Shown piece by piece: positions 1-64,000 of a DNA stretch of 64,000 nucleotides; position 1 is the first letter of the stretch, and the number at the start of each line of letters is the position of its first letter. A program made the translations under genes and the position numbers. Source of the DNA: Pseudomonadota bacterium. GTDB lineage: Bacteria; Pseudomonadota; Alphaproteobacteria; Acetobacterales; Acetobacteraceae. A model generated the notes under the pieces. It was not told where the DNA came from. It searched no databases and worked only from the letters and a program-made list of their open reading frames with translations. The stretch covers positions 6,940 to 70,939 of the forward strand of contig JABBOH010000019.1 of the NCBI GenBank assembly GCA_019351895.1, read 5' to 3'.

Positions 1-1109
1 GTGGTGGACGTGATCACCACGCCTGATGAGACGATCGCGGAACTGGCGCTTGAGACGACGGTATCCAGCGCCGTGCCGCCCACGGCCACGATCAGGCTGC
101 CGCCGCTCAACACGGTCGTGCTGATCGCCGTGGCCCCGGAGGAGACGTATTCAGTGCCGCCCGAACTGACGGTCGCCCCCACCGCCGTGCCGCCTGACAT
201 GACGGCCTCGGTGCCGCCGGTCAGCACCTGCGCGCCGATGAACGCGGCACCCGCGGAGGCGATTTCGATGGCGCCGCTGCCAACGATCGTGCCGCTTGCC
301 ACGGCGCCCGAGGAGACCATCTCCGTCCCGCCGGCGCTGAGGGTGGTGAACCGCGCCGTGCCACCGGAGGAGACGACCTCGAAGCCGCCGGAACTCACCG
401 TCGTGCCGGTCGCCGTGCCCGCTGAGGAGACGACTTCGAAGCCGCCAGAACCTACGGTTGTGCTTACGGCCGCGCCTGCGGAATAGACGAACTCGGTGCC
501 GCCCGGATTGACCACGGTCCCGCTCGTCACGCCGGAGTAGTTGTATTCGCCGCCGCCCGAATTCACCGTGGTGTCGATGATCATGCCGGCCACGACCTCG
601 GTGCCGCCCAAGTTCACGACCGTGCCGCTCGTCAGGCTGCCGGAGAAGACCAGCTCGACGCCGCCGGAGTTCAACACCGTGCCGCTGGCCGTGCCGCCGC
701 CTGAAACCTGCAGGTAACTGTGGGAGAGCACAGTGGTGCCGACGGCCGTGCCGCCGGACAGGTATTCCGAGCCGGCGCTCAACACCGTGCCGCTCGTCAA
801 ACCTCCGGAGAGGGCGAACTGCGAACCGCCGGAATAGACGATCGCATTGACCGCTGTTCCCCCGGACGAGACGATTTCGCTGCCGCCTGTCACCACCGTG
901 CCGCTCGCCACACCGCCGGCAACAAGCTCCCTGCCGCCAGAGCTGATCACGCTGCTGATGTCGAGGCCGCCGGACGACAGGATCAGCGTGCCGCCCGCAC
1001 TGATACTCGACAACTCGACCAGGCCGGATCCTTTGACGATGACCGTGCCGCCGCTCACCACCGAGAGGAAACGGTAGATTCCCGCTGACACCGTCGACAC
1101 ATACGTCAT
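1..1109 (-). CDS. AIDA-repeat adhesin / autotransporter-type surface protein, N-terminal part
   Basis: The minus-strand frame is open from the ATG at 1109 through the left edge of the window, so only the first ~369 residues are present. After a short start (MTYVSTVSAGIYRFLS) it is made almost wholly of imperfect ~19-20-residue repeats rich in Gly, Ser, Thr and Val, of the form 'SSGGTE.VSSGATA..TTV'. This is the AIDA-type repeat that folds as a beta-helix in autotransporter passengers and other large adhesins. No signal peptide is visible, which fits the alphaproteobacterial versions that begin directly with repeats and may be exported by another route such as type I secretion. The C-terminus that would settle this (beta-barrel, Hint or RTX domain) lies outside the window. 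The frame continues upstream to non-ATG codons, so the start is approximate. Confidence 0.8.
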   Translation of the reverse strand, partial: MTYVSTVSAGIYRFLSVVSGGTVIVKGSGLVELSSISAGGTLILSSGGLDISSVISSGGRELVAGGVASGTVVTGGSEIVSSGGTAVNAIVYSGGSQFALSGGLTSGTVLSAGSEYLSGGTAVGTTVLSHSYLQVSGGGTASGTVLNSGGVELVFSGSLTSGTVVNLGGTEVVAGMIIDTTVNSGGGEYNYSGVTSGTVVNPGGTEFVYSAGAAVSTTVGSGGFEVVSSAGTATGTTVSSGGFEVVSSGGTARFTTLSAGGTEMVSSGAVASGTIVGSGAIEIASAGAAFIGAQVLTGGTEAVMSGGTAVGATVSSGGTEYVSSGATAISTTVLSGGSLIVAVGGTALDTVVSSASSAIVSSGVVITST

Positions 1110-1221
1110 GACCGTCCGCACCCTGGAGAGCCCTGAGAGCACGGCCCATGCCAAGTCGCGTTATAGAAATCGGACAAGCATGGCAATCATATCTTGCGCC
1201 GACCGCCAGGGCAGGAGGCGA

Positions 1222-2319
1222 TCAGGCCATCTCCTCACGCTTCAGGGTTGCCATGTCGATCACATAACGGAACCGCACCTCTCCCTTCTCGACCCTTTTG
1301 TAGGCGTCGTTGACCTCTTGGATCGGCACGATCTGGATGTCCGGCCCGATGCCGTGCTCGGCGCAGAACTCCAGCACCTCCTGCGTGTCGGCGAGGTTGC
1401 CGATGAGCGAGCCCGCAACGCTCTTCCGGTGAAAGGCGACCTGCTGGTTGTTCACGGCGGCCAACGGCTCCAGAGCACCGACGACCACAATCGTGCTGTC
1501 ACGCTTGAGCAACGGGATGAATGGGTTGAGGTCGTGCTTCTCCGGAATCGTTGACAATATGAAGTCGAAGCTCAGCATGAGCTCCTTCAACGCCTTCTGG
1601 TCCGATTCCAGAACGCCCCTGGCGCCGATGCGCTCGGCGTCCGCGAGCTTGTCCTCGGTCGTGGTGAAGACCGTGACCTCGGCGCCCATCGCCTTCGCGA
1701 GTTTCGCAGCCATGTCGCCGAGGCCGCCGAAGCCGATGATCCCGACGCGGTCGCCCGTCTTCACGCCCCAATGCTTCATCGGTGAATAGGTCGTGACACC
1801 GGCGCAGAGAATCGGCGCGGCAACCTCAGGCCTCAGCGCCGCCGGGATCTTGAGGACGAAATCCTCCTTCACCACAAGCGTGTCGGAGTATCCGCCGAAG
1901 GTGTTGTCGCGCGCATACATGTTCGTGCCCGTGGGCGCCATCTTCGCGGGCATCATCGGCCCGTTATAGGTGGCGAGCCAGCTGTTGGGACCCTCGCAGT
2001 AATTCTCGTCGCCGGCGCGGCAAGGCTCGCACTGACGGCAGCTGTCGATCATGCAGCCCACACCGACGATGTCGCCCACCTGATGCCGGCTGACCGCGCT
2101 GCCGACGCGGGTAACCCGGCCGACCACCTCATGACCGGGCATGCAGGGGTAGACGGTGTTCGACCATTCGTTTTTTACCTGATGGATGTCGGAGTGGCAG
2201 ATGCCGCAGAACATGACTGCGATCTCGACCTCCGATGCACCCGCCTCCTCGCGCTCGAAAGCGAAAGGCCGCAAGCGGCTGAACGAGTTTTTGGCGGCGT
2301 AGCCGATGGACGGGATCAT
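1222..2319 (-). CDS. NAD(P)-dependent zinc alcohol dehydrogenase (cinnamyl-alcohol/YahK type)
   Basis: This 365-residue medium-chain dehydrogenase probably reduces aldehydes to alcohols with NADPH in the cytoplasm. The catalytic zinc site is visible as CGICHSD (Cys38) and GHE (His63-Glu64). The structural zinc cysteines are Cys94, Cys97, Cys100 and Cys108. The cofactor-binding glycine motif is GFGGLG, followed by a typical Rossmann segment. Length and motif order match YahK-like members of the CAD branch. The ATG at 2319 was chosen because it has an AGGAG eight bases upstream and aligns with the family N-terminus; an in-frame extension to 2409 looks non-coding. It stands alone: its left neighbour is the adhesin and its right neighbour an efflux pump on the same strand. 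Confidence 0.88.
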   Translation of the reverse strand: MIPSIGYAAKNSFSRLRPFAFEREEAGASEVEIAVMFCGICHSDIHQVKNEWSNTVYPCMPGHEVVGRVTRVGSAVSRHQVGDIVGVGCMIDSCRQCEPCRAGDENYCEGPNSWLATYNGPMMPAKMAPTGTNMYARDNTFGGYSDTLVVKEDFVLKIPAALRPEVAAPILCAGVTTYSPMKHWGVKTGDRVGIIGFGGLGDMAAKLAKAMGAEVTVFTTTEDKLADAERIGARGVLESDQKALKELMLSFDFILSTIPEKHDLNPFIPLLKRDSTIVVVGALEPLAAVNNQQVAFHRKSVAGSLIGNLADTQEVLEFCAEHGIGPDIQIVPIQEVNDAYKRVEKGEVRFRYVIDMATLKREEMA

Positions 2320-2498
2320 GCGAAAGCTCCTGCGAGTAGCCGCGTGCAATGGGAAGACCGGCGGCTGCGGCGACCGGTAGCACATGCGCAGACCGGCAGC
2401 GGCTGCCAACGGTCCGTCACACGGTGTTCATCGCGGGCTCTGCCGTTCCGTGCGGCGAGGCGCCCGTCCGTGATCCGCACGGGCCGGACGCGATCCGC

Positions 2499-3686
2499 TC
2501 AGGTGCCGGGAACGCCGCGCGGCCGCAGGTGATTGCAAAGGGTCACGCATCCCGCCGCCACCAGCATGATCAGCGCCATCGCCCGCGGCGTCGTATCGCT
2601 CAACTCGCCAACCAGCATTCCACTGATGGCGCCGATGCCGAACTGGAAGGTGCCGGTCAGGGCAGAGGCGACGCCCGCATTGGCGTGGTGGCGCGCCATC
2701 ACCGCGACCGTGCCGTTCGGGAAGATGAAGCCGAGGCAGCCGAGGACCACGAACAGCCCGGCCAGCGTCCCCGCAAGGCCGCCGAACCCCGCGAGGCTCA
2801 TCGCCGCGAGATAGACCGTCGCCCCGAGCATGACCGTGACGGCGCTCGTCAGGGTGCGATCGAGGCCGTAGCGCGCCATGACGATGCGGCCGTTCAACTG
2901 GCTGCCGACGATCAACGCGAACCCATTGAGGCCGAAGATGCACCCGTAGATGAGGGGGCTCACGTGGAACCCCGCCTCGAAGACCTGCGGCGACCCGCCC
3001 AGATACGCGAAGAGCGTGGCGCTGGCGAAGGCGACGGTCAACGCCGCCGGCAGGAAGCTGCGGTCCCGCCCCACCTGCATGTAGCGCTGCAGGACGCTGA
3101 CGAAGCCGAGGCGCACGCGCCGGTCGGGCGGCAGAGTGTCGGGCAGGAAAAACCCGACCAGCAGCAGGTTGCAGATGCCGTAGGCCGCCTGGAACCAGAA
3201 GATCGACCGCCAGCCCGCACCCTGCACGATGAAGCCGCCGAGGGCCGGCGCCAGGATCGGCGCCAGGCCCATGACCAGCATCAGCTGCGCCATCATCCGT
3301 GCGGCGGTCTGCCCCGTTGCGAGGTCACGGACGACGGCGCGCGGCACGACGATGCTCGAAGCGCCGCCGAGTGCCGCCAGGAAGCGAAAGACGGAAAAGG
3401 AGAACAGGCCCGTCGAAAGGGCGCATCCGACCGTCGCGATGGTATAGAGCGTCATCCCGGCGAGCAGCGGCGCCTTGCGTCCGAGGCGGTCGGCGAGCGG
3501 CCCGAAGATGAGCTGGCCGATCGCGAGCCCGATGAAAAACGCGGCGAGCGTCATTTGCGCTCCGCCGCGGATATTGCCCAACTCCCGCGCGATGGTCGGG
3601 AAGGCCGGGAGATACATGTCGATCGAGACGGACCCGACCGCCGTCATGAAGCCGAGAAGCGCGGGGAGCCAGACAGGAACGTTCAT
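2499..3686 (-). CDS. MFS multidrug efflux transporter, Bcr/CflA type
   Basis: A 395-residue inner-membrane transporter with about 12 hydrophobic segments. It opens with a transmembrane helix containing FMTAVGSVSIDMYLPAFP, the region diagnostic of the Bcr/CflA drug:H+ antiporter subfamily (an acidic residue in helix 1 followed by YLPAFP). The loop 2-3 motif GPLADRLGRK is the classic MFS signature A. The substrate cannot be told from sequence; relatives export bicyclomycin, chloramphenicol or sulfonamides. The ATG at 3686 starts directly before helix 1. An in-frame ATG at 3725 would add 13 residues and contains an AGGAGG within its first codons, so the true start is uncertain between these. Confidence 0.88.
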   Translation of the reverse strand: MNVPVWLPALLGFMTAVGSVSIDMYLPAFPTIARELGNIRGGAQMTLAAFFIGLAIGQLIFGPLADRLGRKAPLLAGMTLYTIATVGCALSTGLFSFSVFRFLAALGGASSIVVPRAVVRDLATGQTAARMMAQLMLVMGLAPILAPALGGFIVQGAGWRSIFWFQAAYGICNLLLVGFFLPDTLPPDRRVRLGFVSVLQRYMQVGRDRSFLPAALTVAFASATLFAYLGGSPQVFEAGFHVSPLIYGCIFGLNGFALIVGSQLNGRIVMARYGLDRTLTSAVTVMLGATVYLAAMSLAGFGGLAGTLAGLFVVLGCLGFIFPNGTVAVMARHHANAGVASALTGTFQFGIGAISGMLVGELSDTTPRAMALIMLVAAGCVTLCNHLRPRGVPGT

Positions 3687-3820
3687 CCTGCCTGTCTGGC
3701 ACAGCCGCAACCTCCTGGGAGGCATGAAAACGCGGCATCAGCCCTGCCGAGCGACGGATTGCGTGCCTGGGCAGAGCGCCGCGTCGGAGCCCGCAAACTA
3801 GGTTGCCTTTCCGCGGCCGC

Positions 3821-4048
3821 TTACGGGGCGGTCAGCGCGCCGCCCGCGGCGCCGACACCGCCACCGACCAGCGCGCCCGTGCCCGCATTGCCGCCCGTCG
3901 CGGCGCCCACAGCCGCCCCCGCGCCCGCGCCGAGAGCGCCGCCCGTCAACGCGCGGGTCACTGGGGAGTGGCCGCAGGCGGATAGCGACACAGCAGCCGA
4001 GCCGAGCGCCAGGCTGAGGATCACGGCGCGCGTGGAGATGAATGTCAT
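3821..4048 (-). CDS. small glycine-zipper lipoprotein
   Basis: A 75-residue protein with a lipoprotein signal peptide ending in the lipobox LSAC, so it is expected to be lipid-anchored. The mature part is nearly all Gly, Ala and Val in GxxxG spacing (GGALGAGAGAAVGAATGG), a glycine-zipper segment like those of YmgG and Rickettsia 17-kDa-type surface antigens. The ATG at 4048 has a GGGAGG five bases upstream, which rules out the longer TTG frame to 4144. It is monocistronic as far as can be seen. Function unknown; such proteins usually sit in or under the outer membrane. Confidence 0.75.
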   Translation of the reverse strand: MTFISTRAVILSLALGSAAVSLSACGHSPVTRALTGGALGAGAGAAVGAATGGNAGTGALVGGGVGAAGGALTAP

Positions 4049-4182
4049 GGAAACCTCCCGATCAGATTGCAGGCTCGCGGTCTGCATAAGTTGATGACCT
4101 GAGCGGGGATGTTGGGTGCGCGCCGCGTTTCGCAAGATTGCCAAGCGGCAACCTTGTCAGCATGTTGCTCCGTCCGGGCGGC

Positions 4183-5136
4183 TCAAGCCTTCGGCCGGTG
4201 GCTGCCGTAGCGCCGAAGATAGGCCGGCACGATCAACTCCACGGGCTTGGGCGTAATGCCGAGCGCCGCGAGCCCGGGCACGGTGCCGCTCACCACGTTG
4301 TCATGCGCCAGCATGGCGAGCTGGTCCTGGGTGAAGAGCTTCCCCGGCAGCCGCTCCAGGATGCTCGCCTGCAGCCGCGCGACGCCGGGGGGTATCGCGA
4401 CCAGCGGCCGGTGCAGACCTGTCTCGGCCAGGATGTAGGCGAGGATTTCGCGGAAGGTCCAGATTTTCGGGCCGCCGAGCTCATAGACACGCGGCGCCTC
4501 CGGCGGCAAGGCAAGCGCCGCCATAATGGCGTCGGCGACATCGCCCACATAAACCGGCTGAAACTTTGTCTGGCCCGAGATCAGCGGCATGACCGGCGAC
4601 ATCCGGGCCATCGCGCCGAAGCGGTTGAAGAACTGGTCCTCCGCGCCGAAGACGATCGACGGCCGCAGGATGACGGCGTCCGGGAAGCCGGAGGTGACGG
4701 CCGCCTCGCCCGCCGCCTTGCTGCGCCCGTATCCGCTGCTGCTGGTGCCGGACGCCCCGATCGCCGAGACGTGCACAAGATGGGCGACCCCGGCGCGCGC
4801 GGATGCGTCGGCGATCAGGCGGGGGCCGGTTCCCTGGATCTTGGTGAAGTCGCCCGCGCGGCTCTCGGCGAGGATGCCCACGAGGTTGACGACGACCGAC
4901 GCGCCGTCGACCGCGCGGCCGATCGCGGCGGCGTCGGTCACCGGCGCATAGAGCGGCACGATCTGGCCCACCGACCCGAGCGGCTTGAGCAGCGCCCCCC
5001 GTTCAGGGTCGCGCCCCGCCACGCGGACGATAAAGCCCTGGCGGACGAGGTGGGGCACCAGATACCGGCCGATGAAGCCCGCGCCGCCGAAGACCGTCGC
5101 GACTTTCCGTGTCTGGGTGACCATTCTGGCGTCCAT
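4183..5136 (-). CDS. NDUFA9-like NAD(P)-binding SDR protein (complex I assembly/stability type)
   Basis: This 317-residue atypical short-chain dehydrogenase has the N-terminal nucleotide-binding motif VFGGAGFIGRYLV and the family segments HVSAIGAS, YGRSKAAGE and ILRPSIVFGAEDQFFNRF. The last is characteristic of the 'complex I NDUFA9 subunit family' proteins of alphaproteobacteria. The eukaryotic homologue binds NADPH and stabilises the junction of the complex I arms; an enzymatic reaction has not been shown. The start could be the ATG at 5136 or the one at 5124. The gene diverges from tRNA-Leu across a short intergenic region. Confidence 0.85.
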   Translation of the reverse strand: MDARMVTQTRKVATVFGGAGFIGRYLVPHLVRQGFIVRVAGRDPERGALLKPLGSVGQIVPLYAPVTDAAAIGRAVDGASVVVNLVGILAESRAGDFTKIQGTGPRLIADASARAGVAHLVHVSAIGASGTSSSGYGRSKAAGEAAVTSGFPDAVILRPSIVFGAEDQFFNRFGAMARMSPVMPLISGQTKFQPVYVGDVADAIMAALALPPEAPRVYELGGPKIWTFREILAYILAETGLHRPLVAIPPGVARLQASILERLPGKLFTQDQLAMLAHDNVVSGTVPGLAALGITPKPVELIVPAYLRRYGSHRPKA

Positions 5137-5230
5137 CCGTTCAATCGTTCTGTGGACACAGCATTACGGGTCAGCGGAGAAGCCCTCAAGAGCCAGGGCC
5201 CAGCTGTGTCGGCCCTGCGCCATCACGCAG

Positions 5231-5259
5231 TTGACGCGGGGGTGGGGGCGGTCTACATG
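5231..5259 (+). promoter_or_regulatory. candidate sigma-70 promoter of tRNA-Leu
   Basis: TTGACG at 5231-5236 and TACATG at 5254-5259 are separated by 17 bp, which would start transcription about a dozen bases before the tRNA. The -10 box is weak. The phosphonate cassette begins only 38 bases after the tRNA, so the same promoter could feed it. Confidence 0.45.
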
Positions 5260-5278
5260 CCCCGCCCACCGCAGCTGT

Positions 5279-5365
5279 GCCCAGATGGCGGAATTGGTAG
5301 ACGCGCAGGTTTCAGGTACCTGTGGCCGTAAGGTCGTGGAAGTTCGAGTCTTCTTCTGGGCACCA
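5279..5365 (+). tRNA. tRNA-Leu(CAG)
   Basis: An 87-nt class II tRNA. The acceptor stem GCCCAGA pairs with TCTGGGC, and the discriminator A is followed by an encoded CCA at 5363-5365. The anticodon loop TTCAGGT presents CAG between CAGGT and ACCTG stems. A long variable arm (GGCCGTAAGGTC) and a T loop TTCGAGT are present. All arms pair properly. It decodes CUG leucine, the dominant leucine codon in DNA this GC-rich. Confidence 0.97.
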
Positions 5366-5403
5366 CTACCTCTCCGGCTTCTGTTTCGGCTGCGGGGGAC
5401 CCG

Positions 5404-6522
5404 GTGACATACGACATCGCAATCGTCGGCGCGGGCATCGTGGGTTTGGCCCATGCCCTTGCTGCGAGCCGCGCGGGCCTCCGCGCCATCGTCATCGACC
5501 GCGACCAGCGGGCCGTCGGGGCCTCCATCCGCAACTTCGGCTTCGTCACCGTCACCGGCCAGCAGCAGGGCGAGTGCTGGCGCCGCGCCATGCGGTCCCG
5601 CGACATCTGGGACGAGATCGCCCCCCGCGCCGGCATCCCAGTGCTGCAGCATGGCCTCGCGGTCGTCGCGCGCCGCCCCGAGGCCGCCACCGTGCTCAAA
5701 GCCTTCAAGAACCACCCGGAGATGGGCGAAGGCTGCGAGCTGCTGACGGCCGCCGAGGGCCGCCACCGCTTCCCCTGGATCACCGGCGAGGCCGAGGCGG
5801 TGCTCTACTCCCCGCATGACCGGCGGGTCGAAAGCCGCGAGGCGATCCCCCGCGTCGCCGCCTACCTCGCGGAGCAGCACGGCGTGACGTTCCGGCGAGG
5901 TGTCGCGGTCCATGCGGTCGAGACCGGCCGGATCGTGACGGCGGACGGCATCGTGGAGGCCGCGAAAATCGTCGTCTGCCCGGGCGACGACCTCGCCACC
6001 CTGTTCCCCGACCGCCTCGCCCATTACGGCGTCCACCGCTCGAAGCTGCAGATGATGCGGCTGCGTCCCACCGCCCCGCTCGACCTCCGCTGCGCGGTGA
6101 TGACCGACCTCTCGCTGGTGCGCTACCTCGGCTACTCGGAACTGCCCGAGGCCGCCCCCCTGCTCGCCCGGCTGCGGCGGGAGCAGGCCCCGCACCTCGC
6201 CGGCGGCGTCCACCTCATCGCCGTGCAGTCCGCCGACGGCACCCTCGTCGTCGGCGACACCCACGTCTATGGCGACACCATGGACCCCTTCTCCGACACC
6301 GCGCTCGACGAGCTGGTGCTGGACGAGTTCCGCGCTGTCTTCCCCCATCTCGGCTTCGAGGTCACCGAGCGCTGGCTCGGCACCTACGCCGCCGCCGATG
6401 ACCGCCTCGCGCTCATCGACACGCCGATGGACCGCGTGCGCCTCGTGGTCGTCACCAGCGGGACCGGCGCCTCCACCTCCTTCGCCATCGGCGAAGAGGT
6501 CATCCGGGAGTTGTGCGCATGA
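5404..6522 (+). CDS. TIGR03364-family FAD oxidase for aminophosphonates (PbfD-like)
   Basis: A 372-residue DAO-fold flavoprotein beginning with the FAD-binding motif IVGAGIVGLAHA and followed by RDQRAVGASIRNFGF, typical of glycine/sarcosine-oxidase relatives. It belongs to the group found beside phosphonatase genes, whose characterised members (PbfD) oxidatively remove the amine from 2-aminoethylphosphonate or its N-methyl form to give phosphonoacetaldehyde. The next gene is phnX, which would hydrolyse that product. The start is the GTG at 5404; the stop overlaps the phnX start (ATGA), so the genes are translationally coupled. It lies 38 bases after tRNA-Leu. Assignment to the group is strong from motifs plus context; exact substrate is inferred. 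Confidence 0.85.
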   Translation: MTYDIAIVGAGIVGLAHALAASRAGLRAIVIDRDQRAVGASIRNFGFVTVTGQQQGECWRRAMRSRDIWDEIAPRAGIPVLQHGLAVVARRPEAATVLKAFKNHPEMGEGCELLTAAEGRHRFPWITGEAEAVLYSPHDRRVESREAIPRVAAYLAEQHGVTFRRGVAVHAVETGRIVTADGIVEAAKIVVCPGDDLATLFPDRLAHYGVHRSKLQMMRLRPTAPLDLRCAVMTDLSLVRYLGYSELPEAAPLLARLRREQAPHLAGGVHLIAVQSADGTLVVGDTHVYGDTMDPFSDTALDELVLDEFRAVFPHLGFEVTERWLGTYAAADDRLALIDTPMDRVRLVVVTSGTGASTSFAIGEEVIRELCA

Positions 6523-7319
6523 GCCTCAAAGCCGCGATCTTCGACTGGGCCGGGACCGTCATCGACTTCGGCTCGCGCGCGCCGATGGGCGCCTTCGTGG
6601 AAGCCTTCCACCGCTTCGGCGTCGGCATCTCGGTGGCCGAGGCCCGGCGGCCCATGGGCCTGCCGAAACGCGCCCATGTCGCGGCGCTGATGGCCAACCC
6701 CGCCATCGCCGCCCGCTGGACGGAAGCCCAGGGCGCGGCACCGGGAGAGCCGGAAATCGACGCCCTGTATGACGTTTTCGTGCCGCTCAACACCGAGGTT
6801 GTGGACCAGTTTTGCGCGCTCATCCCGGGCGCGGTCGAGATGGCGAACGCCGTGCGCGCGCGGGGCATGAAGCTCGGCTCCACCACCGGCTACGTGCGGC
6901 CCATCATGGCGCGGGTGCTGCCGCTGGCCGCGGCGCAAGGCTACGCGCCGGACAATCTCGTCTGCGCCGGAGACCTCGCCGACGGACGGCCGACGCCGCT
7001 CATGATGTATCGCTGCTTCGCCGATCTCGGCGTCTTTCCGCCGGCGGCGGTCGTCAAGATCGACGACACGGAGCCCGGCATCGCCGAGGGGCTCGCCGCG
7101 GGCACGTGGACTGTGGGCGTCAGCATCTCGGGCAACTGCGTCGGCCTCTCGCTCGAGGAATGGGAAGCGACGCCCGCCGACGAGCAGGCTGCCCTCCGCG
7201 CGAAAGCCGAGGCGCAGCTGCTCGGCGCGGGCGCCCATTTCGTCATCGACAGCATCGCGGACCTCATGCCCGTGCTCGACGAGATCGAGGCCCGCATGGC
7301 GCGCGGCGAGACGCCCTAG
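6519..7319 (+). CDS. phnX: phosphonoacetaldehyde hydrolase (phosphonatase)
   Basis: A 266-residue HAD-superfamily enzyme that cleaves the C-P bond of phosphonoacetaldehyde to acetaldehyde and phosphate. The nucleophile Asp9 is in FDWAGTVIDFGS. The Schiff-base lysine special to phosphonatases is Lys50 in MGLPKRAHV. The later HAD acidic residues are in KIDDTEPGI. Length equals that of known PhnX proteins. The ATG at 6519 overlaps the stop of the FAD oxidase and ten bases separate its stop from the PLP enzyme start, so the three genes form one operon. A GTG two codons upstream is also possible. Confidence 0.93.
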   Translation: MSLKAAIFDWAGTVIDFGSRAPMGAFVEAFHRFGVGISVAEARRPMGLPKRAHVAALMANPAIAARWTEAQGAAPGEPEIDALYDVFVPLNTEVVDQFCALIPGAVEMANAVRARGMKLGSTTGYVRPIMARVLPLAAAQGYAPDNLVCAGDLADGRPTPLMMYRCFADLGVFPPAAVVKIDDTEPGIAEGLAAGTWTVGVSISGNCVGLSLEEWEATPADEQAALRAKAEAQLLGAGAHFVIDSIADLMPVLDEIEARMARGETP

Positions 7320-7328
7320 GATCGCACG

Positions 7329-8756
7329 GTGAACAAGATCAGCACGCCGGGGCGCGACAGCCCGAGCGCGGGTGAAGGCGATGTCAACCACTCGGCGCGG
7401 CGGCGCGCTTGGGCGGCGGCGAACATCGCGGGGCCGAGCCGGGAGCTGATCGACCGCGACGCCACGTCCTTCCTCCACCAGTCCGTCTCCACCCCCTGCC
7501 TCAACGCGATCCGCCGCGCCGAGGGCATCTGGATCGAGGATGTCGCGGGCCGGCGCTACATGGATTTCCACGGCAACAACGTCCACCACATCGGCTACGG
7601 GCATCCGCGCCTCAAGGCCGCCATCGCCGCCCAGATGGACGAGCTTCCGTTTGCGCCCCGCCGCTTCACCTGCGAGCCGGCGGTTCTCCTCGCGGAGAAG
7701 CTTGGCCGCATCGCGCCTCGCGACGCGCGCGGCAGCCTCAGCAAGACGCTCTTCACGACGGGCGGCAGTGACGCGGTCGAGGTAGCGATCAAGCTCGCTC
7801 GTGCGGCGACGGGGCGGTTCAAAACGCTTTCCTTTTGGGATGCCTTCCATGGCGCGGGCTTCGCGGCGGCGAGCGTCGGCGGCGAACAGATGTTCCGCAG
7901 CGGGCCGATCGGGCCGCTGATGGTCGGCACCGAACATGTGGCGCCCTTCGCCTGCTACCGGTGCCCCTACGGCTACCCGGATCTCGACGGGGGGCCGGAC
8001 CTCGACCTGTGCCGCGTCGCGTGTGCCAACTACCTCGGCTATACATTGCGCCGCGAAGGCGATGTGGCGGCTGTCATCGCCGAGCCCGCCCGCGCCGTGC
8101 CCTTCCTGCCCCCGCCCGGCTACTGGCGTATTGTAGCCGAGGAGTGCGCGAAGCATGGCACGCTCCTGATCTTTGACGAGATCCCGACCGGACTGGGCAA
8201 AACGGGCCGTATGTTCGCCTGTGAGCATGACGGCGTCACTCCGGACATACTGGTGATGGGCAAGGCGCTGGGCGGCGGCATTCTGCCGATTGCGGCGGTG
8301 CTGTGCCGGCCCGGGCTGGACGTGGCCGGGGCTTACGCCTTCGGCCATTACACGCACGAGAAGAACCCGGTGACGGCCCGGGCGGCTTTGACGACGATCG
8401 AGATCATCGAGGACGAAGGGCTGGTCGAGAACGCGGCCCGTGTGGGGGCGCTGGCGCTCGCGCGGTTGCAGGAGATGCGCGCCCGCCACCCGCTGATCGG
8501 CGACGTGCGCGGGCGGGGCTTGCTGATGGGGGTGGAGCTGGTCTCGGACCGCGAGACCAAGACGCCGGCGGCGGACGCGGCCGAGGCTGTGATGTACCGG
8601 GCGATGGATGCGGGGTTGAGTTTCAAGACGACGATGGGGAACGTGCTGACGCTGACGCCGCCGCTGATCGTGACCGAGGATCAGATGATGCGCGCGCTGG
8701 ATATTCTCGAAGATGCGATCGGGGCCGAGGCGCGCGGCGTTCCGGGGTTATCCTAG
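7329..8756 (+). CDS. class III PLP enzyme, (R)-1-hydroxy-2-aminoethylphosphonate ammonia-lyase type (PbfA-like)
   Basis: A 475-residue class III aminotransferase-fold protein. The PLP lysine is in VMGKALGGG, the cofactor Asp in FDEIPTGLGKTGR, and the N-terminal core carries YMDFHGNNVHHIGYGHP. Proteins of this branch next to phnX have been shown to be PbfA, a lyase that removes ammonia from (R)-1-hydroxy-2-aminoethylphosphonate to give phosphonoacetaldehyde rather than transaminating. The FAD oxidase and this enzyme would therefore feed two different aminophosphonates into PhnX. The start is the GTG at 7329; the first ~35 residues look poorly conserved. An ordinary AEP:pyruvate transaminase (PhnW) is less likely because PhnW is a class V enzyme. 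The sub-family call is inference from context and the HEKNPVTA segment. Confidence 0.78.
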   Translation: MNKISTPGRDSPSAGEGDVNHSARRRAWAAANIAGPSRELIDRDATSFLHQSVSTPCLNAIRRAEGIWIEDVAGRRYMDFHGNNVHHIGYGHPRLKAAIAAQMDELPFAPRRFTCEPAVLLAEKLGRIAPRDARGSLSKTLFTTGGSDAVEVAIKLARAATGRFKTLSFWDAFHGAGFAAASVGGEQMFRSGPIGPLMVGTEHVAPFACYRCPYGYPDLDGGPDLDLCRVACANYLGYTLRREGDVAAVIAEPARAVPFLPPPGYWRIVAEECAKHGTLLIFDEIPTGLGKTGRMFACEHDGVTPDILVMGKALGGGILPIAAVLCRPGLDVAGAYAFGHYTHEKNPVTARAALTTIEIIEDEGLVENAARVGALALARLQEMRARHPLIGDVRGRGLLMGVELVSDRETKTPAADAAEAVMYRAMDAGLSFKTTMGNVLTLTPPLIVTEDQMMRALDILEDAIGAEARGVPGLS

Positions 8757-8900
8757 CGGAATAGGTGGCACAATCCGGGGCATTTGTCCAGGATTTTTGT
8801 TGCGTATTTGCAATTTTATGGCTTGACGGTGGAGGGTCGCGGGGCCGGTCGCCGGTCCCTGCTCCACCCGGACGGGGCATGGGCGTCGACCAGATTAAAG

Positions 8901-8942
8901 TTGAAGCCACCAGTGGCCGCGTGTATATCCATCTTGGATATA
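8901..8942 (+). promoter_or_regulatory. vapBC promoter with overlapping palindromic operator
   Basis: TTGAAG (8901-8906) and TATATC (8924-8929) are spaced by exactly 17 bp. A perfect 7-bp inverted repeat, TATATCC-ATCTT-GGATATA (8924-8942), covers the -10 box and ends 15 bases before the vapB start. This is the usual layout for autorepression by a VapBC complex. Confidence 0.75.
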
Positions 8943-8957
8943 CGTCTGGAGGCCGAC

Positions 8958-9182
8958 ATGCTGACGCGCACGTCCTTGTTCTTGTCCAACCGCTCGCAAG
9001 CCGTCCGTCTGCCCAAGCCGGTCGCGTTTGCCGAAACCGTCCGCGAGGTCGTCATCGTCACCGATGGTCCGCGCCGGATCATCGCGCCGGCAGACGCCGC
9101 CTGGGATGACTTCTTCGACGCGCCGGGGACCGCGCTTGGGGACCGCGAGCAGCCGGCTATGCAGGAGCGCGACCGCCTCTGA
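8958..9182 (+). CDS. vapB: VapB-type antitoxin
   Basis: A 74-residue antitoxin. The N-terminal half (MLTRTSLFLSNRSQAVRLPK) is the swapped-hairpin AbrB/VapB DNA-binding fold, in which the 'NRSQAVRLP' segment is diagnostic. The C-terminal half is acidic and would thread into the VapC active site. The ATG at 8958 has a GGAGG six bases upstream. Its stop overlaps the vapC start (TGATG), so antitoxin and toxin are coupled. Likely to bind the palindrome over its own promoter. Confidence 0.9.
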   Translation: MLTRTSLFLSNRSQAVRLPKPVAFAETVREVVIVTDGPRRIIAPADAAWDDFFDAPGTALGDREQPAMQERDRL

Positions 9183-9586
9183 TGCTGCGCTACGCGCTCG
9201 ACACCAACCTCTGCATCCGCGTTCTGCGCGACCGGCCGAGCGGCTTACGGGCGAGGTTCAATGCCCATGCGGAGGCTTTGTGCCTGTTCGACGTGGTGTT
9301 GTACGAACTGCTCTATGGGGCGGAACGGTCGAACGATCCGGCGCGTGTCCGCCGCGAGGTCGAGCATTTCGCGGCCCGGCTGACGGTGCTGCCTTTCGAC
9401 AGCGAGGCGGCCGCGCATACGGCGGATATAAGGTCGGATCTTGAACAGCGGGGTTGCGCGATCGGCCCCTACGACCTGATGATCGCGGGCCAAGCTCGGA
9501 GTCGGGGACTAGTCATCGTCACGGGCAACCTGGGCGAGTTCCAGCGCGTGCAGGGGCTACGGTGCGAGGATTGGCTGGCTGCGTGA
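9182..9586 (+). CDS. vapC: VapC-type PIN-domain ribonuclease toxin
   Basis: A 134-residue PIN-domain protein with the acidic metal site Asp7 (YALDTNLCIRVL), Glu42 (YELLYG) and Asp98 (GPYDLMIAGQA), and the terminal VTGN segment. Family members are Mg-dependent endoribonucleases that cut tRNA or rRNA and arrest growth unless held by VapB. The length is normal and all catalytic acids are kept, so the toxin looks intact. Specificity cannot be predicted. Confidence 0.92.
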   Translation: MLRYALDTNLCIRVLRDRPSGLRARFNAHAEALCLFDVVLYELLYGAERSNDPARVRREVEHFAARLTVLPFDSEAAAHTADIRSDLEQRGCAIGPYDLMIAGQARSRGLVIVTGNLGEFQRVQGLRCEDWLAA

Positions 9587-9664
9587 GAATGAGGCACCAG
9601 CCTGAGGTGCATGTTCAGGGTATCAGCAACATATGCGGCAGCGACCAAGCATCAGATCACGCGC

Positions 9665-9785
9665 AACCAGACCATCGGGGTGAGGTCGGTCAGGTGATGG
9701 TGGAAGGCATGGACCGCCAGACCGTGGGCGGACGGCCGCATTCAACACGGCGCGGTCCTGGCCCGTGCTCTGGAATCCACGCCGC
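9665..9785 (-). pseudogene. remnant of a second DUF1259 gene
   Basis: This stretch aligns base for base, with scattered substitutions, to two parts of the intact DUF1259 gene just to its right. Both copies share AACCAG.CCAT.GG and TGGTGGAAGGC (intact copy near 10394-10460), and then GCATTC...GGCGCGGT.CTGGCC..TGCTCTGGAA (intact near 10511-10551). About 50 bp between the two blocks is missing and no reading frame survives. It is the same strand and order as the intact gene, so it is a decayed direct duplicate. Confidence 0.7.
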
Positions 9786-9867
9786 CCGCGCATAGATCCG
9801 TGTGGGCGCCGCTACGGCCGGGACCGGGCGGCGCCCCGCCCGGCCCCGAACCCGCTACCCGAAAACG

Positions 9868-10875
9868 TCAGCTCTGCTTGCTGTACTTCATGTCGCAGAG
9901 ATCGAGCCCGTTGCGGATCTCCTGCGCCAGCTGCTCGGGCGCGCCGACCTTCCACATGTGCGACCAGTAAAGCTGCGGGTTCTCATCCGTCTCCTGGTTG
10001 TAGAGGCAACCAATCCGCCAGCCTTGCGCGCGCATCTTCTGCAGCACAGGGTTGATCTCCTTCGCCACCATGCCGAAGTCCGGCACCACCAGAGCCTGCT
10101 TGCCGTGCTTGTCCAGCGGCTGGAAAAAGATGTTCGTCGCGATGTTCAGATCGGGGCTCACGGTAACGCCGCCGAGCGAGATCGACCGCCCGAGATCCAC
10201 GTCCACCTCCAGCACGCCATGCCCATGCGCCTCGGCCTCGCCGCCGATGATGGAGGCGAGGCGCTTGTGGTCGAAAGGGGTCGCGTCGTCGGGCGGCCCG
10301 TTCGGCTGCGGCAGCGGCGTCGCCGTGGTCTTCAGCGCGGCCGCGATGGCGCTCGCAAGCTTGGTCGGCTCGTCCTCGCCCCGGAAGTGGATGAACCAGG
10401 CCATGGGCGAGATATCGGCCAGATGCTGGTGGAAGGCCTGCACCACGAGCCCGTTGGCGATCAGGGCGTCGATGAACTTGTTCGTCTCTTCGGTCGTCAG
10501 GCAGAGATCCGCATTCATGACGGCGCGGTTCTGGCCGATGCTCTGGAAGAAGACATCGCCGGCGAGCATCGCCGCGGGGATGAGCTTGATGCCGCCCGGC
10601 AGGGTCCCGTGCAGGTCCGTGCGCGCGAAGCTGTAGCCCACGACCTCATCGTCGCGCTTGCCATGCGCCTGCAGGATCTTGTCCATCTGCGCGACGGGCA
10701 GGCTGCCGGCGCTGGACCCGCCGCCATTGTCGGCGTCCTTGTCGGCGTCCTTGTCGGTGGACTGGGCATGCGCCTGCCCGGCGACGGCGGCGGCAGCCAT
10801 GGCGGCCAAGCCCACTCGAAGCGTGCCGCGGCGGCCGAAACGGCGAAGATCGTGCGCGCTGTTAGCTGAAATCAT
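9868..10875 (-). CDS. DUF1259 domain protein, exported
   Basis: A 335-residue protein with an N-terminal export signal containing twin arginines (RRFGRRGTLRVGLAA) and ending in GQAHAQ, so probably Tat-exported. A short acidic repeat (DKDADKDAD) leads into two related DUF1259 units, recognisable by GYSFARTDLHGTLPGG and VVQAFHQHLADISPMAWFIHF. The biochemical role of DUF1259 is not established. A decayed partial copy lies immediately downstream, so the gene was once duplicated here. The first ATG after the stop was taken as the start; the family normally has such a leader. Confidence 0.82.
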   Translation of the reverse strand: MISANSAHDLRRFGRRGTLRVGLAAMAAAAVAGQAHAQSTDKDADKDADNGGGSSAGSLPVAQMDKILQAHGKRDDEVVGYSFARTDLHGTLPGGIKLIPAAMLAGDVFFQSIGQNRAVMNADLCLTTEETNKFIDALIANGLVVQAFHQHLADISPMAWFIHFRGEDEPTKLASAIAAALKTTATPLPQPNGPPDDATPFDHKRLASIIGGEAEAHGHGVLEVDVDLGRSISLGGVTVSPDLNIATNIFFQPLDKHGKQALVVPDFGMVAKEINPVLQKMRAQGWRIGCLYNQETDENPQLYWSHMWKVGAPEQLAQEIRNGLDLCDMKYSKQS

Positions 10876-11202
10876 GACGGCTCCTGAATTGCAGAGGGAA
10901 TGGCGTGTCCGGCATCCGGATCATGCACCCGCGCAAGATATGGACCGCGCGGATCCCGCTTCATCGGCCTGGATCATCAAGATCGCTGACGTTTCGGTGA
11001 TTGTGTCATCGATCCCGACGACATTCGGTTGTTTCAGTTTTTACCGACACTGCAGAGCGCCAACCAAAACTGTAATTCATTATTTATGCAAAATGACGTG
11101 ATCGCGAGGGATGTGGCGGGGAAGATAAAACTTTCGACAGCCACTGTCCGGGTAAGCATCCGCGCCCCATCTCCGGCCGGCCCCGCCGCTCAGGAGACGC
11201 TC
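10876..11202. other. intergenic region, no gene recognised
   Basis: About 330 bp between the divergent DUF1259 and HPP genes. The part around 11020-11095 is noticeably richer in A and T than the surroundings and probably holds the promoters. An in-frame extension of the HPP gene to 11029 or 11089 exists but its sequence does not resemble the family. No tRNA, repeat or clear regulatory palindrome was found. Confidence 0.5.
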
Positions 11203-11733
11203 GTGCCAAGCCCCGCCGAACCCCAGAACTCCTCCGTCGCGCGCGTCGTGATCCCGCCCATCGCGGCGGCCGTCGTGCTCTGTGCCATCGGGACGATCGG
11301 GCTCGCCGCGAACGACGCATGGCTGGTGCCGAGCCTCGGCTCCGCCATCTTCGTGCAGGTGATGACGCCGAAGGAGCCGAGCGCCAGCCTCTGGAGCACG
11401 CTTCTGGGGCAGCTTGTGGCGCTACCCGCGGGCTTCATCGCGGTCTATGTCTGCGGGGCGGAACACGCGCCGAGCTTCCTCTCGGGCCATCCGCTGGTGC
11501 CGGACCGGCTGCTCGCGGTCGCGGTCGCGGTCGTCATCACGATCCTCGCCCAGCGTGCCCTGAAGGCGACCTGCCCCGCCGGGGGCGCGGTCGCGCTGCT
11601 GCTGGCGCTCGGCACCACGTCGCCGACATGGCACGGGCTGCTGCTGCTGTTCGTGGGCATCGTGCTGGTGACGATCCTGGGCGAGCCCTGCCGCGTGCTC
11701 ATCCTGCGCATGGACAGAACGGCTGCGGATTGA
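11203..11733 (+). CDS. HPP family integral membrane protein
   Basis: A 176-residue protein with four to five hydrophobic segments and the HPP-family core NDAWLVPSLGSAIFVQVMTP and ATCPAGGAVALLLALG. HPP proteins in cyanobacteria transport nitrite and some carry CBS domains; this is the short form without CBS, and its substrate is unknown. The GTG at 11203 was chosen because CAGGAG lies seven bases upstream and the first transmembrane helix starts soon after. ATG codons at 11029 and 11089 are in frame but lack family-like sequence. Confidence 0.75.
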   Translation: MPSPAEPQNSSVARVVIPPIAAAVVLCAIGTIGLAANDAWLVPSLGSAIFVQVMTPKEPSASLWSTLLGQLVALPAGFIAVYVCGAEHAPSFLSGHPLVPDRLLAVAVAVVITILAQRALKATCPAGGAVALLLALGTTSPTWHGLLLLFVGIVLVTILGEPCRVLILRMDRTAAD

Positions 11734-11765
11734 CCCGCGGCGGGGGCTGTGCGGAGATGGAGGTC

Positions 11766-12215
11766 ATGAAACCCGCGCGCCTCGGCTGCTGCCTCGCCCT
11801 TCTCGTGCCGCTCGCCGCCTGTGCAAGCAACACGCGGCTTTATCCGCAGCCCTATATCGCCAACGGCACGACGATCGTGGCCTCCCCCGTCGATGTGGCG
11901 GCGTTCAAGACGCGGACGCTGCATGCGCCGCCGAGCGCCGAGCTGCAGGGGCTGGCCGAGAGCTACATCTCCCGCGCGGTGCCGCATCCGAGCAGCGTGA
12001 AATTCCAGAGCGAGTTCGAATCCGTTGGCAAAAGCACGGCGGTCTGCGGGCTCGTGACCTATCGCGACAAATACGGCGCGATGACGGGCTGGCGGCCGTT
12101 CTTCGTGGAGTTCACGCGGAAACCCGGAAAAGGGACCGAGCCAGGGCCGATCTACGACCCCGAGGATGAGCTGGCGAAGCTCTGCGGCCCCGGAGCGATG
12201 ACGCCCCAGGGCTAG
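11766..12215 (+). CDS. putative lipoprotein
   Basis: A 149-residue protein with a lipoprotein signal MKPARLGCCLALLVPLAAC; the lipobox is LAAC. The mature part has one disulfide-capable pair (Cys in AVCGLVTYRDKYG and KLCGPG) and the segment RAVPHPSSVKFQSEFE, which looks like the small periplasmic proteins that monitor charge-balance residues, but I do not recognise a named family. It follows the HPP gene by 32 bases on the same strand and may be co-transcribed. GGAG occurs twice before the ATG. Function unknown. Confidence 0.65.
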   Translation: MKPARLGCCLALLVPLAACASNTRLYPQPYIANGTTIVASPVDVAAFKTRTLHAPPSAELQGLAESYISRAVPHPSSVKFQSEFESVGKSTAVCGLVTYRDKYGAMTGWRPFFVEFTRKPGKGTEPGPIYDPEDELAKLCGPGAMTPQG

Positions 12216-12233
12216 AACGGACGGACACTCCCG

Positions 12234-12725
12234 TCAGTTCGCCGGAACCCAGTAGCTGTGGAAGAAGCCGCGCGCGTCGAGCTTCGCCGGGTGGCTCGTC
12301 ACGGGCGCGCCGTCGTGACAGGCCCACTGGTAGATGGTGTCGTGCCCGGTGACATAGGCGGGGATCGCGGCGTCGTTCCGGTGGCCCTCGCACCAGTTGA
12401 CGGCGGCGGGCAGCGACTGGGCGGTCTCCGCCTTGCCGCAGGGGAGGTTGGCACCCCAGCTGCACATGAGAACCTGGCTGTCCATGCAGCGGAATACCGT
12501 CATGCGCTGGACCTCGGCGGCCGACATGCCGGTATAGCCGAAGGCCGCGCGGGCGGAGGGCACCAGAGTGGGCAGCAGCGGGCGCAGCGCGTCGTCGGTT
12601 CCCGCGCGGGCGCAGACGGCCTGGGCCGAGGCCGCCCCGGTCGAAGCATGGGTCGAAGCATGGGCGGCGGGCACGGCCAGAGGCGCGAGCGCCAGCAGAA
12701 GCGAAGCGGCGGCGAAGGTCTTCAT
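12234..12725 (-). CDS. secreted cysteine-rich protein of unknown function
   Basis: A 163-residue protein with a signal peptide (MKTFAAASLLLALAPLAVPAAHA) and six cysteines in the mature part (VCARAG, FRCMD, MCSWG, LPCGK, WCEGH, WACHD), enough for three disulfides in the periplasm. The middle resembles small secreted proteins in which a Trp-Cys-x-Gly-His segment precedes a YxWxC motif. No enzymatic motif is visible. It starts 11 bases after the nagB stop and has AAGGG eight bases before the ATG at 12725, so it is probably the second gene of a nagB transcript. Longer in-frame starts run into nagB. Confidence 0.65.
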   Translation of the reverse strand: MKTFAAASLLLALAPLAVPAAHASTHASTGAASAQAVCARAGTDDALRPLLPTLVPSARAAFGYTGMSAAEVQRMTVFRCMDSQVLMCSWGANLPCGKAETAQSLPAAVNWCEGHRNDAAIPAYVTGHDTIYQWACHDGAPVTSHPAKLDARGFFHSYWVPAN

Positions 12726-12736
12726 GACGCGCCCTT

Positions 12737-13462
12737 TCATCGTGACGGCTTGAGTGCCGCGTCCGCGACGACGGCGAGACCGGGGTGGCCGCAGAGCGCC
12801 GTGACCGGCCATACGGGATCGGCACGGCCCGCGAGCAGCGCCGCCAGCGCCTCCGCCTTGGAGCCGCCCGAGACCATCAGCAGCACCCGCCGCGCCGCGC
12901 GGATCATGCCGATCCCCATGGTGAGGCCGTGGCTCGGCACGGTGAAGCCGTCGGCGAAATAGGCGGCATTGGCTTTGCGGGTCTCCTCGGTGAGCGGCAC
13001 GACATGGGTGCCGGCGTCCCAGTCGGCGCCCGGCTCGTTGAAGGCGATGTGGCCGTTGCCGCCAAGGCCCAGAATGGCGAGGTCGAGCCCGCCGAGCGCC
13101 GCGACCGCCGCGTCATGCGCCGCCGCTTCCGCCGCGATATCGGGCGCGTCGCCGCGCAGCAGACGGATGTGGCCCGCTTCGATCGAGGCCGGGTCGAGGA
13201 AATGCCGGCGGAGGAAATCCGCAAAGCTGTGCGGGTCGGAGGGCGGCACGCCAACATATTCGTCGAGGTTGAAATACCGCGCATGCGCGAGCGTCGCCTC
13301 TCCCGTTTCGGCGAGCGCCAGCAGGCGCGCATAGAGCCCGATCGGGGTGGTGCCGGTCGGCAAGGCGACCGTCGCGGCCGGAGTTTCGGCGAGCACGCCC
13401 GCCACATGCGCGGCCGCGCGGGTGGCGAAGGCCTCTGGCCCATCGGTCCATTCGAGCTGCAT
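12737..13462 (-). CDS. nagB: glucosamine-6-phosphate deaminase
   Basis: A 241-residue enzyme of the NagB/6-phosphogluconolactonase fold. The substrate loop is LPTGTTPIGLYARL, the catalytic Asp is in FNLDEYVG, and the catalytic His-Glu segment is GLGGNGHIAFNEPG. The sequence THVVPLTEETR is typical of deaminases rather than lactonases. It converts glucosamine-6-phosphate to fructose-6-phosphate and ammonia. The protein is shorter than E. coli NagB (266) and lacks its C-terminal allosteric tail, like the Bacillus type. No nagA is adjacent, which is unusual for a dedicated amino-sugar operon. Confidence 0.88.
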   Translation of the reverse strand: MQLEWTDGPEAFATRAAAHVAGVLAETPAATVALPTGTTPIGLYARLLALAETGEATLAHARYFNLDEYVGVPPSDPHSFADFLRRHFLDPASIEAGHIRLLRGDAPDIAAEAAAHDAAVAALGGLDLAILGLGGNGHIAFNEPGADWDAGTHVVPLTEETRKANAAYFADGFTVPSHGLTMGIGMIRAARRVLLMVSGGSKAEALAALLAGRADPVWPVTALCGHPGLAVVADAALKPSR

Positions 13463-13533
13463 CAGGATCCTGTCGGCTGAGCGGTTGGTCTGACGCCTTA
13501 CTTAGCCTCGGCGCGCCAGGGCATCAAACCGGC

Positions 13534-13896
13534 TCAATCGCCATGCTTGGGCGCGAAAGCCTCCATCCGCAGGGGCAGCTTCTCGCCGAGCCACGCGGCA
13601 TGCACCGTGTGGTCGCGCGGATCGTCGCCCGTCTCGGGATGCAGCAGGATATCGAGCCCGGCGCGGTTGAGCATGAGCCAGGGCGCGAGGGTCGCGAAAA
13701 GCTCCACCGGAAAGGCGATCTGATACATCGCCCGGGTATGCGGCCCGATCGGCTGGTGGTGCCAGCGGCCCAGGATGGCGCGCGGGAAATCCGCCGCCAC
13801 GCGCTCACGCAAGGCCGCCGCCGCCGCCTCGCTCACGCCGGGCTCGTAATAGACATGAGCATGGAAGTCGCGGATATCGGAGAGCTCGGAGGGCAT
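13534..13896 (-). CDS. DOPA 4,5-dioxygenase family protein
   Basis: A 120-residue protein matching the small DOPA-dioxygenase family: DFHAHVYY near the start, WHHQPIGPHTRAMYQIAF in the middle and LLHPETGDD..HTVHAAWLG at the end. The conserved histidines are the iron ligands in plant and fungal members that open the catechol ring of DOPA. Bacterial members are common but their substrate is unproven. The ATG at 13896 has AGGGAGA seven bases upstream; the longer in-frame extension is not conserved. Confidence 0.85.
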   Translation of the reverse strand: MPSELSDIRDFHAHVYYEPGVSEAAAAALRERVAADFPRAILGRWHHQPIGPHTRAMYQIAFPVELFATLAPWLMLNRAGLDILLHPETGDDPRDHTVHAAWLGEKLPLRMEAFAPKHGD

Positions 13897-14068
13897 CGCT
13901 GTGTCTCCCTGGCATGAGGCCTCGAAACGGGGCCTTGGCGTGAGACCCTGGCCGCCGCGCGCCTGGGTCGGAGGGTAGCGCAGAAGTCTCCGCCGCGTCA
14001 TCCAGTGTCGTGCTGCCGCCCCCTGGGGGCCGAGTCGCACGCGCCTGTGCCTGCGGAGAGGGAGGCCG

Positions 14069-14722
14069 ATGCCGATCAGAGAAACCGTCGACCGCACAGC
14101 ATTCAACCAGGGCCGCGACCTGCCCTTCCAGCTCCGCCTGTCGGATTTCGAGATGGCGATGCAGGATGTCTACGATTTCTTCTACGACGTGAACGTGCTG
14201 TTCGAGACCAAGGGACTGCCGCGCCTCGACGACAATCTGCGCCCGGCGATCCTGTCGGGCATGCTCTCGGACATGATCACGGCGAGCATGGCGCGGCATT
14301 GCCGCTCGCTGGTGCAGAACACCCATTTCAACGGGCACCCCGATCTCGTTGTCGGCGGGCGCTACCCGCGCAACGGCGCGCAGGCGGGAATGGAAGGCGT
14401 GGAGATCAAGACGACGCGCAAGGCAGGCGGCGCGGTCGATACCCACGGCGCGCGGGACCAGTGGATGTGCGTCTTCGTCTACGCGACCGATCATGTGACG
14501 GAGCCGGCACTCGACCGCCGGCCGTTGCGCTTCACCGAGGTCTATCTCGCGCGGGTGGAGACCACGGACTTCCGCCGCAACGCGCGGGGCGAGCTAGGCA
14601 CGCGCACGGCGACGCTGGACCGGGCCGGCATCCTGAAACTGCGTCGCGGCTGGGTCTATAAGCGGGAGCTTGCCGAGAGCGGGGACGGCGGTCCGCGCCA
14701 GACCAACATAAGCTTCATCTAG
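14069..14722 (+). CDS. PD-(D/E)XK nuclease, probable Type II restriction endonuclease
   Basis: A 217-residue protein with a PD-(D/E)XK catalytic core: HPDLVVGGRYP (Asp92), a ~20-residue spacer, then GVEIKTTRK (Glu112-x-Lys114). It has no helicase or other domain. It converges on a DNA methyltransferase gene and their 3' ends overlap by 129 bp, so the last ~43 codons are antisense to methyltransferase codons. A nuclease beside a beta-class amino-methyltransferase is best read as a Type II restriction-modification pair, with this protein cutting unmodified DNA. GGGAGG precedes the ATG at short spacing. The recognition sequence is unknown, and no family alignment could be run, so restriction function is an inference from motif and neighbour. 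Confidence 0.75.
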   Translation: MPIRETVDRTAFNQGRDLPFQLRLSDFEMAMQDVYDFFYDVNVLFETKGLPRLDDNLRPAILSGMLSDMITASMARHCRSLVQNTHFNGHPDLVVGGRYPRNGAQAGMEGVEIKTTRKAGGAVDTHGARDQWMCVFVYATDHVTEPALDRRPLRFTEVYLARVETTDFRRNARGELGTRTATLDRAGILKLRRGWVYKRELAESGDGGPRQTNISFI

Positions 14723-15778
14723 CTCGATGCCGATGCTGGGGTAGCCGACCGCATTGGCCGCCGCGAGGGTCGAGCCGGAGCCCGCGAAGGGGTCGAGGAT
14801 CACGCCCTCCTGCCGCGGCAGCGCGGCGCGGACGATATGGCGCAGGAAGGCCTGCGGCTTGAGCGAGGGATGCGGCGCCAGCAGGCGCTCGGCACGCGGC
14901 GTGGGGCCGGAGCGGATGACGTCGCCGAAGGGGCGGTCGGCGCCGAGGCGGAGGAACCCGCCGGTCTTCCAGCGGCGGAGATTGTCCTGCACCCGCCCCT
15001 CCAGCGGGCGGCGGAGCAGCACCCAGGGCTCCCACATCGAGCGCGGCATGACGCTCACATCCTCGAATTCCGTGTGGGCGTTCTTGGGCCGGTCGCCCCC
15101 ACGCATCGTCATGGTGAGACGGATCAGCGTGCCGCGCACCTCGAGCCCGCCCTCGGCCATGGCGGAGGCGACGATGTGGTCGAGCAGCGGATTGCTCGCG
15201 ACCATGATGTTGCCCCCGGGGACGACGACGCGGCCGAGCAGCACCGCGAGGCGCAGGAAGAAGGCGTGGAGTTCCAGCCGGTCTGAGGCGCTGAGCACGG
15301 TAAAGCGCGGCAGCGGCGCGCGGCGGTGACCGTCGAAGGCGGGCGGCATGCGCCACACGCCGCCGCGCCCGGCGCGCAGCTTGCGCTGCTCCTTGGCCGA
15401 ATATTCGATGAGGCCGTAGGGCGGATCGGTGATGACGGCATGGACGGAGGCCGGGGGGCAGGCGGCCAGCCAGTCGAAGCAGTCGGCGTGGTAGAGCGTC
15501 GCCTGCCCCGCGACGAAGGCGGGCGCGACGGAGGCGGGCCGGCTGGTCGCCGCGGAGACGGCGGCACCCGACGGACCGGTCAGGCGATAGCGGCCGCGCC
15601 CGGTGCGCAGGAAGGTCTGCGGCACGTTCAGGTTGAGGTAGGATCGCACCGAGGACGGCGAGACTTCGCCGAGCCGCGCCGAGACGGCGGCGGTGATATC
15701 GGCGAGCGTCGCCTCCCCTGCCAGGGAGGCGAGGTAGCCGGTGACGGCGTCGCGTATGAGACCTGGTGGCAATGACAT
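14594..15778 (-). CDS. site-specific DNA methyltransferase (beta-class, N6-adenine or N4-cytosine)
   Basis: A 394-residue protein. Residues 1-70 look like a winged-helix DNA-binding domain (ADITAAVSARLGEVSPSSVRSYL). The catalytic motif IV DPPYG is at residues 118-122 and the SAM-binding motif I DPFAGSGST at 329-337. The order IV then I defines the beta class, which methylates exocyclic amines. ADCFDWL before motif IV and HPSLKPQAFLRHIV before motif I are also typical. The C-terminal IELDEAYVGLA, part of the SAM domain, is encoded opposite the last codons of the nuclease gene, so neither gene end can be trimmed without damage. GAGGAG six bases before the ATG at 15778 supports that start. Confidence 0.9.
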   Translation of the reverse strand: MSLPPGLIRDAVTGYLASLAGEATLADITAAVSARLGEVSPSSVRSYLNLNVPQTFLRTGRGRYRLTGPSGAAVSAATSRPASVAPAFVAGQATLYHADCFDWLAACPPASVHAVITDPPYGLIEYSAKEQRKLRAGRGGVWRMPPAFDGHRRAPLPRFTVLSASDRLELHAFFLRLAVLLGRVVVPGGNIMVASNPLLDHIVASAMAEGGLEVRGTLIRLTMTMRGGDRPKNAHTEFEDVSVMPRSMWEPWVLLRRPLEGRVQDNLRRWKTGGFLRLGADRPFGDVIRSGPTPRAERLLAPHPSLKPQAFLRHIVRAALPRQEGVILDPFAGSGSTLAAANAVGYPSIGIELDEAYVGLARTAVPALGKLPLIDPAATQFQDAGPVQRRRARA

Positions 15779-15936
15779 CGCGACTCCTCGCGACGGAAAG
15801 CCTAGGGTCGCGACGTCTGGACGTCAAGATGATGGCCGGCTGGACCGCTGGCTCGGCGGCCCCCTTGCCCGGCAATCGGCGGCGCGGCGTGCGGCGCGGC
15901 AATCGGCGGCCCGGCGCGGCGCGCGGCGAGCAGGGC

Positions 15937-16176
15937 TTAGCCGGTGACGTCGGCCTCGGGCCGGTCGTCGCCGCGCGCGATCTCGGTATGCCAGGCGCCG
16001 TTCGCGTCCTGATACTGGATTTCGTGGGTATCGTCCGGAACGCGCTGCTCCGCAATGACCCGCCGCGCCGCCGCGAGCGCGTCGTTATGGGTCGCGTAGG
16101 GCTCGGAGAAGACGCCATCGAGCGTATAGGCCCAACCGCCGTCGTGCTGGACGATCTTGTAGTGGATATGCGCCAT
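15937..16176 (-). CDS. DUF2188 domain protein
   Basis: A 79-residue cytoplasmic protein of the DUF2188 type: an antiparallel-sheet start (HYKIVQHDGGWAYTLDGVFS) and a helix of the form THNDALAAARRVIAEQ. Function of the family is unknown. AGGAGA seven bases upstream supports the ATG at 16176. The 158 bp between it and the methyltransferase start hold short repeated GGCGCGGC-type tracts and no gene. Confidence 0.8.
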   Translation of the reverse strand: MAHIHYKIVQHDGGWAYTLDGVFSEPYATHNDALAAARRVIAEQRVPDDTHEIQYQDANGAWHTEIARGDDRPEADVTG

Positions 16177-16299
16177 GTCGTGTCTCCTGGACGTCGCTGC
16201 CGTTTCGCCGCCAGCTTAGGCGCGCGGGTCTCGCCGCGCCATGGCGGCGGGTGTAGGCCAAGCTGCCACCAAACCGCGGCTTGCCCGAGGGGCTGCACC

Positions 16300-16685
16300 G
16301 TGTTCTCGGTCAGCGACCTGGGGCGCTCGACCGCCTTCTACACCCAGGCATTGGCGCCGCTCGGGATCACCCACCGCCATGACTTCAACGGCGCGGATGG
16401 CCCGGAGGGGCATCCCGACCTGAAGGGTTTCGGGGCCGGGGGCCGCCTCGGCTTCTGGCTTCGCGCCGGAACGGTCGAGGGACGCGCCGCCCATGTCGGG
16501 TTGTGGCCCACAGCACGGCGGAGGTCGATGCGGCCTATGCCGCCGCCCTATCCGCAGGGGCGACCGACAACGGAGCGCCCGGCGCCCGGCTGCACTACGA
16601 TCCCCGCTACTATGCGGCGAACGTCTTCGACCCGGACGGGTATAGCCTCGAATTCGTCTACAAGAGCTGGCAGCATCCGCCGTGA
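16300..16685 (+). pseudogene. frameshifted VOC (glyoxalase/bleomycin-resistance fold) gene
   Basis: The first half (VFSVSDLGRSTAFYTQALAP through GRAAHVG, ending near 16500) and the second half (VAHSTAEVDAAYAAAL through FDPDGYSLEFVYKSWQHPP) are two parts of one VOC protein in different frames. Restoring a single missing base near 16503 joins them as HVGF-VAHSTAE, the normal family sequence. The usual N-terminal Met-xx-His strand is also absent; only a GTG at 16300 is available. A sequencing error could produce the frameshift, but the degraded start argues for real decay. Confidence 0.7.
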
Positions 16686-16721
16686 TGCCACGGCTGTTGC
16701 AGTGTCGTTCGAATGCGGCGC

Positions 16722-17123
16722 TTACGACAGCGCCTCGGTGATCTGCTTCACCGTGTGGTTGGTGTAGTCTTTGGACAAGGTGAACGCGACGGCCTTCTCC
16801 ACGTTCTTGTGCAAGGCGTCCCGCAATTGCCCGAGCGTCTGAGGATCGGCGATCAGCACGACCGACTTGAAGGCATTCTGGTCGAACATCTTGTCGAGCG
16901 TCTTCGCCAGCTGCTTCGTGAAGGTCGCTTCCCCCGTCTCGTGCGGCGACTGCTCTTCAAGTCCAGCGCCCGACGGGCCGTCATTGGTAAAGTCCTTGAG
17001 CGTCAGCCGCCGCTCCTCGGTCAGAGACAGCGCGCCATCGGTGCTGGCATTGCGCAGCAATATGGCCTTGCCGCCGTCGGCCACGACGACCAAGGCGTCT
17101 CTCGGAATGGTTTTCGACATCAT
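16722..17123 (-). CDS. host attachment family protein (baeRF-like)
   Basis: A 133-residue protein of the family annotated as 'protein required for attachment to host cells' from Agrobacterium. It opens with RDALVVVADGGKAILLRN, has the middle ESPHETGEATFTKQLAKTL-type helix and ends with DYTNHTVKQITEAL. The fold is related to archaeal/eukaryotic release-factor domain 1, so a ribosome or RNA role is also possible. Two consecutive ATG codons (17123, 17120) follow a GAGGGAGA. The family is common in plant-associated and soil alphaproteobacteria. Confidence 0.78.
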   Translation of the reverse strand: MMSKTIPRDALVVVADGGKAILLRNASTDGALSLTEERRLTLKDFTNDGPSGAGLEEQSPHETGEATFTKQLAKTLDKMFDQNAFKSVVLIADPQTLGQLRDALHKNVEKAVAFTLSKDYTNHTVKQITEALS

Positions 17124-17243
17124 GCGTCTCCCTCTGACCCCCGGTAGATGGCGATGGCCGGGCCGAAGATAAGGTGCCATCGCCCGGGCCGGCAGACCCC
17201 GGGGGTGTCCCATGCGCGTGCCCGGGCGCGGTCGGACGCGCGA

Positions 17244-17834
17244 CTACCCCGCGGGCTGCGCCGGTGGGCTTGCCGATGTGATCTTGCGAATGGCTTCGGG
17301 AATGGTTTCGGGCGTGAGGATGTAGTCGATGCATCCGCTGGCGATCGCACTCGCGGGCATGTCCGGTTCTTCGGCGGTATCCAGCCTCTGCGCGACGGTC
17401 ACGCCGCCAATATCTCGTATTTCGCACAGGGCGTCCGCGCCGTCGCCGTCGAAGCCGGAGACGATGACGGCGACGAGCTTGCCCTGCCAATGCTGGGACA
17501 TCGACCGCAGAAAAACGGTGATGACGTCGGGCCAGCCTCGCGGTTTGGAAATCGGCTTGAGCCGGAACTCCCCGTCGAGGACGTGCAGATCACGCTGCGG
17601 CGGAATGATGAACACGCAGTTGGGCTCGACCTGCAGACGCTCGGTGATGAGCCTGACGGGCATTTGCGTATAATTTGGGAGGATCTCGTGAAGGAGGGTG
17701 GCCGTCTGCCTCAGGTGGTTCACGATGACGATCGCCATGCCGAGGTCGGCCGGCCAGTTCCGCAGCAGGCGGATATAGGCGTCGAGCCCCCCGGCGGAGC
17801 CGCCGACGCAAACCAAGGGAAAGTCCTGATCCAT
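17244..17834 (-). CDS. stand-alone CheB-type protein-glutamate methylesterase domain
   Basis: A 196-residue protein that is only the CheB esterase domain. The catalytic triad is visible as Ser13 in GGSAGGLDAY, His40 in VIVNHL and an Asp in VSGFDGDGAD. There is no receiver domain and no chemotaxis gene nearby, so it resembles the solitary CheB proteins linked to CheR/PAS kinases in stress signalling. The ATG at 17834 is the family start; the in-frame extension to 17933 is created by the 64-bp tandem repeat just upstream. Confidence 0.82.
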   Translation of the reverse strand: MDQDFPLVCVGGSAGGLDAYIRLLRNWPADLGMAIVIVNHLRQTATLLHEILPNYTQMPVRLITERLQVEPNCVFIIPPQRDLHVLDGEFRLKPISKPRGWPDVITVFLRSMSQHWQGKLVAVIVSGFDGDGADALCEIRDIGGVTVAQRLDTAEEPDMPASAIASGCIDYILTPETIPEAIRKITSASPPAQPAG

Positions 17835-17843
17835 GTTCCATGT

Positions 17844-17979
17844 CCCGGACAAGAGGCGCGATACCACACTCTGCCGGGCTTGGCGCGTGCCGCGTCGTCT
17901 CACGCCGCCCGGACAAGAGGCGCGATACCACACTCTGCCGGGCTTGGCGCGTGCCGCGTCGTCTCACGCCGCCCGGACA
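17844..17979. repeat. 64-bp tandem repeat, two exact copies plus 8 bp
   Basis: Units at 17844-17907 and 17908-17971 are identical, and a third begins with CCCGGACA (17972-17979). The array fills the gap upstream of the CheB-domain gene, beginning ten bases from its start codon. The unit contains short GC-rich arms (GGCGCG, CGCGTGCCGCG) but no single dominant hairpin. It would carry the promoter region if the gene is expressed on its own. Confidence 0.95.
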
Positions 17980-18033
17980 GCGCCGTGGCGCGCGGACGGG
18001 GAAAGCCGATCCCGCCTCCCCCGCCGCCGCGCC

Positions 18034-21000
18034 TCAGTCGCCCGCCATCTGCAGCATGCCGGGCTTATGTGAAAGGGCATCGGCGAAAGCCGTCTCGCGA
18101 GCGAACCGCCGGTCCGGGCGGCGCGGCAGCAAAAGACGCTCGAACCCGCCCAGACGCACCGACGCCTGGGCCGCGAGCGTGCCATCCCGCAGCAGCGCAG
18201 CATGCCCCGCTCGGGCCATCGCCAGCCTCAGATCGGGATGGCGCACGAGGCGCGCGATGGCGTGGAACCATTGGGCGTCGCCCGCCACGCAGTAGCCCCC
18301 GCTGGCCGCGCCTCCGCCGGCCGCGCCTCCGCCAACAGCGCGCTCGGTCTCCAGCGGCTGGGTGAAGCCGCGATAGAAGGGGTCTCGGTAGGCCGCCATG
18401 TCGGATGCGACCGTCGCCAGCCCGAGCGCCGCATAGTCCAGCATCTTGATGCCCGACTTGCAGCGGTTGAAGGGCGTGTCCACGAGTGGGGCGAGGCCGA
18501 TCGACCAGGGCTGACGCCGCTGCCGGTCCGTGAGCCACGCAACGAAGGCGGGGTACGACAGCCCGGCACGACGCGGCACATCGAGCCGCCGGACGAAAGG
18601 CGGCAGGTCGCCCGCCCCGGTCACACCCGCGATCTCGATGGCGATGCGCTCGCCGAAGCTGTCGTGCAGCCGGGCGAGCGCGGGCATGATGAGGTCGAGA
18701 TCGGGCCCATGCGTGGCAGTGCCCATGTAGAGGATACGCACCGGCCCCTGGCTGACACCCCCACCCGCCAGGGCATTGGCGAAGGTGTCGTCATGCACGG
18801 CGGTCAGGCTCCCGGGGGCAGAACCCCAGAGCCGCTCGTCGAGGCCGTTGGGCATGATCTGGATATGGCCGATCCCGCCGCGCACGAAGGGCGCGAGCCG
18901 CTCGGCGAGGATCGGGGTCGAGACCTGCAGCCGGTCGGCGCCTCCAAGCAGGGTCATCACGGTGTCGGTCTTCGGCCCGAGGCGCTCGGCCTCCGGGTGG
19001 TCGGGCGGGAGTTCCACGAGATTGTCGTCGAGGTCGAAGACGAAGGGCGCGCCGGTGCGGCGGGCATGAGCGAGCAGCGCCGCCGCCGCCGCGGGATCGG
19101 GCACGGCGTGGCGCTGGGCGAGGATGAGATCGGCGCGGAGCGACAGAGCCTCCTCGGCGCTGGCGAGCGTGACCTCCAGATCGCGCCCGCCGGCGGGGTG
19201 GGACAACGGCAGCAGCATGCGGATATAGGCGCAGGGGGACAGCACGCCGATGTCCAGGCGCTCCGGCACCAGAACGACCGCGCGCTTGCCCGGCACCCGG
19301 AGATCGGTGAGGGCGCGACCGCCAGACGGCCGGGGCCAGTCGGCCCGCGTAGCGAGTGCCTGTAAAGCGGGGGCGCGTAACGCGGGGGCATGCAAGGCAG
19401 GGGCATGCAAGGCGGGGGCGGCGAGCGGCGCCTGATAGGCGCCTTCATAATAGCCGGGCTTCGCGGCCAGGGCCGGCGCGGCGCGGCGGCTGCGCGGTGA
19501 CGCCGCCCCGGGCTCCGCGCGCCCGAGCGCCGCGAGCGCCTGCATCCAACGCTCGGGCGAGGCCGCGGGCCGGACGAGCCCCGCCCGCGGGTGCCCGGCC
19601 AGCCGCGCCCGGAACGCCCCGATGTCGGATGCGACGATGGGCCGCCCGGAGAGGATGGCGGCGGTCAGCGTATAGCTCCAGGTCTCGGGCCAGGAGGCCG
19701 GGAACCAGATCACCTCGGGGTCGACGCGGGCGATGAGGCCCGGGAGGTCGGCCGCCTCGTAAGCCCCGGTCTCGGTGAGGCAATGCCGCGCCCCGGGCGG
19801 ACAAGGCCGCTCCGACCGGCCGATGAGCGTGATCGCGAAGCGGCCGCGGGCGGCCAGTTCGGCCAGTGCCGTGACGGTGCGCGCGCCCTTGTGGTCGGCA
19901 AGCACGCCGAGGACCGCGACCCGCAGGGGACGCGCCGCGGCACGGCCATGCAGAGGCGCGGGATCGGGCCGCAGGCGCGGGCGCGGCGGAATGACATCCG
20001 GCATCGCCTCCAGCGGTGCCAGGACAGCGCGCGCCGCGAGACCATGGCGGGCGAGCCGGTCGATGCTGTCCTGCGTTGCGCAGAGCACCCGGTCCGCGAG
20101 GCGCGGGAGCCACGCCTGCTCGGCGCGCCAGCCGATGATGTCGTGCGCGGCGGTATCGTCCCGCGCCTGGATGCAGCGGTCGCAGACGGCGGGCGCAGGC
20201 TCCCCGCAACTCGGGCCGTCGGCCACCGGCAGCAGGTTGATGCGCGGGCAGATCGCGAACCAGTCATGGATGGTGAGATCGAAGGGCACGTCGAGCGCGC
20301 GGATCAGGGCGCGAAGGTCGACGCGCAGATTGAGCCAATGCTGCACATGGACGCGCGCGATGCGCAGCGGCGCGAGCAGGGTGAGCACGTCGGCCAGCAG
20401 CGCGGCCTGGGCCTCTCGGGCGGCGGCATCCGCATCCTCCGCGCGGCCCGGCGGGCGCAGCGGAATGAGCAGTTCCGGGTGTCTGGCGGCACCCGGCGCG
20501 CCGAGCCGAACCCCCTGCCCGTCCATCGTCGCGCGGAGCACGAGCAGGTTGGCGACGCCCCGGCAGCCGGCGGCAAGGCCGCGGAGATACTGGCCGACGC
20601 CGCCGTCATAGGCGTGCTGGATGGCGAGGATCGTGGGCAGCCCGTTGGTCGCGAAGAGTTGCAGCGTCGTCGCGACGCGGAAGGGCCGCGCCTCGTCCAG
20701 CCGGATATGGACGCCGACGCGCCGCCGGTAGTCCGGCCAGCGCGTTTCGAGCGGTGCGACGCTCGCCTGCCGCTCGGCGGAGTTGCCGCCGAAACTCGCC
20801 TCTCCCTGGTGATAGACGAACAGGTCGCAGGCCAGCAGATGCCGCCAGCCGGCAGCGCCCGCGCGCATGCAGTAGTCGTTCTCCTCGCCGTAGCCCCGGC
20901 CGAATGTCTCGGCGTCGAACACGCCCAGCTCGTCGAGCGCGTCGCGCCGCAGATACATGCAGAAGCCGACCGTGGTGGGGAGGGTGACGGAGCGGCCGGC

Positions 21001-21912
21001 ATTCGCCGCGAGGCAGGCGGCGTCGAGCCGCGCCAGCGTCTCCCCGAAGGGCAGCGGCCCGCCCTCGACCGCCGGGTAGGAGCAGAGCGTCGCGTTGTTG
21101 GAGAAGGGCGAGACGGTCGCGACCCTCGGATGGCTGTAGGCGTGGCCCGCGAGGCGGCCGAGCCAGCCCGCCGGCACCTCGGTATCCGAATTCAGCAGCA
21201 CCACGTCATGCCTCCCCGCCGCGGCGAGGCCGCGATTGACGGAGGCGACGAAGCCGAGATTGGCGGGGTTGCGCAGCAGATGGATGAAGCGGCGCGCGGC
21301 CAGACGGTCGAGATAGCGGGAGAGCGCAGGCTCGGGCGAGGCGTCGTCGATGACGATGATGCGGTGCAGCGGGCCGCCCATGCCGGGTGCCGGGTCCCGC
21401 AGCAGGCTGCGCAGGCAGCGCCGCGTGGCCGCGAGGTCGCGATAGACGGGGATGACGACATCGACGCGCAGGCCGGGCGGCGGCTGGTGGACGCCGGTCC
21501 CGGAGGGCATGGCTTCGGCGAGATCGAACTGCCGCTCGGTCGGCAGGCCGAGATGGCGCCCGGTCTGCAGATGGTAGAGCAGCGGGTCCGCCGCCGCCTC
21601 GGGCACCTGATTGATGTAGAACCCGGCGTCGAAATGCGGATGCGGGTCGCGCCCCTCCCGCGCCCCGAAGGTCGCGTAATGCTGCAACGGCCTGATGCCG
21701 GACTCCAGCACGTCGGGATGCTGCAGCAGATACCAGTCGGCGGCGAAGAAGGCGTTGGGGTCCCGCCCCTCATGCGCGCCCCAGTGGCGGTAATGGTGCA
21801 GCGGATCGACCCCGGCGGCGCGCACGTCCGGATAGGTGTCGCAGTAGAAGTCCGGGTCGAAGTAGCGCTCGTCGAGCAGCGGCGGCGGGGCGGCCTCGGG
21901 GTGGGATGACAA
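18034..21912 (-). CDS. very large multidomain glycosyltransferase (GT2 plus two GT4-like domains)
   Basis: About 1292 residues, cytoplasmic. The N-terminus holds three copies of a ~35-residue motif, YFDPDFYCDTYPDVRAAG.DPL.HY...G..EGRDP, seen in front of many large glycan-synthesis glycosyltransferases. A GT2 domain follows (VDVVIPVYRD, LLNSDTEVP, GYGEENDYCMRAG). Next is a GT4-like domain (AYDGGVGQYLRGLA, VLGVLADHKGARTV, PEVIWFPASWPETWSYT). A low-complexity linker with 15-bp DNA repeats (APALHAPALHAPALRAPAL) precedes a second GT4-like domain (FDLDDNLVELPPDHPE, ILYMGTATHGPDLD). It probably builds a surface polysaccharide or glycoprotein glycan. The TTG at 21912 has GGGAGG six bases upstream; a TTG at 21942 is the alternative. 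No other polysaccharide genes are adjacent. Confidence 0.85.
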   Translation of the reverse strand: MSSHPEAAPPPLLDERYFDPDFYCDTYPDVRAAGVDPLHHYRHWGAHEGRDPNAFFAADWYLLQHPDVLESGIRPLQHYATFGAREGRDPHPHFDAGFYINQVPEAAADPLLYHLQTGRHLGLPTERQFDLAEAMPSGTGVHQPPPGLRVDVVIPVYRDLAATRRCLRSLLRDPAPGMGGPLHRIIVIDDASPEPALSRYLDRLAARRFIHLLRNPANLGFVASVNRGLAAAGRHDVVLLNSDTEVPAGWLGRLAGHAYSHPRVATVSPFSNNATLCSYPAVEGGPLPFGETLARLDAACLAANAGRSVTLPTTVGFCMYLRRDALDELGVFDAETFGRGYGEENDYCMRAGAAGWRHLLACDLFVYHQGEASFGGNSAERQASVAPLETRWPDYRRRVGVHIRLDEARPFRVATTLQLFATNGLPTILAIQHAYDGGVGQYLRGLAAGCRGVANLLVLRATMDGQGVRLGAPGAARHPELLIPLRPPGRAEDADAAAREAQAALLADVLTLLAPLRIARVHVQHWLNLRVDLRALIRALDVPFDLTIHDWFAICPRINLLPVADGPSCGEPAPAVCDRCIQARDDTAAHDIIGWRAEQAWLPRLADRVLCATQDSIDRLARHGLAARAVLAPLEAMPDVIPPRPRLRPDPAPLHGRAAARPLRVAVLGVLADHKGARTVTALAELAARGRFAITLIGRSERPCPPGARHCLTETGAYEAADLPGLIARVDPEVIWFPASWPETWSYTLTAAILSGRPIVASDIGAFRARLAGHPRAGLVRPAASPERWMQALAALGRAEPGAASPRSRRAAPALAAKPGYYEGAYQAPLAAPALHAPALHAPALRAPALQALATRADWPRPSGGRALTDLRVPGKRAVVLVPERLDIGVLSPCAYIRMLLPLSHPAGGRDLEVTLASAEEALSLRADLILAQRHAVPDPAAAAALLAHARRTGAPFVFDLDDNLVELPPDHPEAERLGPKTDTVMTLLGGADRLQVSTPILAERLAPFVRGGIGHIQIMPNGLDERLWGSAPGSLTAVHDDTFANALAGGGVSQGPVRILYMGTATHGPDLDLIMPALARLHDSFGERIAIEIAGVTGAGDLPPFVRRLDVPRRAGLSYPAFVAWLTDRQRRQPWSIGLAPLVDTPFNRCKSGIKMLDYAALGLATVASDMAAYRDPFYRGFTQPLETERAVGGGAAGGGAASGGYCVAGDAQWFHAIARLVRHPDLRLAMARAGHAALLRDGTLAAQASVRLGGFERLLLPRRPDRRFARETAFADALSHKPGMLQMAGD

Positions 21913-21970
21913 GGCCGCCTCCCGGACAAACCAATGGTCCAAGGCTGCAAGCTACCGCGTACTGATTAAC

Positions 21971-21991
21971 GGCGGTTTAGCCAAAACCGCC
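21971..21991 (-). terminator. hairpin between rmuC and the glycosyltransferase
   Basis: GGCGGTTT (21971-21978) and AAACCGCC (21984-21991) form a perfect 8-bp stem with a 5-base loop. It lies 23 bases past the rmuC stop. There is no U-run after it, so it may be a weak or Rho-assisted terminator or an attenuator for the downstream gene. Confidence 0.45.
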
Positions 21992-22013
21992 GCGGCGGTC
22001 CGCGCAGGAGGCG

Positions 22014-23327
22014 CTACGCCTCGTCCGGCTCGATCGCCTCCGCGATCCCGGCCTCGAGCTCCAGGAGCTTCTCGGCGCGGCCATCCTCCACCGCCTCCAG
22101 GGTTCGCAGCTTGCGCCCGACAGCGCGCGCGCGCGTGCGTGCGGTGACGATGGTGTTCGTCATCGCCGAGGCGTTCTTCTCGAGCTTGCCGAGCACGACA
22201 TCCATCTTGGCCATCTCGGTCTTCGTGGCCCCGAGGAGGTCGCGGATCTGGTCGGCCTTCTCCTCGAGCGCGAGGGTGACGTGGCCCAGCTGCACGGTGC
22301 GCAGAAGCGCCGGGAACAGGCTGGGGCCGAGGATCATGACCCGGAACTCGCGGCTCATCTCCTCGAGCAGGCCGGGGACGCGCGCAACCTCGGCATAGAG
22401 CCCGTCGGTCGCGAGATAAAGCACGCCGAACTCCACCGTCCTCGGCGGGTTGATGTATTTCTCGTGGATCTTGCGGCTCTCGTCGCGCAGGCGGCGTTCC
22501 AGCCCGCGCCGTGCCGCGCGCTCGCCGTCCGCGTCGCCCGCCTCGGCGGCGGCGATCAGGCGTTCATAGTCCTCCACGGGGAACTTGGCGTCCACCGGCA
22601 GCCAGACCCGCGCGCCGCCCCGCATCGGCATGGAGACCGCGAAATCGACCATGTCGTCGCTGTCGTCCCGCAGCTTCGCGTTGGCCTCGAAACTGCCCAT
22701 CGGCAGCACGTCCTCCAGCATGGCGCGAAGCTGCTGCTCGCCCCAGCCGCCGCGCGTCTTGACGTTGCTGAAAAGACGCTTGATGTCGCCGATCTGCGCG
22801 GTGACGGCCTGCACGTCGCCGAGCGCCTTCTGCACCGCGGTGAACTGGTCGACGACGCGGGCGAAGCTCTGCTCCATCTGCTTCTCGACGGCGGCGTGCA
22901 GTTGCTCGTTCACCACCGTCTGCATCTCGCCCAGCCGCTTCTCGTTGCTTTCACGAAGTGCGGTCAGCTGCGCGTCGAGCGTCGCGGTCGCGCGCCGCTG
23001 CTCCTCGGCCGCCGCGGTGCGCATCGCGTCCATGGCCGTCGCGACGGAGGCGGTGGCCGAGGTGATCTGCTCGAAGGCCTTCGTCAGCGCGCCCGTCGTG
23101 CCGGACTGGATCGCCGCCGTCAGCCCCCGTTCGGTCGCGGCGAGCTGCAAGCGCGTGGTGTCGCCCTCGGCGCGCAGCCCGGCGAGCATCTGCTCGTTCT
23201 GCAGGCGGAGGCGTTCGGGCATACCCTCCCCCGCGCGGGCCGCGCCGCGCGCGATGAAGAAGGCGACGAGCCCGAGCGCGAACGCGAGCAGGCCGAGGAT
23301 GATGACGGGCAGCGCGTCCATGGTCAT
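22014..23327 (-). CDS. rmuC: DNA recombination protein RmuC
   Basis: A 437-residue protein with an N-terminal membrane anchor (VIILGLLAFALGLVAFFIA), a long coiled-coil region (residues ~35-190) and the RmuC nuclease-like core. The core has NVKTRGGWGEQQL, LPVDAKFPVEDYERL and EFGVLYLATDGLYAEV; the Asp-Lys of VDAKFP belongs to its PD-(D/E)XK-like active site. RmuC limits inversions at short repeats. Length is normal. Two ATG codons (23327 and 23321) are equally placed. Confidence 0.93.
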   Translation of the reverse strand: MTMDALPVIILGLLAFALGLVAFFIARGAARAGEGMPERLRLQNEQMLAGLRAEGDTTRLQLAATERGLTAAIQSGTTGALTKAFEQITSATASVATAMDAMRTAAAEEQRRATATLDAQLTALRESNEKRLGEMQTVVNEQLHAAVEKQMEQSFARVVDQFTAVQKALGDVQAVTAQIGDIKRLFSNVKTRGGWGEQQLRAMLEDVLPMGSFEANAKLRDDSDDMVDFAVSMPMRGGARVWLPVDAKFPVEDYERLIAAAEAGDADGERAARRGLERRLRDESRKIHEKYINPPRTVEFGVLYLATDGLYAEVARVPGLLEEMSREFRVMILGPSLFPALLRTVQLGHVTLALEEKADQIRDLLGATKTEMAKMDVVLGKLEKNASAMTNTIVTARTRARAVGRKLRTLEAVEDGRAEKLLELEAGIAEAIEPDEA

Positions 23328-23381
23328 CGCTTGATCGTCACGCGGAGCGAGTGCGGGGGCCGCAAGCGGAGCATCAGTTGC

Positions 23382-24773
23382 TCAAACAACGCCAGCATAT
23401 CGGATCTCCGTCATCATGCCGGCTGCCATGTGGTAGAGGTTATGACAATGCAGAGCCCAGCGGCCCGCATTATCAGCGTCGAAGGCGATCAGCACGCGGC
23501 CGCGCGGAGGCACCAGCACCGTATCCCGGAGGGCGCCGACGATCGGCGTCGTATTGATCGCCATGACCTGGAACGCGTGGCCATGCAGGTGCATCGGATG
23601 CGACATCCCCGTGTGGTTGATCATGTCTATCAAGACGCGCTGCCCGGTTTCGATGACGGAGACTGCGTCGTCCGGCCAGACGCGCCCGTTCAGCGACCAT
23701 CGATACGGCCTCATGTCGCCGCCCAGCACCATCGGCAGCGTCACATCGGCGGGCCGGTCGGCCAGGGGCACGACCGCGGAGAGTTTGGTCTCCAGGGAAA
23801 GATCGACGGCGGGGGCGAGCGACGCCGCCGTGGCGGAGAAGCGGGGGACATGCGCCCCCCCGGTCGCCAGAACGAAGCCGGTCCGAGCCGATTTTCCTTC
23901 CACCTGAGCAAAGACAGGATAGGCGCCCGCGGCCGGCAGACGAACCACGATATCGAGCCTCTGAGCCATGGCGATTGGAAACCGGCGGCCCGCGACCGGC
24001 ACGACATCATGGCCGTCGACTGCGATCACCTGCCCGCGGAGCACGCCAAGATCAATCCAGAAATTGGTCGACGAGGCGCCGTTGATGATCCTCAGCCGGA
24101 GAGGCTGGCCGATGGCGGCACGCACGGTCTGCGGGTCCGCCAGCGTGCGGTCATTGGCAAGGTAGGCGTCGAAATCGATGTCGTTCAGATCGGCCGGGCC
24201 CGTCGTCATACCGCCCATGCCGGACATGCCGCCGCCGTCCTTCGCGGTCGTGCTCCCCATGGACGTGGTCGGCCGGGTCAGGGCGCGCATCAGCTCCTCC
24301 GGCGATTTGAAGCTGAAATCATGCAGCAGCACCACCTCCTCCTGCATATCCGCCGCGCGCGACGCCGCATCCTGAACGATGAGCGGCGCCGCCATCAGCT
24401 GCTGTTCCTGCAAGCCCTGATGGGAATGCATCCAGAAGGTGCCGGGGATGAGCTTGAAATCGTAGGGCTTCGTCGCGCCCGCGGCGATGGGCGGGGTCTG
24501 CGGCCAGGGAAAACCATCCTGTCTCCAATCCGGCAGCTGGCCGTGCCAATGCACGATCGTATCCTGGCCGGACTGATTGTCGAGCGTAACGGAAAACCGC
24601 TGCCCGGGCGCGAAGGTCAAGCCAGATTGTCCGCCGGGTGCCACCAGCCCGAAAACCGTGGCGGCCTTGCCGTTCACCTCCAGCACCCGGGTCGCCGCCG
24701 TCAGCCGGACCGGGGTCTGCGCACGCACCATCGGAGAGGTTGCCAGAATTCCGGCAGTCCCGCGTGTCGGCAC
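23382..24773 (-). CDS. multicopper oxidase (CueO/laccase-like)
   Basis: About 463 residues with the four copper-ligand segments: HWHGQLP, WMHSHQG, HPMHLHGHAFQV and HCHNLYHMAAGM. The type 1 copper axial Met is present. A Met/Gly-rich loop (MSGMGGM, residues ~205-215) resembles the copper-binding insert of CueO-like enzymes. The predicted role is oxidation of Cu(I) or phenols outside the cytoplasm. The N-terminus is odd: RPRDVPTRGTAGILATSP.VRAQ looks like a Tat signal (RRDVLRGTAG type) with small lesions, and no ATG precedes it before the phaC stop at 24797. The GTG at 24773 is the best start; ATG 24731 would leave no signal. Export is therefore uncertain. Confidence 0.8.
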   Translation of the reverse strand: MPTRGTAGILATSPMVRAQTPVRLTAATRVLEVNGKAATVFGLVAPGGQSGLTFAPGQRFSVTLDNQSGQDTIVHWHGQLPDWRQDGFPWPQTPPIAAGATKPYDFKLIPGTFWMHSHQGLQEQQLMAAPLIVQDAASRAADMQEEVVLLHDFSFKSPEELMRALTRPTTSMGSTTAKDGGGMSGMGGMTTGPADLNDIDFDAYLANDRTLADPQTVRAAIGQPLRLRIINGASSTNFWIDLGVLRGQVIAVDGHDVVPVAGRRFPIAMAQRLDIVVRLPAAGAYPVFAQVEGKSARTGFVLATGGAHVPRFSATAASLAPAVDLSLETKLSAVVPLADRPADVTLPMVLGGDMRPYRWSLNGRVWPDDAVSVIETGQRVLIDMINHTGMSHPMHLHGHAFQVMAINTTPIVGALRDTVLVPPRGRVLIAFDADNAGRWALHCHNLYHMAAGMMTEIRYAGVV

Positions 24774-24796
24774 GTCCCGGGGGCGCGGCAGCCGCG

Positions 24797-26602
24797 TCAG
24801 ACCATCACCGTCACGTAGGTGCCGGGCGCGTCCTCGATCGCCGGGACCGTCGCGCCCGGAACGCGCGCCGGCACCGTCTCGGGCGCGAGGCGGGAAACCC
24901 AGCGCTGCCAGTCCGGCCACCATGAGCCCGCAATCTCGGTCGCCGCCTCCTCCCACGCCTCGGGCGTCGGCGGCATGGAGCTCGCAACCCAATGGCTGTA
25001 CTTGCCGGACTCGGGCGAGTTGACGACGCCCGCGATGTGGCCCGAGGCCGCGAGCACGAAACGCTTCGTCCCCTTCAGGCATTGCAGCCCGCGATAGGTC
25101 GACTTCCACGGCGTGATGTGGTCCTCGCGCGCGGCCAGCATGTATGTCGGCAGATTGACCAGCGAGAGGTCGATCGGCACATCCTTGAGCGTGATGCCGC
25201 CCGGCTCGCGCAGCAGGTTCTGCTGATACATGTTGCGCAGATAGAAGCTGTGCATGGCCGCCGGCATGCGCGTGCTGTCGCTGTTCCAATAGAGCAGATC
25301 GAAGGGGAACGGCTCGTTGCCCAGCAGGTAGTTGTTGACGACGAACGACCAGATGAGGTCGTTGGCGCGCAGCATGTTGAAGGTCTGCGCCATCTCGCTG
25401 CCTTCAAGATAGCCGCGTTGGTTCATCCGTTCCTCGAGCGCCTGGATCTGCTGCTCGTCGATGAAGACGCCAAGCTCGCCCGCCTCCGCGAAATCGAGCA
25501 GCGTCACCAGATAGGTCGCGGACTTGATCCGGCGATCCTTCTTCACCGCCATCCAGGCGAGCGTGCAAGCGAGCAGCGTGCCGCCCAGGCAATAGCCGAT
25601 GACGTTGACCGACTTCTCGCCCGTGATCGCCTCGATGGCGTCCACGGCCGCGAGAATGCCCTCCTGCATGTAGTCGCCGAAATCCTTGGCCGCGAGTTCC
25701 TCGTCCGGGTTGACCCAGCTCACCATGAAGACGGTGTGGCCCTGCGCCGTCGCCCAGCGCACGAAGCTATTCTTGGCGCGCAGGTCGAGGATGTAGAACT
25801 TGTTGATCCAGGGCGGCACGATCAGCAGCGGGCGCTTGAACACCTGCTCCGTCGTCGGCGCGTATTGGATCAACTGCATGAGCGGCGTCTGCCAGACGAC
25901 CTTGCCGGGCGTCGTCGCGATGTTCTCGCCGAGCTTGAACGCCTCGGTATCGGTCATGCGGATGCGCAGCTTGCCGCGCCCGCGCTCCAGATCCGTGAGC
26001 AGGTTGGTGAGTCCCTTGAGCAGGTTCTCGCCGCCCGTCTCGACCGTTTTGCGCAGCACCTCGGGGTTGGTCAGCACGAAGTTGCTCGGGCTCAGCGCGT
26101 CGACGAACTGGCGTGAGTAGAAATCGACCTTCTGGGCGACCTTGGGGTCGAGCCCGTCCACGTCCTTCACCACATCGGTCACGAAACGGGCCGACAGCAG
26201 GTAGCTCTGCTTGATGAAGTCGAAGATCTCGTTGTCCTGCCACGCGCCGTCCTTGAAGCGGCGGTCGCGCGGGTCGGCCTGGATGACAGGCTCGCTCTCC
26301 ATCCCCATGATGCGCCGGGTCGTGTTCTGCCACAGCGCCATATAATCCTGCCACAGGCCCATCTGCGCCTGCATCAGCCGCGCCGGGTTCGACATGAGGC
26401 GCGTCGTCATCTCGATGAAGGCGGCGCCGATATTGAACGGATCGGCGGCGTTGGCGCCTTTGGCCTTCTCGGCGCTCTGCCGCTTCAGCCAGCCGAGCAT
26501 GATCCGCTGGGATCGCTCCGCGATATCGGTCATGGTGCGGTGGACAAGCTCGGGGTCAGGGAGGCGGATGTCCTGCTGCTCCGGTTTTTCGCTGTCGGCC
26601 AT
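24797..26602 (-). CDS. phaC: class I poly(3-hydroxyalkanoate) synthase
   Basis: A 601-residue PHA synthase that polymerises (R)-3-hydroxyacyl-CoA on granules. The lipase-like box is GYCLGGT with the nucleophile Cys338. The PhaC core follows a long N-terminal domain with RFVTDVVKDVDGLDPK and RPLLIVPPWINKFYILDL. The catalytic Asp is in AAREDHITPWKS and the His in LAASGHIAGVVN. Class I is indicated by the length and single-subunit form. The ATG at 26602 has AAGGA about seven bases upstream. It is divergent from a lipoprotein gene, with phaC next to the aminotransferase/hom block as in rhizobia. Confidence 0.95.
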   Translation of the reverse strand: MADSEKPEQQDIRLPDPELVHRTMTDIAERSQRIMLGWLKRQSAEKAKGANAADPFNIGAAFIEMTTRLMSNPARLMQAQMGLWQDYMALWQNTTRRIMGMESEPVIQADPRDRRFKDGAWQDNEIFDFIKQSYLLSARFVTDVVKDVDGLDPKVAQKVDFYSRQFVDALSPSNFVLTNPEVLRKTVETGGENLLKGLTNLLTDLERGRGKLRIRMTDTEAFKLGENIATTPGKVVWQTPLMQLIQYAPTTEQVFKRPLLIVPPWINKFYILDLRAKNSFVRWATAQGHTVFMVSWVNPDEELAAKDFGDYMQEGILAAVDAIEAITGEKSVNVIGYCLGGTLLACTLAWMAVKKDRRIKSATYLVTLLDFAEAGELGVFIDEQQIQALEERMNQRGYLEGSEMAQTFNMLRANDLIWSFVVNNYLLGNEPFPFDLLYWNSDSTRMPAAMHSFYLRNMYQQNLLREPGGITLKDVPIDLSLVNLPTYMLAAREDHITPWKSTYRGLQCLKGTKRFVLAASGHIAGVVNSPESGKYSHWVASSMPPTPEAWEEAATEIAGSWWPDWQRWVSRLAPETVPARVPGATVPAIEDAPGTYVTVMV

Positions 26603-26660
26603 GACGCTGTCCTTTCCGGCATTCCATGCTTGGGCTAGATCACTCGCCGCCGACAAGGAT

Positions 26661-27905
26661 ATGCGCGGGATGTTGCTAACCGATTCAGAGGGTAAGCCCC
26701 GGGGGGCCCAGGTTCAACCCACCGTGGTCGCGGGTCTGCGGCGGGGCAAGCGCCTCGCGCTGATGCTCGGGCTCGGGCTGGCGCTGGTGCTCGGCGGCTG
26801 CAGCGACGTGCCGAACCGGATCAATCCGGTCTCCTGGTGGCACAGCATGGAAGGCGGCGCGATCGCCCAAAACCGCCCGCCGCCGCCCAATCCGCACGCC
26901 CCCTTCCCCATGATCGCCAACCAGCCGGCGCGCCCGGCGGGCATGCCGGACTGGGAGTGGCAGCAGCTGAGCGCCGCCCTCGCCGACCAGCGGGCCTCGG
27001 CGCATGCCTATGCTGAGCAGAACCCGATCCCGAATCTGCCGCAAAACCCGGCGCCCGGACGGGTCGCCCGTGTCGCGAGGAGGCCGGTCCCCGCGCCCGC
27101 AGCCACCCCGGCGCCCGCAGCCACCCCGGCCGCGCCCCAGTCAGCTTCGGACGCAGCGGCGAGCGCGGCCGAGATCGCCCGGCTCGCGGCGGCTCCTGGC
27201 CCGGCCGGAAGCCAGGCGGCGCTGCCCAACGCGGCCATCGCGACCGCGACCACGAAGGCCGAGGCCGACAGCACCGGCGATACCGGCGGCAATTCCTCCC
27301 TCACCTTCAACGGCGCGACCCCGCGCCCGAGTGCGGGCGGGCCGCGGCAGGTGCCCATCCAGGAAAGCGGCGGCAGCTCCGCGATCGGCACGAAGATCAA
27401 ATACTTCGACCCGAGCAACGGCCTGACCATCCCGGGCGCGCTGGGGCCCGTGGTCCAGCCCGACGAGGCGACGGCGCCGCCGGTGCCGTCCACCGTGCCG
27501 GCGCCCCCCGCAGTGCCCGGCTTCGCGATCCCGGCGGCCCCCGCGACCTATGAGCCGCCCAAGCCGCCGCCACCGCGCCCGGCGCCCTACGTGCCCCCCG
27601 CCGCGCTGCCTCCGGTGCCGCCGGTGCCGGTCCGGTTCGCGGCGCATTCGGCGGTGCTGTCGGCGCCCATGCAGAAGGCGCTGCTCAACCTGACGCGGGC
27701 GCGCGGGGGGGCCCATATCGCCGTCACCGGATTCGGGGACGCGGCCGGTCATTCGATCGAGGATCAGGCGGCGGCGATGCCCCTCGCGCTCGAACGGGCG
27801 CGCGCCATCCTCGTGCAGCTGATGGCCGACGGCGTGCAGCAGGACGGCGTCACCACCAGCGCCCGGGCGCTCGGCAGCGGCGGGCTCGCGCGATTGGTGG
27901 ATTGA
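26661..27905 (+). CDS. OmpA-like-domain lipoprotein with Pro/Ala-rich linker
   Basis: About 414 residues. The N-terminus has a lipoprotein signal (RLALMLGLGLALVLGGC, lipobox LGGC) after a ~30-residue charged lead. A segment SDVPNRINPVSWWHSMEG follows, then ~230 residues rich in Ala and Pro that would span the periplasm. The C-terminal ~95 residues (PVRFAAHSAVLSAPMQKALL, AVTGFGDAAGHS, LALERARAILVQLMADGV) are a divergent OmpA-like peptidoglycan-binding domain. It probably tethers the envelope to peptidoglycan. The exact start is uncertain (ATG 26661 or 26670). Confidence 0.75.
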   Translation: MRGMLLTDSEGKPRGAQVQPTVVAGLRRGKRLALMLGLGLALVLGGCSDVPNRINPVSWWHSMEGGAIAQNRPPPPNPHAPFPMIANQPARPAGMPDWEWQQLSAALADQRASAHAYAEQNPIPNLPQNPAPGRVARVARRPVPAPAATPAPAATPAAPQSASDAAASAAEIARLAAAPGPAGSQAALPNAAIATATTKAEADSTGDTGGNSSLTFNGATPRPSAGGPRQVPIQESGGSSAIGTKIKYFDPSNGLTIPGALGPVVQPDEATAPPVPSTVPAPPAVPGFAIPAAPATYEPPKPPPPRPAPYVPPAALPPVPPVPVRFAAHSAVLSAPMQKALLNLTRARGGAHIAVTGFGDAAGHSIEDQAAAMPLALERARAILVQLMADGVQQDGVTTSARALGSGGLARLVD

Positions 27906-27989
27906 GGCAGTTGCCGATTGAGCGGCGGGGGGATTGGGCGTAACGGCTGGTCACCTGCGCCCCCCTCACCCCGAAACGGATCGCCTGCC

Positions 27990-29231
27990 ATGACCGAAGA
28001 GTTCCACCGCATCCGCCGCCTGCCGCCCTACGTCTTCGCGGAGGTCAACAAGGCCCGCGCCCAGGCACGCGCCGAGGGCGTGGACATCATCGATCTCGGA
28101 ATGGGCAATCCGGACAGCCCGACGCCGCCGCATATCGTGGCGAAGCTGGTCGAGACGGTGCAGGACCCGCGCAGCCACCGCTATTCGGTCAGCCGCGGCA
28201 TCGGCGGCCTGCGGCGCGCGCTCGCCGGCTACTATGCGCGGCGCTTCGGCGTCACGCTCGACCCCGAGACCGAGGTCATCGCGACCCTCGGCTCGAAGGA
28301 GGGTCTGGCCAACCTCGCCGCCGCCATCACCTCGCCCGGCGACACCATCATGGTGCCAAACCCCTCCTACCCCATCCATCAGTTCGGCTTCATCATCGCG
28401 GGCGCCGCCGTGCGGAGCATCCCCGCCACCCCGGATGACGACATGCTGCGCGCGATCGACCGCGCCGTGCGCCACTCCGTCCCGAAGCCGACCGCGCTCA
28501 TCGTGAATTTTCCGTCCAACCCGACGGCGCATCTGGCGACGCTCGACTTCTACAAGGAACTTGTGGGGCTCGCGCGGCGGCACGAGTTCTTCATCCTGTC
28601 CGATCTCGCCTATGCCGAGATCTTCTTCGAGGGCGAGCCGCCGCCGTCCGTGCTGCAGGTGCCCGGTGCCAGGGACGTGACGGTCGAATTCACCAGCCTG
28701 TCCAAAACCTACTCCATGCCAGGCTGGCGCATGGGCTTCGCCGCCGGCAACCAGCGGCTGGTGACGGCGCTGGCGCGGATGAAGTCCTACCTCGACTATG
28801 GCGCCTTCACGCCGATCCAGGTCGCCGCCGTCGCCGCGCTCAACGGCCCGCAGGATTGCGTCGACCAGATGCGCGCGCTCTATCGCGAGCGGCGGGACGT
28901 GCTGGTGCCGGGCCTCGCCGCCGCCGGCTGGGAGATGCCGAGCCCGCGCGGCTCGATGTTCGCATGGGCGCCGATCCCGCCCCGTTACGCGCATCTCGGC
29001 AGCCTCGATTTCTCCCAGCTGCTGCTGGACCGCGCGCGCGTCGCCGTCGCCCCCGGCATCGGCTTCGGCGAGCATGGCGACGGGCACGTGCGGATCGCGC
29101 TCGTCGAGAACACACAGCGGCTGCGCCAAGCGGTGCGCAACATCCGCGCCTTCCTGGGCAATGACGGCAATCAGCCCCCGGCGGGAGCCGCGCCTGAGGC
29201 TGAGACGAACCCCGCGAAGGTGCCGGCATGA
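27990..29231 (+). CDS. class I/II aminotransferase (alanine transaminase AlaC-like)
   Basis: A 413-residue fold-type I PLP enzyme. The substrate and cofactor segments are IIDLGMGNPDSPTP, VPNPSYPIHQFG and LSDLAYAEIFFEG. The Schiff-base lysine is in SLSKTYSMPGWRMGF. It is closest to the AlaC/LL-diaminopimelate aminotransferase group that makes alanine from pyruvate; annotators also name this alphaproteobacterial version 'LL-diaminopimelate aminotransferase'. The ATG at 27990 is the conserved start. The stop overlaps the hom start (ATGA), so the two are coupled, placing it with amino acid synthesis. Confidence 0.88.
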   Translation: MTEEFHRIRRLPPYVFAEVNKARAQARAEGVDIIDLGMGNPDSPTPPHIVAKLVETVQDPRSHRYSVSRGIGGLRRALAGYYARRFGVTLDPETEVIATLGSKEGLANLAAAITSPGDTIMVPNPSYPIHQFGFIIAGAAVRSIPATPDDDMLRAIDRAVRHSVPKPTALIVNFPSNPTAHLATLDFYKELVGLARRHEFFILSDLAYAEIFFEGEPPPSVLQVPGARDVTVEFTSLSKTYSMPGWRMGFAAGNQRLVTALARMKSYLDYGAFTPIQVAAVAALNGPQDCVDQMRALYRERRDVLVPGLAAAGWEMPSPRGSMFAWAPIPPRYAHLGSLDFSQLLLDRARVAVAPGIGFGEHGDGHVRIALVENTQRLRQAVRNIRAFLGNDGNQPPAGAAPEAETNPAKVPA

Positions 29232-30535
29232 GCGAGCGCCCGCTGGCCGGAAGCCTCCGCGTCGGCATCGCGGGCCTCGGCACCGTCGGCGCCGGCACGC
29301 TCGCGCTGCTGCGGCAGAACGCGGCGATCGTCACCGCCCGGGCCGGACGCCCGGTCGTCGTGACGGCCGTTTCGGCGCGGGACAGGACCCGCGATCGCGG
29401 CGTCTCGGTCGAGGGGTTGACCTGGCATGACGACCCGGTGGCGCTCGCGACCGATGTCGGCGTCGATGTCGTGGTGGAGGTGATCGGCGGCAGCGAGGGC
29501 CCCGCACAAGACACGGTGCGGGCCGCCATCCGCGCCGGCAAGCCAGTGGTGACCGCGAACAAGGCGCTGCTCGCGCTGCATGGCGGGACGCTGGCCGCCG
29601 AGGCCGAGGCGGCGGGCGTGCCGCTCGCCTTCGAGGCGGCGGTCGCGGGCGGCATTCCCGCCATCAAGGCGCTGCGGGAGGGGCTCGCCGCCAACGAGAT
29701 CCGCGCGATATCCGGCATTCTCAACGGCACCTGCAACTACATCCTGACCGTGATGCGCGAGCAGGGGCGCGACTTCGCCGAGGTTCTGGCCGACGCGCAG
29801 CGCCTGGGCTACGCCGAGGCCGACCCCGCCTTCGACATCGACGGCGTGGATGCGGCCCATAAGCTCGCCATCCTCGCGGCACTCGCCTTCGGGCGGCCGG
29901 TGGAGTTCGAGGCGCTGCATGTCGAGGGCATCCGGCGGATCAGCGCGCTCGATATCGCCTTCGCGAAGGAACTCGGGTTCCGCATCAAGCTGCTCGGCAT
30001 CGCGCGGCGTCAGGATGGCGGCGTCGAGATGCGGGTGCACCCGGCCCTGGTGCCGGAGGGCGAGCCGATCGCGCAGGTGGACGGGGTGTTCAACGCCGTC
30101 GTCGCCGAGGGCGACTTCTCGGGTCGGGTGATGCTGATGGGGCGCGGCGCAGGCGCGGGGCCGACGGCCTCGGCGGTGGTGGCCGACCTCATCGACATCG
30201 CGCGCGGGCGGTTCACGCCGATCTGGGGCGCCGAGGGCCACGCGCTGGAGACGCTGCCCGCCCTGCCGATGTCGGCGCATCAGGGCGCCTATTACCTGCG
30301 GCTGATGGTGCTCGACCGGCCGGGCGTGATCGCGGATGTGACCGCCGTGCTGCGGGACGAGGGCGTGTCCTTGCAGTCGATGCTGCAGCACGGCCGGGCG
30401 CCGGGCGAGGCGGTGCCGATCGTTCTGGTGACGCACGAGACGAACGAGGCCGCGATGATGACGGCGCGGGCGCGGATCGCGGCGCTGCCGGCGGTATTGG
30501 AGCCTCCGGCGCTGATCCGCATCGGGGTGGCGTAA
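29228..30535 (+). CDS. hom: homoserine dehydrogenase
   Basis: A 435-residue enzyme with the NAD(P)-binding motif GIAGLGTVGAGTL, the family segments VTANKALLALHG and SGILNGTCNYILT, and the catalytic region EADPAFDIDGVDAAHKL. A C-terminal ACT domain (YYLRLMVLDRPGVIADVTAV) suggests feedback control by threonine. It reduces aspartate semialdehyde to homoserine for threonine and methionine synthesis. It overlaps the aminotransferase by four bases. In related genomes glpX follows directly; here 4.7 kb intervene. Confidence 0.95.
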   Translation: MSERPLAGSLRVGIAGLGTVGAGTLALLRQNAAIVTARAGRPVVVTAVSARDRTRDRGVSVEGLTWHDDPVALATDVGVDVVVEVIGGSEGPAQDTVRAAIRAGKPVVTANKALLALHGGTLAAEAEAAGVPLAFEAAVAGGIPAIKALREGLAANEIRAISGILNGTCNYILTVMREQGRDFAEVLADAQRLGYAEADPAFDIDGVDAAHKLAILAALAFGRPVEFEALHVEGIRRISALDIAFAKELGFRIKLLGIARRQDGGVEMRVHPALVPEGEPIAQVDGVFNAVVAEGDFSGRVMLMGRGAGAGPTASAVVADLIDIARGRFTPIWGAEGHALETLPALPMSAHQGAYYLRLMVLDRPGVIADVTAVLRDEGVSLQSMLQHGRAPGEAVPIVLVTHETNEAAMMTARARIAALPAVLEPPALIRIGVA

Positions 30536-30653
30536 GGCCGGGCGGCGGGGCTGGCGGTCTGAGCCGGGGTGGTGAGGGTCATACCGCCGGTTACCGGACC
30601 CGTCGGTAGTTTCCGAAGGTTCCTGTCCACGCCGAGGTCAGATAGCCTCCAGC

Positions 30654-33005
30654 ATGGATGTCTCCCGTGCACACGATGCCTCCCCTGCCGCGCCGCCTGT
30701 CAATGCTGACGGCCTGACCGGCGAGGAGGCGCAACGCAGACTGGCGCAGTTCGGCGCCAACGCCATGCCGGACACCACGCTGCATCCCTGGCGGCGCGCC
30801 TTGGAAAAATTCTGGGCGCCGGTCCCTTGGATGCTCGAGGGCACGGTCGTGCTGGAACTGGCCCTTGGCAAATTTATCGAGGCGGCGGTCGTCGCCGGCC
30901 TGCTTCTGTTCAATGCGGTCATCGGGCTGATCCAGGAAGGCCGCGCGCAGCAAACCCTCAAAGCCTTGAAGTCTCGCCTGGCCATGACCGCCTCCGTTCG
31001 TCGCGACGGGGCCTGGACCACGCTTCCGGCCGCCGCTCTCGTTCCCGGAGATGTCATCAAACTGTCCCTCGGCGTTGTCGTCGCGGCGGATGCGAAGCTG
31101 ATCGACGGCGACGTCTTGCTCGACCAGTCGATGCTCACGGGCGAATCTGTGCCGGTCGAGGGCGGTGCCGGATTGCAGACCTTCGCGGGCACTCTCGTCC
31201 GGCGCGGCGAGGCGACCGCCGAGGTCACGGCGACCGGTGTGCGGACCAAATTCGGGCGCACCGCCGAGCTGGTCCGCACCGCCCACGCCGTCAGTTCACA
31301 GCAGAGCGCCGTGGTGCGTGTCGTGCGCAACCTCGTGGTGTTCGCGGGATGCGTCATCGTGGCACTGGCCGTCTATGCCGCCCTGCTGCACCTGCCGCTC
31401 GCGGCGATCGTGCCGCTCGTCCTGACTGCCGTGCTCGGCTCGATCCCCGTCGCCCTGCCGGCGACATTCACGCTGGCAGCGGCAATCGGGGCGAAGGCCC
31501 TGGCGAAACTCGGCGTGCTGCCGACCCGGCTCTCGGCCGTCGATGAGGCGGGAACGATGCACGTGTTGTGCGTCGACAAAACGGGGACACTCACGAAGAA
31601 CGAGCTCTCGGTCGCGAGTGTCGTTCCCATGCAGGGTCTCGACGCTCCGCACGTCCTTACGCTGGCGGCGCTCGCGAGTTCTGATGGAGGCCAGGACCCG
31701 GTCGACGGCGCCATTCGCGCCGCCGCCGGGAAGGCCGCCGCCGATGCGCCGCGTCGGGTCAAGTTCATCCCGTTCGATCCGGCGGTGAAAATGTCGGAGG
31801 CGACGGTCACGACTCCGGCCGGCGCGGTGCAACGTGTGGTGAAGGGTGCCTTCGCAGTGGTCAGCGCGATGGCGGAACCGCAACCGCATGCGGAGGATAC
31901 GGCCAGCAAGCTGGAGGCGCAGGGGTTCCGCCTGCTGGCAGTGGCGCAGGGGTCCGGCAAGACCATGCAGCTTGCCGGGCTGATTGCCTTGAGTGACCCG
32001 CCAAGGGCCGATTCACCCGCGCTGGTGAGCGAGTTGAAGGCGCTCGGCGTGCGCACGGTCATGGTCACCGGCGACGCGCCGCAGACCGCGCGGATCGTAG
32101 CCCAGGCGGTCGGGCTGACGGGCGCCGTGTGTCCGCCCGGTCCAATCCCCAAGGACGTGCGACCCGATTCCTTCGCCGTGTTCGCGGGCGTGCTGCCGGA
32201 GGACAAATATACCCTCGTCAAAGCCTTCCAGGCCGGGGGCCTGACCGTCGGCATGTGCGGCGACGGCGCGAACGACGCGCCGGCCTTGCGCCAGGCCCAG
32301 ATCGGCATCGCGGTCTCCACCGCGACCGATGTCGCGAAATCGGCCGCCGGCATGGTGCTGACCGAACCCGGCCTGGCCGGTATCGTCGCCGCGATCTCGG
32401 AAGGCCGCACGACATTCCAGCGCATCCAGAACTACACCATCAACTCCATAACCAAGAAGATCGTCACGGTGCTGTTCCTGATGGCCGGCCTGATGATGAC
32501 GGGGCATGCGGTTCTGACGCCGTTGCTCATGGTGATCATCATGATCGCCGGCGACTTCCTGGCGATGTCGCTGACCACCGACAAGGTGCGCGCGTCGCCC
32601 ACGCCCAACATGTGGCATATCGGCAGACTGACGGTCGCTGCCGCGGCTCTCTCTGTTAGCCTGCTGGCGTTCTTGTGTGGCGTGCTCGCGGTCGGCGTGT
32701 TTGCGCTGGATATGCCATTACCGGCGTTGCAGACGCTGTCCTTCGTCACGATCGTGTTCGGCAGTCAGGCGATGATCTACGCGATCCGCGGTCGCCCGCA
32801 TCTCTGGAGCATCCGGCCCAGCCTTCTTCTGGCGGGATCGTCGGTATTGGACGTGGCGATTGCCGGTTCGCTGGCGATCGCGGGCATTGCCATGGCGCCG
32901 CTGTCCGTTTCCGTCGTCGCGGCAACCCTGGCCGCCTCCTGTGTTCTTGCGTTGGCGTTGAATCTCGTCAGGTGGCCGGTTTTCATGCGTCTGGGCATCG
33001 ATTGA
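30654..33005 (+). CDS. plasma-membrane proton-efflux P-type ATPase (P3A type)
   Basis: A 783-residue inner-membrane pump. Visible parts are the N-terminal cytoplasmic start ([20 protein letters not shown]), the actuator motif LTGESVPV, helix 4 with [13 protein letters not shown], the phosphorylation site [10 protein letters not shown] (Asp308) and the hinge [10 protein letters not shown]. The sequence SIPVALPA rather than a Ca or Na/K signature places it with fungal/plant-type H+-ATPases that also occur in bacteria, so it likely exports protons. Length is complete. It ends two bases before an inverted glpX fragment and separates hom from glpX, so it is probably acquired. No obvious ribosome binding site precedes the ATG. 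Confidence 0.9.
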
Positions 33006-33007
33006 AG

Positions 33008-33209
33008 CGGCGATATCCATCTCAGGGCCGCCCTGACCGACCTTCTCGCCGATATAGAGCATGGGGGCCTCGTCCATCTCGCCCTCGCCGATGACGACGG
33101 TGCCGGAGATCGAGACGCTGTCGAAGGCATGGCGCATGGCCTCCAGGGCGGCGCCGTCGGCGGCGTTCTTGTGGCCCGGCCGATCCATTGGGCGGCGGCG
33201 ATGGCGGCG
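33008..33209 (-). pseudogene. inverted partial copy of glpX
   Basis: About 200 bp nearly identical to codons ~30-95 of the intact glpX at 35243, in the opposite orientation. It preserves [39 protein letters not shown] and GGPEMDIA, then stops just before the catalytic DPLEGTE. There is a one-base difference after IGR that shifts the frame. It begins two bases after the P-ATPase stop and abuts a fragment of the RNA-ligase gene that normally sits beside glpX. Confidence 0.9.
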
Positions 33210-33253
33210 GTCCTCGGGAGGAGGACACGGCTCTGCGCTTCGCGGCGCGTTGA
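33200..33253 (+). pseudogene. inverted 3' fragment of the 2'-5' RNA ligase-like gene
   Basis: The plus strand reads [17 protein letters not shown] followed by TGA, a diverged copy of the C-terminus DGGPWEKDTELRFAAG of the intact gene at 34540-35058. Similarity continues past the stop (TGACGGG.TTC and GCGGAGATCC) to about 33315. Together with the adjoining glpX piece it is an inverted copy of the ligase/glpX region from which the middle has been deleted. The join is within GGCGGCGGT. Confidence 0.75.
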
Positions 33254-33339
33254 CGGGGTTCTAAGCCAGCCCGATCCCCGAAAGCGGTATCGCGGAGATC
33301 CGGAGCGGCGGGAAGCTCGTTGGAAAAACGGATGCCATC

Positions 33340-33465
33340 TCACCCCGCCAGCGACTGCGCATAGAGTCTTGGCGAGAACCCGGTGGCGCGCTTGAAGCCT
33401 GTGCTGAATGCGCTCACCGACTGGTAGCCGGCCATCTCCGCAATCTCGGCCATCGGCAATCTGGC
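33340..33465 (-). pseudogene. 3' fragment of an AraC-family regulator
   Basis: The minus strand reads LPMAEIAEMAGYQSVSAFST then GFKRATGFSPRLYAQSLAG and a stop. This is the last helix-turn-helix of an AraC-type regulator (AEIA..AGY.S.SAFS..FKR.TG.SP). The remaining ~250 residues are absent; upstream sequence switches abruptly to an SDR fragment on the other strand. Confidence 0.75.
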
Positions 33466-33471
33466 GATACC

Positions 33472-33927
33472 GGCTTTGTGCCGCAGCTGATCGCAGCCGC
33501 CCGCAAGAAGGGCAAATCAGCGTTCATCGGCGATGGGAGCAATCCCTGGACCGCCGTGCACCGCACCGATGCAGCGCGGTTGTTCAGGCTCGCACTGGAG
33601 AGCGGTGTCGCGGGCGCGCGCTATCACGGCGTCGCGGATGAAAGCATCCCGTTCCGGACGATCGCCGACGTGATTGGCCGCAAGCTCGACGTTCCTGTGG
33701 TCGGGATCACGGCAAAAGCGGCGCCGACGCAGTTCGGTTTCCTGGCTCCGTTCATTCTGGCCGACAATCCGGCATCGAGTGAGCTGACACGCGCCCACCT
33801 CGGGTGGGAGCCGAAGGACCGGGGTCTGATCGCCGACCTCGAACACGGGCGTTACTTCAATATCGCGCCGACGGCATCACCAGCGCCGCTCTCGTCCAGT
33901 TCCGAGCGAGTTCCTCAAGCCGGTTGA
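33472..33927 (+). pseudogene. 5'-truncated SDR/epimerase-family gene
   Basis: The frame GFVPQLIAAARKKGKSAFIG through WEPKDRGLIADLEHGRYF is the C-terminal half of an extended SDR (NAD-dependent epimerase-like; WTAVHRTDAARLFRLALE is typical). The nucleotide-binding half with GxxGxxG is missing. A Met at 33478 leaves a 149-codon frame, but it could not be a working dehydrogenase. The truncation point coincides with the end of the AraC fragment. Confidence 0.8.
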
Positions 33928-34539
33928 CTTCGCTCTCTCGCTTACGAACAGGCGGACCATAATAACCATGTCGCATATTCGCATCATTTGACGCGGCGGT
34001 CGCTCGGCCAACCTTGTGGACAGCATGACGGTGGCGTGGCGTCCCCTGCCGTCGGTGGTCGCGGTGCAGCAGAAACTCGCGCCGAAACTGGGAGGTCAGG
34101 CTATGAAACTGGTGAACGTCGATTAGGCTAACGCACCGACAGCTTAGGGACCCGGTCGAGCACGAGCGACAAAGCCTGCCGTTATCCTCTGTCGTTCGAA
34201 ATCCGCTTTCTGAAAATGTCGAGTTGACAGGTCATTATCAGTAAAATGTAGAGCGTCCGCTCGGGTCTCTCTGAGCGAATGGCCACTCCCGGATCGCGCC
34301 TTCGGCATTAAACTGCGCGGCTTGTGTCGGTCGCTGCCAAAGCACAAGGATGCTGCGGGCAGTGCCCCATGCTCCGCACTGGCGCGATCTCGGTCTTCCG
34401 CCCGAGCCCGCAAGCGAAGGACGCTCGGCATCCCGAACCTGATGAGCCGCCGCCTCGCGATAGCCGCCATCTCACAAGTGGCTGCACTCGTCCGGCCGCG
34501 CTGGATCTCCGCAACGCCGGTCCCGCAGATCGAAACCCG
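33928..34539. other. 612 bp without an intact gene (remnant DNA)
   Basis: Base composition is lower in GC than the surroundings. A short frame at about 34025-34126 (SMTVAWRPLPSVVAVQQKLA to LVNVD, stop) looks like the tail of a protein but I do not recognise it. Other frames here are arginine-rich shadows. No transposase, tRNA or repeat was identified. It continues the series of fragments from 33008 and probably reflects past insertion and deletion. Confidence 0.5.
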
Positions 34540-35058
34540 TCAGCCCGCCGCGAAACGCAGCTCGGTATCCTTCTCCCAAGGACCGCCGTCATACCGCCAA
34601 AGCGCGAGGCCGACCGCCAGCGCGCTGAAAGGGACAAACTCGCGCGACAGCTCCGCCAGCAGAGCCTTCGCCTCCTCAGGCGCGACCTTGTTCTGCACGG
34701 TCACGTGCGGCCGCCATCCCTGCCGGTCCTGCGCGGTCAGATCGTCGTGCCATAGCGCCGCGAGGCGTGACCGCAGCGCCGCCATCTCCGGCGCGCCGAG
34801 CGTGTAGGCGACGCCGCGACCGAGCGATCGGAGGCCGCTGACCTGCACCTCCGCCCGAGCCTGGCGCGCGCAGGCGGTTTCCAGCTGCCGCCGGATCAGG
34901 GCGGCGCGCTCGCCCGGAAGGGCATGGAACAGCGTGACGTGGGCCGGGATGACGTTGAGGTGGGGCGGGAACCAGCGCGACCGCCCGCGGTCGAAGAAAG
35001 CCTGCGACGGGTCGTCGAGGACGAGCGTGAGGATGAGAGGCCGCGTGTCGGTGTTCAT
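34540..35058 (-). CDS. 2'-5' RNA ligase / cyclic phosphodiesterase superfamily protein
   Basis: A 172-residue 2H-phosphoesterase with two HxT motifs, HVTLFHALPG and HVTVQNKV, in the expected symmetric halves. Such enzymes act on 2',3'-cyclic or 2'-5' linked phosphodiesters of RNA; the in vivo substrate is unknown. The ATG at 35058 matches the family start (TDTRPLILTL); an ATG six codons earlier is in frame. It diverges from glpX. A piece of its 3' end is repeated in inverted orientation at 33200. Confidence 0.8.
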   Translation of the reverse strand: MNTDTRPLILTLVLDDPSQAFFDRGRSRWFPPHLNVIPAHVTLFHALPGERAALIRRQLETACARQARAEVQVSGLRSLGRGVAYTLGAPEMAALRSRLAALWHDDLTAQDRQGWRPHVTVQNKVAPEEAKALLAELSREFVPFSALAVGLALWRYDGGPWEKDTELRFAAG

Positions 35059-35242
35059 GGTGGGCGAGCTTCGCATGACCCGGGGGCGTTCGTCCCGAGG
35101 CGCGGGACCTCGCGCATCGCGGGGAAAGGCACGCGCATCGGCCAGGACATCGCACCCGCCGCCGCCCTCGGTTCCGAATCGGGGCCGCCTGGGCTAGGCT
35201 GCAGGCCACGCCGCCCCACGGACCGAAAAGACGAGGACACCC

Positions 35243-36226
35243 ATGGCCCTCCAGACCCCGCAACACTCCGACCGCAACCTCGCCCTCGAACTCGTCCGCG
35301 TGACAGAGGCCGCCGCCATCGCCGCCGCCCAATGGATCGGCCGGGGCAACAAGAACGCCGCCGACGGCGCCGCCGTGGAGGCCATGCGCCATGCCTTCGA
35401 CAGCGTCTCGATCTCCGGCACCGTCGTCATCGGCGAGGGCGAGATGGACGAGGCCCCCATGCTCTATATCGGCGAGAAGGTCGGCCAGGGCGGCCCCGAG
35501 ATGGATATCGCCGTCGACCCCCTCGAAGGCACCGAGATCGTCGCCAAGGGCGCGGCCAACGGCATGGCCGTCATCGCCCTTGCGGATAAGGGCCGCTTCC
35601 TGCACGCCCCCGATATCTACATGCAGAAGATCGCGGTCGGTCCCGGCCTGCCGCAGGGCGTCGTCGACCTCGACGCCTCGGCGGGGGAGAATCTCCGCAA
35701 CCTCGCCCGCGCCAAGCAGGTCGATGTGTCGGATCTCGTCGTCTGCATCCTCGATCGCGAGCGGCATGACGAGCTCGTCGCCCATTGCCGCGAGGCCGGG
35801 GCGCGCATCATGCTGATCTCGGCCGGGGACGTGGCGGGCTGCATCGCCACCAGCCGCCCGGAAGGCGGGGTCGACATGTATCTCGGCGCCGGCGGCGCGC
35901 CCGAAGGCGTGATCGCGGCCGCCGCCCTCCGCTGCGTCGGCGGCCAGATGCAATGCCGGCTGCTGTTCGACGACGACGGCCAGATCGAGCGCGCGCGCGG
36001 CATGGGCATCCACGACCCGCACCGCAAATACGGCATCCACGAAATCGCGGGCGGAGACGTGATGTTCGCGGCGACCGGCGTGACCAGCGGACCGCTGCTG
36101 CGCGGCGTCATGCGCGAGGGGAATGGCGCGGCGACGCATTCGGTCGTCATGCGCAGCAAGTCGGGCACCGTGCGCTTCGTCGAGGCGCATCACGACTTCA
36201 CCATCAAGCACTGGTCTCGGGCGTAA
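35243..36226 (+). CDS. glpX: class II fructose-1,6-bisphosphatase
   Basis: A 327-residue GlpX protein. The metal and substrate motifs are [27 protein letters not shown] and GGAPEGVIAAAALR. It dephosphorylates fructose-1,6-bisphosphate in gluconeogenesis. In Hyphomicrobiales it normally follows hom and precedes recJ; recJ is still in place downstream. A truncated inverted copy of codons ~30-95 sits at 33008-33209. Confidence 0.96.
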   Translation: MALQTPQHSDRNLALELVRVTEAAAIAAAQWIGRGNKNAADGAAVEAMRHAFDSVSISGTVVIGEGEMDEAPMLYIGEKVGQGGPEMDIAVDPLEGTEIVAKGAANGMAVIALADKGRFLHAPDIYMQKIAVGPGLPQGVVDLDASAGENLRNLARAKQVDVSDLVVCILDRERHDELVAHCREAGARIMLISAGDVAGCIATSRPEGGVDMYLGAGGAPEGVIAAAALRCVGGQMQCRLLFDDDGQIERARGMGIHDPHRKYGIHEIAGGDVMFAATGVTSGPLLRGVMREGNGAATHSVVMRSKSGTVRFVEAHHDFTIKHWSRA

Positions 36227-36314
36227 GACGCTGAGCGCCCTCGCCTCGGCCGCGCCGTCCGCGGAACCGCAACCCGGCCCCGCGGAGGGGCTGCCCCCCG
36301 AAGCCGCGGAGCCG

Positions 36315-38093
36315 GTGCTGGGGGTGGACCGCAGCGTCACCGGCAGGCGCTGGCTGTGGCGCCCGAACGCGGCGGAGACCGCGGCCCATCTCGGCCTCGG
36401 CATCGCGCAGAGGCTCGACCTGCCGGAGATCGTCGGGCGGCTCCTCGCCATGCGCGGCATCGGCATCGAACAAGCGGTGCACTACCTGACGCCGACGTTG
36501 CGCGCCCTGCTGCCCGATCCCTCGACCCTGACCGACATGGATGTCGCGGCGGAGCGCATGGCGCGCGCCGTACGCGACCACGAAACGGTCGGCGTCTTCG
36601 GCGACTACGACGTGGACGGCGCCTGCTCGGCGGCGCTGGTGACGCAGCTGCTGCGCGGCCTCGGCCTCGTCGTTCACACCCACATCCCCGACCGCGCGAC
36701 CGAGGGCTACGGGCCGAACGAGACGGCGCTCCGCGGCCTCGTGGACAAGGGCGCCAGCTTGATCATCTGCGTCGACTGCGGCACCGCGGCGCATGAGCCT
36801 CTTGCCTGCCTCGCGGGCCGCGCCGACGCCGTCGTGCTCGACCACCACAAGGCCGAGGGGCCGCCGCCCGCGATCCTCGCGACCGTCAACCCGAACCGGC
36901 TCGACTGCGCCTCGGGCCAGGGCATGCTCTGCGCCACGGGGATCGCCTTTCTTACGGCCGTCGCCCTGGTGCGCCATCTGCGGCGGGACGGCTTCTTCGG
37001 ACCGGGCCAGCCGGAGCCGGACCTCATCGCGCTGCTCGACCTCGTGGCGCTCGCGACCGTCTGCGACGTGATGCCGCTGACCGGCCTCAACCGCGCCTTC
37101 GTCGGCCAGGGGCTGCGCGTCATGGCGCGCGGCGCGCGGCCGGGGATCGCGGCGTTGCTGGAGGTCGCGGGGGCGAGTGCCGCGAAAGGATTGCCCTCGA
37201 CGATGACCTGCGGCTTCGCACTCGGCCCGCGCATCAATGCGGGCGGCCGGGTGGCGGATGCGGGGCTCGGCCTGCGGCTGCTGCTGACCGAGGACGCCGA
37301 TGAGGCGCGGGAGATCGCCGAGCTGCTCGACAGCGTCAACCGCCAGCGCCAACAGATCGAGCTGGGCGTGATGGACGAGGCGTTGCGGCTGGCCGAGGCG
37401 CAGGTCGCCGCCGGGCACGCCGTGCTGCTGGTCAGCGGCGACGGCTGGCATGCCGGCGTCGTCGGCATCGTCGCCGGGCGTCTGAAGGAGAAGTTCAACC
37501 GGCCGGCCTGTGTGCTGGCGATCGCCGAGGGCCGCGCGACGGGCTCCGGGCGTTCGGTCGTGGGGCTCGACCTCGGTGCGGCCGTGCTGGCGGCGCGGCA
37601 GGGTGGGTTGCTTGAGCGCGGCGGCGGCCACGCCATGGCGGCGGGCTTCGCCTTGCCGGTGGAGGGCGTGCCGGCGCTGCACGACTTCCTCAACGCCCGT
37701 CTGGCGGCGGCGGCGGCGATGCCGGCGGCGGCGGCGCTCGCGGTCGAGGGCGTGCTGACGGTGCGGGGTGCGACGGTGGAGGTGGCCGAGCATCTGGCCC
37801 GGCTGGCGCCGTTTGGGCAGGGAAACGACGAGCCGCTGCTGGTGCTGAGCCATGCCCGGGTGAGCCGTGCCGAGCGCGTGGGCAAGGACGGGGCGACTGT
37901 GCGCGCCTTCATCGAGGGCGAGGGCGGCGGGCGGCTGAAGGCCGTTCTGTTCCGGGCCAAGACGGGCCCGCTCGCCGAGGCGCTGCTCGACCCGGGGCGG
38001 CGTCCGATGCACCTTGCGGGGTATCTGCGGGCGGAGAGTTGGAACGGCTCGGTGAGTGCGAGCTTCATGGTGCAGGATGCGGCCTACGCCTGA
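36315..38093 (+). CDS. recJ: single-stranded-DNA-specific 5'-3' exonuclease RecJ
   Basis: About 592 residues. The DHH-phosphoesterase motifs are visible as VGVFGDYDVDGACSAALV, ICVDCG and VVLDHHKAEG. The DHHA1 domain has SGRSVVGLDL and ERGGGHAMAAGFAL, and a C-terminal OB-fold follows. RecJ degrades 5'-ended single strands in recombination and repair. The start is uncertain. The frame is open from an ATG at 36123 inside glpX, but family sequence begins around EPVLGVDRSVTGRRWLWRP, so the GTG at 36315 was chosen (another GTG is at 36324). Confidence 0.92.
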   Translation: MLGVDRSVTGRRWLWRPNAAETAAHLGLGIAQRLDLPEIVGRLLAMRGIGIEQAVHYLTPTLRALLPDPSTLTDMDVAAERMARAVRDHETVGVFGDYDVDGACSAALVTQLLRGLGLVVHTHIPDRATEGYGPNETALRGLVDKGASLIICVDCGTAAHEPLACLAGRADAVVLDHHKAEGPPPAILATVNPNRLDCASGQGMLCATGIAFLTAVALVRHLRRDGFFGPGQPEPDLIALLDLVALATVCDVMPLTGLNRAFVGQGLRVMARGARPGIAALLEVAGASAAKGLPSTMTCGFALGPRINAGGRVADAGLGLRLLLTEDADEAREIAELLDSVNRQRQQIELGVMDEALRLAEAQVAAGHAVLLVSGDGWHAGVVGIVAGRLKEKFNRPACVLAIAEGRATGSGRSVVGLDLGAAVLAARQGGLLERGGGHAMAAGFALPVEGVPALHDFLNARLAAAAAMPAAAALAVEGVLTVRGATVEVAEHLARLAPFGQGNDEPLLVLSHARVSRAERVGKDGATVRAFIEGEGGGRLKAVLFRAKTGPLAEALLDPGRRPMHLAGYLRAESWNGSVSASFMVQDAAYA

Positions 38094-38205
38094 AACCCGC
38101 TCCGGCTTGACGGGCGCGGTGGAGGATTGACGGTTCCGGGGTTGATTCGGCGCGGTGGCTCGGCTACCCAGCACGCCCCGGCCGGCAGCGGCTGGGGACA
38201 GGCTC

Positions 38206-38281
38206 GTCCCGTTCGTCTAGAGGCCTAGGACACCGCCCTTTCACGGCGGTAACACGAGTTCGAATCTCGTACGGGATACCA
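38206..38281 (+). tRNA. tRNA-Glu(TTC)
   Basis: A 76-nt tRNA with acceptor GTCCCGT pairing with ACGGGAT, anticodon stem CCGCC/GGCGG around the loop CTTTCAC (anticodon TTC), T-loop TTCGAAT and an encoded CCA end. All stems pair. A possible promoter is TTGATT (38142-38147), 17 bp, TACCCA (38165-38170), but it is weak. The gene lies after recJ. Confidence 0.97.
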
Positions 38282-38500
38282 GCCGCCTCGACTGCCGAGC
38301 GTCGGCAACCGAGCATCGGCCAGTCCCGCCGTTAGATGTCGCCTCCTGGGCTCGTTTCCAGGAGTTCCCCCCCCTTAGGCCGAGCCGCCCAGCCTTCTCC
38401 CGCGAACGGGCGAGGACAGATAGCAAGTCGCGCCGCCGGGCGATGTCGAAGTCGACCAGCGGCGGCGCCACGGCACGGGCTTGGATGAGCAGGCTTAGGC

Positions 38501-38773
38501 TTACGGCGCGGACGTCTGGATTTTCGACTTCCGGTCCTGGCCACCAGCCTTCATTCCACTCTTGGTCGACATACCGCCGCCGCCGGTTCCGCTCGTCGGG
38601 GAGAGTGTGCTCTGCACGGTGCCGTTGCTCTTGACCGCGGGACCGGGAAAAGCCGAGCGTGTCGTCGATGGCGGAACATCAGAACCACTGCCTGAGCTTT
38701 GGGCAAAGCTTGCAGTAAAAGCAGCGGGAGCCAGAAGCATGGCACCAGCAAGAGCGATTGCCTGGACTTTCAT
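38501..38773 (-). CDS. small secreted protein, unknown function
   Basis: A 90-residue protein with a clear signal peptide (MKVQAIALAGAMLLAPAAFT, cleavage after SFAQ). The mature ~65 residues are Ser/Gly/Thr-rich and end in basic residues (KAGGQDRKSKIQTSAP); there is no motif I recognise. AGGAT eight bases upstream supports the ATG at 38773. A strong hairpin occupies the leader right before the ribosome binding site, suggesting post-transcriptional control. Confidence 0.65.
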   Translation of the reverse strand: MKVQAIALAGAMLLAPAAFTASFAQSSGSGSDVPPSTTRSAFPGPAVKSNGTVQSTLSPTSGTGGGGMSTKSGMKAGGQDRKSKIQTSAP

Positions 38774-38783
38774 AATACATCCT

Positions 38784-38820
38784 ATATTTGGAGCAGCTTG
38801 TTTGGCAGCTGCACAAATAT
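38784..38820 (-). promoter_or_regulatory. two-part stem-loop in the leader of the small secreted protein
   Basis: ATATTTG (38784-38790) pairs with CAAATAT (38814-38820), and inside it GCAGCT (38793-38798) pairs with AGCTGC (38807-38812), leaving an 8-base loop and a small internal bulge. The base of the stem touches the AGGATG ribosome binding site of the gene at 38773. It could be an RNA switch or thermometer-like element, or a DNA operator palindrome. Confidence 0.6.
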
Positions 38821-38970
38821 TGTCCGGATGAGGTAGCGCGCTAAGCCCAAGCGCAGCCACTATGACTTATGCGATAGAGTCACCTACAAAATGAGCAAGG
38901 CGGTCGCCATGCCCGTGCTGGCGCTTGGCGATCCTAGCGAACGCTGAGGGCGGTTTGCAGTGGTCTCAGC

Positions 38971-39123
38971 TCACCAGACATCGGTGAAACGCGGATAGGA
39001 TCCCTGGGTGCGCGGAACCCCGTTCTGCTCATCCAGGATCCGCTGTCTGTCCTCGATGACCAAGACGCCGAGCGCGAGGACGAAGGGGATGCCAACGATG
39101 GCGAAGAAGATGTAGTCAAACAT
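38971..39123 (-). CDS. 50-residue single-pass membrane protein
   Basis: The minus strand encodes MFDYIFFAIVGIPFVLALGV followed by LVIEDRQRILDEQNGVPRTQ and a C-terminal TDVW. It is one transmembrane helix with a charged cytoplasmic tail. The ATG at 39123 has AAGGA eight bases upstream, and the frame is free of the arginine excess seen in shadow frames. It is too short for ordinary gene finders. Function unknown. Confidence 0.6.
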   Translation of the reverse strand: MFDYIFFAIVGIPFVLALGVLVIEDRQRILDEQNGVPRTQGSYPRFTDVW

Positions 39124-39423
39124 CTGTCGGGTTCCTTAAGCTCGGCCTGCCGACATTACGGTGGACCTCAGGCGCCCCGAAACGCAAGTCATTTGTGGTG
39201 CTTCACCTGCCGCAGGCGCGGCTCCGCGGGGACCTCGGACCGGTTCGGCCCGCTTCGGGTGCCGATAGCCCGGACGCGACCGGACGAGGTTTCGCTCACC
39301 CCGGGGCCAAGCCCGGGCCCCACCTTCGTACTAAGCCTTTTTTGGAGGATGATCCGACAACCGTTTTAGCCCGGAATCAAGTCATGCCTCGTTCGGACCG
39401 CCAGTCATAAGGACAAATGCAGC
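39124..39423. other. 300-bp intergenic region
   Basis: No gene seen. It contains a GC hairpin (GGGGCC-AAGCCCG-GGCCCC near 39303-39322) and, 17 bases later, a CTTTTTT run, which is loosely terminator-like but too widely spaced for a confident call. Promoters for the flanking divergent small genes probably lie here. Confidence 0.4.
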
Positions 39424-39651
39424 GTGCTTGACATCATGCCTCTCTGGGAAGCCTGCGCGATCGTCGGCATCGCCGCGCTCATGATCGCGCTCGTGGTCGG
39501 TCTCACCACCAGCGGCCGGATCTGGTTCTACCGGCGCTACCGCTACGACTATGACAGCTACGTCAAACGCCACCAGCGTCAGATGGCCCGCGACGCGCGC
39601 CGCTGGAACCGCGAGCACGCGAAGCTGCAGGCGAAGGGCATGCGCACGTAA
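39424..39651 (+). CDS. small single-pass membrane protein
   Basis: A 75-residue protein with one hydrophobic helix (CAIVGIAALMIALVVGLTTS) followed by a strongly basic, tyrosine-rich tail (RIWFYRRYRYDYDSYVKRHQ). The start is a GTG at 39424, or an ATG four codons later. It converges on the SulP gene, with 13 bases between stops. No family recognised. Confidence 0.55.
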   Translation: MLDIMPLWEACAIVGIAALMIALVVGLTTSGRIWFYRRYRYDYDSYVKRHQRQMARDARRWNREHAKLQAKGMRT

Positions 39652-39664
39652 GCCGCCGCCCCCC

Positions 39665-41400
39665 TCAGGGCCGCGCCGGGCCGCCGCTGCGGGCGATGGC
39701 GTCCTCGACCGAGCGGAAGATGTTGTCCGCGCCGATGTCGGACAACAGCCCCGTGCGGTCGGCCTGATGGCGCGCCTTGCCCGCCGATAGACGCGCCAAA
39801 ACCACGCGGATGCCGCGCCGGCGCAACGCCGCGAGCGTGGTGCGCAGGACCGACGCCCCGGTGTAATCGACTTCGGTGATGCCGCTCGCCTCGATGACCA
39901 CGAGGCGCACCGGCTCCGCCGCCGCGGCGACCGCCGCCTGCAGGCGCCTGCAGATAAAGACGACGTTGGTGAAGGTCACCGGCGCCGCCGGCGCGAAGAC
40001 CAGAACCCCCGGCTCCGTCTCGCCGTCCTCGCCCGAACTGGGCGGCCACCAGACGGTCGTGCCTGGGACCCGCGACAGCGCAACGCATAGCGGACGCGCC
40101 AGACCGTAGATGCTCTGCATCAGCGAGAGCGCGATGCTGCACAGCATGCCGACCTCGATCGGCAGCGCCACGACGAGCACGATGCTCGCGACGACGAGGA
40201 TGATCTCGGAGCCACCGGTCCGCGCGATGCGCAGCATCTCCGTCAGTCGGAACATCCGCGCGGCGATCGCGATGAGGATGCCGGCGAGCGCCGCCTGCGG
40301 CACGAGTTGGAACACCGCACGGCCGCCGAGCAGCAGCGCCACGACACAGGCCGCCGCCGCCAGGGACACGAACTGCGAGCGCCCGCCCGCATGCACGACA
40401 GCCGCCGTGCGCGGCGGGCTCGCGTTCACGGGAAACGCCCCGCAGAGGCCGGACAGGATGCAGCCCACCCCGACGCCGCCGAAGTTGGGGCTGATCCGGG
40501 CCAGCGGCTCCCGCTCGTCGCCGAAGGATCGGGCCACCGTCGCCGTCTGCATCATGCAGACCAGCGCGATGACGACGGCGAGCGGCGCGAGCCTGATGAC
40601 GCGCGCCAGCGAAACCTCGGCGAACATGTCCCGTGGGACGCCGACCGGCGGCAGAGCCGGCGCCGTCAGCCACCGACCGGCGGCAGAGCCGCCGCCGTCA
40701 GCACGCCGGCGCCATGCAGATGGAACACGGCGACAGCCGCACCGCCGAGCAGAATGGCGAGGAGCGCGCCCGGCCAGCGCGGCGCCAGCTTCTCCGTCAG
40801 CAGGGTGGCCAGAAAGGCGGTGAGGCCGATCATCAGGGCGTAGGTGTTGAGGTGGGGCAGTTGCGCCTCGAGCTGGGCGAGTTGCTCGATCACCGTGCCG
40901 CGTCCGCCCGGAACGCCGATGGCCGCGGGCAGTTCGGCGACCGCGATATGGATGGAGACGCCCGCCAGGAAGCCCGCGGTCACGGGAATGGACAGCAGAT
41001 CCGCGATCCATCCCGCCCGGCTGAGTGCCGCGACCACCAGGATCGCGCCCACCATCAGGGCCAGCAGCGAGGCGAGCCCGTCGTATTCCGCGGTGCCCGC
41101 GCTGCAGATCGCGGCCAGGCCGCCCGCGATGATCGGCGCGATGGTCGAATCCGCGCCCGCCGACAGCACCCGGCTGGAACCGAAGATCGCGAACCCGATG
41201 GACGCCGCGACGAAAGCGATGAGCCCGGTCACGGAAGGCAACCCGGCCAGACCTGCCGTCGCCACCTGCTCGGGCACGGCGATCGCCGCGAGCAGCAGCC
41301 CGGCCGCTAGATCCATGGGAAGCCAACGTGCCTGCCAACCGCGAAAGGATACGAAAAGAGGCCCCGATGGGCCAAACAGGCGCGCTCCCGGCATCGTCAT
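39665..41400 (-). pseudogene. SulP-family anion transporter with STAS domain, frameshifted
   Basis: The N-terminal part (start 41400, TADL-like region WLPMDLAAGLLLAAIAVPEQ, then FLAGVSIHIAV and HLHGAGVLTAAALPPVGG) stops at 40666. The rest continues in another frame: SLARVIRLAPLAVVIALVCM through NFGGVGVGCILSGLCGAFPV to a C-terminal STAS domain (LVVIEASGITEVDYTGASVL). The break coincides with a 32-bp tandem duplication at 40641-40704; removing one copy restores a single ~567-residue frame. SulP proteins move sulfate, bicarbonate or other anions. As written the gene is broken, but loss of one repeat copy would repair it. Confidence 0.85.
40641..40704. repeat. 32-bp tandem duplication inside the SulP gene
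   Basis: Copies at 40641-40672 and 40673-40704 share CCGACCGGCGGCAGAGCC and CGCCGTCAGC, differing at one internal base and at the last two bases. Thirty-two is not a multiple of three, so the duplication shifts the SulP reading frame. Confidence 0.92.
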
Positions 41401-41527
41401 CCGCTCGTCACGTCGGAACCCTGCCCCCGGTTGTCGCCATTTCGCGCAGCCGCCTTTGATCCTGGTCAAGGCGCCGCCGGTCCCGTCGCCTCATGCTTGA
41501 ACCGAACGCATGCCGGAGGCCAGTGCC

Positions 41528-42358
41528 ATGAGCTATCGCTCCATCCTCGTGAACCTGCGGCTCGGTCAGGACAATAGCCGGCTGCTCGCGGTCGTCGCCT
41601 CCCTGGCCGACCGTTTCGGCGCGCATGTCGCGGGCGTGGCGGTCTGGCAGCCGATCGAGGTCGCCTATAGCGACAGCGTTCTGGCGCCGGAACTGCTGCG
41701 TCAGGACCGGCAGCGCCGGGGGGAGCAGGCCGCCGCGGCGGAGGCCGAGTTCCGCGAGACGATGCACGGACATGGCACGTCGCTCGACTGGCACGCCTGG
41801 GCGGCGCCGCCGAACCTCGCGGGCGAGGTCGCGGTGCGGGCTCGCAGCGCGGATCTCATTGTGACACCGGTGAGCCGGGGCCAGACCGGGTTCGAGTTCT
41901 CGAGGCCGCTGAACCTCGGCGATCTGATCATGGAGGCGGGGCGGCCCGTCCTCATCGTGCCGGAAGCGACCGAAAGCCTGACGCTCGGCCATGTGCTGGT
42001 CGCCTGGAAAGATGGGCGGGAAGCGCGGCGCGCGGTCGCGGCGGCTCTGCCGGCGCTGCGGGCCGCGAGCCACGTCACCATCGCCGAAATCGCGCCTGAA
42101 GACGATCTCGCCCAGGCGCGGCGCCACCTCGACGACGTGGGCGCCTGGCTTTCGCGGCACGGCATCTCGCCGGAGTTGCTGCCGCTCGCCGCCAATGGAG
42201 ACGACGCGGGACGCCTCAACCTCCTGGCCGAGGACCGCGCGGTCGATCTCATCGTCGCCGGCGCCTATGCCCATAGCCGGCTGCGGGAATGGATACTGGG
42301 CAGCGTCACGCACCATCTGCTCCAGCACAGCGAAATCTGCTCGCTCGTCACCCACTAG
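41528..42358 (+). CDS. tandem-domain universal stress protein
   Basis: A 276-residue protein made of two UspA-like halves. The first half (MSYRSILVNLRLGQDNSRLL) ends in LIMEAGRPVLIVPE; the second (HVLVAWKDGREARRAVAAAL) ends in LGSVTHHLLQHSEICSLVTH. The second half has the ATP-binding-type G-x2-G-x9-S/T region only in degenerate form. The role is probably stress signalling in the cytoplasm. GGAGG eight bases before the ATG at 41528. It follows the broken SulP gene divergently and precedes the HAD-ATPase fusion by 27 bases on the same strand, so the two are likely one operon. Confidence 0.87.
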   Translation: MSYRSILVNLRLGQDNSRLLAVVASLADRFGAHVAGVAVWQPIEVAYSDSVLAPELLRQDRQRRGEQAAAAEAEFRETMHGHGTSLDWHAWAAPPNLAGEVAVRARSADLIVTPVSRGQTGFEFSRPLNLGDLIMEAGRPVLIVPEATESLTLGHVLVAWKDGREARRAVAAALPALRAASHVTIAEIAPEDDLAQARRHLDDVGAWLSRHGISPELLPLAANGDDAGRLNLLAEDRAVDLIVAGAYAHSRLREWILGSVTHHLLQHSEICSLVTH

Positions 42359-42385
42359 GCGAGGCGTCCCCGGACCCGGAACGCC

Positions 42386-44122
42386 ATGTACTTCCTCGCC
42401 CTCGCCGCCGATTACGATGGCACGCTCGCCGAGAACGGCATCGTCCCGCCGGCGACGCTCGACGCCTTGCGCCGTTTCAAAGCGAGTGGACGGAGGATCA
42501 TCCTCGTCACCGGACGCGAACTCCCCGAACTGAAGGCCGTATGTCCGGACTGGGCGATCTTCGACCGGATCGTCGCCGAAAACGGCGCGCTGCTCTGCGA
42601 TCCGGCGGAGGGCTCGGAGAGGCTCATCGCGTCCCCGCCGCCATGCGTCCTCGTGGAGCGGCTGCACGCCCTGAAGGTGGAACCCATGTCCGTCGGGCGC
42701 GGGATCATCGCAACCTGGGAGCCGCATGAGGCGACGGTGCTGGCGGCTATCCGCGCCCTCGGGCTCGAGCTGCAGATCATCTTCAACCGCGGCGCCGTCA
42801 TGATCCTGCCGCCTGGCGTCTCCAAAGCGTCGGGGCTGCAGGAGGCGCTGGCCGATCTTCGGCTCTCGCCCCACAACGTCGTCGGCGTGGGCGACGGCGA
42901 GAACGATCATTCGTTCCTCTCGGTCTGCGGCTGTTCGGCGGCCGTCGCCAATGCGGTGCCGACACTGCTGACCGAGGCCGACATCCAACTGACCGCCGAG
43001 GCCGGGGCCGGCGTCGTTGAACTGATCGGGCGCATCATGCGCGAGGACGTCTGCCTCGCGCCGCTCGCCAAGCACGGCATCCGGTTCGGCACCGACCGTG
43101 CGGGAGAGGCCGCCTTCCTCACGCCGCCCGACGGCCATGTGCTGATCGTGGGCCCGTCCGGCTGCGGGAAATCGACGCTCGTCACCGCCCTGACCGAGCA
43201 GATGGCCGATCGCGGCTTCACCTTCTGCACGCTCGACCCGGAAGGCGACTACTACGAACTGCAGCACGCCGTCTGCGTCGGCAGCGTCGCCCGGCCGCCC
43301 GATGTCCGGGACGCCATGAAGCTCCAGCAGGACACCGGGGCCAACATCGTCGTGAACACCCAGGCGCTCAATCTCGGCGCGCGGCAGAAGCTGTTCCGTC
43401 GACTGCTCAACGAGGCATCGCGGCTGCGGGAGATCAGCGGCCGCCCCCACTGGCTGGTGATCGACGAGGCGCATGAGGTGCTGCCGGCCGGCAACCCCGC
43501 CGGGGCGCATACCGGGCCGATGCAGGCGCTCGGCGAAATGACGCCGGCCGCGATCTTCGTCACGCTGGTGCCGGAATCGATCGACGCGCGGGCGCTCGCG
43601 GCCATACGGACGGTGCTCGCCTTCGGGGATGTTCCGGCAGCGCTGCTGACGCCCTTCGCCCAGATGCGCGGCATCCCCCTCCCCGGCGCACTGCCGGTTC
43701 CGAACCACGGCGAGCTGCTGCTCTGGCGGCCGGGGCGGGACGATGCGCGGATCGTCCGGCCGATCATGCCGCGTCAGCGCCATCGGCGGCATGTCGGGAA
43801 ATACGCCGTCGGAGACGTGGGCGAGTGGCACAGCTTCTATTTCCGCGGCAGCGACAACCGCCTCAACCGGCCGGCGCGCAACCTCTACGATTTCATGGAA
43901 GTCGCCGATGACGTAGATGACGCAACGTGGCAGCACCATCTGCGGGCGGGCGACTACTCCGCGTGGTTCCGCAACGTGATCCGCGACCAAGGACTGGCCC
44001 GGGACGCGCAGGCGATCGAGGCCGACGACGCGATCAAGCCGGGCGAGAGCCGCCGGCTGATCCGCAAGGCGATCTGGCGCCGCTACGCCGCGCCGTGCGA
44101 GTGCCAGACCTGTTCCGCTTGA
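42386..44122 (+). CDS. fusion of a HAD phosphatase and a HerA-like P-loop ATPase
   Basis: A 578-residue protein with two parts. Residues 1-225 are a Cof/sucrose-phosphatase-type HAD hydrolase: DYDGT with Asp9 and Asp11, VTGRE, VSKASGLQEAL with the motif III Lys, and GDGENDHSFL. Residues ~240-460 are a P-loop NTPase: Walker A GPSGCGKST at 256-264 and Walker B WLVIDEAHEVLP near 362, resembling the DUF87/HerA group. The C-terminal ~110 residues (WHSFYFRGSDNRLNRPARNL to CECQTCSA) are unassigned. Covalent pairing suggests that a sugar-phosphate or small phosphate signal is coupled to an ATP-driven step. It follows a universal stress protein gene. Both active sites look intact. Confidence 0.85.
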   Translation: MYFLALAADYDGTLAENGIVPPATLDALRRFKASGRRIILVTGRELPELKAVCPDWAIFDRIVAENGALLCDPAEGSERLIASPPPCVLVERLHALKVEPMSVGRGIIATWEPHEATVLAAIRALGLELQIIFNRGAVMILPPGVSKASGLQEALADLRLSPHNVVGVGDGENDHSFLSVCGCSAAVANAVPTLLTEADIQLTAEAGAGVVELIGRIMREDVCLAPLAKHGIRFGTDRAGEAAFLTPPDGHVLIVGPSGCGKSTLVTALTEQMADRGFTFCTLDPEGDYYELQHAVCVGSVARPPDVRDAMKLQQDTGANIVVNTQALNLGARQKLFRRLLNEASRLREISGRPHWLVIDEAHEVLPAGNPAGAHTGPMQALGEMTPAAIFVTLVPESIDARALAAIRTVLAFGDVPAALLTPFAQMRGIPLPGALPVPNHGELLLWRPGRDDARIVRPIMPRQRHRRHVGKYAVGDVGEWHSFYFRGSDNRLNRPARNLYDFMEVADDVDDATWQHHLRAGDYSAWFRNVIRDQGLARDAQAIEADDAIKPGESRRLIRKAIWRRYAAPCECQTCSA

Positions 44123-44237
44123 CCTGAAGGCGCAGGCGTGGCGGTTGCCGCCCTACTGTCGGCGCGCCTTGCTGTGGGCCCGCCTTGCTGGGCCGGACCG
44201 GGATATGGGAGAACGGCCCCGTGCGGAGACGGATGCC

Positions 44238-45311
44238 ATGTCACAGGTGATCGCCGAAGGACGGGACCGCCGGCAGGAGACAGCCCGGCACCGGGCTGCC
44301 CAAACTGCCGTCAGGACGGCCGCCGACGCCCTGCCCCCGGACCTCGCCCATCTCGCCGAGGGCCCCTTCGCCGAAGCGCTGGCGACCGCCATCGATTTCG
44401 CGCAGCGATCGGTCTCGCCCGCCACCGAGAAGATCTACGGCGATGACTGGACCGCCTTCCGCGTCTGGTGCCTGGAGCACGGCGCGCCCTATCTGCCGGC
44501 TCCCCCCGCGATCGTCGCCGCCTATCTCGCCGCGCGCTCCAAGACCCTCGGCCGCAGCGGGCTGAGGCTCATCCTCGCCGCCATCGCCTTCCATCATCGC
44601 CGGGCAGGACATCTCTGGGTGGCGGGCGACCCCGTCATCGCCACCGTCATGCGCGGCATCCTGCGCGCGCAGAAGCGGCCCGTGCGCCCGGCGGCGGCGC
44701 TGACCTCCGCCGAAATCCGCCTGTTGCTCGGCAGTTGCGACGACAGCCTGCCGGGGCGGGCGGGTCTTCTGGCCGTGCGGGACCGCGCGCTGCTGCTGAC
44801 CTGCTTCGCGGGCGGGTTGCGCCGCTCGGAACTCGTGGCGCTCGACCGCGAGGATCTGCGTTTCACCGCCGACGGCCTCGTGCTGCGCATCCGCCACTCC
44901 AAGGGCGACCAGGAGGGCGAAGGCGCCGATGTGCGCATCGCGCGCGGAGCCCGTCCGGCCACCTGCCCGGTGCGCGCGATGGAGGGCTGGCTGAGCCGCT
45001 CCGGCATCGCCTACGGCGCGGTCTTCCGCCGCATCACGGGCGGCGGACGCACCGAGGACCGCCTGACCGGCAATGGCGTGTGGAAGATCCTCCGCCGCCG
45101 CGCGGCCCTCGCGAACCTCGTCGTGCCCGACGGCGAGCGCCTGTCTCCGCACGGCATGCGCGCGGGCTTCGTGACGGAAGCCTATCTCAACGGCGCGCTC
45201 GACGAGCAGGTGATGGCCCATGCGCGCCAGAAGGACGTGACGACGACGCGCCGCTACCGCAACCGCGCCAAGACGGTGGCGGCGAGCCCGACGAAGCTGC
45301 TCGATCTCTGA
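44238..45311 (+). CDS. tyrosine recombinase (site-specific integrase)
   Basis: A 357-residue integrase with a SAM-like N-terminal core-binding domain (SPATEKIYGDDWTAFRVWCL) and a catalytic domain. The catalytic residues visible are Arg in CFAGGLRRSELVAL, Lys in RHSKGDQEG, the HxxR of SPHGMRAGF and the nucleophile Tyr in TTTRRYRNR. All appear intact. It overlaps the next gene (TGATG) and forms a three-gene operon with a ScpA-like gene, which is not the usual setting of a phage integrase; a role in replicon maintenance is possible. The ATG at 44238 has GGAG nine bases upstream. Confidence 0.9.
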   Translation: MSQVIAEGRDRRQETARHRAAQTAVRTAADALPPDLAHLAEGPFAEALATAIDFAQRSVSPATEKIYGDDWTAFRVWCLEHGAPYLPAPPAIVAAYLAARSKTLGRSGLRLILAAIAFHHRRAGHLWVAGDPVIATVMRGILRAQKRPVRPAAALTSAEIRLLLGSCDDSLPGRAGLLAVRDRALLLTCFAGGLRRSELVALDREDLRFTADGLVLRIRHSKGDQEGEGADVRIARGARPATCPVRAMEGWLSRSGIAYGAVFRRITGGGRTEDRLTGNGVWKILRRRAALANLVVPDGERLSPHGMRAGFVTEAYLNGALDEQVMAHARQKDVTTTRRYRNRAKTVAASPTKLLDL

Positions 45312-45940
45312 TGAGCGTCGCCGGGGCCGCGACCGGCGCGGAGGGCTGGGCCGCCGACCCGATGGCGCTGCCCAGCACGGACTGGCTGCGGCACACGCTT
45401 GCGGTGACGGGGCCGGCCGAGGACGTGGCGCGGCTCGCCGCCGCCGCCGAGGGCTCGGGCGTGATTCCCTGGTTCTACCCCGACCTCGACACGATGGAGG
45501 AGGATCAGCGGCTTGCCCTGCTGCGGCCGCCGGACGGCTCCCCCGGCCTGCCGCCGGCCGCGGCCCGGGTTCTCGCGCGCCAGTTGCGGGAGGCGGTCGC
45601 GCGCCGCCATGAGCAGGTGATGGCGGCGGCGGCGGCGGGCCGCGGCTGCGCCTTCGATCTTCATGCGCTGCTGCCGGTGCCGGGTGCGATCCTGCGGCGG
45701 GGCCCAGCCGATCCCGCCGCGCGGGCCTGGATGCGCGCGCAGTGGGGCGTCATCCAGCCGCTCCGCCGGGTCGAGCGACTGCCCGGCAGCGGCGATGGCC
45801 GGCGGCGGCGCGCGGCGCGGATAGACTACGGCTTCTGGTCGGCGGACTGGACCCCCTGGGCCGCGATCAGCACGCTGCGCGAGGCTTGGCCGCACCTCGC
45901 CTTCGACATCCGCCCCCAGTACGACGACGCCCGTGACTGA
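45311..45940 (+). CDS. unknown protein between integrase and ScpA-like gene
   Basis: A 209-residue protein starting with MSVAGAATGAEGWAADPMAL. Recognisable segments are STDWLRHTLAVTGPAEDVAR, VIPWFYPDLDTMEEDQ and a C-terminal DYGFWSADWTPWAAISTLRE. It is probably soluble. I cannot name a family. It overlaps the integrase stop by one base and the ScpA-like start by eight, so all three are made together, suggesting a shared role in DNA transactions. Confidence 0.7.
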   Translation: MSVAGAATGAEGWAADPMALPSTDWLRHTLAVTGPAEDVARLAAAAEGSGVIPWFYPDLDTMEEDQRLALLRPPDGSPGLPPAAARVLARQLREAVARRHEQVMAAAAAGRGCAFDLHALLPVPGAILRRGPADPAARAWMRAQWGVIQPLRRVERLPGSGDGRRRRAARIDYGFWSADWTPWAAISTLREAWPHLAFDIRPQYDDARD

Positions 45941-46724
45941 GCGCGACACCGCTGGCGGCCTCACCCTCCACCTCGGCGCCTTCGACGGCCCGATGGACGT
46001 GCTGCTCGCCCTCGCGGAACGGCAGCGGATCGACCTCGGCCTGATCTCGATCCGGGCGCTTGCGGAGCAGTTCGTGGCGGAGCTGGAGCGGCTGGCCGAC
46101 CATGTGCCGCTGGAACGCCGGGCCGACTGGCTGGTGATGGCGGCGCGGCTGGTGCAACTGCGGTCCCGCCTGCTGTTCCCCGAGAACACAGAAGCCGTGG
46201 AGAGCGCCGCCCGCGAGGCCGCGAGCGCGATCCGCCAGATCGAGACGCTGGCCGAAATCCGCGCGGCGGCGGATTGGCTGCAAGGGAGGCCGCAACTCGG
46301 CCTGGAGGTCTTCAGCCGACCGCCGCCCGAGATGCCGCGGGCGAGCGGCTACGTGGTGCTGATGGAAGCCTGTCTCGCCGTGCTGCGCGGCCGGGACGGA
46401 CAGCCTTCGGATGCGCCGGTCTATCAACCGCGGGTTCCGCAGCTATGGCGTGCGACGGATGCGATCGCGCGCATCATGGCACTGTTGCCCGCGCATCCAG
46501 ACGGCAGCCCGATCGAGGCTTTCCTGCCCGCGGTACCGCCGGGTGCGGATCGCGAGGTGCGGGCGCGCGGCGCGGTCTCAGGCACGTTTCTTGCGGGACT
46601 TGAACTGGCGCGGGAGGGCAGCCTGAGCCTGGAGCAGCTTTCTCCCTATGGGACGGTGACCCTGCGCCCAACGGCAAGACCCAGCCGTCACGAAGCCTCT
46701 AAAGAATGTTTGCCGATAATATAG
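45933..46724 (+). CDS. ScpA-like segregation and condensation protein (accessory copy)
   Basis: A 263-residue kleisin-type protein. The N-terminus LHLGAFDGPMDVLLALAERQ and SIRALAEQFVAELERL are the ScpA signature, and VMAARLVQLRSRLLFPEN continues it. ScpA bridges SMC heads in chromosome condensation. The start is a GTG at 45933. No scpB follows and the gene is in an operon with a recombinase, so this is probably a specialised paralogue rather than the chromosomal scpA, which is normally beside scpB. Confidence 0.82.
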   Translation: MTERDTAGGLTLHLGAFDGPMDVLLALAERQRIDLGLISIRALAEQFVAELERLADHVPLERRADWLVMAARLVQLRSRLLFPENTEAVESAAREAASAIRQIETLAEIRAAADWLQGRPQLGLEVFSRPPPEMPRASGYVVLMEACLAVLRGRDGQPSDAPVYQPRVPQLWRATDAIARIMALLPAHPDGSPIEAFLPAVPPGADREVRARGAVSGTFLAGLELAREGSLSLEQLSPYGTVTLRPTARPSRHEASKECLPII

Positions 46725-46759
46725 GCATTGTGACTGTATAGACGGCATTTTGTCTGCTC

Positions 46760-46787
46760 TTGACAGCGTGATCATGTAGAATAGACT
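46760..46787 (+). promoter_or_regulatory. candidate promoter of the amide operon
   Basis: A consensus -35 box TTGACA (46760-46765) is followed after 16 bp by TAGACT (46782-46787). Transcription would begin near 46794, just before the leader hairpin and about 130 bases before the first gene. Confidence 0.6.
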
Positions 46788-46795
46788 GGAAACTA

Positions 46796-46916
46796 GGCAG
46801 AAGGAGCAAATGCGCTCTTTGAATTCTGCCGCGACTGTCGTTCTCCGCTTGGCACTGCCGCCGCTGACTAACCTCAAGCCGCGTCGAAACCAGCCTGCAG
46901 TCGCGGGCATGCCAAG
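46796..46916 (+). promoter_or_regulatory. structured leader of the amide operon (candidate AmiR/ANTAR target)
   Basis: Three pairings can be drawn. P1: GGCAGAA (46796-46802) with TTCTGCC (46824-46830), enclosing GGAGC-AAATGC-GCTCT, so a long hairpin with a hexaloop. P2: CCGCGACTG (46829-46837) with CAGTCGCGG (46898-46906). P3: CTTGGCA (46848-46854) with TGCCAAG (46910-46916). P2 and P3 cross, so they are alternatives or a pseudoknot, and P3 covers the AAGG ribosome binding site of the first gene. ANTAR proteins such as AmiR act on leader hairpins with six-base loops; here the loop has A first but G fifth, not fourth. The region is not coding. Confidence 0.55.
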
Positions 46917-46924
46917 GTGCAAGG

Positions 46925-48064
46925 TTGACCAATCCACTCAAGATCGGGTTGCTGCTGTCGACGACCGGGCCCTATGGGCCGATGGCGCGCGCCAGCCTGC
47001 ACGGCGCGCTGCTCGCGATCGAGGCGGTCAATGCCGATCCCGCTCGCCCTTTCACCCTGGTCCCGGTGAGGGCCGACCCGGGCGGCGAGCCCGCGCTTTA
47101 CGCGCATCACGCGGCGGCACTTCTGGACCAGGGCATCCGCCACGTCGTCGGCTGCTACACCTCCCTCAGCCGCAAGGAGGTCGTGCCGATCTTCGAGAAG
47201 CGGGATGCGCTGCTGTGGTATCCCACGCATTACGAAGGTTTCGAGGCGTCCCCCAACGTCGTCTATGTCGGCGCCGCGCCCAATCAGCATATCGTGCCGC
47301 TGGCAAGCTGGGCGCTGCGCCATGTCGGGCGCTCGGCCTATTGCGTCGGCTCCAACTACGTCTGGGCCTGGGAGACGAACCGTGTGCTGCGCGAGGCGCT
47401 GATCCCGGCGCGCGGCCGCATCCTGGGCGAGCGATACATCGCGGTCGCCGATCTCGATGTCGACCACGTCGTGCAGGACATCCTGCGCACGCGGCCGGAT
47501 TTCGTCTTCTGCACCCTGATCGGGGCGTCCGCCGCGCGGTTCATCACCGCGCTTCGCGCCGCCTGCCGCGCCACCGGCATCGACCAGCCGCGCGACATGC
47601 CGCTGCTGACCTGCAACCTCAACGAGACGACGATGGAGGGCGTGCCGCCGGAAGCGCGCGACGGCCATATCAGCTCGTCGGTGTATTTCTCGTCGGTATC
47701 CTCGCCCGAAAGCCATGCCTTCGTCGCTGACTTCGAGCGGCACTTCGGGGCCGCGCCCTCGGCCGATTCCGAGGCGTCGTTCTGTGCCGTGCATCTGCTT
47801 GCGCGCGCCATCGCGGCGGCGGGCAGCGACGACATCGGCGCGGTACGCGCGGCCGTGACCGGGTTGCATCTGCAAGCGCCGCAGGGCGAGGTCACGATCG
47901 ACGCCGACACCATGCATGCGTGGCTCACGCCGCGCATCGGCCGCTCGCGCGCCGATGGCGGCTTCGACATCATCGAGGAATCGGCGGTCCCGGTCAGGCC
48001 CGATCCCTATCTGGTGGCCAGCACCCCGCGGCGGACCCCGATCTCGCTCAGGCTCGTATCGTGA
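46925..48064 (+). CDS. amiC: AmiC-like amide-sensing regulator (periplasmic-binding fold, cytoplasmic)
   Basis: A 379-residue type I periplasmic-binding fold without a signal peptide (TNPLKIGLLLSTTGPYGPM), so it stays in the cytoplasm like Pseudomonas AmiC. Family segments include HVVGCYTSLSRKEVVPIFEK, LWYPTHYEGFE and YCVGSNYVWAWETNRVLREA. In the known system AmiC binds AmiR and releases it when a short amide is bound. The next gene encodes an AmiR-like protein, overlapping by four bases (GTGA). The start is a TTG at 46925 with AAGG seven bases upstream. Without amiR beside it, this would be called a urea-type binding protein. Confidence 0.85.
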   Translation: MTNPLKIGLLLSTTGPYGPMARASLHGALLAIEAVNADPARPFTLVPVRADPGGEPALYAHHAAALLDQGIRHVVGCYTSLSRKEVVPIFEKRDALLWYPTHYEGFEASPNVVYVGAAPNQHIVPLASWALRHVGRSAYCVGSNYVWAWETNRVLREALIPARGRILGERYIAVADLDVDHVVQDILRTRPDFVFCTLIGASAARFITALRAACRATGIDQPRDMPLLTCNLNETTMEGVPPEARDGHISSSVYFSSVSSPESHAFVADFERHFGAAPSADSEASFCAVHLLARAIAAAGSDDIGAVRAAVTGLHLQAPQGEVTIDADTMHAWLTPRIGRSRADGGFDIIEESAVPVRPDPYLVASTPRRTPISLRLVS

Positions 48065-48684
48065 CGGCCCCTGTCCGCATCCAGAATTTCAGCGGTCTGC
48101 GTGCGGCCATCGTGAGCCACCAGACCGACCCCGAGCAGCCCCTTGCCGCGGCGTTGCAGCGGCTTGGCCTTTCGGTCGCCTTCTGCGACCCCGAACTCGG
48201 CTGGCCGGACGCGCTCGACCCTGAGCGTGACCTGCTCATCGTCGAAGGCGATCTCCATCTGAAGGGTATCGCCGGGGCCGAGGAGTGCGCGATCGCGGAT
48301 GTGCCGGTGATCGGTCTGCTCGGCGTCGAGGCGCCGGGGCGGCTGCGCGCACTCATGGCGCTCGGTGCGACGGCCTTCCTCCGCAAGCCGGTCTATGGAC
48401 CCGCCGTCTATTCCGCCGTGTTCCTCGCGGTGAACACGCATCGCGAGCGGCGGCATCTTCGCGCTCAGATCGCGGGGCATGAGCGGCGGCGCGGCGGGCG
48501 GCGCTTTGTCATCAAGGCCGTGCTCGCCCTGATGCGGCGCGACGGGTGCGACGACGAGCAGGCCTACGAAGTGCTGCGCCGCGCCGCCATGCGCGAGCGC
48601 GTCAGCATCGAGACCTATTGCGAGACGTGGATTGCGACCGATGCCGACACATCGGCCGTGACCCGCGCACACGCGCAGCTCTGA
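48061..48684 (+). CDS. amiR: AmiR-like ANTAR-domain transcription antiterminator
   Basis: A 207-residue protein with a pseudo-receiver N-terminal domain (GLRAAIVSHQTDPEQPLAAA; no phosphorylatable Asp in the usual place), a coiled coil (NTHRERRHLRAQIAGHERRR) and a C-terminal three-helix ANTAR RNA-binding domain (FVIKAVLALMRRDGCDDEQA followed by LRRAAM). Size and order match Pseudomonas AmiR. It would bind the operon leader and prevent termination when AmiC senses inducer. The start is a GTG at 48061 overlapping the amiC stop; 28 bases separate it from the transporter gene. Confidence 0.87.
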   Translation: MTAPVRIQNFSGLRAAIVSHQTDPEQPLAAALQRLGLSVAFCDPELGWPDALDPERDLLIVEGDLHLKGIAGAEECAIADVPVIGLLGVEAPGRLRALMALGATAFLRKPVYGPAVYSAVFLAVNTHRERRHLRAQIAGHERRRGGRRFVIKAVLALMRRDGCDDEQAYEVLRRAAMRERVSIETYCETWIATDADTSAVTRAHAQL

Positions 48685-48712
48685 TCAATTCCCCATCAAT
48701 AAAGGACAGCGA

Positions 48713-49987
48713 ATGGACAAGCCCAATCCGCTTCAAGCCGCAACGCCCGGCGCTTCCCGCCGGAACCTGCTGAAGACCTCGGCGGCCGTACTCGGCGGCG
48801 CGTTGGCGGCACCTCTGGTGGCCCGCCGCGCAGAGGCCTCGGACACCATCAAGGTCGGCAGCCTGCTCGATCTTTCCGGCCCGCTCGGCAGCTCCGGCCT
48901 CGGCATGTATCAGGCGATCCAGGTCGGCGTCGAAGAGGTCAACAAGGCCGGCGGGCTGCTTGGCAAGCAGATCCAGCTCATCAACTACGACACGCAGTCC
49001 AACATCCAGCTCTATTCGCAGTATGCGCAGAAGCTGGCGCTGCAGGATCAGGTCGCCGTCGTGCACGGCGGCATCACCTCCGCCTCGCGCGAAGCGATCC
49101 GCCCGGTGTTCGACCGCTACAAGACGCTCTATTTCTACAACGTGCTCTACGAAGGCGGCGTCTGCGACCGCGACATCTTCTGCACCGGCACCACGCCCGC
49201 GCAGACCGTGCAGAAGCTTGTGCCCTATGCTCTGAGCAGCTGGGGCAAGAAGGCCTACATCATCGCCGCCGACTACAACTATGGCCAGATCACCGCCAAG
49301 TGGATGGCGAAATACACGCGTGACAACGGCGGCAGCGTTCAGTCGGTGGACTTCTTCCCGCTCGACGTGACGGATTTCAGCGCCACCATCAGCAAGATCC
49401 AGCAGGCCGGCCCGTCCGTCGTGCTCTCGGCGCTGGTCGGCTCGAACCATACGGCCTTCTACCGCCAGTGGGCCGCCGCGGGCATGCTCCACAAGATCCC
49501 CATCGCTTCCACGACCTTCGGCCTCGTCGATGAAATCCATACGCTGGCGGCGAGCGAGAGCGACGGCATCGTCACCTCGTACGGCTACTACCAGGAGATC
49601 GACACCCCCGCGAGCAAGGCCTTCGTCAGCGCGATCGAGACCAAGTTCGGCAGCAAGATCCCATATATCAGCGAGCTGTCCTGCGACAACTACGAGGGCT
49701 TCAAACTCTGGGCGGCGGGCGTCAAGAAGGCCGGCAGCACAGAACGCATGGCGGTGATAAAGGCGCTGGAGACGGGCATCTCCATCGACGGGCCGTCCGG
49801 AAAGGTCACCATCGACCACCAGACGCATCACGTCATCCGCAACGCCTATCTGGCGAAGGCCGTGAACAAGAGCTGGGACGTGTTCAAGTCCTATCCGAAC
49901 CAGTTCCCATCCGACACGGCGGCGGTCTGCAACCTCATCAAATACCCGCGGACCGACAAGCAATACGTCATCGACGTGAAGGCATAA
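48713..49987 (+). CDS. urea/short-amide ABC transporter substrate-binding protein
   Basis: A 424-residue exported binding protein. The Tat signal is SRRNLLKTSAAVLGGALAAP and ends near RRAEA. The mature part begins DTIKVGSLLDLSGPLGSSGL and keeps the UrtA/FmdD features GGLLGKQIQL, VVHGGITSASREAIRPVFDR and YYQEIDTPASKAFV. It delivers urea or short amides to the permeases encoded next. The first transporter gene after amiCR; AAAGGA precedes the ATG. Confidence 0.9.
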   Translation: MDKPNPLQAATPGASRRNLLKTSAAVLGGALAAPLVARRAEASDTIKVGSLLDLSGPLGSSGLGMYQAIQVGVEEVNKAGGLLGKQIQLINYDTQSNIQLYSQYAQKLALQDQVAVVHGGITSASREAIRPVFDRYKTLYFYNVLYEGGVCDRDIFCTGTTPAQTVQKLVPYALSSWGKKAYIIAADYNYGQITAKWMAKYTRDNGGSVQSVDFFPLDVTDFSATISKIQQAGPSVVLSALVGSNHTAFYRQWAAAGMLHKIPIASTTFGLVDEIHTLAASESDGIVTSYGYYQEIDTPASKAFVSAIETKFGSKIPYISELSCDNYEGFKLWAAGVKKAGSTERMAVIKALETGISIDGPSGKVTIDHQTHHVIRNAYLAKAVNKSWDVFKSYPNQFPSDTAAVCNLIKYPRTDKQYVIDVKA

Positions 49988-49999
49988 CGGAACATCGGC

Positions 50000-50866
50000 A
50001 TGGCGCTCACAGGACTCCTGCTGTTCAACACGCTGACCGGCATCGCCACCCTGGTGCTGATCTGCCTGGGCCTCGGCATCATCTACGGCATGATGAAGAT
50101 CATCAACCTCGCGCATGGCGAGTTCGTCATGCTTGGAGCCTATGTCACGGTCTTCGCCGCCAATGCGGGCGTCAACCTGTGGGTCGCCATGCTGATCCTG
50201 GCCCCCGTCGCAGTCGGTCTGATCGGCCTCGTGGTCGAACGCTGCTTCATCCGCTTCCTCTACGGCCGCATCATCGACACCATGCTGGCGAGCTGGGGTC
50301 TCAGCCTCGCCATCATCGGCATCGTGACCTCGCTGTTCGGCAATACCGTGCGCGGCATCTCGGCGCCGCTGGGATCCTTCCCGATCGGGCATTACCGCAC
50401 TAGCCTCTATGGTGTGTTCATCATCGCCGTCGCCGTCCTCGCAGTCGTCGGCCTCTACGCGCTGCTGCGGATGACGCGCTTCGGCCTCGTCGTGCGCGCA
50501 ACGATGGGCAATCCACGCATGGCCGCGGCCCTCGGCGTAGCGCCACCCCGCATCTACATGGCGACCTTCGCCCTCGGGGCGGGCTTCGCGGGCCTCGCGG
50601 GCGGCGTGCTGGCCCCCGTCTCGGGTGTTTCGCCGGTGATGGGCGCGGCCTTCATCGCCCGCGCCTTCATCACCGTGCTCGGCGGCGGACCCGCCATCAT
50701 CACCGGCACCAGCATCGCCTCCGCGCTGTTCGGCAGCATCGACGAGTTCGCGACCTTCCTGACGACGCCGGTCTTCGGACAGGTGGCGCTGCTGCTCGCG
50801 GCGATCATCATGATCCGCTTCCTGCCGCAGGGCATCACCGGCCGCGTCTTCAGGAGGAGCCTGTGA
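50000..50866 (+). CDS. urea/amide-type ABC transporter permease (UrtB/LivH-like)
   Basis: A 288-residue inner-membrane permease with about eight helices. The branched-chain/urea permease signatures are IIYGMMKIINLAHGEFVMLG near the N-terminus and a C-terminal FLTTPVFGQVALLLAAIIMI region. It forms the membrane channel with the next gene product. It starts 12 bases after the binding-protein stop, and its stop overlaps the next start (GTGA). Confidence 0.92.
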   Translation: MALTGLLLFNTLTGIATLVLICLGLGIIYGMMKIINLAHGEFVMLGAYVTVFAANAGVNLWVAMLILAPVAVGLIGLVVERCFIRFLYGRIIDTMLASWGLSLAIIGIVTSLFGNTVRGISAPLGSFPIGHYRTSLYGVFIIAVAVLAVVGLYALLRMTRFGLVVRATMGNPRMAAALGVAPPRIYMATFALGAGFAGLAGGVLAPVSGVSPVMGAAFIARAFITVLGGGPAIITGTSIASALFGSIDEFATFLTTPVFGQVALLLAAIIMIRFLPQGITGRVFRRSL

Positions 50867-51897
50867 GCAGCGTTCCCTCCGGCTGGCGCGGCTGCCTGCT
50901 CGTCATTCTCGCGGGCTTCGTGCTGCTGTTCGGCCTGCCGCAGGTCGTGAGCCTCTACGGCGTCGTGCAGATGACGGTCTTCGTCGCCATGGCCGTCTTC
51001 GCTCTCAGCCAAGGCTTCATCTGGGGCTTCGGCGGCATCATGTCCTTCGGGCAGTCCGCCTTCTTCGGGCTCGGCGGCTACGTCTATGCGGTCTCCGTCA
51101 TCAACATGGGCGACAGCACCATCCCCGTGCTCCTCGCCATCGCGGTGCCGGCGGCCTTCGCCGCCTTGCTCGGCTACTTCATGTTCTTCGGCCGCATCAG
51201 CGACGCCTATGTCGGCGTCATCACCCTCACCGTCACCATCATCCTGTTCAACGTCGTGAACTCGACATCCGGCGATTTCTACACGATCGGACAGGCGGCC
51301 CTCGGCGGCTTCAACGGCATGCCGAACGTGCCGCCGCTGAACGTGCCGGGTTACCCGGATGCGGCTTTCGGCCCGATCGACACATGGTATTTCGCCATGG
51401 GCGCGCTCATCCTCGTCTACATCCTGCTGCGGGGCATCCTCGCCAGCCGCTTCGGACGCGTGGTCGTCGCCATCCGCGAGAACGAGACGCGCGTGCAGCT
51501 GCTGGGCTACGACGCCCGCGTCTACAAGCTGCTCGTCTTCACCATCGGCGGCGGCGTCGCGGGGCTCGGCGGCTGCATCTTCACCAATTGGGGCGCCTTC
51601 ATCAGCCCCACCATCTTCGGCCTCGCAAGCGCCGCGCAGGTGCTGATCTTCGTCCTTGTCGGCGGCCTCGGCACCCTCGTCGGCCCCGTGCTCGGCGCCT
51701 TCGGGATCGAATACCTCATCTCCATCATCGGCACGCAGCAAACCTTGAACGCCAATCTCGTACTGGGCGCGGTGCTCGTCGCCTTCGTGCTGCTGGTGCC
51801 GCAGGGTCTGGTGCCGGTCGTGTGGAGCGGCATCGGGCGGCTACTGCCCCGGCGCTTCGCCGGCACGGGCGAGCAGACGGCGGAGGCGCAATCATGA
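50863..51897 (+). CDS. urea/amide-type ABC transporter permease (UrtC/LivM-like)
   Basis: A 344-residue partner permease. Signatures are GFIWGFGGIMSFGQSAFFGL, YVGVITLTVTIILFNVV and the cytoplasmic EAA-like loop IRENETRVQLLGYDARVYKL, which contacts the ATPases. The start is a GTG at 50863 overlapping the previous stop; its own stop overlaps the first ATPase start (ATGA), so stoichiometric translation is likely. Confidence 0.92.
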   Translation: MSSVPSGWRGCLLVILAGFVLLFGLPQVVSLYGVVQMTVFVAMAVFALSQGFIWGFGGIMSFGQSAFFGLGGYVYAVSVINMGDSTIPVLLAIAVPAAFAALLGYFMFFGRISDAYVGVITLTVTIILFNVVNSTSGDFYTIGQAALGGFNGMPNVPPLNVPGYPDAAFGPIDTWYFAMGALILVYILLRGILASRFGRVVVAIRENETRVQLLGYDARVYKLLVFTIGGGVAGLGGCIFTNWGAFISPTIFGLASAAQVLIFVLVGGLGTLVGPVLGAFGIEYLISIIGTQQTLNANLVLGAVLVAFVLLVPQGLVPVVWSGIGRLLPRRFAGTGEQTAEAQS

Positions 51898-52631
51898 AAC
51901 TTCCGGTCCCGGATGCAACCCCTCTGCTCGAGGCGAAGGGCGCCACCATGCGGTTCGGCGGCGTCGTTGCCGTCAACGAGGTGGACTTCACCCTGCGCGA
52001 GATGGAGCTGCGCTGCCTGATCGGCCCGAACGGCGCGGGCAAAAGCACCTTCTTCAAGATGCTGACCGGACAACTCAAGCCGAGCGCAGGTCAGATCAGG
52101 CTGCGGGGCGAGAATGTCACGGGCGCCGAGCCGCATCACATCGCGCGCCGCGGCGTCGGCATCAAGACGCAGGTTCCGAACGTCTTCAACGGCCTCAGCG
52201 TCTATGAGAACGTCTTCGTCGCGGCAGGCCGGCGCAAATCGCGCGCCAGCGCCAAACGCATCACCGAGCAGACGCTGGAGCGCGTGCGTCTCACCGGCAT
52301 CACCGGCCGCATGGTGGGGCAGCTCGCGCACGGCCAGCGGCAATGGGTGGAGATCGCCACCGTGCTGGCGCAGGAGCCCGACCTCATCCTGCTCGACGAG
52401 CCGGCGGCGGGCATGACGCATGACGAGGTGCTGCGCACGGCCGAGCTGATCCGCGAGATCAACCGCGCCCAGGCGCTGATCGTGGTCGAGCACGACATGC
52501 AGTTCATCCGCATGATCGCGACGACCGTGACCGTGTTCAACCAGGGCCGCATTCTGGTCGAGGACCATGTGGATCGCGTCATGGCCAATCAAGCGGTGCG
52601 GGACGTCTATCTCGGGAAGCAGGCAGCATGA
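51894..52631 (+). CDS. urea/amide-type ABC transporter ATPase (UrtD/LivG-like)
   Basis: A 245-residue ATPase with Walker A GPNGAGKST, a signature region degenerate at LAHGQRQWVEIA, and Walker B LILLDEPAAGM, ending in the LivG-type VVEHDMQFIRMIATTVTVFN. The signature reads LAHGQ rather than LSGGQ, as is common for UrtD-type subunits. It pairs with the next ATPase to energise transport. The frame opens upstream inside the permease gene, but the ATG at 51894 matches the family start. Confidence 0.92.
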   Translation: MKLPVPDATPLLEAKGATMRFGGVVAVNEVDFTLREMELRCLIGPNGAGKSTFFKMLTGQLKPSAGQIRLRGENVTGAEPHHIARRGVGIKTQVPNVFNGLSVYENVFVAAGRRKSRASAKRITEQTLERVRLTGITGRMVGQLAHGQRQWVEIATVLAQEPDLILLDEPAAGMTHDEVLRTAELIREINRAQALIVVEHDMQFIRMIATTVTVFNQGRILVEDHVDRVMANQAVRDVYLGKQAA

Positions 52632-53335
52632 TGCTTTCGGTGCAAGGGCTACGCTCGGGCTATGGCCGCATCCCCATCCTCGCGGGCGTCACCTTCGCGG
52701 TGGCGGAAGGCGAGTTCGTCGGCATTCTCGGGCATAACGGCATGGGCAAGACCACGCTGCTGCGCACCCTGATGGGTTATCTTCCGGCGACCGCTGGCAC
52801 GGTCAGCTTCGAGGGCCGGGACATCACCGCGGGCACGCCCACCGCGCGGGCGCGCGCCGGCATCGGCTTCGTGCCGCAGGGCCGCGAGATTTTCAGCAGC
52901 CTCAGCGTCTACGAGAATCTGCGCATGGGCTGCCTGCTGTCGCGCAGCGACGAGCGCCGAACGATCGAGGAAGTGCTTGAGATGTTCCCGCGCCTCAAGC
53001 GCCTGCTCGACAGGCCGGGCGGCGCGCTCTCAGGCGGGGAGCAGCAGTTGCTCGCCCTCGCCCGCTGCCTCTGCGGCGCGCCGAAACTCATCCTTCTTGA
53101 CGAGCCAACCGAGGGCATCCAGCCCTCGATCATCGAGGAGATCATCGAAACGCTGCAGGCGCTGCGCCGCGTGCGCGAGGTGACGTTCATCCTCGTCGAG
53201 CAGAACCTGAAGTTCCTCACCGCCCTCTCCCAGCGCATCCTCATCATCCAGAAGGGCCAGATCACGCGCGAGATGAGCCCCGAGGCGATCGCCGACCCCG
53301 AGCTGATCGCGGAGTTCGTCGGCATGGGCGCTTAG
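52628..53335 (+). CDS. urea/amide-type ABC transporter ATPase (UrtE/LivF-like)
   Basis: A 235-residue ATPase with Walker A GHNGMGKTT, signature LSGGEQQLLALARCL and Walker B LILLDEPTEGIQPSIIEEI. GHNGMGKTTLL and EGIQPSII are particular to UrtE, supporting urea/amide rather than amino acid transport. It overlaps the preceding gene by four bases and completes the transporter. It is followed after 66 bases by the first amidase. Confidence 0.93.
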   Translation: MMLSVQGLRSGYGRIPILAGVTFAVAEGEFVGILGHNGMGKTTLLRTLMGYLPATAGTVSFEGRDITAGTPTARARAGIGFVPQGREIFSSLSVYENLRMGCLLSRSDERRTIEEVLEMFPRLKRLLDRPGGALSGGEQQLLALARCLCGAPKLILLDEPTEGIQPSIIEEIIETLQALRRVREVTFILVEQNLKFLTALSQRILIIQKGQITREMSPEAIADPELIAEFVGMGA

Positions 53336-53401
53336 GCACAAGCAAGGCGCTTCTTTCCGAAGCAAGAAGCAAAGACTTCCATCCGATTACAGGAGCAGAC
53401 A

Positions 53402-54916
53402 ATGAGCGTCGAAAGACCAACTTTCGCCCAGCTGCAGGCCATCGTCACCAGCCTCGGCATGGACCTGCCGCCCGAGAAGATCGAGCAGTTCCGCGGCCTG
53501 ATGGACGGCGCCGTCGCCGCCTACAACATCGTCGACGCGCTGCCCGACGAGAAGCCGCGCGTGACCTATCCGCGCACGCCGGGCTATCAGCCGCTGCCGG
53601 AAGAAAACGAATACAACGCCTGGTACGTGAAGTCCGAGGTGCGCGGCGCCGATAGCGGCCCGCTCGCCGGCAAGACCGTCGCGCTGAAGGACAATGTCTG
53701 CCTCGCCGGCGTGCCGATGATGAACGGTGCCGCCACGCTCGAAGGCTTCGTGCCCGATGTCGACGCCACCATCGTGACGCGCATGCTCGATGCCGGCGCC
53801 ACCATCATGGGCAAGGCGCATTGCGAGGCCTTCTGCCTCTCCGGCGGCAGCCATACAGGCGCGCTCGGGCCGGTGCATAATCCGCGCAAGAAGGGCTACT
53901 CGGCGGGCGGCTCGTCCTCGGGTTCTGCGGTGCTCGTCGCGGCCGGCGAAGTGGACATGGCAATCGGCGGCGACCAGGGCGGCTCCATCCGCATCCCCGC
54001 CGCCTTCTGCGGCATCTACGGCATGAAAGGCACCTGGGGCCTCGTGCCCTATACCGGCGTCATGCCCATCGAGAGCACGATCGACCATACCGGACCGATG
54101 ACCGCGACGGTCGCCGACTGCGCGCTGCTGCTCGAAGTGCTGGCGGGGCCGGATGGGCTCGACCCGCGTCAGATGGGCTGCACGACGGCGCGATACACCG
54201 AGGCGCTGGGGCGGGGCGTGGATGGGCTGCGCATCGGCATCGTCACAGAGGGCTTCGGCTGGGGCAATTCCGAGGACGGCGTCGATGCCTCCGTGCGCGC
54301 CGCCGCCGAGCGCTTCCGCAAGATGGGCGCGGTGGTCGAGGAGGTCAGCATCCCCATGCACCGCATCGGCAAGGACATCTGGTCGCCCATCGGCAACGAA
54401 GGGCTCATGGCGCAGATGATGCGCGGCAACGGCATGGGCTTCAACTGGAAGGGCCAGTACACGCTCGGCCTGCTCGACATGCACGCCGCCTGGCGCGAGC
54501 GCGCCAACGATCTTTCCGACACGCTCAAGGTCTCGATGTTCGTCGGCGAGTATTTCACCCGCCACTATCGCGGCCGCTACTACGCGAAGGCGCAGAACAT
54601 CGCCCGCCGCCTGGGTGCCGCCTACGACGCGGCGCTCGCCAAATACGACCTGCTGCTGATGCCGACCCTGCCGATGGTGGCGACGGAAATCCCGCCGGCG
54701 GATGCCGACCTGCCGCTTTACGTGCAGCGCGCCTTCGAGATGATCGTGAACACGGCGCCCTTCGACGTGACGGGCCATCCGTCGATGAGCATTCCCTGCG
54801 GACTGTCGGACGGGCTGCCGGTGGGGCTGATGCTGACGGCCAAGCATTGGGACGAGAGCACCATCTTCGCCGCCGCCGCTGCCTTCGAGGCAGCCGGCGA
54901 CTGGAAGACTTTTTGA
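53402..54916 (+). CDS. amidase (amidase-signature family), first of three
   Basis: A 504-residue serine amidase. The Ser-cisSer-Lys triad is visible as Lys96 ([10 protein letters not shown]), the cis-Ser in [13 protein letters not shown] and the nucleophile Ser195 in [11 protein letters not shown]. An N-terminal helical extension of ~80 residues ([20 protein letters not shown]) resembles Rhodococcus-type aliphatic/aryl amidases (EC 3.5.1.4). It likely hydrolyses an imported amide to acid and ammonia. AGGAG six bases before the ATG. The 66-base gap before it has no clear terminator. Confidence 0.9.
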
Positions 54917-54920
54917 GGCC

Positions 54921-55241
54921 ATGATCACGATCACCGCGATCATCCGCGTGCGGCCGGATGCCGCCGAGGCGATGCAGTCGGCACTCGCCGAGGTCGCCGC
55001 CCATGTGCGCGCGAATGAACCGACGACGATTGCCTTCTACGTCTCGCGCGATCTCGACACGCCGCATGTCTTCACAACCTACGAACGGTTTGTCGATCGC
55101 GCGGCGATGGACCTGCATAACGGGTCGGCGGCGGTCGCGCGCTTCTTCGACACAGCGAAGCCGCTGCTGGATGGACCCGTCATCCTGCATGCTTGCGCGG
55201 AAGTCGCGGCGGTGAGCCGCGCCGGGAGTGACGTTGCATGA
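54921..55241 (+). CDS. ABM-fold (antibiotic biosynthesis monooxygenase-like) small protein
   Basis: A 106-residue ferredoxin-like dimer-type protein: MITITAIIRVRPDAAEAMQS, HVRANEPTTIAFYVSRD, and VFTTYERFVDRAAMDLHNGS with the conserved helix. ABM-fold proteins include quinol monooxygenases and heme-degrading enzymes, but many are catabolic helpers of unknown activity. It is packed between two amidase genes, four bases after one and overlapping the other (ATGA), so it belongs to the same pathway. Confidence 0.8.
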   Translation: MITITAIIRVRPDAAEAMQSALAEVAAHVRANEPTTIAFYVSRDLDTPHVFTTYERFVDRAAMDLHNGSAAVARFFDTAKPLLDGPVILHACAEVAAVSRAGSDVA

Positions 55242-56638
55242 TGGCTCTACACTATCTCGACCTTCTTGAGCTGACGCGGCTCATTCATGACGGCGAACTC
55301 TCCTCGGTTGAGGCGACACGGCATGAGTTGGAGCGCATTGCCGCGCTGGACGGCACGCTGCACAGCTACCTCACCGTGATGGCGGAGAGCGCGCTCGCCG
55401 CCGCCGCCGTGGCCGATGCGGAGATCGCGCGGGGAGACATTCGCGGCCCGCTGCACGGCGCGCCGATCGCGGTGAAGGACCTCTGCTGGACAGCGGACGC
55501 GCCGACGAGCGCCGGCACGCTCATCCACAAGGAGTTCCGGCCGCCCGAGGATGCGACCGTCGTGCGGCGCTTGCGGGAGGCGGGCGCGATCATCCTCGGC
55601 AAGCTCGCGATGACGGAGGGCGCCTACACCGACCATCACCCGTCTCTGGCGACGCCGCGCAACCCCTTCGGCGCCGGACACTGGGTCGGCAGTTCATCCT
55701 CGGGATCGGGCGTCGCGACGGCGGCGGGCCTCTGCTACGGTTCGCTCGGCTCGGACACCGGCGGCTCCATCCGCTTCCCCAGCGCCGCGCAGGGCCTCAC
55801 CGGCATCAAGGGCAGCTGGGGCCGCGTCAGCCGCTACGGCGTCTTCGACCTCGGCCCGACGCTCGACCATGTCGGCCCGATGACGCGGAGCGCGCTGGAT
55901 GCGGGTGCGATGCTCGCCGCCATCGCCGGTCTCGACCCGAAGGACCCGACGGCCGCCGACGTGCCGGTTCCCGACTATCTGGCGACGGCGCGGGACGGCA
56001 TCCGGGGCTTGCGCATCGGCATCGACAGCACCTGGACGGCCGAGGGCGTCGATGAGCCGACAACCGCCGTGATGGCGTCCGTGCGTGCGGTGGTGCGCGA
56101 TCTCGGCGCGACGCTGGTGGAGGTCGCCTTCCCGGACACCGCGCAGATCGTGCGCGACTGGTTCCCGCTCTGCGCCGTCGAAGTCGCGGTCGCCCATCAG
56201 GACACCTATCCGGCGCGCAAGAGCGAGTACGGCCCGTCGCTAGCGGAATTGATCGAGCAAGGCCACGGCGTTTCGGGGCTGGATTACCAGCGGATCGTGC
56301 TGCGGCGGCTGGATTTCGCGGGGCGCGTGCGGGCGCTGATGAAGGACATCGACCTGCTGCTGGTGCCGGTGCAGAGCATCGCCGCGCCGACGCTCGATTT
56401 CCTCGGGCGCTTCGGCGGCAACGAGAGCGTGCTGCATGGCATGCTCAAATTCACCTCGCCCTTCGACATGTCCGGCCACCCGACCATCACCCTGCCCGGC
56501 GGTTTCACCGAAGCGGGCTTGCCGATCGGCTTCCAGTTCGCTGGCCGGCATTGGGACGAGGCGCTGCTGGTCCGCGCCGGCGTGGCCTATCAGGGCGTCA
56601 CGGACTGGCACCGGCGGCACCCGGCGGCGATGCCATGA
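55238..56638 (+). CDS. amidase (amidase-signature family), second of three
   Basis: A 466-residue amidase with Lys80 (GAPIAVKDLCW), the cis-Ser in VGSSSSGSGVATAAG and the nucleophile Ser177 in GSDTGGSIRFPSAA. It resembles GatA-like and biuret/allophanate-type amidases but lacks an allophanate hydrolase C-terminal domain, and no gatB/gatC is present, so it is catabolic. Two Met codons begin it, with the first overlapping the ABM gene stop. Substrate not predictable; the urea-type transporter suggests a small urea derivative or amide. Confidence 0.9.
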   Translation: MMALHYLDLLELTRLIHDGELSSVEATRHELERIAALDGTLHSYLTVMAESALAAAAVADAEIARGDIRGPLHGAPIAVKDLCWTADAPTSAGTLIHKEFRPPEDATVVRRLREAGAIILGKLAMTEGAYTDHHPSLATPRNPFGAGHWVGSSSSGSGVATAAGLCYGSLGSDTGGSIRFPSAAQGLTGIKGSWGRVSRYGVFDLGPTLDHVGPMTRSALDAGAMLAAIAGLDPKDPTAADVPVPDYLATARDGIRGLRIGIDSTWTAEGVDEPTTAVMASVRAVVRDLGATLVEVAFPDTAQIVRDWFPLCAVEVAVAHQDTYPARKSEYGPSLAELIEQGHGVSGLDYQRIVLRRLDFAGRVRALMKDIDLLLVPVQSIAAPTLDFLGRFGGNESVLHGMLKFTSPFDMSGHPTITLPGGFTEAGLPIGFQFAGRHWDEALLVRAGVAYQGVTDWHRRHPAAMP

Positions 56639-56655
56639 GACAAGGAGCACAATCC

Positions 56656-58191
56656 ATGACCGACACCATCGATGTCGTCGAACTGACGGTGGAGGCGATT
56701 GAGAAGGCCTTCGCCGCCGGCACCTACACCTCCGAGGCGCTGACGCAGGCGTTTCTCGATCGCATCGCGATCTACAACGACGCTTACAACGCCGTGGTCT
56801 TTCTCAACCCGGACGCGCTCGCCGATGCCCGCGCAATCGACGCCCGCCGCGCGGCCGGCGAGACGCTCGGGCCGCTCGCCGGCGTGCCCGTGGTGGTGAA
56901 GGACGCCATGGACATGGTGGGCTTCCCCACCACGGGCGGCTGGCGGCTGCTTTATAGCGGCGCGGGCGGCGTCGACCTGATGCCGGGGACGGATGCGCCG
57001 GTGGTCGCGCGCCTCCGCGCCGCGGGCGCCGTGATCCTCGGCAAGACCAACATCCCCGTGCTCAGCCATACCGGCAGCCACGCCAACGACAGCTGGGCGG
57101 GGCCCACCTACAACGCCGCAGGCCGCGCCTTCGTGCCGGGCGGCAGCAGCGCCGGCACGGCGACCGCCGTCGGCGCCAGCATGGCGGTGCTCGGCCTCGC
57201 CGAGGAAACCGGCGGCTCGATCCAGAACCCCGCTTCGGCGCAGGGCTTGGTCGGCATCAAGCCGACCTTCGGTCTCGTCCCGAATGCCGGCGTCATGCCG
57301 CTCTCCGGCCTGCGGGACGTGGTCGGGCCGATCGCCCGCTGCGTCAGGGATGCGGCGCTGACGCTCGACGTGCTGGCGGGCTTCACGGCCGAGGACCCGA
57401 AGACCGTCGCCGGCATCGGCTGCCGCCCGCGCGGCGGCTACACCGCCGGGCTCACCGCGGATGCGTTGGGCGGCGCGCGGATCGGGCTTTATGGCCCGGG
57501 CTGGCGCGACCAGCCGCTGTCGGAGGAAGCGACGCAGCTTTACGAGCAGGCGCAGCAGGAGTTGGAGACCGAAGGCGCGGTGCTGGTGCATGACCCCTTC
57601 GCGGGCTCGGGCTTCGCGGCACTGCGAAAGACCGCGACGCCCGCGACGCATTTCGACGCGCGCGGCTTGGAGTCCATCGCCTACGACGTGCAGAAATACC
57701 TCGAGCGCATGGGGCCGGATGTGGCGCTGCGCGACTTCGCGGCCTTCGCCCAGGCGACGGCGGCGGAGAACCCCTTCGCCGAGGGCGGCGTGCTGAGCTT
57801 CATGCCAGCGCTGCCAGGCTTCCAGGCCTGCCTGGAGAACCCCGCCAAGCCGCCCGATCTGTCGGAGTTCGTTGCCGCGCGCGAAGCCTATCAGGAGGTC
57901 TTCGACGCGGTGATGGCACAACATTCGCTCGACGCCCTGGTGTTTCCGCAGATGCGGGAGCAACTGCCGGGCCTGCACAGCGGCATCCCGATCGCCGAGA
58001 CGACCGTGAGCGAGATCAACATCGCCGGGCTGCCGGGCATCACGATGCCGGCTGGCTACTACGCCTCGGGCGCGCCCTTCTGCCTCGTCTTCGTGGGGCC
58101 GATGTGGAGCGAGGGCCGGCTGCTTGCGCTCGCCCATGCCTACGAGCAGGCGACGAAGCACCGCCGCGCGCCCGCTCTTGCTATCTCATGA
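56656..58191 (+). CDS. amidase (amidase-signature family), third of three
   Basis: A 511-residue amidase with Lys82 (GVPVVVKDAMDM), the cis-Ser in PGGSSAGTATAVGAS and the nucleophile Ser188 in EETGGSIQNPASAQG. Its insert around AGTGDLMP-like VDLMPGTDAPVVARL and the C-terminal AGLPGITMPAGYY are unlike the other two, so it likely has a different substrate. AAGGAG eight bases before the ATG at 56656 decides the start. It is the last gene of the amide operon and converges on a zinc dehydrogenase with only ten bases between stops. Confidence 0.9.
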   Translation: MTDTIDVVELTVEAIEKAFAAGTYTSEALTQAFLDRIAIYNDAYNAVVFLNPDALADARAIDARRAAGETLGPLAGVPVVVKDAMDMVGFPTTGGWRLLYSGAGGVDLMPGTDAPVVARLRAAGAVILGKTNIPVLSHTGSHANDSWAGPTYNAAGRAFVPGGSSAGTATAVGASMAVLGLAEETGGSIQNPASAQGLVGIKPTFGLVPNAGVMPLSGLRDVVGPIARCVRDAALTLDVLAGFTAEDPKTVAGIGCRPRGGYTAGLTADALGGARIGLYGPGWRDQPLSEEATQLYEQAQQELETEGAVLVHDPFAGSGFAALRKTATPATHFDARGLESIAYDVQKYLERMGPDVALRDFAAFAQATAAENPFAEGGVLSFMPALPGFQACLENPAKPPDLSEFVAAREAYQEVFDAVMAQHSLDALVFPQMREQLPGLHSGIPIAETTVSEINIAGLPGITMPAGYYASGAPFCLVFVGPMWSEGRLLALAHAYEQATKHRRAPALAIS

Positions 58192-58201
58192 CGGAGGCTG
58201 A

Positions 58202-59323
58202 CTACATCATGATGATGTGGCGGATGGTTTGCCCTTGCGCCAGCCGGTCGAACCCCTCGTTGATGTCGTCGAGGGTACCGCGGCTCGTCATCAGACGGTC
58301 GACCGGCAGCTTGCCCCGCTGATGGAGCGCGATGTAGCGCGGGATGTCGCGCTTCGGGATGCAGCCGCCGACGTAGCTGCCGCGAAGCACGCGCTCCTCC
58401 ACGACCAGCCGCGAGGGTGACAGCGCAAAGGTATGGGTCGCGTTGGCGAGACCGGCGGTGATGGTGGCGCCGCCGCGCTTCGTCATGAGCACCGCCGTTT
58501 CCAGCGCGCGCACCGAACCCGCCATCTCGAGCGCGTAGTCAACCCCGCCGAGTTCAGCGCGCATCGCCTCCACCGCCGCCGCATCGCCGGCGTTCACGGT
58601 ATCCGTGGCGCCCAGGGTGCGGGCGAAGGCGAGCTTGTCCTCCGCGATGTCGACCGCCACGATCCGCCCGGCCCCCGCTGCCGCGGCGCCGAGCACGGCG
58701 CTCAGCCCGACACCGCCGAGGCCCACCACGGCCACAGTCTGCCCGGCCTTCACCCCGGCGGTGTTGACCACGGCGCCGACGCCGGTGAGGACGGCACAGC
58801 CGAAGACCGCCGCGAGGTCGAAAGGCAGCGCCGGATCGACCTTGACCGCCGAGTGCTCGGAGACGACGGCGTGGGAGGCGAAGGCCGAGACGCCGAGATG
58901 GTGATTGACGGGCGCGCCGCCGAGGGACAGGCGGCGGCCGCCTTCCAGCATCTCGCCCCGGACATTGGCGGCGTTGCCGGGCTCGCAGAGCGCCGGCCGC
59001 CCCTCCGCGCAACACGCGCAATGGCCGCAGGACGGGACGAAGACCAGCACGACATGGTCGCCCCGCGCGAGGCTCCGCACGCCGCGGCCGACCTCCCGCA
59101 CGACGCCGGAGGCCTCGTGGCCGAGCACCATCGGCATCGGCCGCGGCCGGTCGCCGTTGATGACGGAGAGGTCGGAGTGGCAGAGGCCGGCGGCCTTGAT
59201 CTCGACCAGCACCTCGCCGTCTCCGGGTGGCGCCAGCGTCAGCGTCTCGACCGATAGCGCCCGCGACGCGGCATAGGGGGCTGGAGCGGGCGACTGGCGC
59301 AGCACGGCGGCGCGGATATCCAC
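58202..59323 (-). CDS. zinc-dependent alcohol dehydrogenase (class III/benzyl-alcohol type MDR)
   Basis: A 373-residue medium-chain dehydrogenase. The catalytic zinc residues are in GLCHSDLSVI and GHEASGVV, and the structural zinc cysteines in CGHCACCAEGRPALC. The NAD-binding motif is VVGLGGVGLSAVLGAAAAGA. GCAVLTGVGAVVNTAGVKAG is typical of the formaldehyde/aryl alcohol dehydrogenase branch. The GTG at 59323 has AAGGAGG five bases upstream, which decides the start over longer arginine/lysine-rich frames. It faces the amide operon tail to tail and may or may not share its pathway. Confidence 0.9.
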   Translation of the reverse strand: MDIRAAVLRQSPAPAPYAASRALSVETLTLAPPGDGEVLVEIKAAGLCHSDLSVINGDRPRPMPMVLGHEASGVVREVGRGVRSLARGDHVVLVFVPSCGHCACCAEGRPALCEPGNAANVRGEMLEGGRRLSLGGAPVNHHLGVSAFASHAVVSEHSAVKVDPALPFDLAAVFGCAVLTGVGAVVNTAGVKAGQTVAVVGLGGVGLSAVLGAAAAGAGRIVAVDIAEDKLAFARTLGATDTVNAGDAAAVEAMRAELGGVDYALEMAGSVRALETAVLMTKRGGATITAGLANATHTFALSPSRLVVEERVLRGSYVGGCIPKRDIPRYIALHQRGKLPVDRLMTSRGTLDDINEGFDRLAQGQTIRHIIMM

Positions 59324-59390
59324 GGCGACCTCCTTTTTTTTGCGGCGACGGCGGCGGCCGTCCTCATCGTAATCGGCGACGCATCTTGGC

Positions 59391-60179
59391 ATGCTCGCCA
59401 AGGCGCGCAATGAGCGATGCGGCGTGACGTGGATAGCGGTTGGAGGATTCGCAGCCTTGGCTCAGACGGACGAACGGGAACGGGTGAAAGCCCGCATCAA
59501 GGCGCTGACCGAGCGGACCGTCGCGCGCGGCTGCACCGAAGCCGAGGCGATGGCCGCCGCCGAGATGGTTGGCCGCCTGCTGGAGCGCTACGCGCTGACC
59601 ATGCAGGAGGTCGATGTGCGCGAGGAGCCCTGCGTGCAGGTGGAGGTGCCGATCGGCGGTCTGCGGCGACGGCCGATCGACCTCTGCACGCCCGCCATCG
59701 CGCGCTTCTGCGACTGCCGCGTGTGGCTCGCGCGCGGGGAGGCCGGCGCCCACTACGTCTTCTTCGGCTTCGCCACGGATACCAGGCTCGCAGCCTATCT
59801 CTTCTCGGTCATCGAGCGCGCCATGCGGTCCGAGTTGCAGACCTTCCGGCGGCAGACCCCTGCGCTCGTGGGGGTCGTGCTCCGCGCCGCCTCCACGAGC
59901 TTCCAGCAGGGCATGGCGGGCCGGATCGCCGAGCGGTTGGAGACCATGCATGCCGAGCGGGAGGCGACTGTCGCGGCGGCCCTGTCCAGCGGCACGGCGC
60001 TCATCGTCATGCGCCATCAAGTGGTGGAGGATGCATTCCGGGCATCGAAGGTCCGGCTGCAATCCTCGGGCGGCATCACGCTGCGGCGGAACGCGGCCTA
60101 CCGCGCCGGGCGGGTCGCCGGAGACCGCATCAACCTCGCCCGTCCCCTGGGTGCGAACGCGACCGCGCGGCTCGTGTGA
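59391..60179 (+). CDS. DUF2786 domain protein
   Basis: About 262 residues. After a variable start, residues ~30-65 (RVKARIKALTERTVARGCTE and AAEMVGRLLERYALTM) are the DUF2786 helical motif. The rest (ARFCDCRVWLARGEAGAHYV, YLFSVIERAMRSELQTFRRQ) is the associated alpha/beta region often named DUF7168. Function unknown; the family occurs in phages and mobile DNA as well as chromosomes. Start options are the ATG 59391, GTG 59424 or a TTG at 59457 that has GGAGG ten bases upstream. Its stop overlaps the next gene start (GTGTGA), so the two are coupled. Confidence 0.72.
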   Translation: MLAKARNERCGVTWIAVGGFAALAQTDERERVKARIKALTERTVARGCTEAEAMAAAEMVGRLLERYALTMQEVDVREEPCVQVEVPIGGLRRRPIDLCTPAIARFCDCRVWLARGEAGAHYVFFGFATDTRLAAYLFSVIERAMRSELQTFRRQTPALVGVVLRAASTSFQQGMAGRIAERLETMHAEREATVAAALSSGTALIVMRHQVVEDAFRASKVRLQSSGGITLRRNAAYRAGRVAGDRINLARPLGANATARLV

Positions 60180-60634
60180 ACCGAAAGTCCTCCCCGCAGG
60201 CGGCCCGCGATCATCAGCGGAGCTGCGTCTATGCCTGGGAGGATCGGGCCGTCGCGCCGCACGACCGCAGCACGGTGCCTTTCGCCGCCGCTCAGGGAAT
60301 GGTCGAGGCCATCTGGTCGGAGACGGGCCTGCTCTATCCGCCGCGCGTGGAGCCGCTGCCGGCCGGGTTCCGCAACCGCATGGCCGACGCCAACCGGCTG
60401 GCGATCCGGCTGCCGCCGGAGACGCCCTCCTGGTGCCTGCTGCACGAGATCGCGCATGCCATGAGTTCGGAGCACGACGGCAGCGGCGACGGCCATGGGG
60501 CCATCTTCATGTCTCTTTATCTGCAGCTGCTCGTCCGCTACCTGCGGTTCGATGGAGCGGCGTTGCAGGCCAGCGCCAGAGCGAGTGGCCTGCAGGTCGC
60601 GGACAAGGCGCAGCCGACTTTCGTGGCGCCGTAG
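60176..60634 (+). CDS. HExxH zinc-metalloprotease-like protein coupled to DUF2786
   Basis: A 152-residue protein with WCLLHEIAHAMSSEH (His90, Glu91, His94) and a following DGHGAIFMSLYL in which His107 could be the third zinc ligand, the spacing seen in SprT/minigluzincin-like folds. No signal peptide, so cytoplasmic. The GTG at 60176 overlaps the DUF2786 stop. It may be a small protease acting with or on its partner; a non-proteolytic zinc protein is possible. Not assigned to a named family. Confidence 0.72.
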   Translation: MNRKSSPQAARDHQRSCVYAWEDRAVAPHDRSTVPFAAAQGMVEAIWSETGLLYPPRVEPLPAGFRNRMADANRLAIRLPPETPSWCLLHEIAHAMSSEHDGSGDGHGAIFMSLYLQLLVRYLRFDGAALQASARASGLQVADKAQPTFVAP

Positions 60635-60637
60635 TGC

Positions 60638-60668
60638 GTCGCGGAGGCGCCGACGAAGCCTCCGCGAC
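60638..60668. terminator. 11-bp-stem hairpin between convergent genes
   Basis: GTCGCGGAGGC (60638-60648) and GCCTCCGCGAC (60658-60668) form a perfect 11-bp stem with a 9-base loop, three bases after one stop codon and eleven before the opposite one. It fits a bidirectional terminator, though no U-run follows on either strand. Confidence 0.7.
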
Positions 60669-60679
60669 ACGTCTTGAGA

Positions 60680-61435
60680 TTACTGCGCCGGAGCGGGAGG
60701 CGGCGGCGGCGGCGCGTCGGGGCCCGGGCCAGGACCGGCATCCATCGGGCGCGGCCCGCCCACCATCTGCAGCTTGTCGGCGTTCGGCCCGATCCGGCGC
60801 GCGTCGATCGTGTGACCCACGCTCGCCTGAACCTCGCGTCCGGACACCGTCAGCGAGGAGCCCGGAGCCAGCAGATCGGCAAGGCGCTGGGCGGCGGGCG
60901 GCGGCATGTGGACGATGGTCCCATCGGTCAGAAGCACGCCGTCGAGATCGCCGCGCGGACTGTGCAGCTGCATCTGGACCTTGCCCTGGACCTGAACCTG
61001 CTGGCCGGGCGGCGGTCCGGGGGGACGCGGGCGGGGATGATGCGGCCCATGCGGACGGTGCGGCGGCGGCCCGCCGGGGAAGCCTTCGTCGGCAATCGTC
61101 TTGCCGGTGCCGTCATTGGTGACCGACATCGCCTCGACGAGCGGGATCGCGCGGGCATGCAGGCCATGGATTGTCACGCTATCGCCGGGCTTCACGGTAC
61201 TCGCGAGTTGCCGCCCGAGATGAGGCGGGACATGGACCTCGGTGCCGTCCTTCAGGATGAGGCCGTCGATATCGCCGCGCGGCGAGAGATCGTATTGCGC
61301 GACGGTGCCGTGGGTGGCCGGCATCTGAGCGGGATCGAAGACCGCCGTCGCGTTCGCCGCGAGCGCCGGTGTGCTGGCAAGACCCGCGAGTATCGTTGCT
61401 GATTGCAGCGTGCGTAGAAGTCGATGACTGGTCAT
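60680..61435 (-). CDS. secreted protein with two OB-like repeats, likely sigma-54 controlled
   Basis: A 251-residue exported protein (signal LLRTLQSATILAGLASTPAL, cleavage near ALAA). Two homologous ~60-residue repeats are visible: SPRGDIDGLILKDGTEVHVP...VKPGDSVTIHG and SPRGDLDGVLLTDGTIVHMP...LAPGSSLTVSG. They are joined by a His/Pro-rich linker (PPPHRPHGPHHPRPRPPGPP) that may bind metal. The C-terminus is proline-rich. The repeats look like small beta-barrels; function unknown. The ATG at 61435 has AAAGGA nine bases upstream. A sigma-54 promoter lies in front, and an NtrC-type regulator and kinase are encoded next to it on the same strand. Confidence 0.75.
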   Translation of the reverse strand: MTSHRLLRTLQSATILAGLASTPALAANATAVFDPAQMPATHGTVAQYDLSPRGDIDGLILKDGTEVHVPPHLGRQLASTVKPGDSVTIHGLHARAIPLVEAMSVTNDGTGKTIADEGFPGGPPPHRPHGPHHPRPRPPGPPPGQQVQVQGKVQMQLHSPRGDLDGVLLTDGTIVHMPPPAAQRLADLLAPGSSLTVSGREVQASVGHTIDARRIGPNADKLQMVGGPRPMDAGPGPGPDAPPPPPPAPAQ

Positions 61436-61482
61436 GTGCAAATCCTTTTTCATGCACGGGCAACGCCCGCAGAGGAGCTGAG

Positions 61483-61498
61483 CGCAACTCCCGTGCCA
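61483..61498 (-). promoter_or_regulatory. sigma-54 promoter
   Basis: The minus strand reads TGGCACG-GGAG-TTGCG, matching the -24/-12 consensus TGGCACG-N4-TTGC exactly. Transcription would start near 61472 and read into the repeat protein at 61435. Confidence 0.8.
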
Positions 61499-61549
61499 AC
61501 CCCCAAACCGTTGAGATCGCACAATATTCTTCCAGCGATGGGGCCGCTC

Positions 61550-61568
61550 GCGTCCGCTTTCCGGACGC
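61550..61568. promoter_or_regulatory. palindrome, candidate activator site for the NtrC-type regulator
   Basis: GCGTCCG-CTTTC-CGGACGC is a perfect 7-bp inverted repeat 78-96 bases upstream of the predicted sigma-54 start, the usual distance for an enhancer site. Further GTCCG half-sites lie at 61570-61577. It is 13 bases past the regulator stop, so a role as a terminator is the alternative. Confidence 0.5.
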
Positions 61569-61581
61569 CGTCCGTCCGGCT

Positions 61582-62931
<1,350 letters not shown>

Positions 62932-62933
62932 GC

Positions 62934-64000
62934 TCACCCCACTGGAAGCTCGATGACGAAGATGGCCCCTGCCCCCGGCGTGCCGCTCTCGCCCAGCGAC
63001 AGCCGGCCGCCATGCGCCTCCACCATCTCCCGCGCTATGGCGAGGCCAAGGCCAGTGCCCTCCGGCCGGCCGGTGGCGAAGGGCTCGAACAGGCGGGCCT
63101 TGAGGTCGGGGGCGATCCCGCCGCCGGTATCGCTGATGACGATGCGGAGCAGAGCGTCCGCCACCTCCGCCCGGATGCTCACGCAGCCGCCGGATGGCGT
63201 ATGCCGGATGGCGTTCAGCAGGATGTTGTCGACGGCGCGGCCGATCATCTGCGGATCGAGGCGCACCGTCGCCGGGGACGCGGCCACGTCCAGCCGGAGA
63301 CCGGCCGCCGACGCCGCCTCGCCGTGCTCCTGCGCGCGAGCGTCGAGGAAGGGCGCGAGCGCCACCTCCTGCCATGCCGGGCCCTGTCGCTGCGTCGTGG
63401 CGAGCAGCTCCGTGATCAGGGCATCGACGCGTGCGATCTGCGCGAGGCTGGTTTCGATCGCCGAGCGCTGGCGAGCGGCGTCGCCATGCAGCGCGTTCTC
63501 CATCCGCAGCCGCATGGCGGCCATGGGGTTGCGGATTTCATGCGCGACCCCGGCCGCAACCCGACCCAGCGCCGCCAGACGCTCGGCGACCGCGACCTTG
63601 GCCGCCATCTCGTCCGACTGCAGGCGCGCCTGCCACAACCGCCGCGCGGCCTCGTTCAGCGCCGCCACGATACGGTCGAGTTCGCGTTCCCCTGTGGGCG
63701 GCATGCGAGGCAGCGCTTCGAGATCATGCTCCGCCAGCGCGGTCTCGATCGCCGCCACGTGTCGCCCCCAGACGGCGGTGAGCCAGGTGACCCAGCCCGC
63801 GATCCCGACCACCAGCGCGAACAGCACGGCGAGGCCGATGGTGAGGCGATCATCGACCGGGGCCGCGCGAACCTCGGTCAGCGCCCAGGCGGTCATGCCG
63901 GAAAACGGTCCCCCGAGCGGACAGGCGGCAACGATGAGCGCCTGCGACGCCGCCTGTTTCCGGTCGATCACGGGCGCGTCGGCATTGGCCGCCTGCCCGT
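62934..64000 (-). CDS. sensor histidine kinase, 5' end beyond the window
   Basis: At least 355 residues, open to the right edge. A transmembrane helix (LTIGLAVLFALVVGIAGWVT) is followed by a HAMP-like linker, the DHp box GVAHEIRNPMAAMRLRMENA with the phospho-accepting His, and a HATPase domain (N box DNILLNAIRHTP, DTGGGIAP, GTGLGLAIAREMVEAHGG). Upstream residues would be an extracytoplasmic sensor, mostly outside the window. A GTG at 63971 is in frame, but the frame continues to 64000 without a stop. It forms an operon with the NtrC-type regulator, two bases apart. Confidence 0.9.
   Translation of the reverse strand, partial: GQAANADAPVIDRKQAASQALIVAACPLGGPFSGMTAWALTEVRAAPVDDRLTIGLAVLFALVVGIAGWVTWLTAVWGRHVAAIETALAEHDLEALPRMPPTGERELDRIVAALNEAARRLWQARLQSDEMAAKVAVAERLAALGRVAAGVAHEIRNPMAAMRLRMENALHGDAARQRSAIETSLAQIARVDALITELLATTQRQGPAWQEVALAPFLDARAQEHGEAASAAGLRLDVAASPATVRLDPQMIGRAVDNILLNAIRHTPSGGCVSIRAEVADALLRIVISDTGGGIAPDLKARLFEPFATGRPEGTGLGLAIAREMVEAHGGRLSLGESGTPGAGAIFVIELPVG

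Follow-up and report, generated by a model that had tools for sequence, protein, structure and literature searches.

Known amide operons and their relation to the present locus

In Pseudomonas aeruginosa the genes of the amide operon are arranged in the order amiEBCRS. The operon described here, which lies in the window (the whole stretch of 64,000 nucleotides that was analysed), shares with it the AmiC sensor family (1pea), an AmiR-like ANTAR protein (1qo0), the amide theme and an RNA leader, but differs in that amiC and amiR come first, in that AmiE is replaced by an ABC importer with three enzymes of the amidase signature family, and in that no intrinsic terminator was detected in its leader. 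The original prediction took this arrangement to be a departure from known systems, a notion that has to be toned down, since AmiC, an ANTAR protein, a urea-type ABC transporter and FmdA follow each other in this order in seven of nine annotated plasmid loci taken from among the first of 915 records that matched. It is already known that AmiC-AmiR can precede a urea-type ABC transporter together with an amidase. The plasmid operons (Methylobacterium, Rhizobium, Shinella, Skermanella, Paracoccus) have in common with the window the order AmiC, ANTAR protein, substrate-binding protein (SBP), two permeases, two ATPases and hydrolase, yet their SBPs are more distant (247-266 bits in seven, against 667-769 for window-type relatives), their cargo is an acetamidase/formamidase, and several of them carry T-run terminators. 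The closest published combination among the matches listed is found in the available part of PMC13209695, which describes amiE-amiC-amiR with ABC genes on the Klebsiella plasmid pKOS9W-1 and urtABCDE-fmdA in P. veronii. The combination of AmiC/AmiR, ABC transporter and amidase on the one hand, and that of urt genes and formamidase on the other, are thereby shared with the window, whereas the ABC cluster and the enzyme are different ones and the Pseudomonas urt locus is, in that part of the report, without amiCR (PMC13209695). Furthermore, a prediction of 2012 placed RNA motifs of the ANTAR type ahead of urea transporters, as stated in the available part of PMC3369931.

A second group of relatives is formed by the Hyphomicrobiales operons in which a transporter is followed by Ami1 and in some cases by an ABM protein (e.g. 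L074 and L082). Their SBP, permeases, ATPases, Ami1 and ABM protein are related to those of the window and come in the same order, but the place of AmiC-AmiR ahead of them is taken by a divergently oriented MarR gene and another gene for an SBP-fold protein, a pair found in 30 of 80 loci. AmiCR with its leader is found on two different transporter-amidase backgrounds, and appears here to have been grafted onto a transporter-amidase operon other than that of the plasmids, one that at other loci has MarR or nitrile hydratase genes as neighbours. This suggests that a cassette of sensor and leader can take the place of a different kind of control in a related amide operon.

Organization of the operon

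The block consists of eleven genes on the + strand, whose order and coordinates were correctly given in the original prediction and agree with domain searches. Together they make up a predicted operon of 11.4 kb, and we propose that a single transcript spans all of them. The first gene (46925-48064) encodes an AmiC-like sensor matching Peripla_BP_5 from residue 5 (382 bits), with AmiC itself as the best solved relative (1pea, E 1e-65). It has the periplasmic-binding fold of the AmiC family without a signal peptide, and because the TTG start leaves no space for one, the protein is probably cytosolic. The second gene (48061-48684) overlaps the first by 4 nt and encodes an AmiR-like protein with a putative pseudo-receiver and an ANTAR domain. 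The ANTAR profile, on which the original prediction had staked its assignment, scores 42.9 bits against a cut-off of 27.3, and the best solved match is AmiR (1qo0, E 3e-6; phmmer alignment over residues 15-184), although the AmiR_N profile stays under its cut-off (22.3 bits against 27). Residues R147, K152, Y169, R173, M177 and R180 of this protein match, in a hand alignment, the RNA-contact residues R142, K147, Y164, R168, M172 and R175 of EutV given in the available part of PMC8934654.

The transporter genes begin 28 nt further on with that of the SBP, the second Peripla_BP protein by domain search (48713-49987), which by eye carries an N-terminal twin-arginine-type sequence. After 12 nt follow two BPD_transp_2 permeases, PermB (50000-50866) and PermC (50863-51897), and two ABC_tran ATPases, AtpD (51894-52631) and AtpE (52628-53335), all four joined by successive 4-nt overlaps and resembling UrtB, UrtC, UrtD and UrtE, respectively, at scores under cut-off. 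A gap of 66 nt, which could leave room for a promoter, precedes Ami1 (53402-54916); the ABM-fold protein (54921-55241) follows after 4 nt and its gene overlaps that of Ami2 (55238-56638) by 4 nt, while Ami3 (56656-58191) lies 17 nt further downstream, provided that the ATG at 56656 is its start.

Upstream of amiC, a promoter-like site TTGACA-16-TAGACT (46760-46787, + strand; 10 of 12 matches) opens with the TTGACA at which the originally predicted block begins, and it is the sole such site in 46500-58400, chance alone being expected to yield 1.2 over the 12 kb and 0.1 in 46700-46960. At gathering scores Rfam recognized two tRNAs only in the window, and at permissive scores low matches only, far under the gathering scores, in 46600-58400.

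A hexaloop pair ahead of amiC

Between the promoter-like site and amiC lies a pair of ANTAR-type hexaloops (46796-46863, + strand) that was overlooked in the original prediction and that is likely, judged from sequence comparison, to be the RNA target of the operon's AmiR. The P1 hairpin (46796-46830) has an outer stem GGCAGAA/TTCTGCC (46796-46802 with 46824-46830) and an inner stem (46803-46807 with 46814-46818) carrying the loop AAATGC (46808-46813); its 7 + 5 pairs are intact if G-U is counted, and the loop retains A at position 1 (A1) while lacking G at position 4 (G4). A linker of 19 nt (46831-46849) leads to the P2 hairpin TGGC-ACTGCC-GCCG (46850-46863), the loop of which is canonical in both positions, so that A1 and G4 are both present in P2 and not in P1. 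Under a relaxed hexaloop-pair rule this leader is the one match on both strands of the 64 kb. The eut and nas leaders described in the available parts of PMC3369931 and PMC8934654 likewise have two hexaloops with A1 and G4. Compared with these, however, P1 stands on an outer stem near the inferred 5' end of the mRNA, the loops are 44-54 nt apart, no terminator was detected in the core set of related leaders, and P1 of the window is without G4. The linkers of eut leaders measure 5-12 nt and lengthening to 14 nt impaired induction, according to the part of PMC3369931 available, whereas in the window P2 is separated from the outer stem by 19 nt and from the inner one by 31 nt, so that the linker is not of the short eut kind.

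Folded alone, the window's leader gave no signal relative to shuffles (z -0.08; z -1.54 for the first 63 nt), and it was the comparison of leaders that did. In the core set of 13 leaders, the window's included, A1 and G4 are present in both loops in 11, which none of 500 rounds of shuffling all 13 reproduced, and the window's is the sole leader without G4 in P1. The outer stem of P1 shows compensating changes, own arms being preferred over crossed ones in a test that none of 20,000 permutations equalled, and all 91 of its 91 pair cells are standard, 12 of them with double changes, a result no shuffle equals; in the same covariation test two of five measures did not rise above shuffles (reached by 293 and 168 of 500). 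In addition, eight of the 13 carry the sequence TTGAC[AT] at 47-53 nt ahead of the P1 loop.

A model built from the 13 leaders (R1) finds amiC leaders outside its training set, namely two from Methylobacterium (41.6 and 35.9 bits) and one from Rhizobium (35.7), and these are its three clear matches over the nine annotated plasmid loci. A fourth match, in L168, is in the correct place but weak (21.2 bits), no better than a chance match of 22 bits, and another (25.7 bits) lies in L125, in the gap that separates amiR from the gene of the binding protein, where there is a hexaloop pair whose P2 runs into a T-run terminator. The strict loop rule holds in one of the nine plasmid leaders tested later (L166), L164 and L167 failing it by their spacings of 42 and 43. 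When the window was omitted from the model (R2), its leader was absent both from a genome-wide search at E 1 (150 of 8194 candidates scored) and from a scan of the 64 kb, in which scores elsewhere reach 20.7 bits; within its own 400-nt stretch it was nonetheless the top match (13.5 bits, the next being 2.6). No convincing further AmiR target was seen in the window's genome, the next match scoring 21.3 bits (E 0.35; 150 of 5096 candidates scored). Together with the model matches outside the set, the 13 leaders provide a comparative set of RNA targets for the AmiR branch of ANTAR regulators, with which one can test if both loops require their G4 and if ANTAR proteins are able to work in the absence of an intrinsic terminator.

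Since strict loop pairs occur in 11 of 13 leaders and the outer stem of P1 covaries, control of the operon by AmiR can be regarded as well supported, though unproven, and we consider it probable that the block serves the utilisation of amides and is governed by an RNA-binding switch of its own. It seems to detect small amides, take them up and degrade them as a source of nitrogen. A small amide, once imported, would bind cytosolic AmiC and cause the release of AmiR, whose dimers would grip the hexaloops of P1 and P2, close to the 5' terminus of the transcript, and so allow all of it to be expressed. With amiC and amiR on that same transcript, the switch would be positively autoregulated.

Mode of action of AmiR

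The original prediction called this an antitermination module. The identities of AmiC and AmiR are in keeping with this, as is the hexaloop pair that relatives likewise have between promoter-like site and amiC. Antitermination in the strict sense does not find support: our own scan of the 13 core leaders, the window's and 12 related ones, detected no intrinsic terminator in the 130 nt next to amiC, and none was seen to overlap P2 in the window. A tool-based scan of the window's leader was likewise blank, a conserved pairing against P2 is unsupported (2202 of 20,000 permutations), and folding between P2 and the start codon equals that of shuffles (mean z 0.10).

One possibility, to which we give nearly even chances, is that AmiR works without an intrinsic terminator, by blocking Rho-dependent termination or by making amiC accessible to translation, the U-tract having been lost and the hexaloops retained in this lineage. 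It is consistent with the hexaloop pair and the undetected terminator of the 13 core leaders and of Rhizobium L166, and also of Shinella L168, where G replaces A at position 1 of the P1 loop. The linkers between P1 and P2 contain more C than G in 12 of 13 leaders, but this bias is weak and the linker is short for a rut site, and among the matches listed nothing relevant was found in the literature on ANTAR proteins and Rho. As to translation, the fold predicted for the window's leader contains a helix of 7 bp (CUUGGCA/UGCCAAG) between the 5' arm of P2 and the presumed Shine-Dalgarno sequence. Inspection by eye did not reveal this helix in the sister leader L101, however, leader folding is that of shuffles, and a control element occluding the ribosome binding site is a weak idea. 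If AmiR does act in such a way, the leaders may, more tentatively, represent a new class of ANTAR target RNA without intrinsic terminator, with hexaloops about 46 nt apart and the first of them carried by a long stem where the mRNA begins, through which AmiR would steer Rho termination or translation of a whole import-and-hydrolysis operon, and which would move as a cassette with amiCR between transporter-amidase backgrounds.

Classic antitermination of the type reported for ANTAR systems, in which binding of AmiR prevents a terminator overlapping P2, seems unlikely here in view of the blank scans just described. It draws its strength from other leaders, since the 3' arm of P2 lies within a hairpin followed by a T-run in L164 and L167 from Methylobacterium and in the amiR-SBP gap of L125, and of 31 further AmiC leader entries 11 contained a terminator by our own scan. 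The tool-based scan reported a terminator-like site in L164 but was blank for L167 also (loop limit 8); the scans therefore disagree and may overlook some terminators.

It is equally doubtful that the leader is decaying in this strain, the G4 contact of P1 being lost and the operon being constitutive or under another regulator. Such decay would agree with the window being alone among the 13 in lacking this G and with its being missed by the leave-one-out model, and the available part of PMC8934654 says that the EutV dimer needs each hexaloop individually to prevent termination. The same part nevertheless gives a single hexaloop as the revised minimal motif for binding (PMC8934654), and the P1 stems of the window are perfect, its P2 is canonical and the main RNA-contact residues of AmiR are retained.

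Enzymes, transport and substrate

Returning to the amide switch, the SBP, two permeases and two ATPases would import amides that Ami1, Ami2 and Ami3, each hydrolysing a different kind, would convert into acids and ammonia. Ami1 belongs to the amidase subfamily PRK07235 (821.6 bits against a cut-off of 545) and has amidase 3a1k as its nearest solved structure (E 3e-147). The ABM protein (ABM, 60.8 bits), whose gene is a frequent neighbour of Ami1, may be an Ami1 accessory. Ami2 has an Amidase domain with the motifs VKD, GSSSSGS and DTGGSI, and Ami3 an Amidase domain nearest to peptide amidase 1m21 among solved structures, its TGGSI motif being evident by eye and overlooked by a scripted pattern. 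The three enzymes thus belong to the amidase signature family (PF01425 with Lys-Ser-Ser motifs), and they cannot be called unrelated as originally supposed, since all match PF01425 and are 32-35% identical in pairs over their aligned parts, which makes them homologous members of one superfamily. Neither Ami2 nor Ami3 reached the cut-off of any of the best 25 of 26 families.

The original prediction also spoke of a urea-type transporter, but urea as the substrate is unsupported because all five transporter proteins stay under the curated UrtA/B/C/D/E cut-offs, the best urea models giving 325.4 against 494.8 for the SBP, 237.7 against 374.25 for PermB, 246.8 against 575.55 for PermC, 254.8 against 304.1 for AtpD and 266.7 against 285.8 for AtpE. 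Scavenging of urea or its derivatives instead of amides is therefore improbable, even though the transporter belongs to the UrtA-E-like family, urease alpha-subunit genes occur in 10 of 80 Ami1 loci and biuret hydrolase 6c62 ranks second among the solved relatives of Ami2, for besides the missed cut-offs the operon is without urease, Ami1 is nearest to amidase 3a1k and five of 80 Ami1 relatives lie near nitrile hydratase genes. The window's genome has one nitrile hydratase alpha-subunit match, on another contig; as it is 48% identical to that of L030 and stands in a different gene context, it is not put forward as a partner of the operon. The nitrile hydratase genes of the five Ami1 loci are split, and these loci include L021 and L030, the binding proteins of which group with that of the window.

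Operon and encoded proteins

The eleven genes on the forward strand, from amiC (46925-48064) and amiR (48061-48684) through a substrate-binding protein (SBP), two permeases and two ATPases to Ami1, an ABM protein, Ami2 and Ami3 (ending at 58191), agree in open frames, order and strand with the original prediction, and the genes are backed by Pfam and NCBIfam. The ANTAR profile search on 48061-48684, which that prediction had named as the test of itself, gave 42.9 bits against a cut-off of 27.3, so this assignment stands. The amidases had also been called unrelated, and this has to be corrected, since Ami1, Ami2 and Ami3 share 32-35% identity over aligned parts and thus belong, as distinct enzymes, to a single superfamily. 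For Ami3 the most likely start codon is the ATG at 56656. Directly upstream of the operon are genes of the phage-integrase family (44145-45311) and of an scpA-like type (45933-46724), and the assembly containing the window amounts to 4.7 Mb. The positions of Ami1 in the genus-mates G002 and G004 match those in Acidisoma cellulosilyticum and A. silvae, which makes Acidisoma, or its GTDB equivalent, the probable genus.

The top solved relative of the AmiC-like sensor is AmiC (1pea, E 1e-65); the sensor retains the stretches CYxS...RK and YPTxYEGF, and its binding fold begins at residue 5 according to Pfam, which leaves no space for a signal peptide; the SBP of the third gene carries about 40 residues with twin arginines ahead of its fold. 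The alignment of AmiR to AmiR 1qo0 spans residues 15-184. By hand alignment with the residues through which EutV touches RNA, as listed in PMC8934654, counterparts are found in R147, K152, Y169, R173, M177 and R180, whereas the EutV contacts K143, K149, E160, N173 and R177 are replaced by R148, V154, D165, R178 and S182. A second ANTAR gene is found in the same genome (G000 contig C15 16822-16977, 64.9 bits). The Pseudoroseomonas cervicalis AmiR is matched in two separated pieces (L027 4492-4920 and 5159-5323; likewise L133) and may be interrupted or contain an insertion.

All five proteins of the transporter are similar to the urea transporter models but score under their curated cut-offs. 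Ami1 scores above the PRK07235 cut-off and has as its nearest solved structure the amidase 3a1k, which we take to be the nitrile-hydratase-linked amidase of Rhodococcus N-771; the nearest for Ami2 is GatA, with biuret hydrolase second, and for Ami3 a peptide amidase. Of the 77 Ami1 loci in which 600 nt or more lie downstream of the gene, 31 have an ABM gene starting no more than 80 nt beyond Ami1; these ABM proteins keep an FTTYERF...AM..HN core.

The RNA leader of amiC

Upstream of amiC a promoter-like TTGACA at 46760 is followed by two short hairpins with six-base loops, P1 (46796-46830) and P2 (46850-46863). These were compared in a core set of 13 distinct leaders with AmiR above 100 bits, comprising the window, eleven other family genomes (two entered as the named records L026 and L027; duplicate copies L114 and L117 dropped) and Lichenibacterium L033. 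The strict pair, a rule fixed post hoc after inspection of the leaders, consists of a P1 stem with four or more pairs and loop A..G.., P2 as GGC-A..G..-GCC and a loop-to-loop distance of 44-56 nt. It is found in 11 of the 13 leaders; dinucleotide shuffling of the whole set, repeated 500 times, never produced it, and none of 27 other stretches upstream of AmiC genes, some of which are two cuts of one place, has it. The exceptions are the window itself, whose P1 loop AAATGC has U at position 4, and L116, which fails in P2.

In alignment A2 the named pairs are standard in 91 of 91 cells, with 12 cells doubly changed, as high as in none of 500 shuffles, and the covariation score is likewise unmatched by any of the 500; neither the count of doubly changed pairs (reached by 293/500) nor that of pair types (168/500) is above shuffles, and five of the seven named pairs are invariant. 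Since MAFFT gives no column-by-column alignment of the outer P1 stem, 5' flanks were instead paired with 3' flanks from other leaders, and in none of 20,000 permutations was the joint stability as high as with the leaders' own flank pairs; taken singly, L026 and L027 have no advantage and L102 little. TTGAC[AT] lies 47-53 nt 5' of the P1 loop in 8/13 core leaders, a spacing by which the mRNA would begin roughly at P1.

As to what follows P2, our own scan, which covered the last 130 nt ahead of amiC, detected a hairpin with T-run in 0/13 core leaders; among 31 other entries it detected one in 11 (L164, L167, L169-L171, L173, L174, L106, L108, L018 and L119). A second terminator scan gives the same result for the window and L164 and a different one for L167. 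Folding 3' of P2 in the core set is no better than in shuffles (mean z 0.10), and anti-P2 pairing is unsupported (2202 of 20,000 permutations). From these results the leader resembles a target of an ANTAR protein. C exceeds G in the P1-P2 linker of 12/13 core leaders (96 vs 51 overall), which might be regarded as a weak lead to Rho.

Leaders outside the core set

Plasmid leaders found after the rule served as an outside test; nine were tested, the unannotated L172 being omitted and H6, a listed AmiR plasmid match above 100 bits, not included. One of the nine (L166) passes the strict rule, in L164 and L167 both loops are present, 42 and 43 nt apart, L168 combines P2 with a P1 loop starting with G, and in the remaining five the pair was not seen. 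R1, a covariance model from the 13 core leaders, matches at the leader in L164 (41.6 bits), L167 (35.9) and L166 (35.7); its 21.2 bits on L168 are at the right place and no better than a 22.0-bit match in L074. We consider an amide-utilisation operon under its own AmiR/RNA-leader switch the best explanation and a fairly probable one, our confidence being slightly lowered by the single strict pass outside and by the L168 match lying within noise.

R2, the model built without the window, still detects L164, L166 and L167 (31.5-39.2 bits). The window leader is not among its genome-wide matches (E 1; 150 of 8194 candidates scored) nor listed in its scan of the 64 kb, in which the highest score elsewhere is 20.7 bits; within the leader's own 400 nt it ranks first with 13.5 bits (next 2.6). 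When P1 position 4 is ignored, the relaxed rule has a single match over the two strands of the 64 kb, namely the window leader. The L106 and L173 leaders carry hexaloops AATAGC directly ahead of terminators, with G at position 5 instead of 4, a displacement like that in the P1 loop of the window. In L125 (1363-1439, reverse strand) a hexaloop pair and T-run terminator lie between amiR and the SBP gene instead of before amiC; R1 gives 25.7 bits there, and P2 continues into the hairpin with T-run.

Novelty and origin of the operon

AmiC-ANTAR-urea-type ABC-FmdA operons (FmdA, acetamidase/formamidase) are already annotated on public plasmids. A 2026 paper (PMC13209695) describes AmiC/AmiR in combination with AmiE and an ABC transporter, and in a 2012 survey (PMC3369931) ANTAR-type RNA motifs were predicted 5' of urea transporters. 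The general AmiC-ANTAR-urea-type ABC-amidase arrangement is thus known, and the Ami1-ABM-Ami2-Ami3 cargo, the leader set and its terminator-less state are apparently new, no report having been found in a literature search that missed most subscription papers.

Among the best 80 of 224 Ami1 relatives, a same-strand transporter ATPase gene lies within 1.3 kb in 64 of the 75 loci with at least 1.5 kb upstream, and the pairing of Ami1 with a transporter is widespread. Read by eye, 30 of these best 80 loci (e.g. L074, L082) have a divergent MarR gene beside an SBP-fold gene that precedes the SBP gene of a transporter operon; in L029 and L037 the query Ami1 is joined to a different operon than the one adjoining MarR. 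Twelve of the 30 SBP-fold frames start within about 20 residues of the fold and thus have no visible signal peptide, longer or broken frames being ambiguous, and the protein could possibly be a cytosolic binding-protein sensor working with MarR.

Ami1 occurs in 51 (E 1e-150) and AmiR in 26 (E 1e-8) of 397 family genomes, and the cargo of AmiCR loci is variable, being FmdA in L103, L104, L106 and L129, FmdA with Ami3 and Ami1 in L105, Ami3 and Ami1 in L131, Ami1-ABM-Ami2 in L130 and L133, and Ami1 with ABM and without permeases in L101. This last locus, of the genus-mate G002 (L101 6059-9551), encodes AmiC, AmiR, SBP and ABM, with no permease or ATPase match within the 20 kb examined.

Trees were built with L033 represented by its Ami1-linked SBP, and long branches are flagged for L106, L109, L047, L053, the FmdA-type group and the L105/L131/L132 group. 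Window-type AmiCs (window, L101, L026, L027) form one group (93/95, slightly short of the level that earns a star), lying among AmiCs from different operons, and window-type SBPs group with L021 and L030 (99/97), away from FmdA-type SBPs. No AmiCR was seen in L021 and L030, which have divergent split nitrile hydratase genes at the position of amiCR in the window. The simplest reading is that amiCR and the leader were placed onto an amide operon that elsewhere is under different control, a direction that we infer. Nitrile hydratase with its beta subunit split in two genes is found near Ami1 in L021, L030, L036, L064 and L093.
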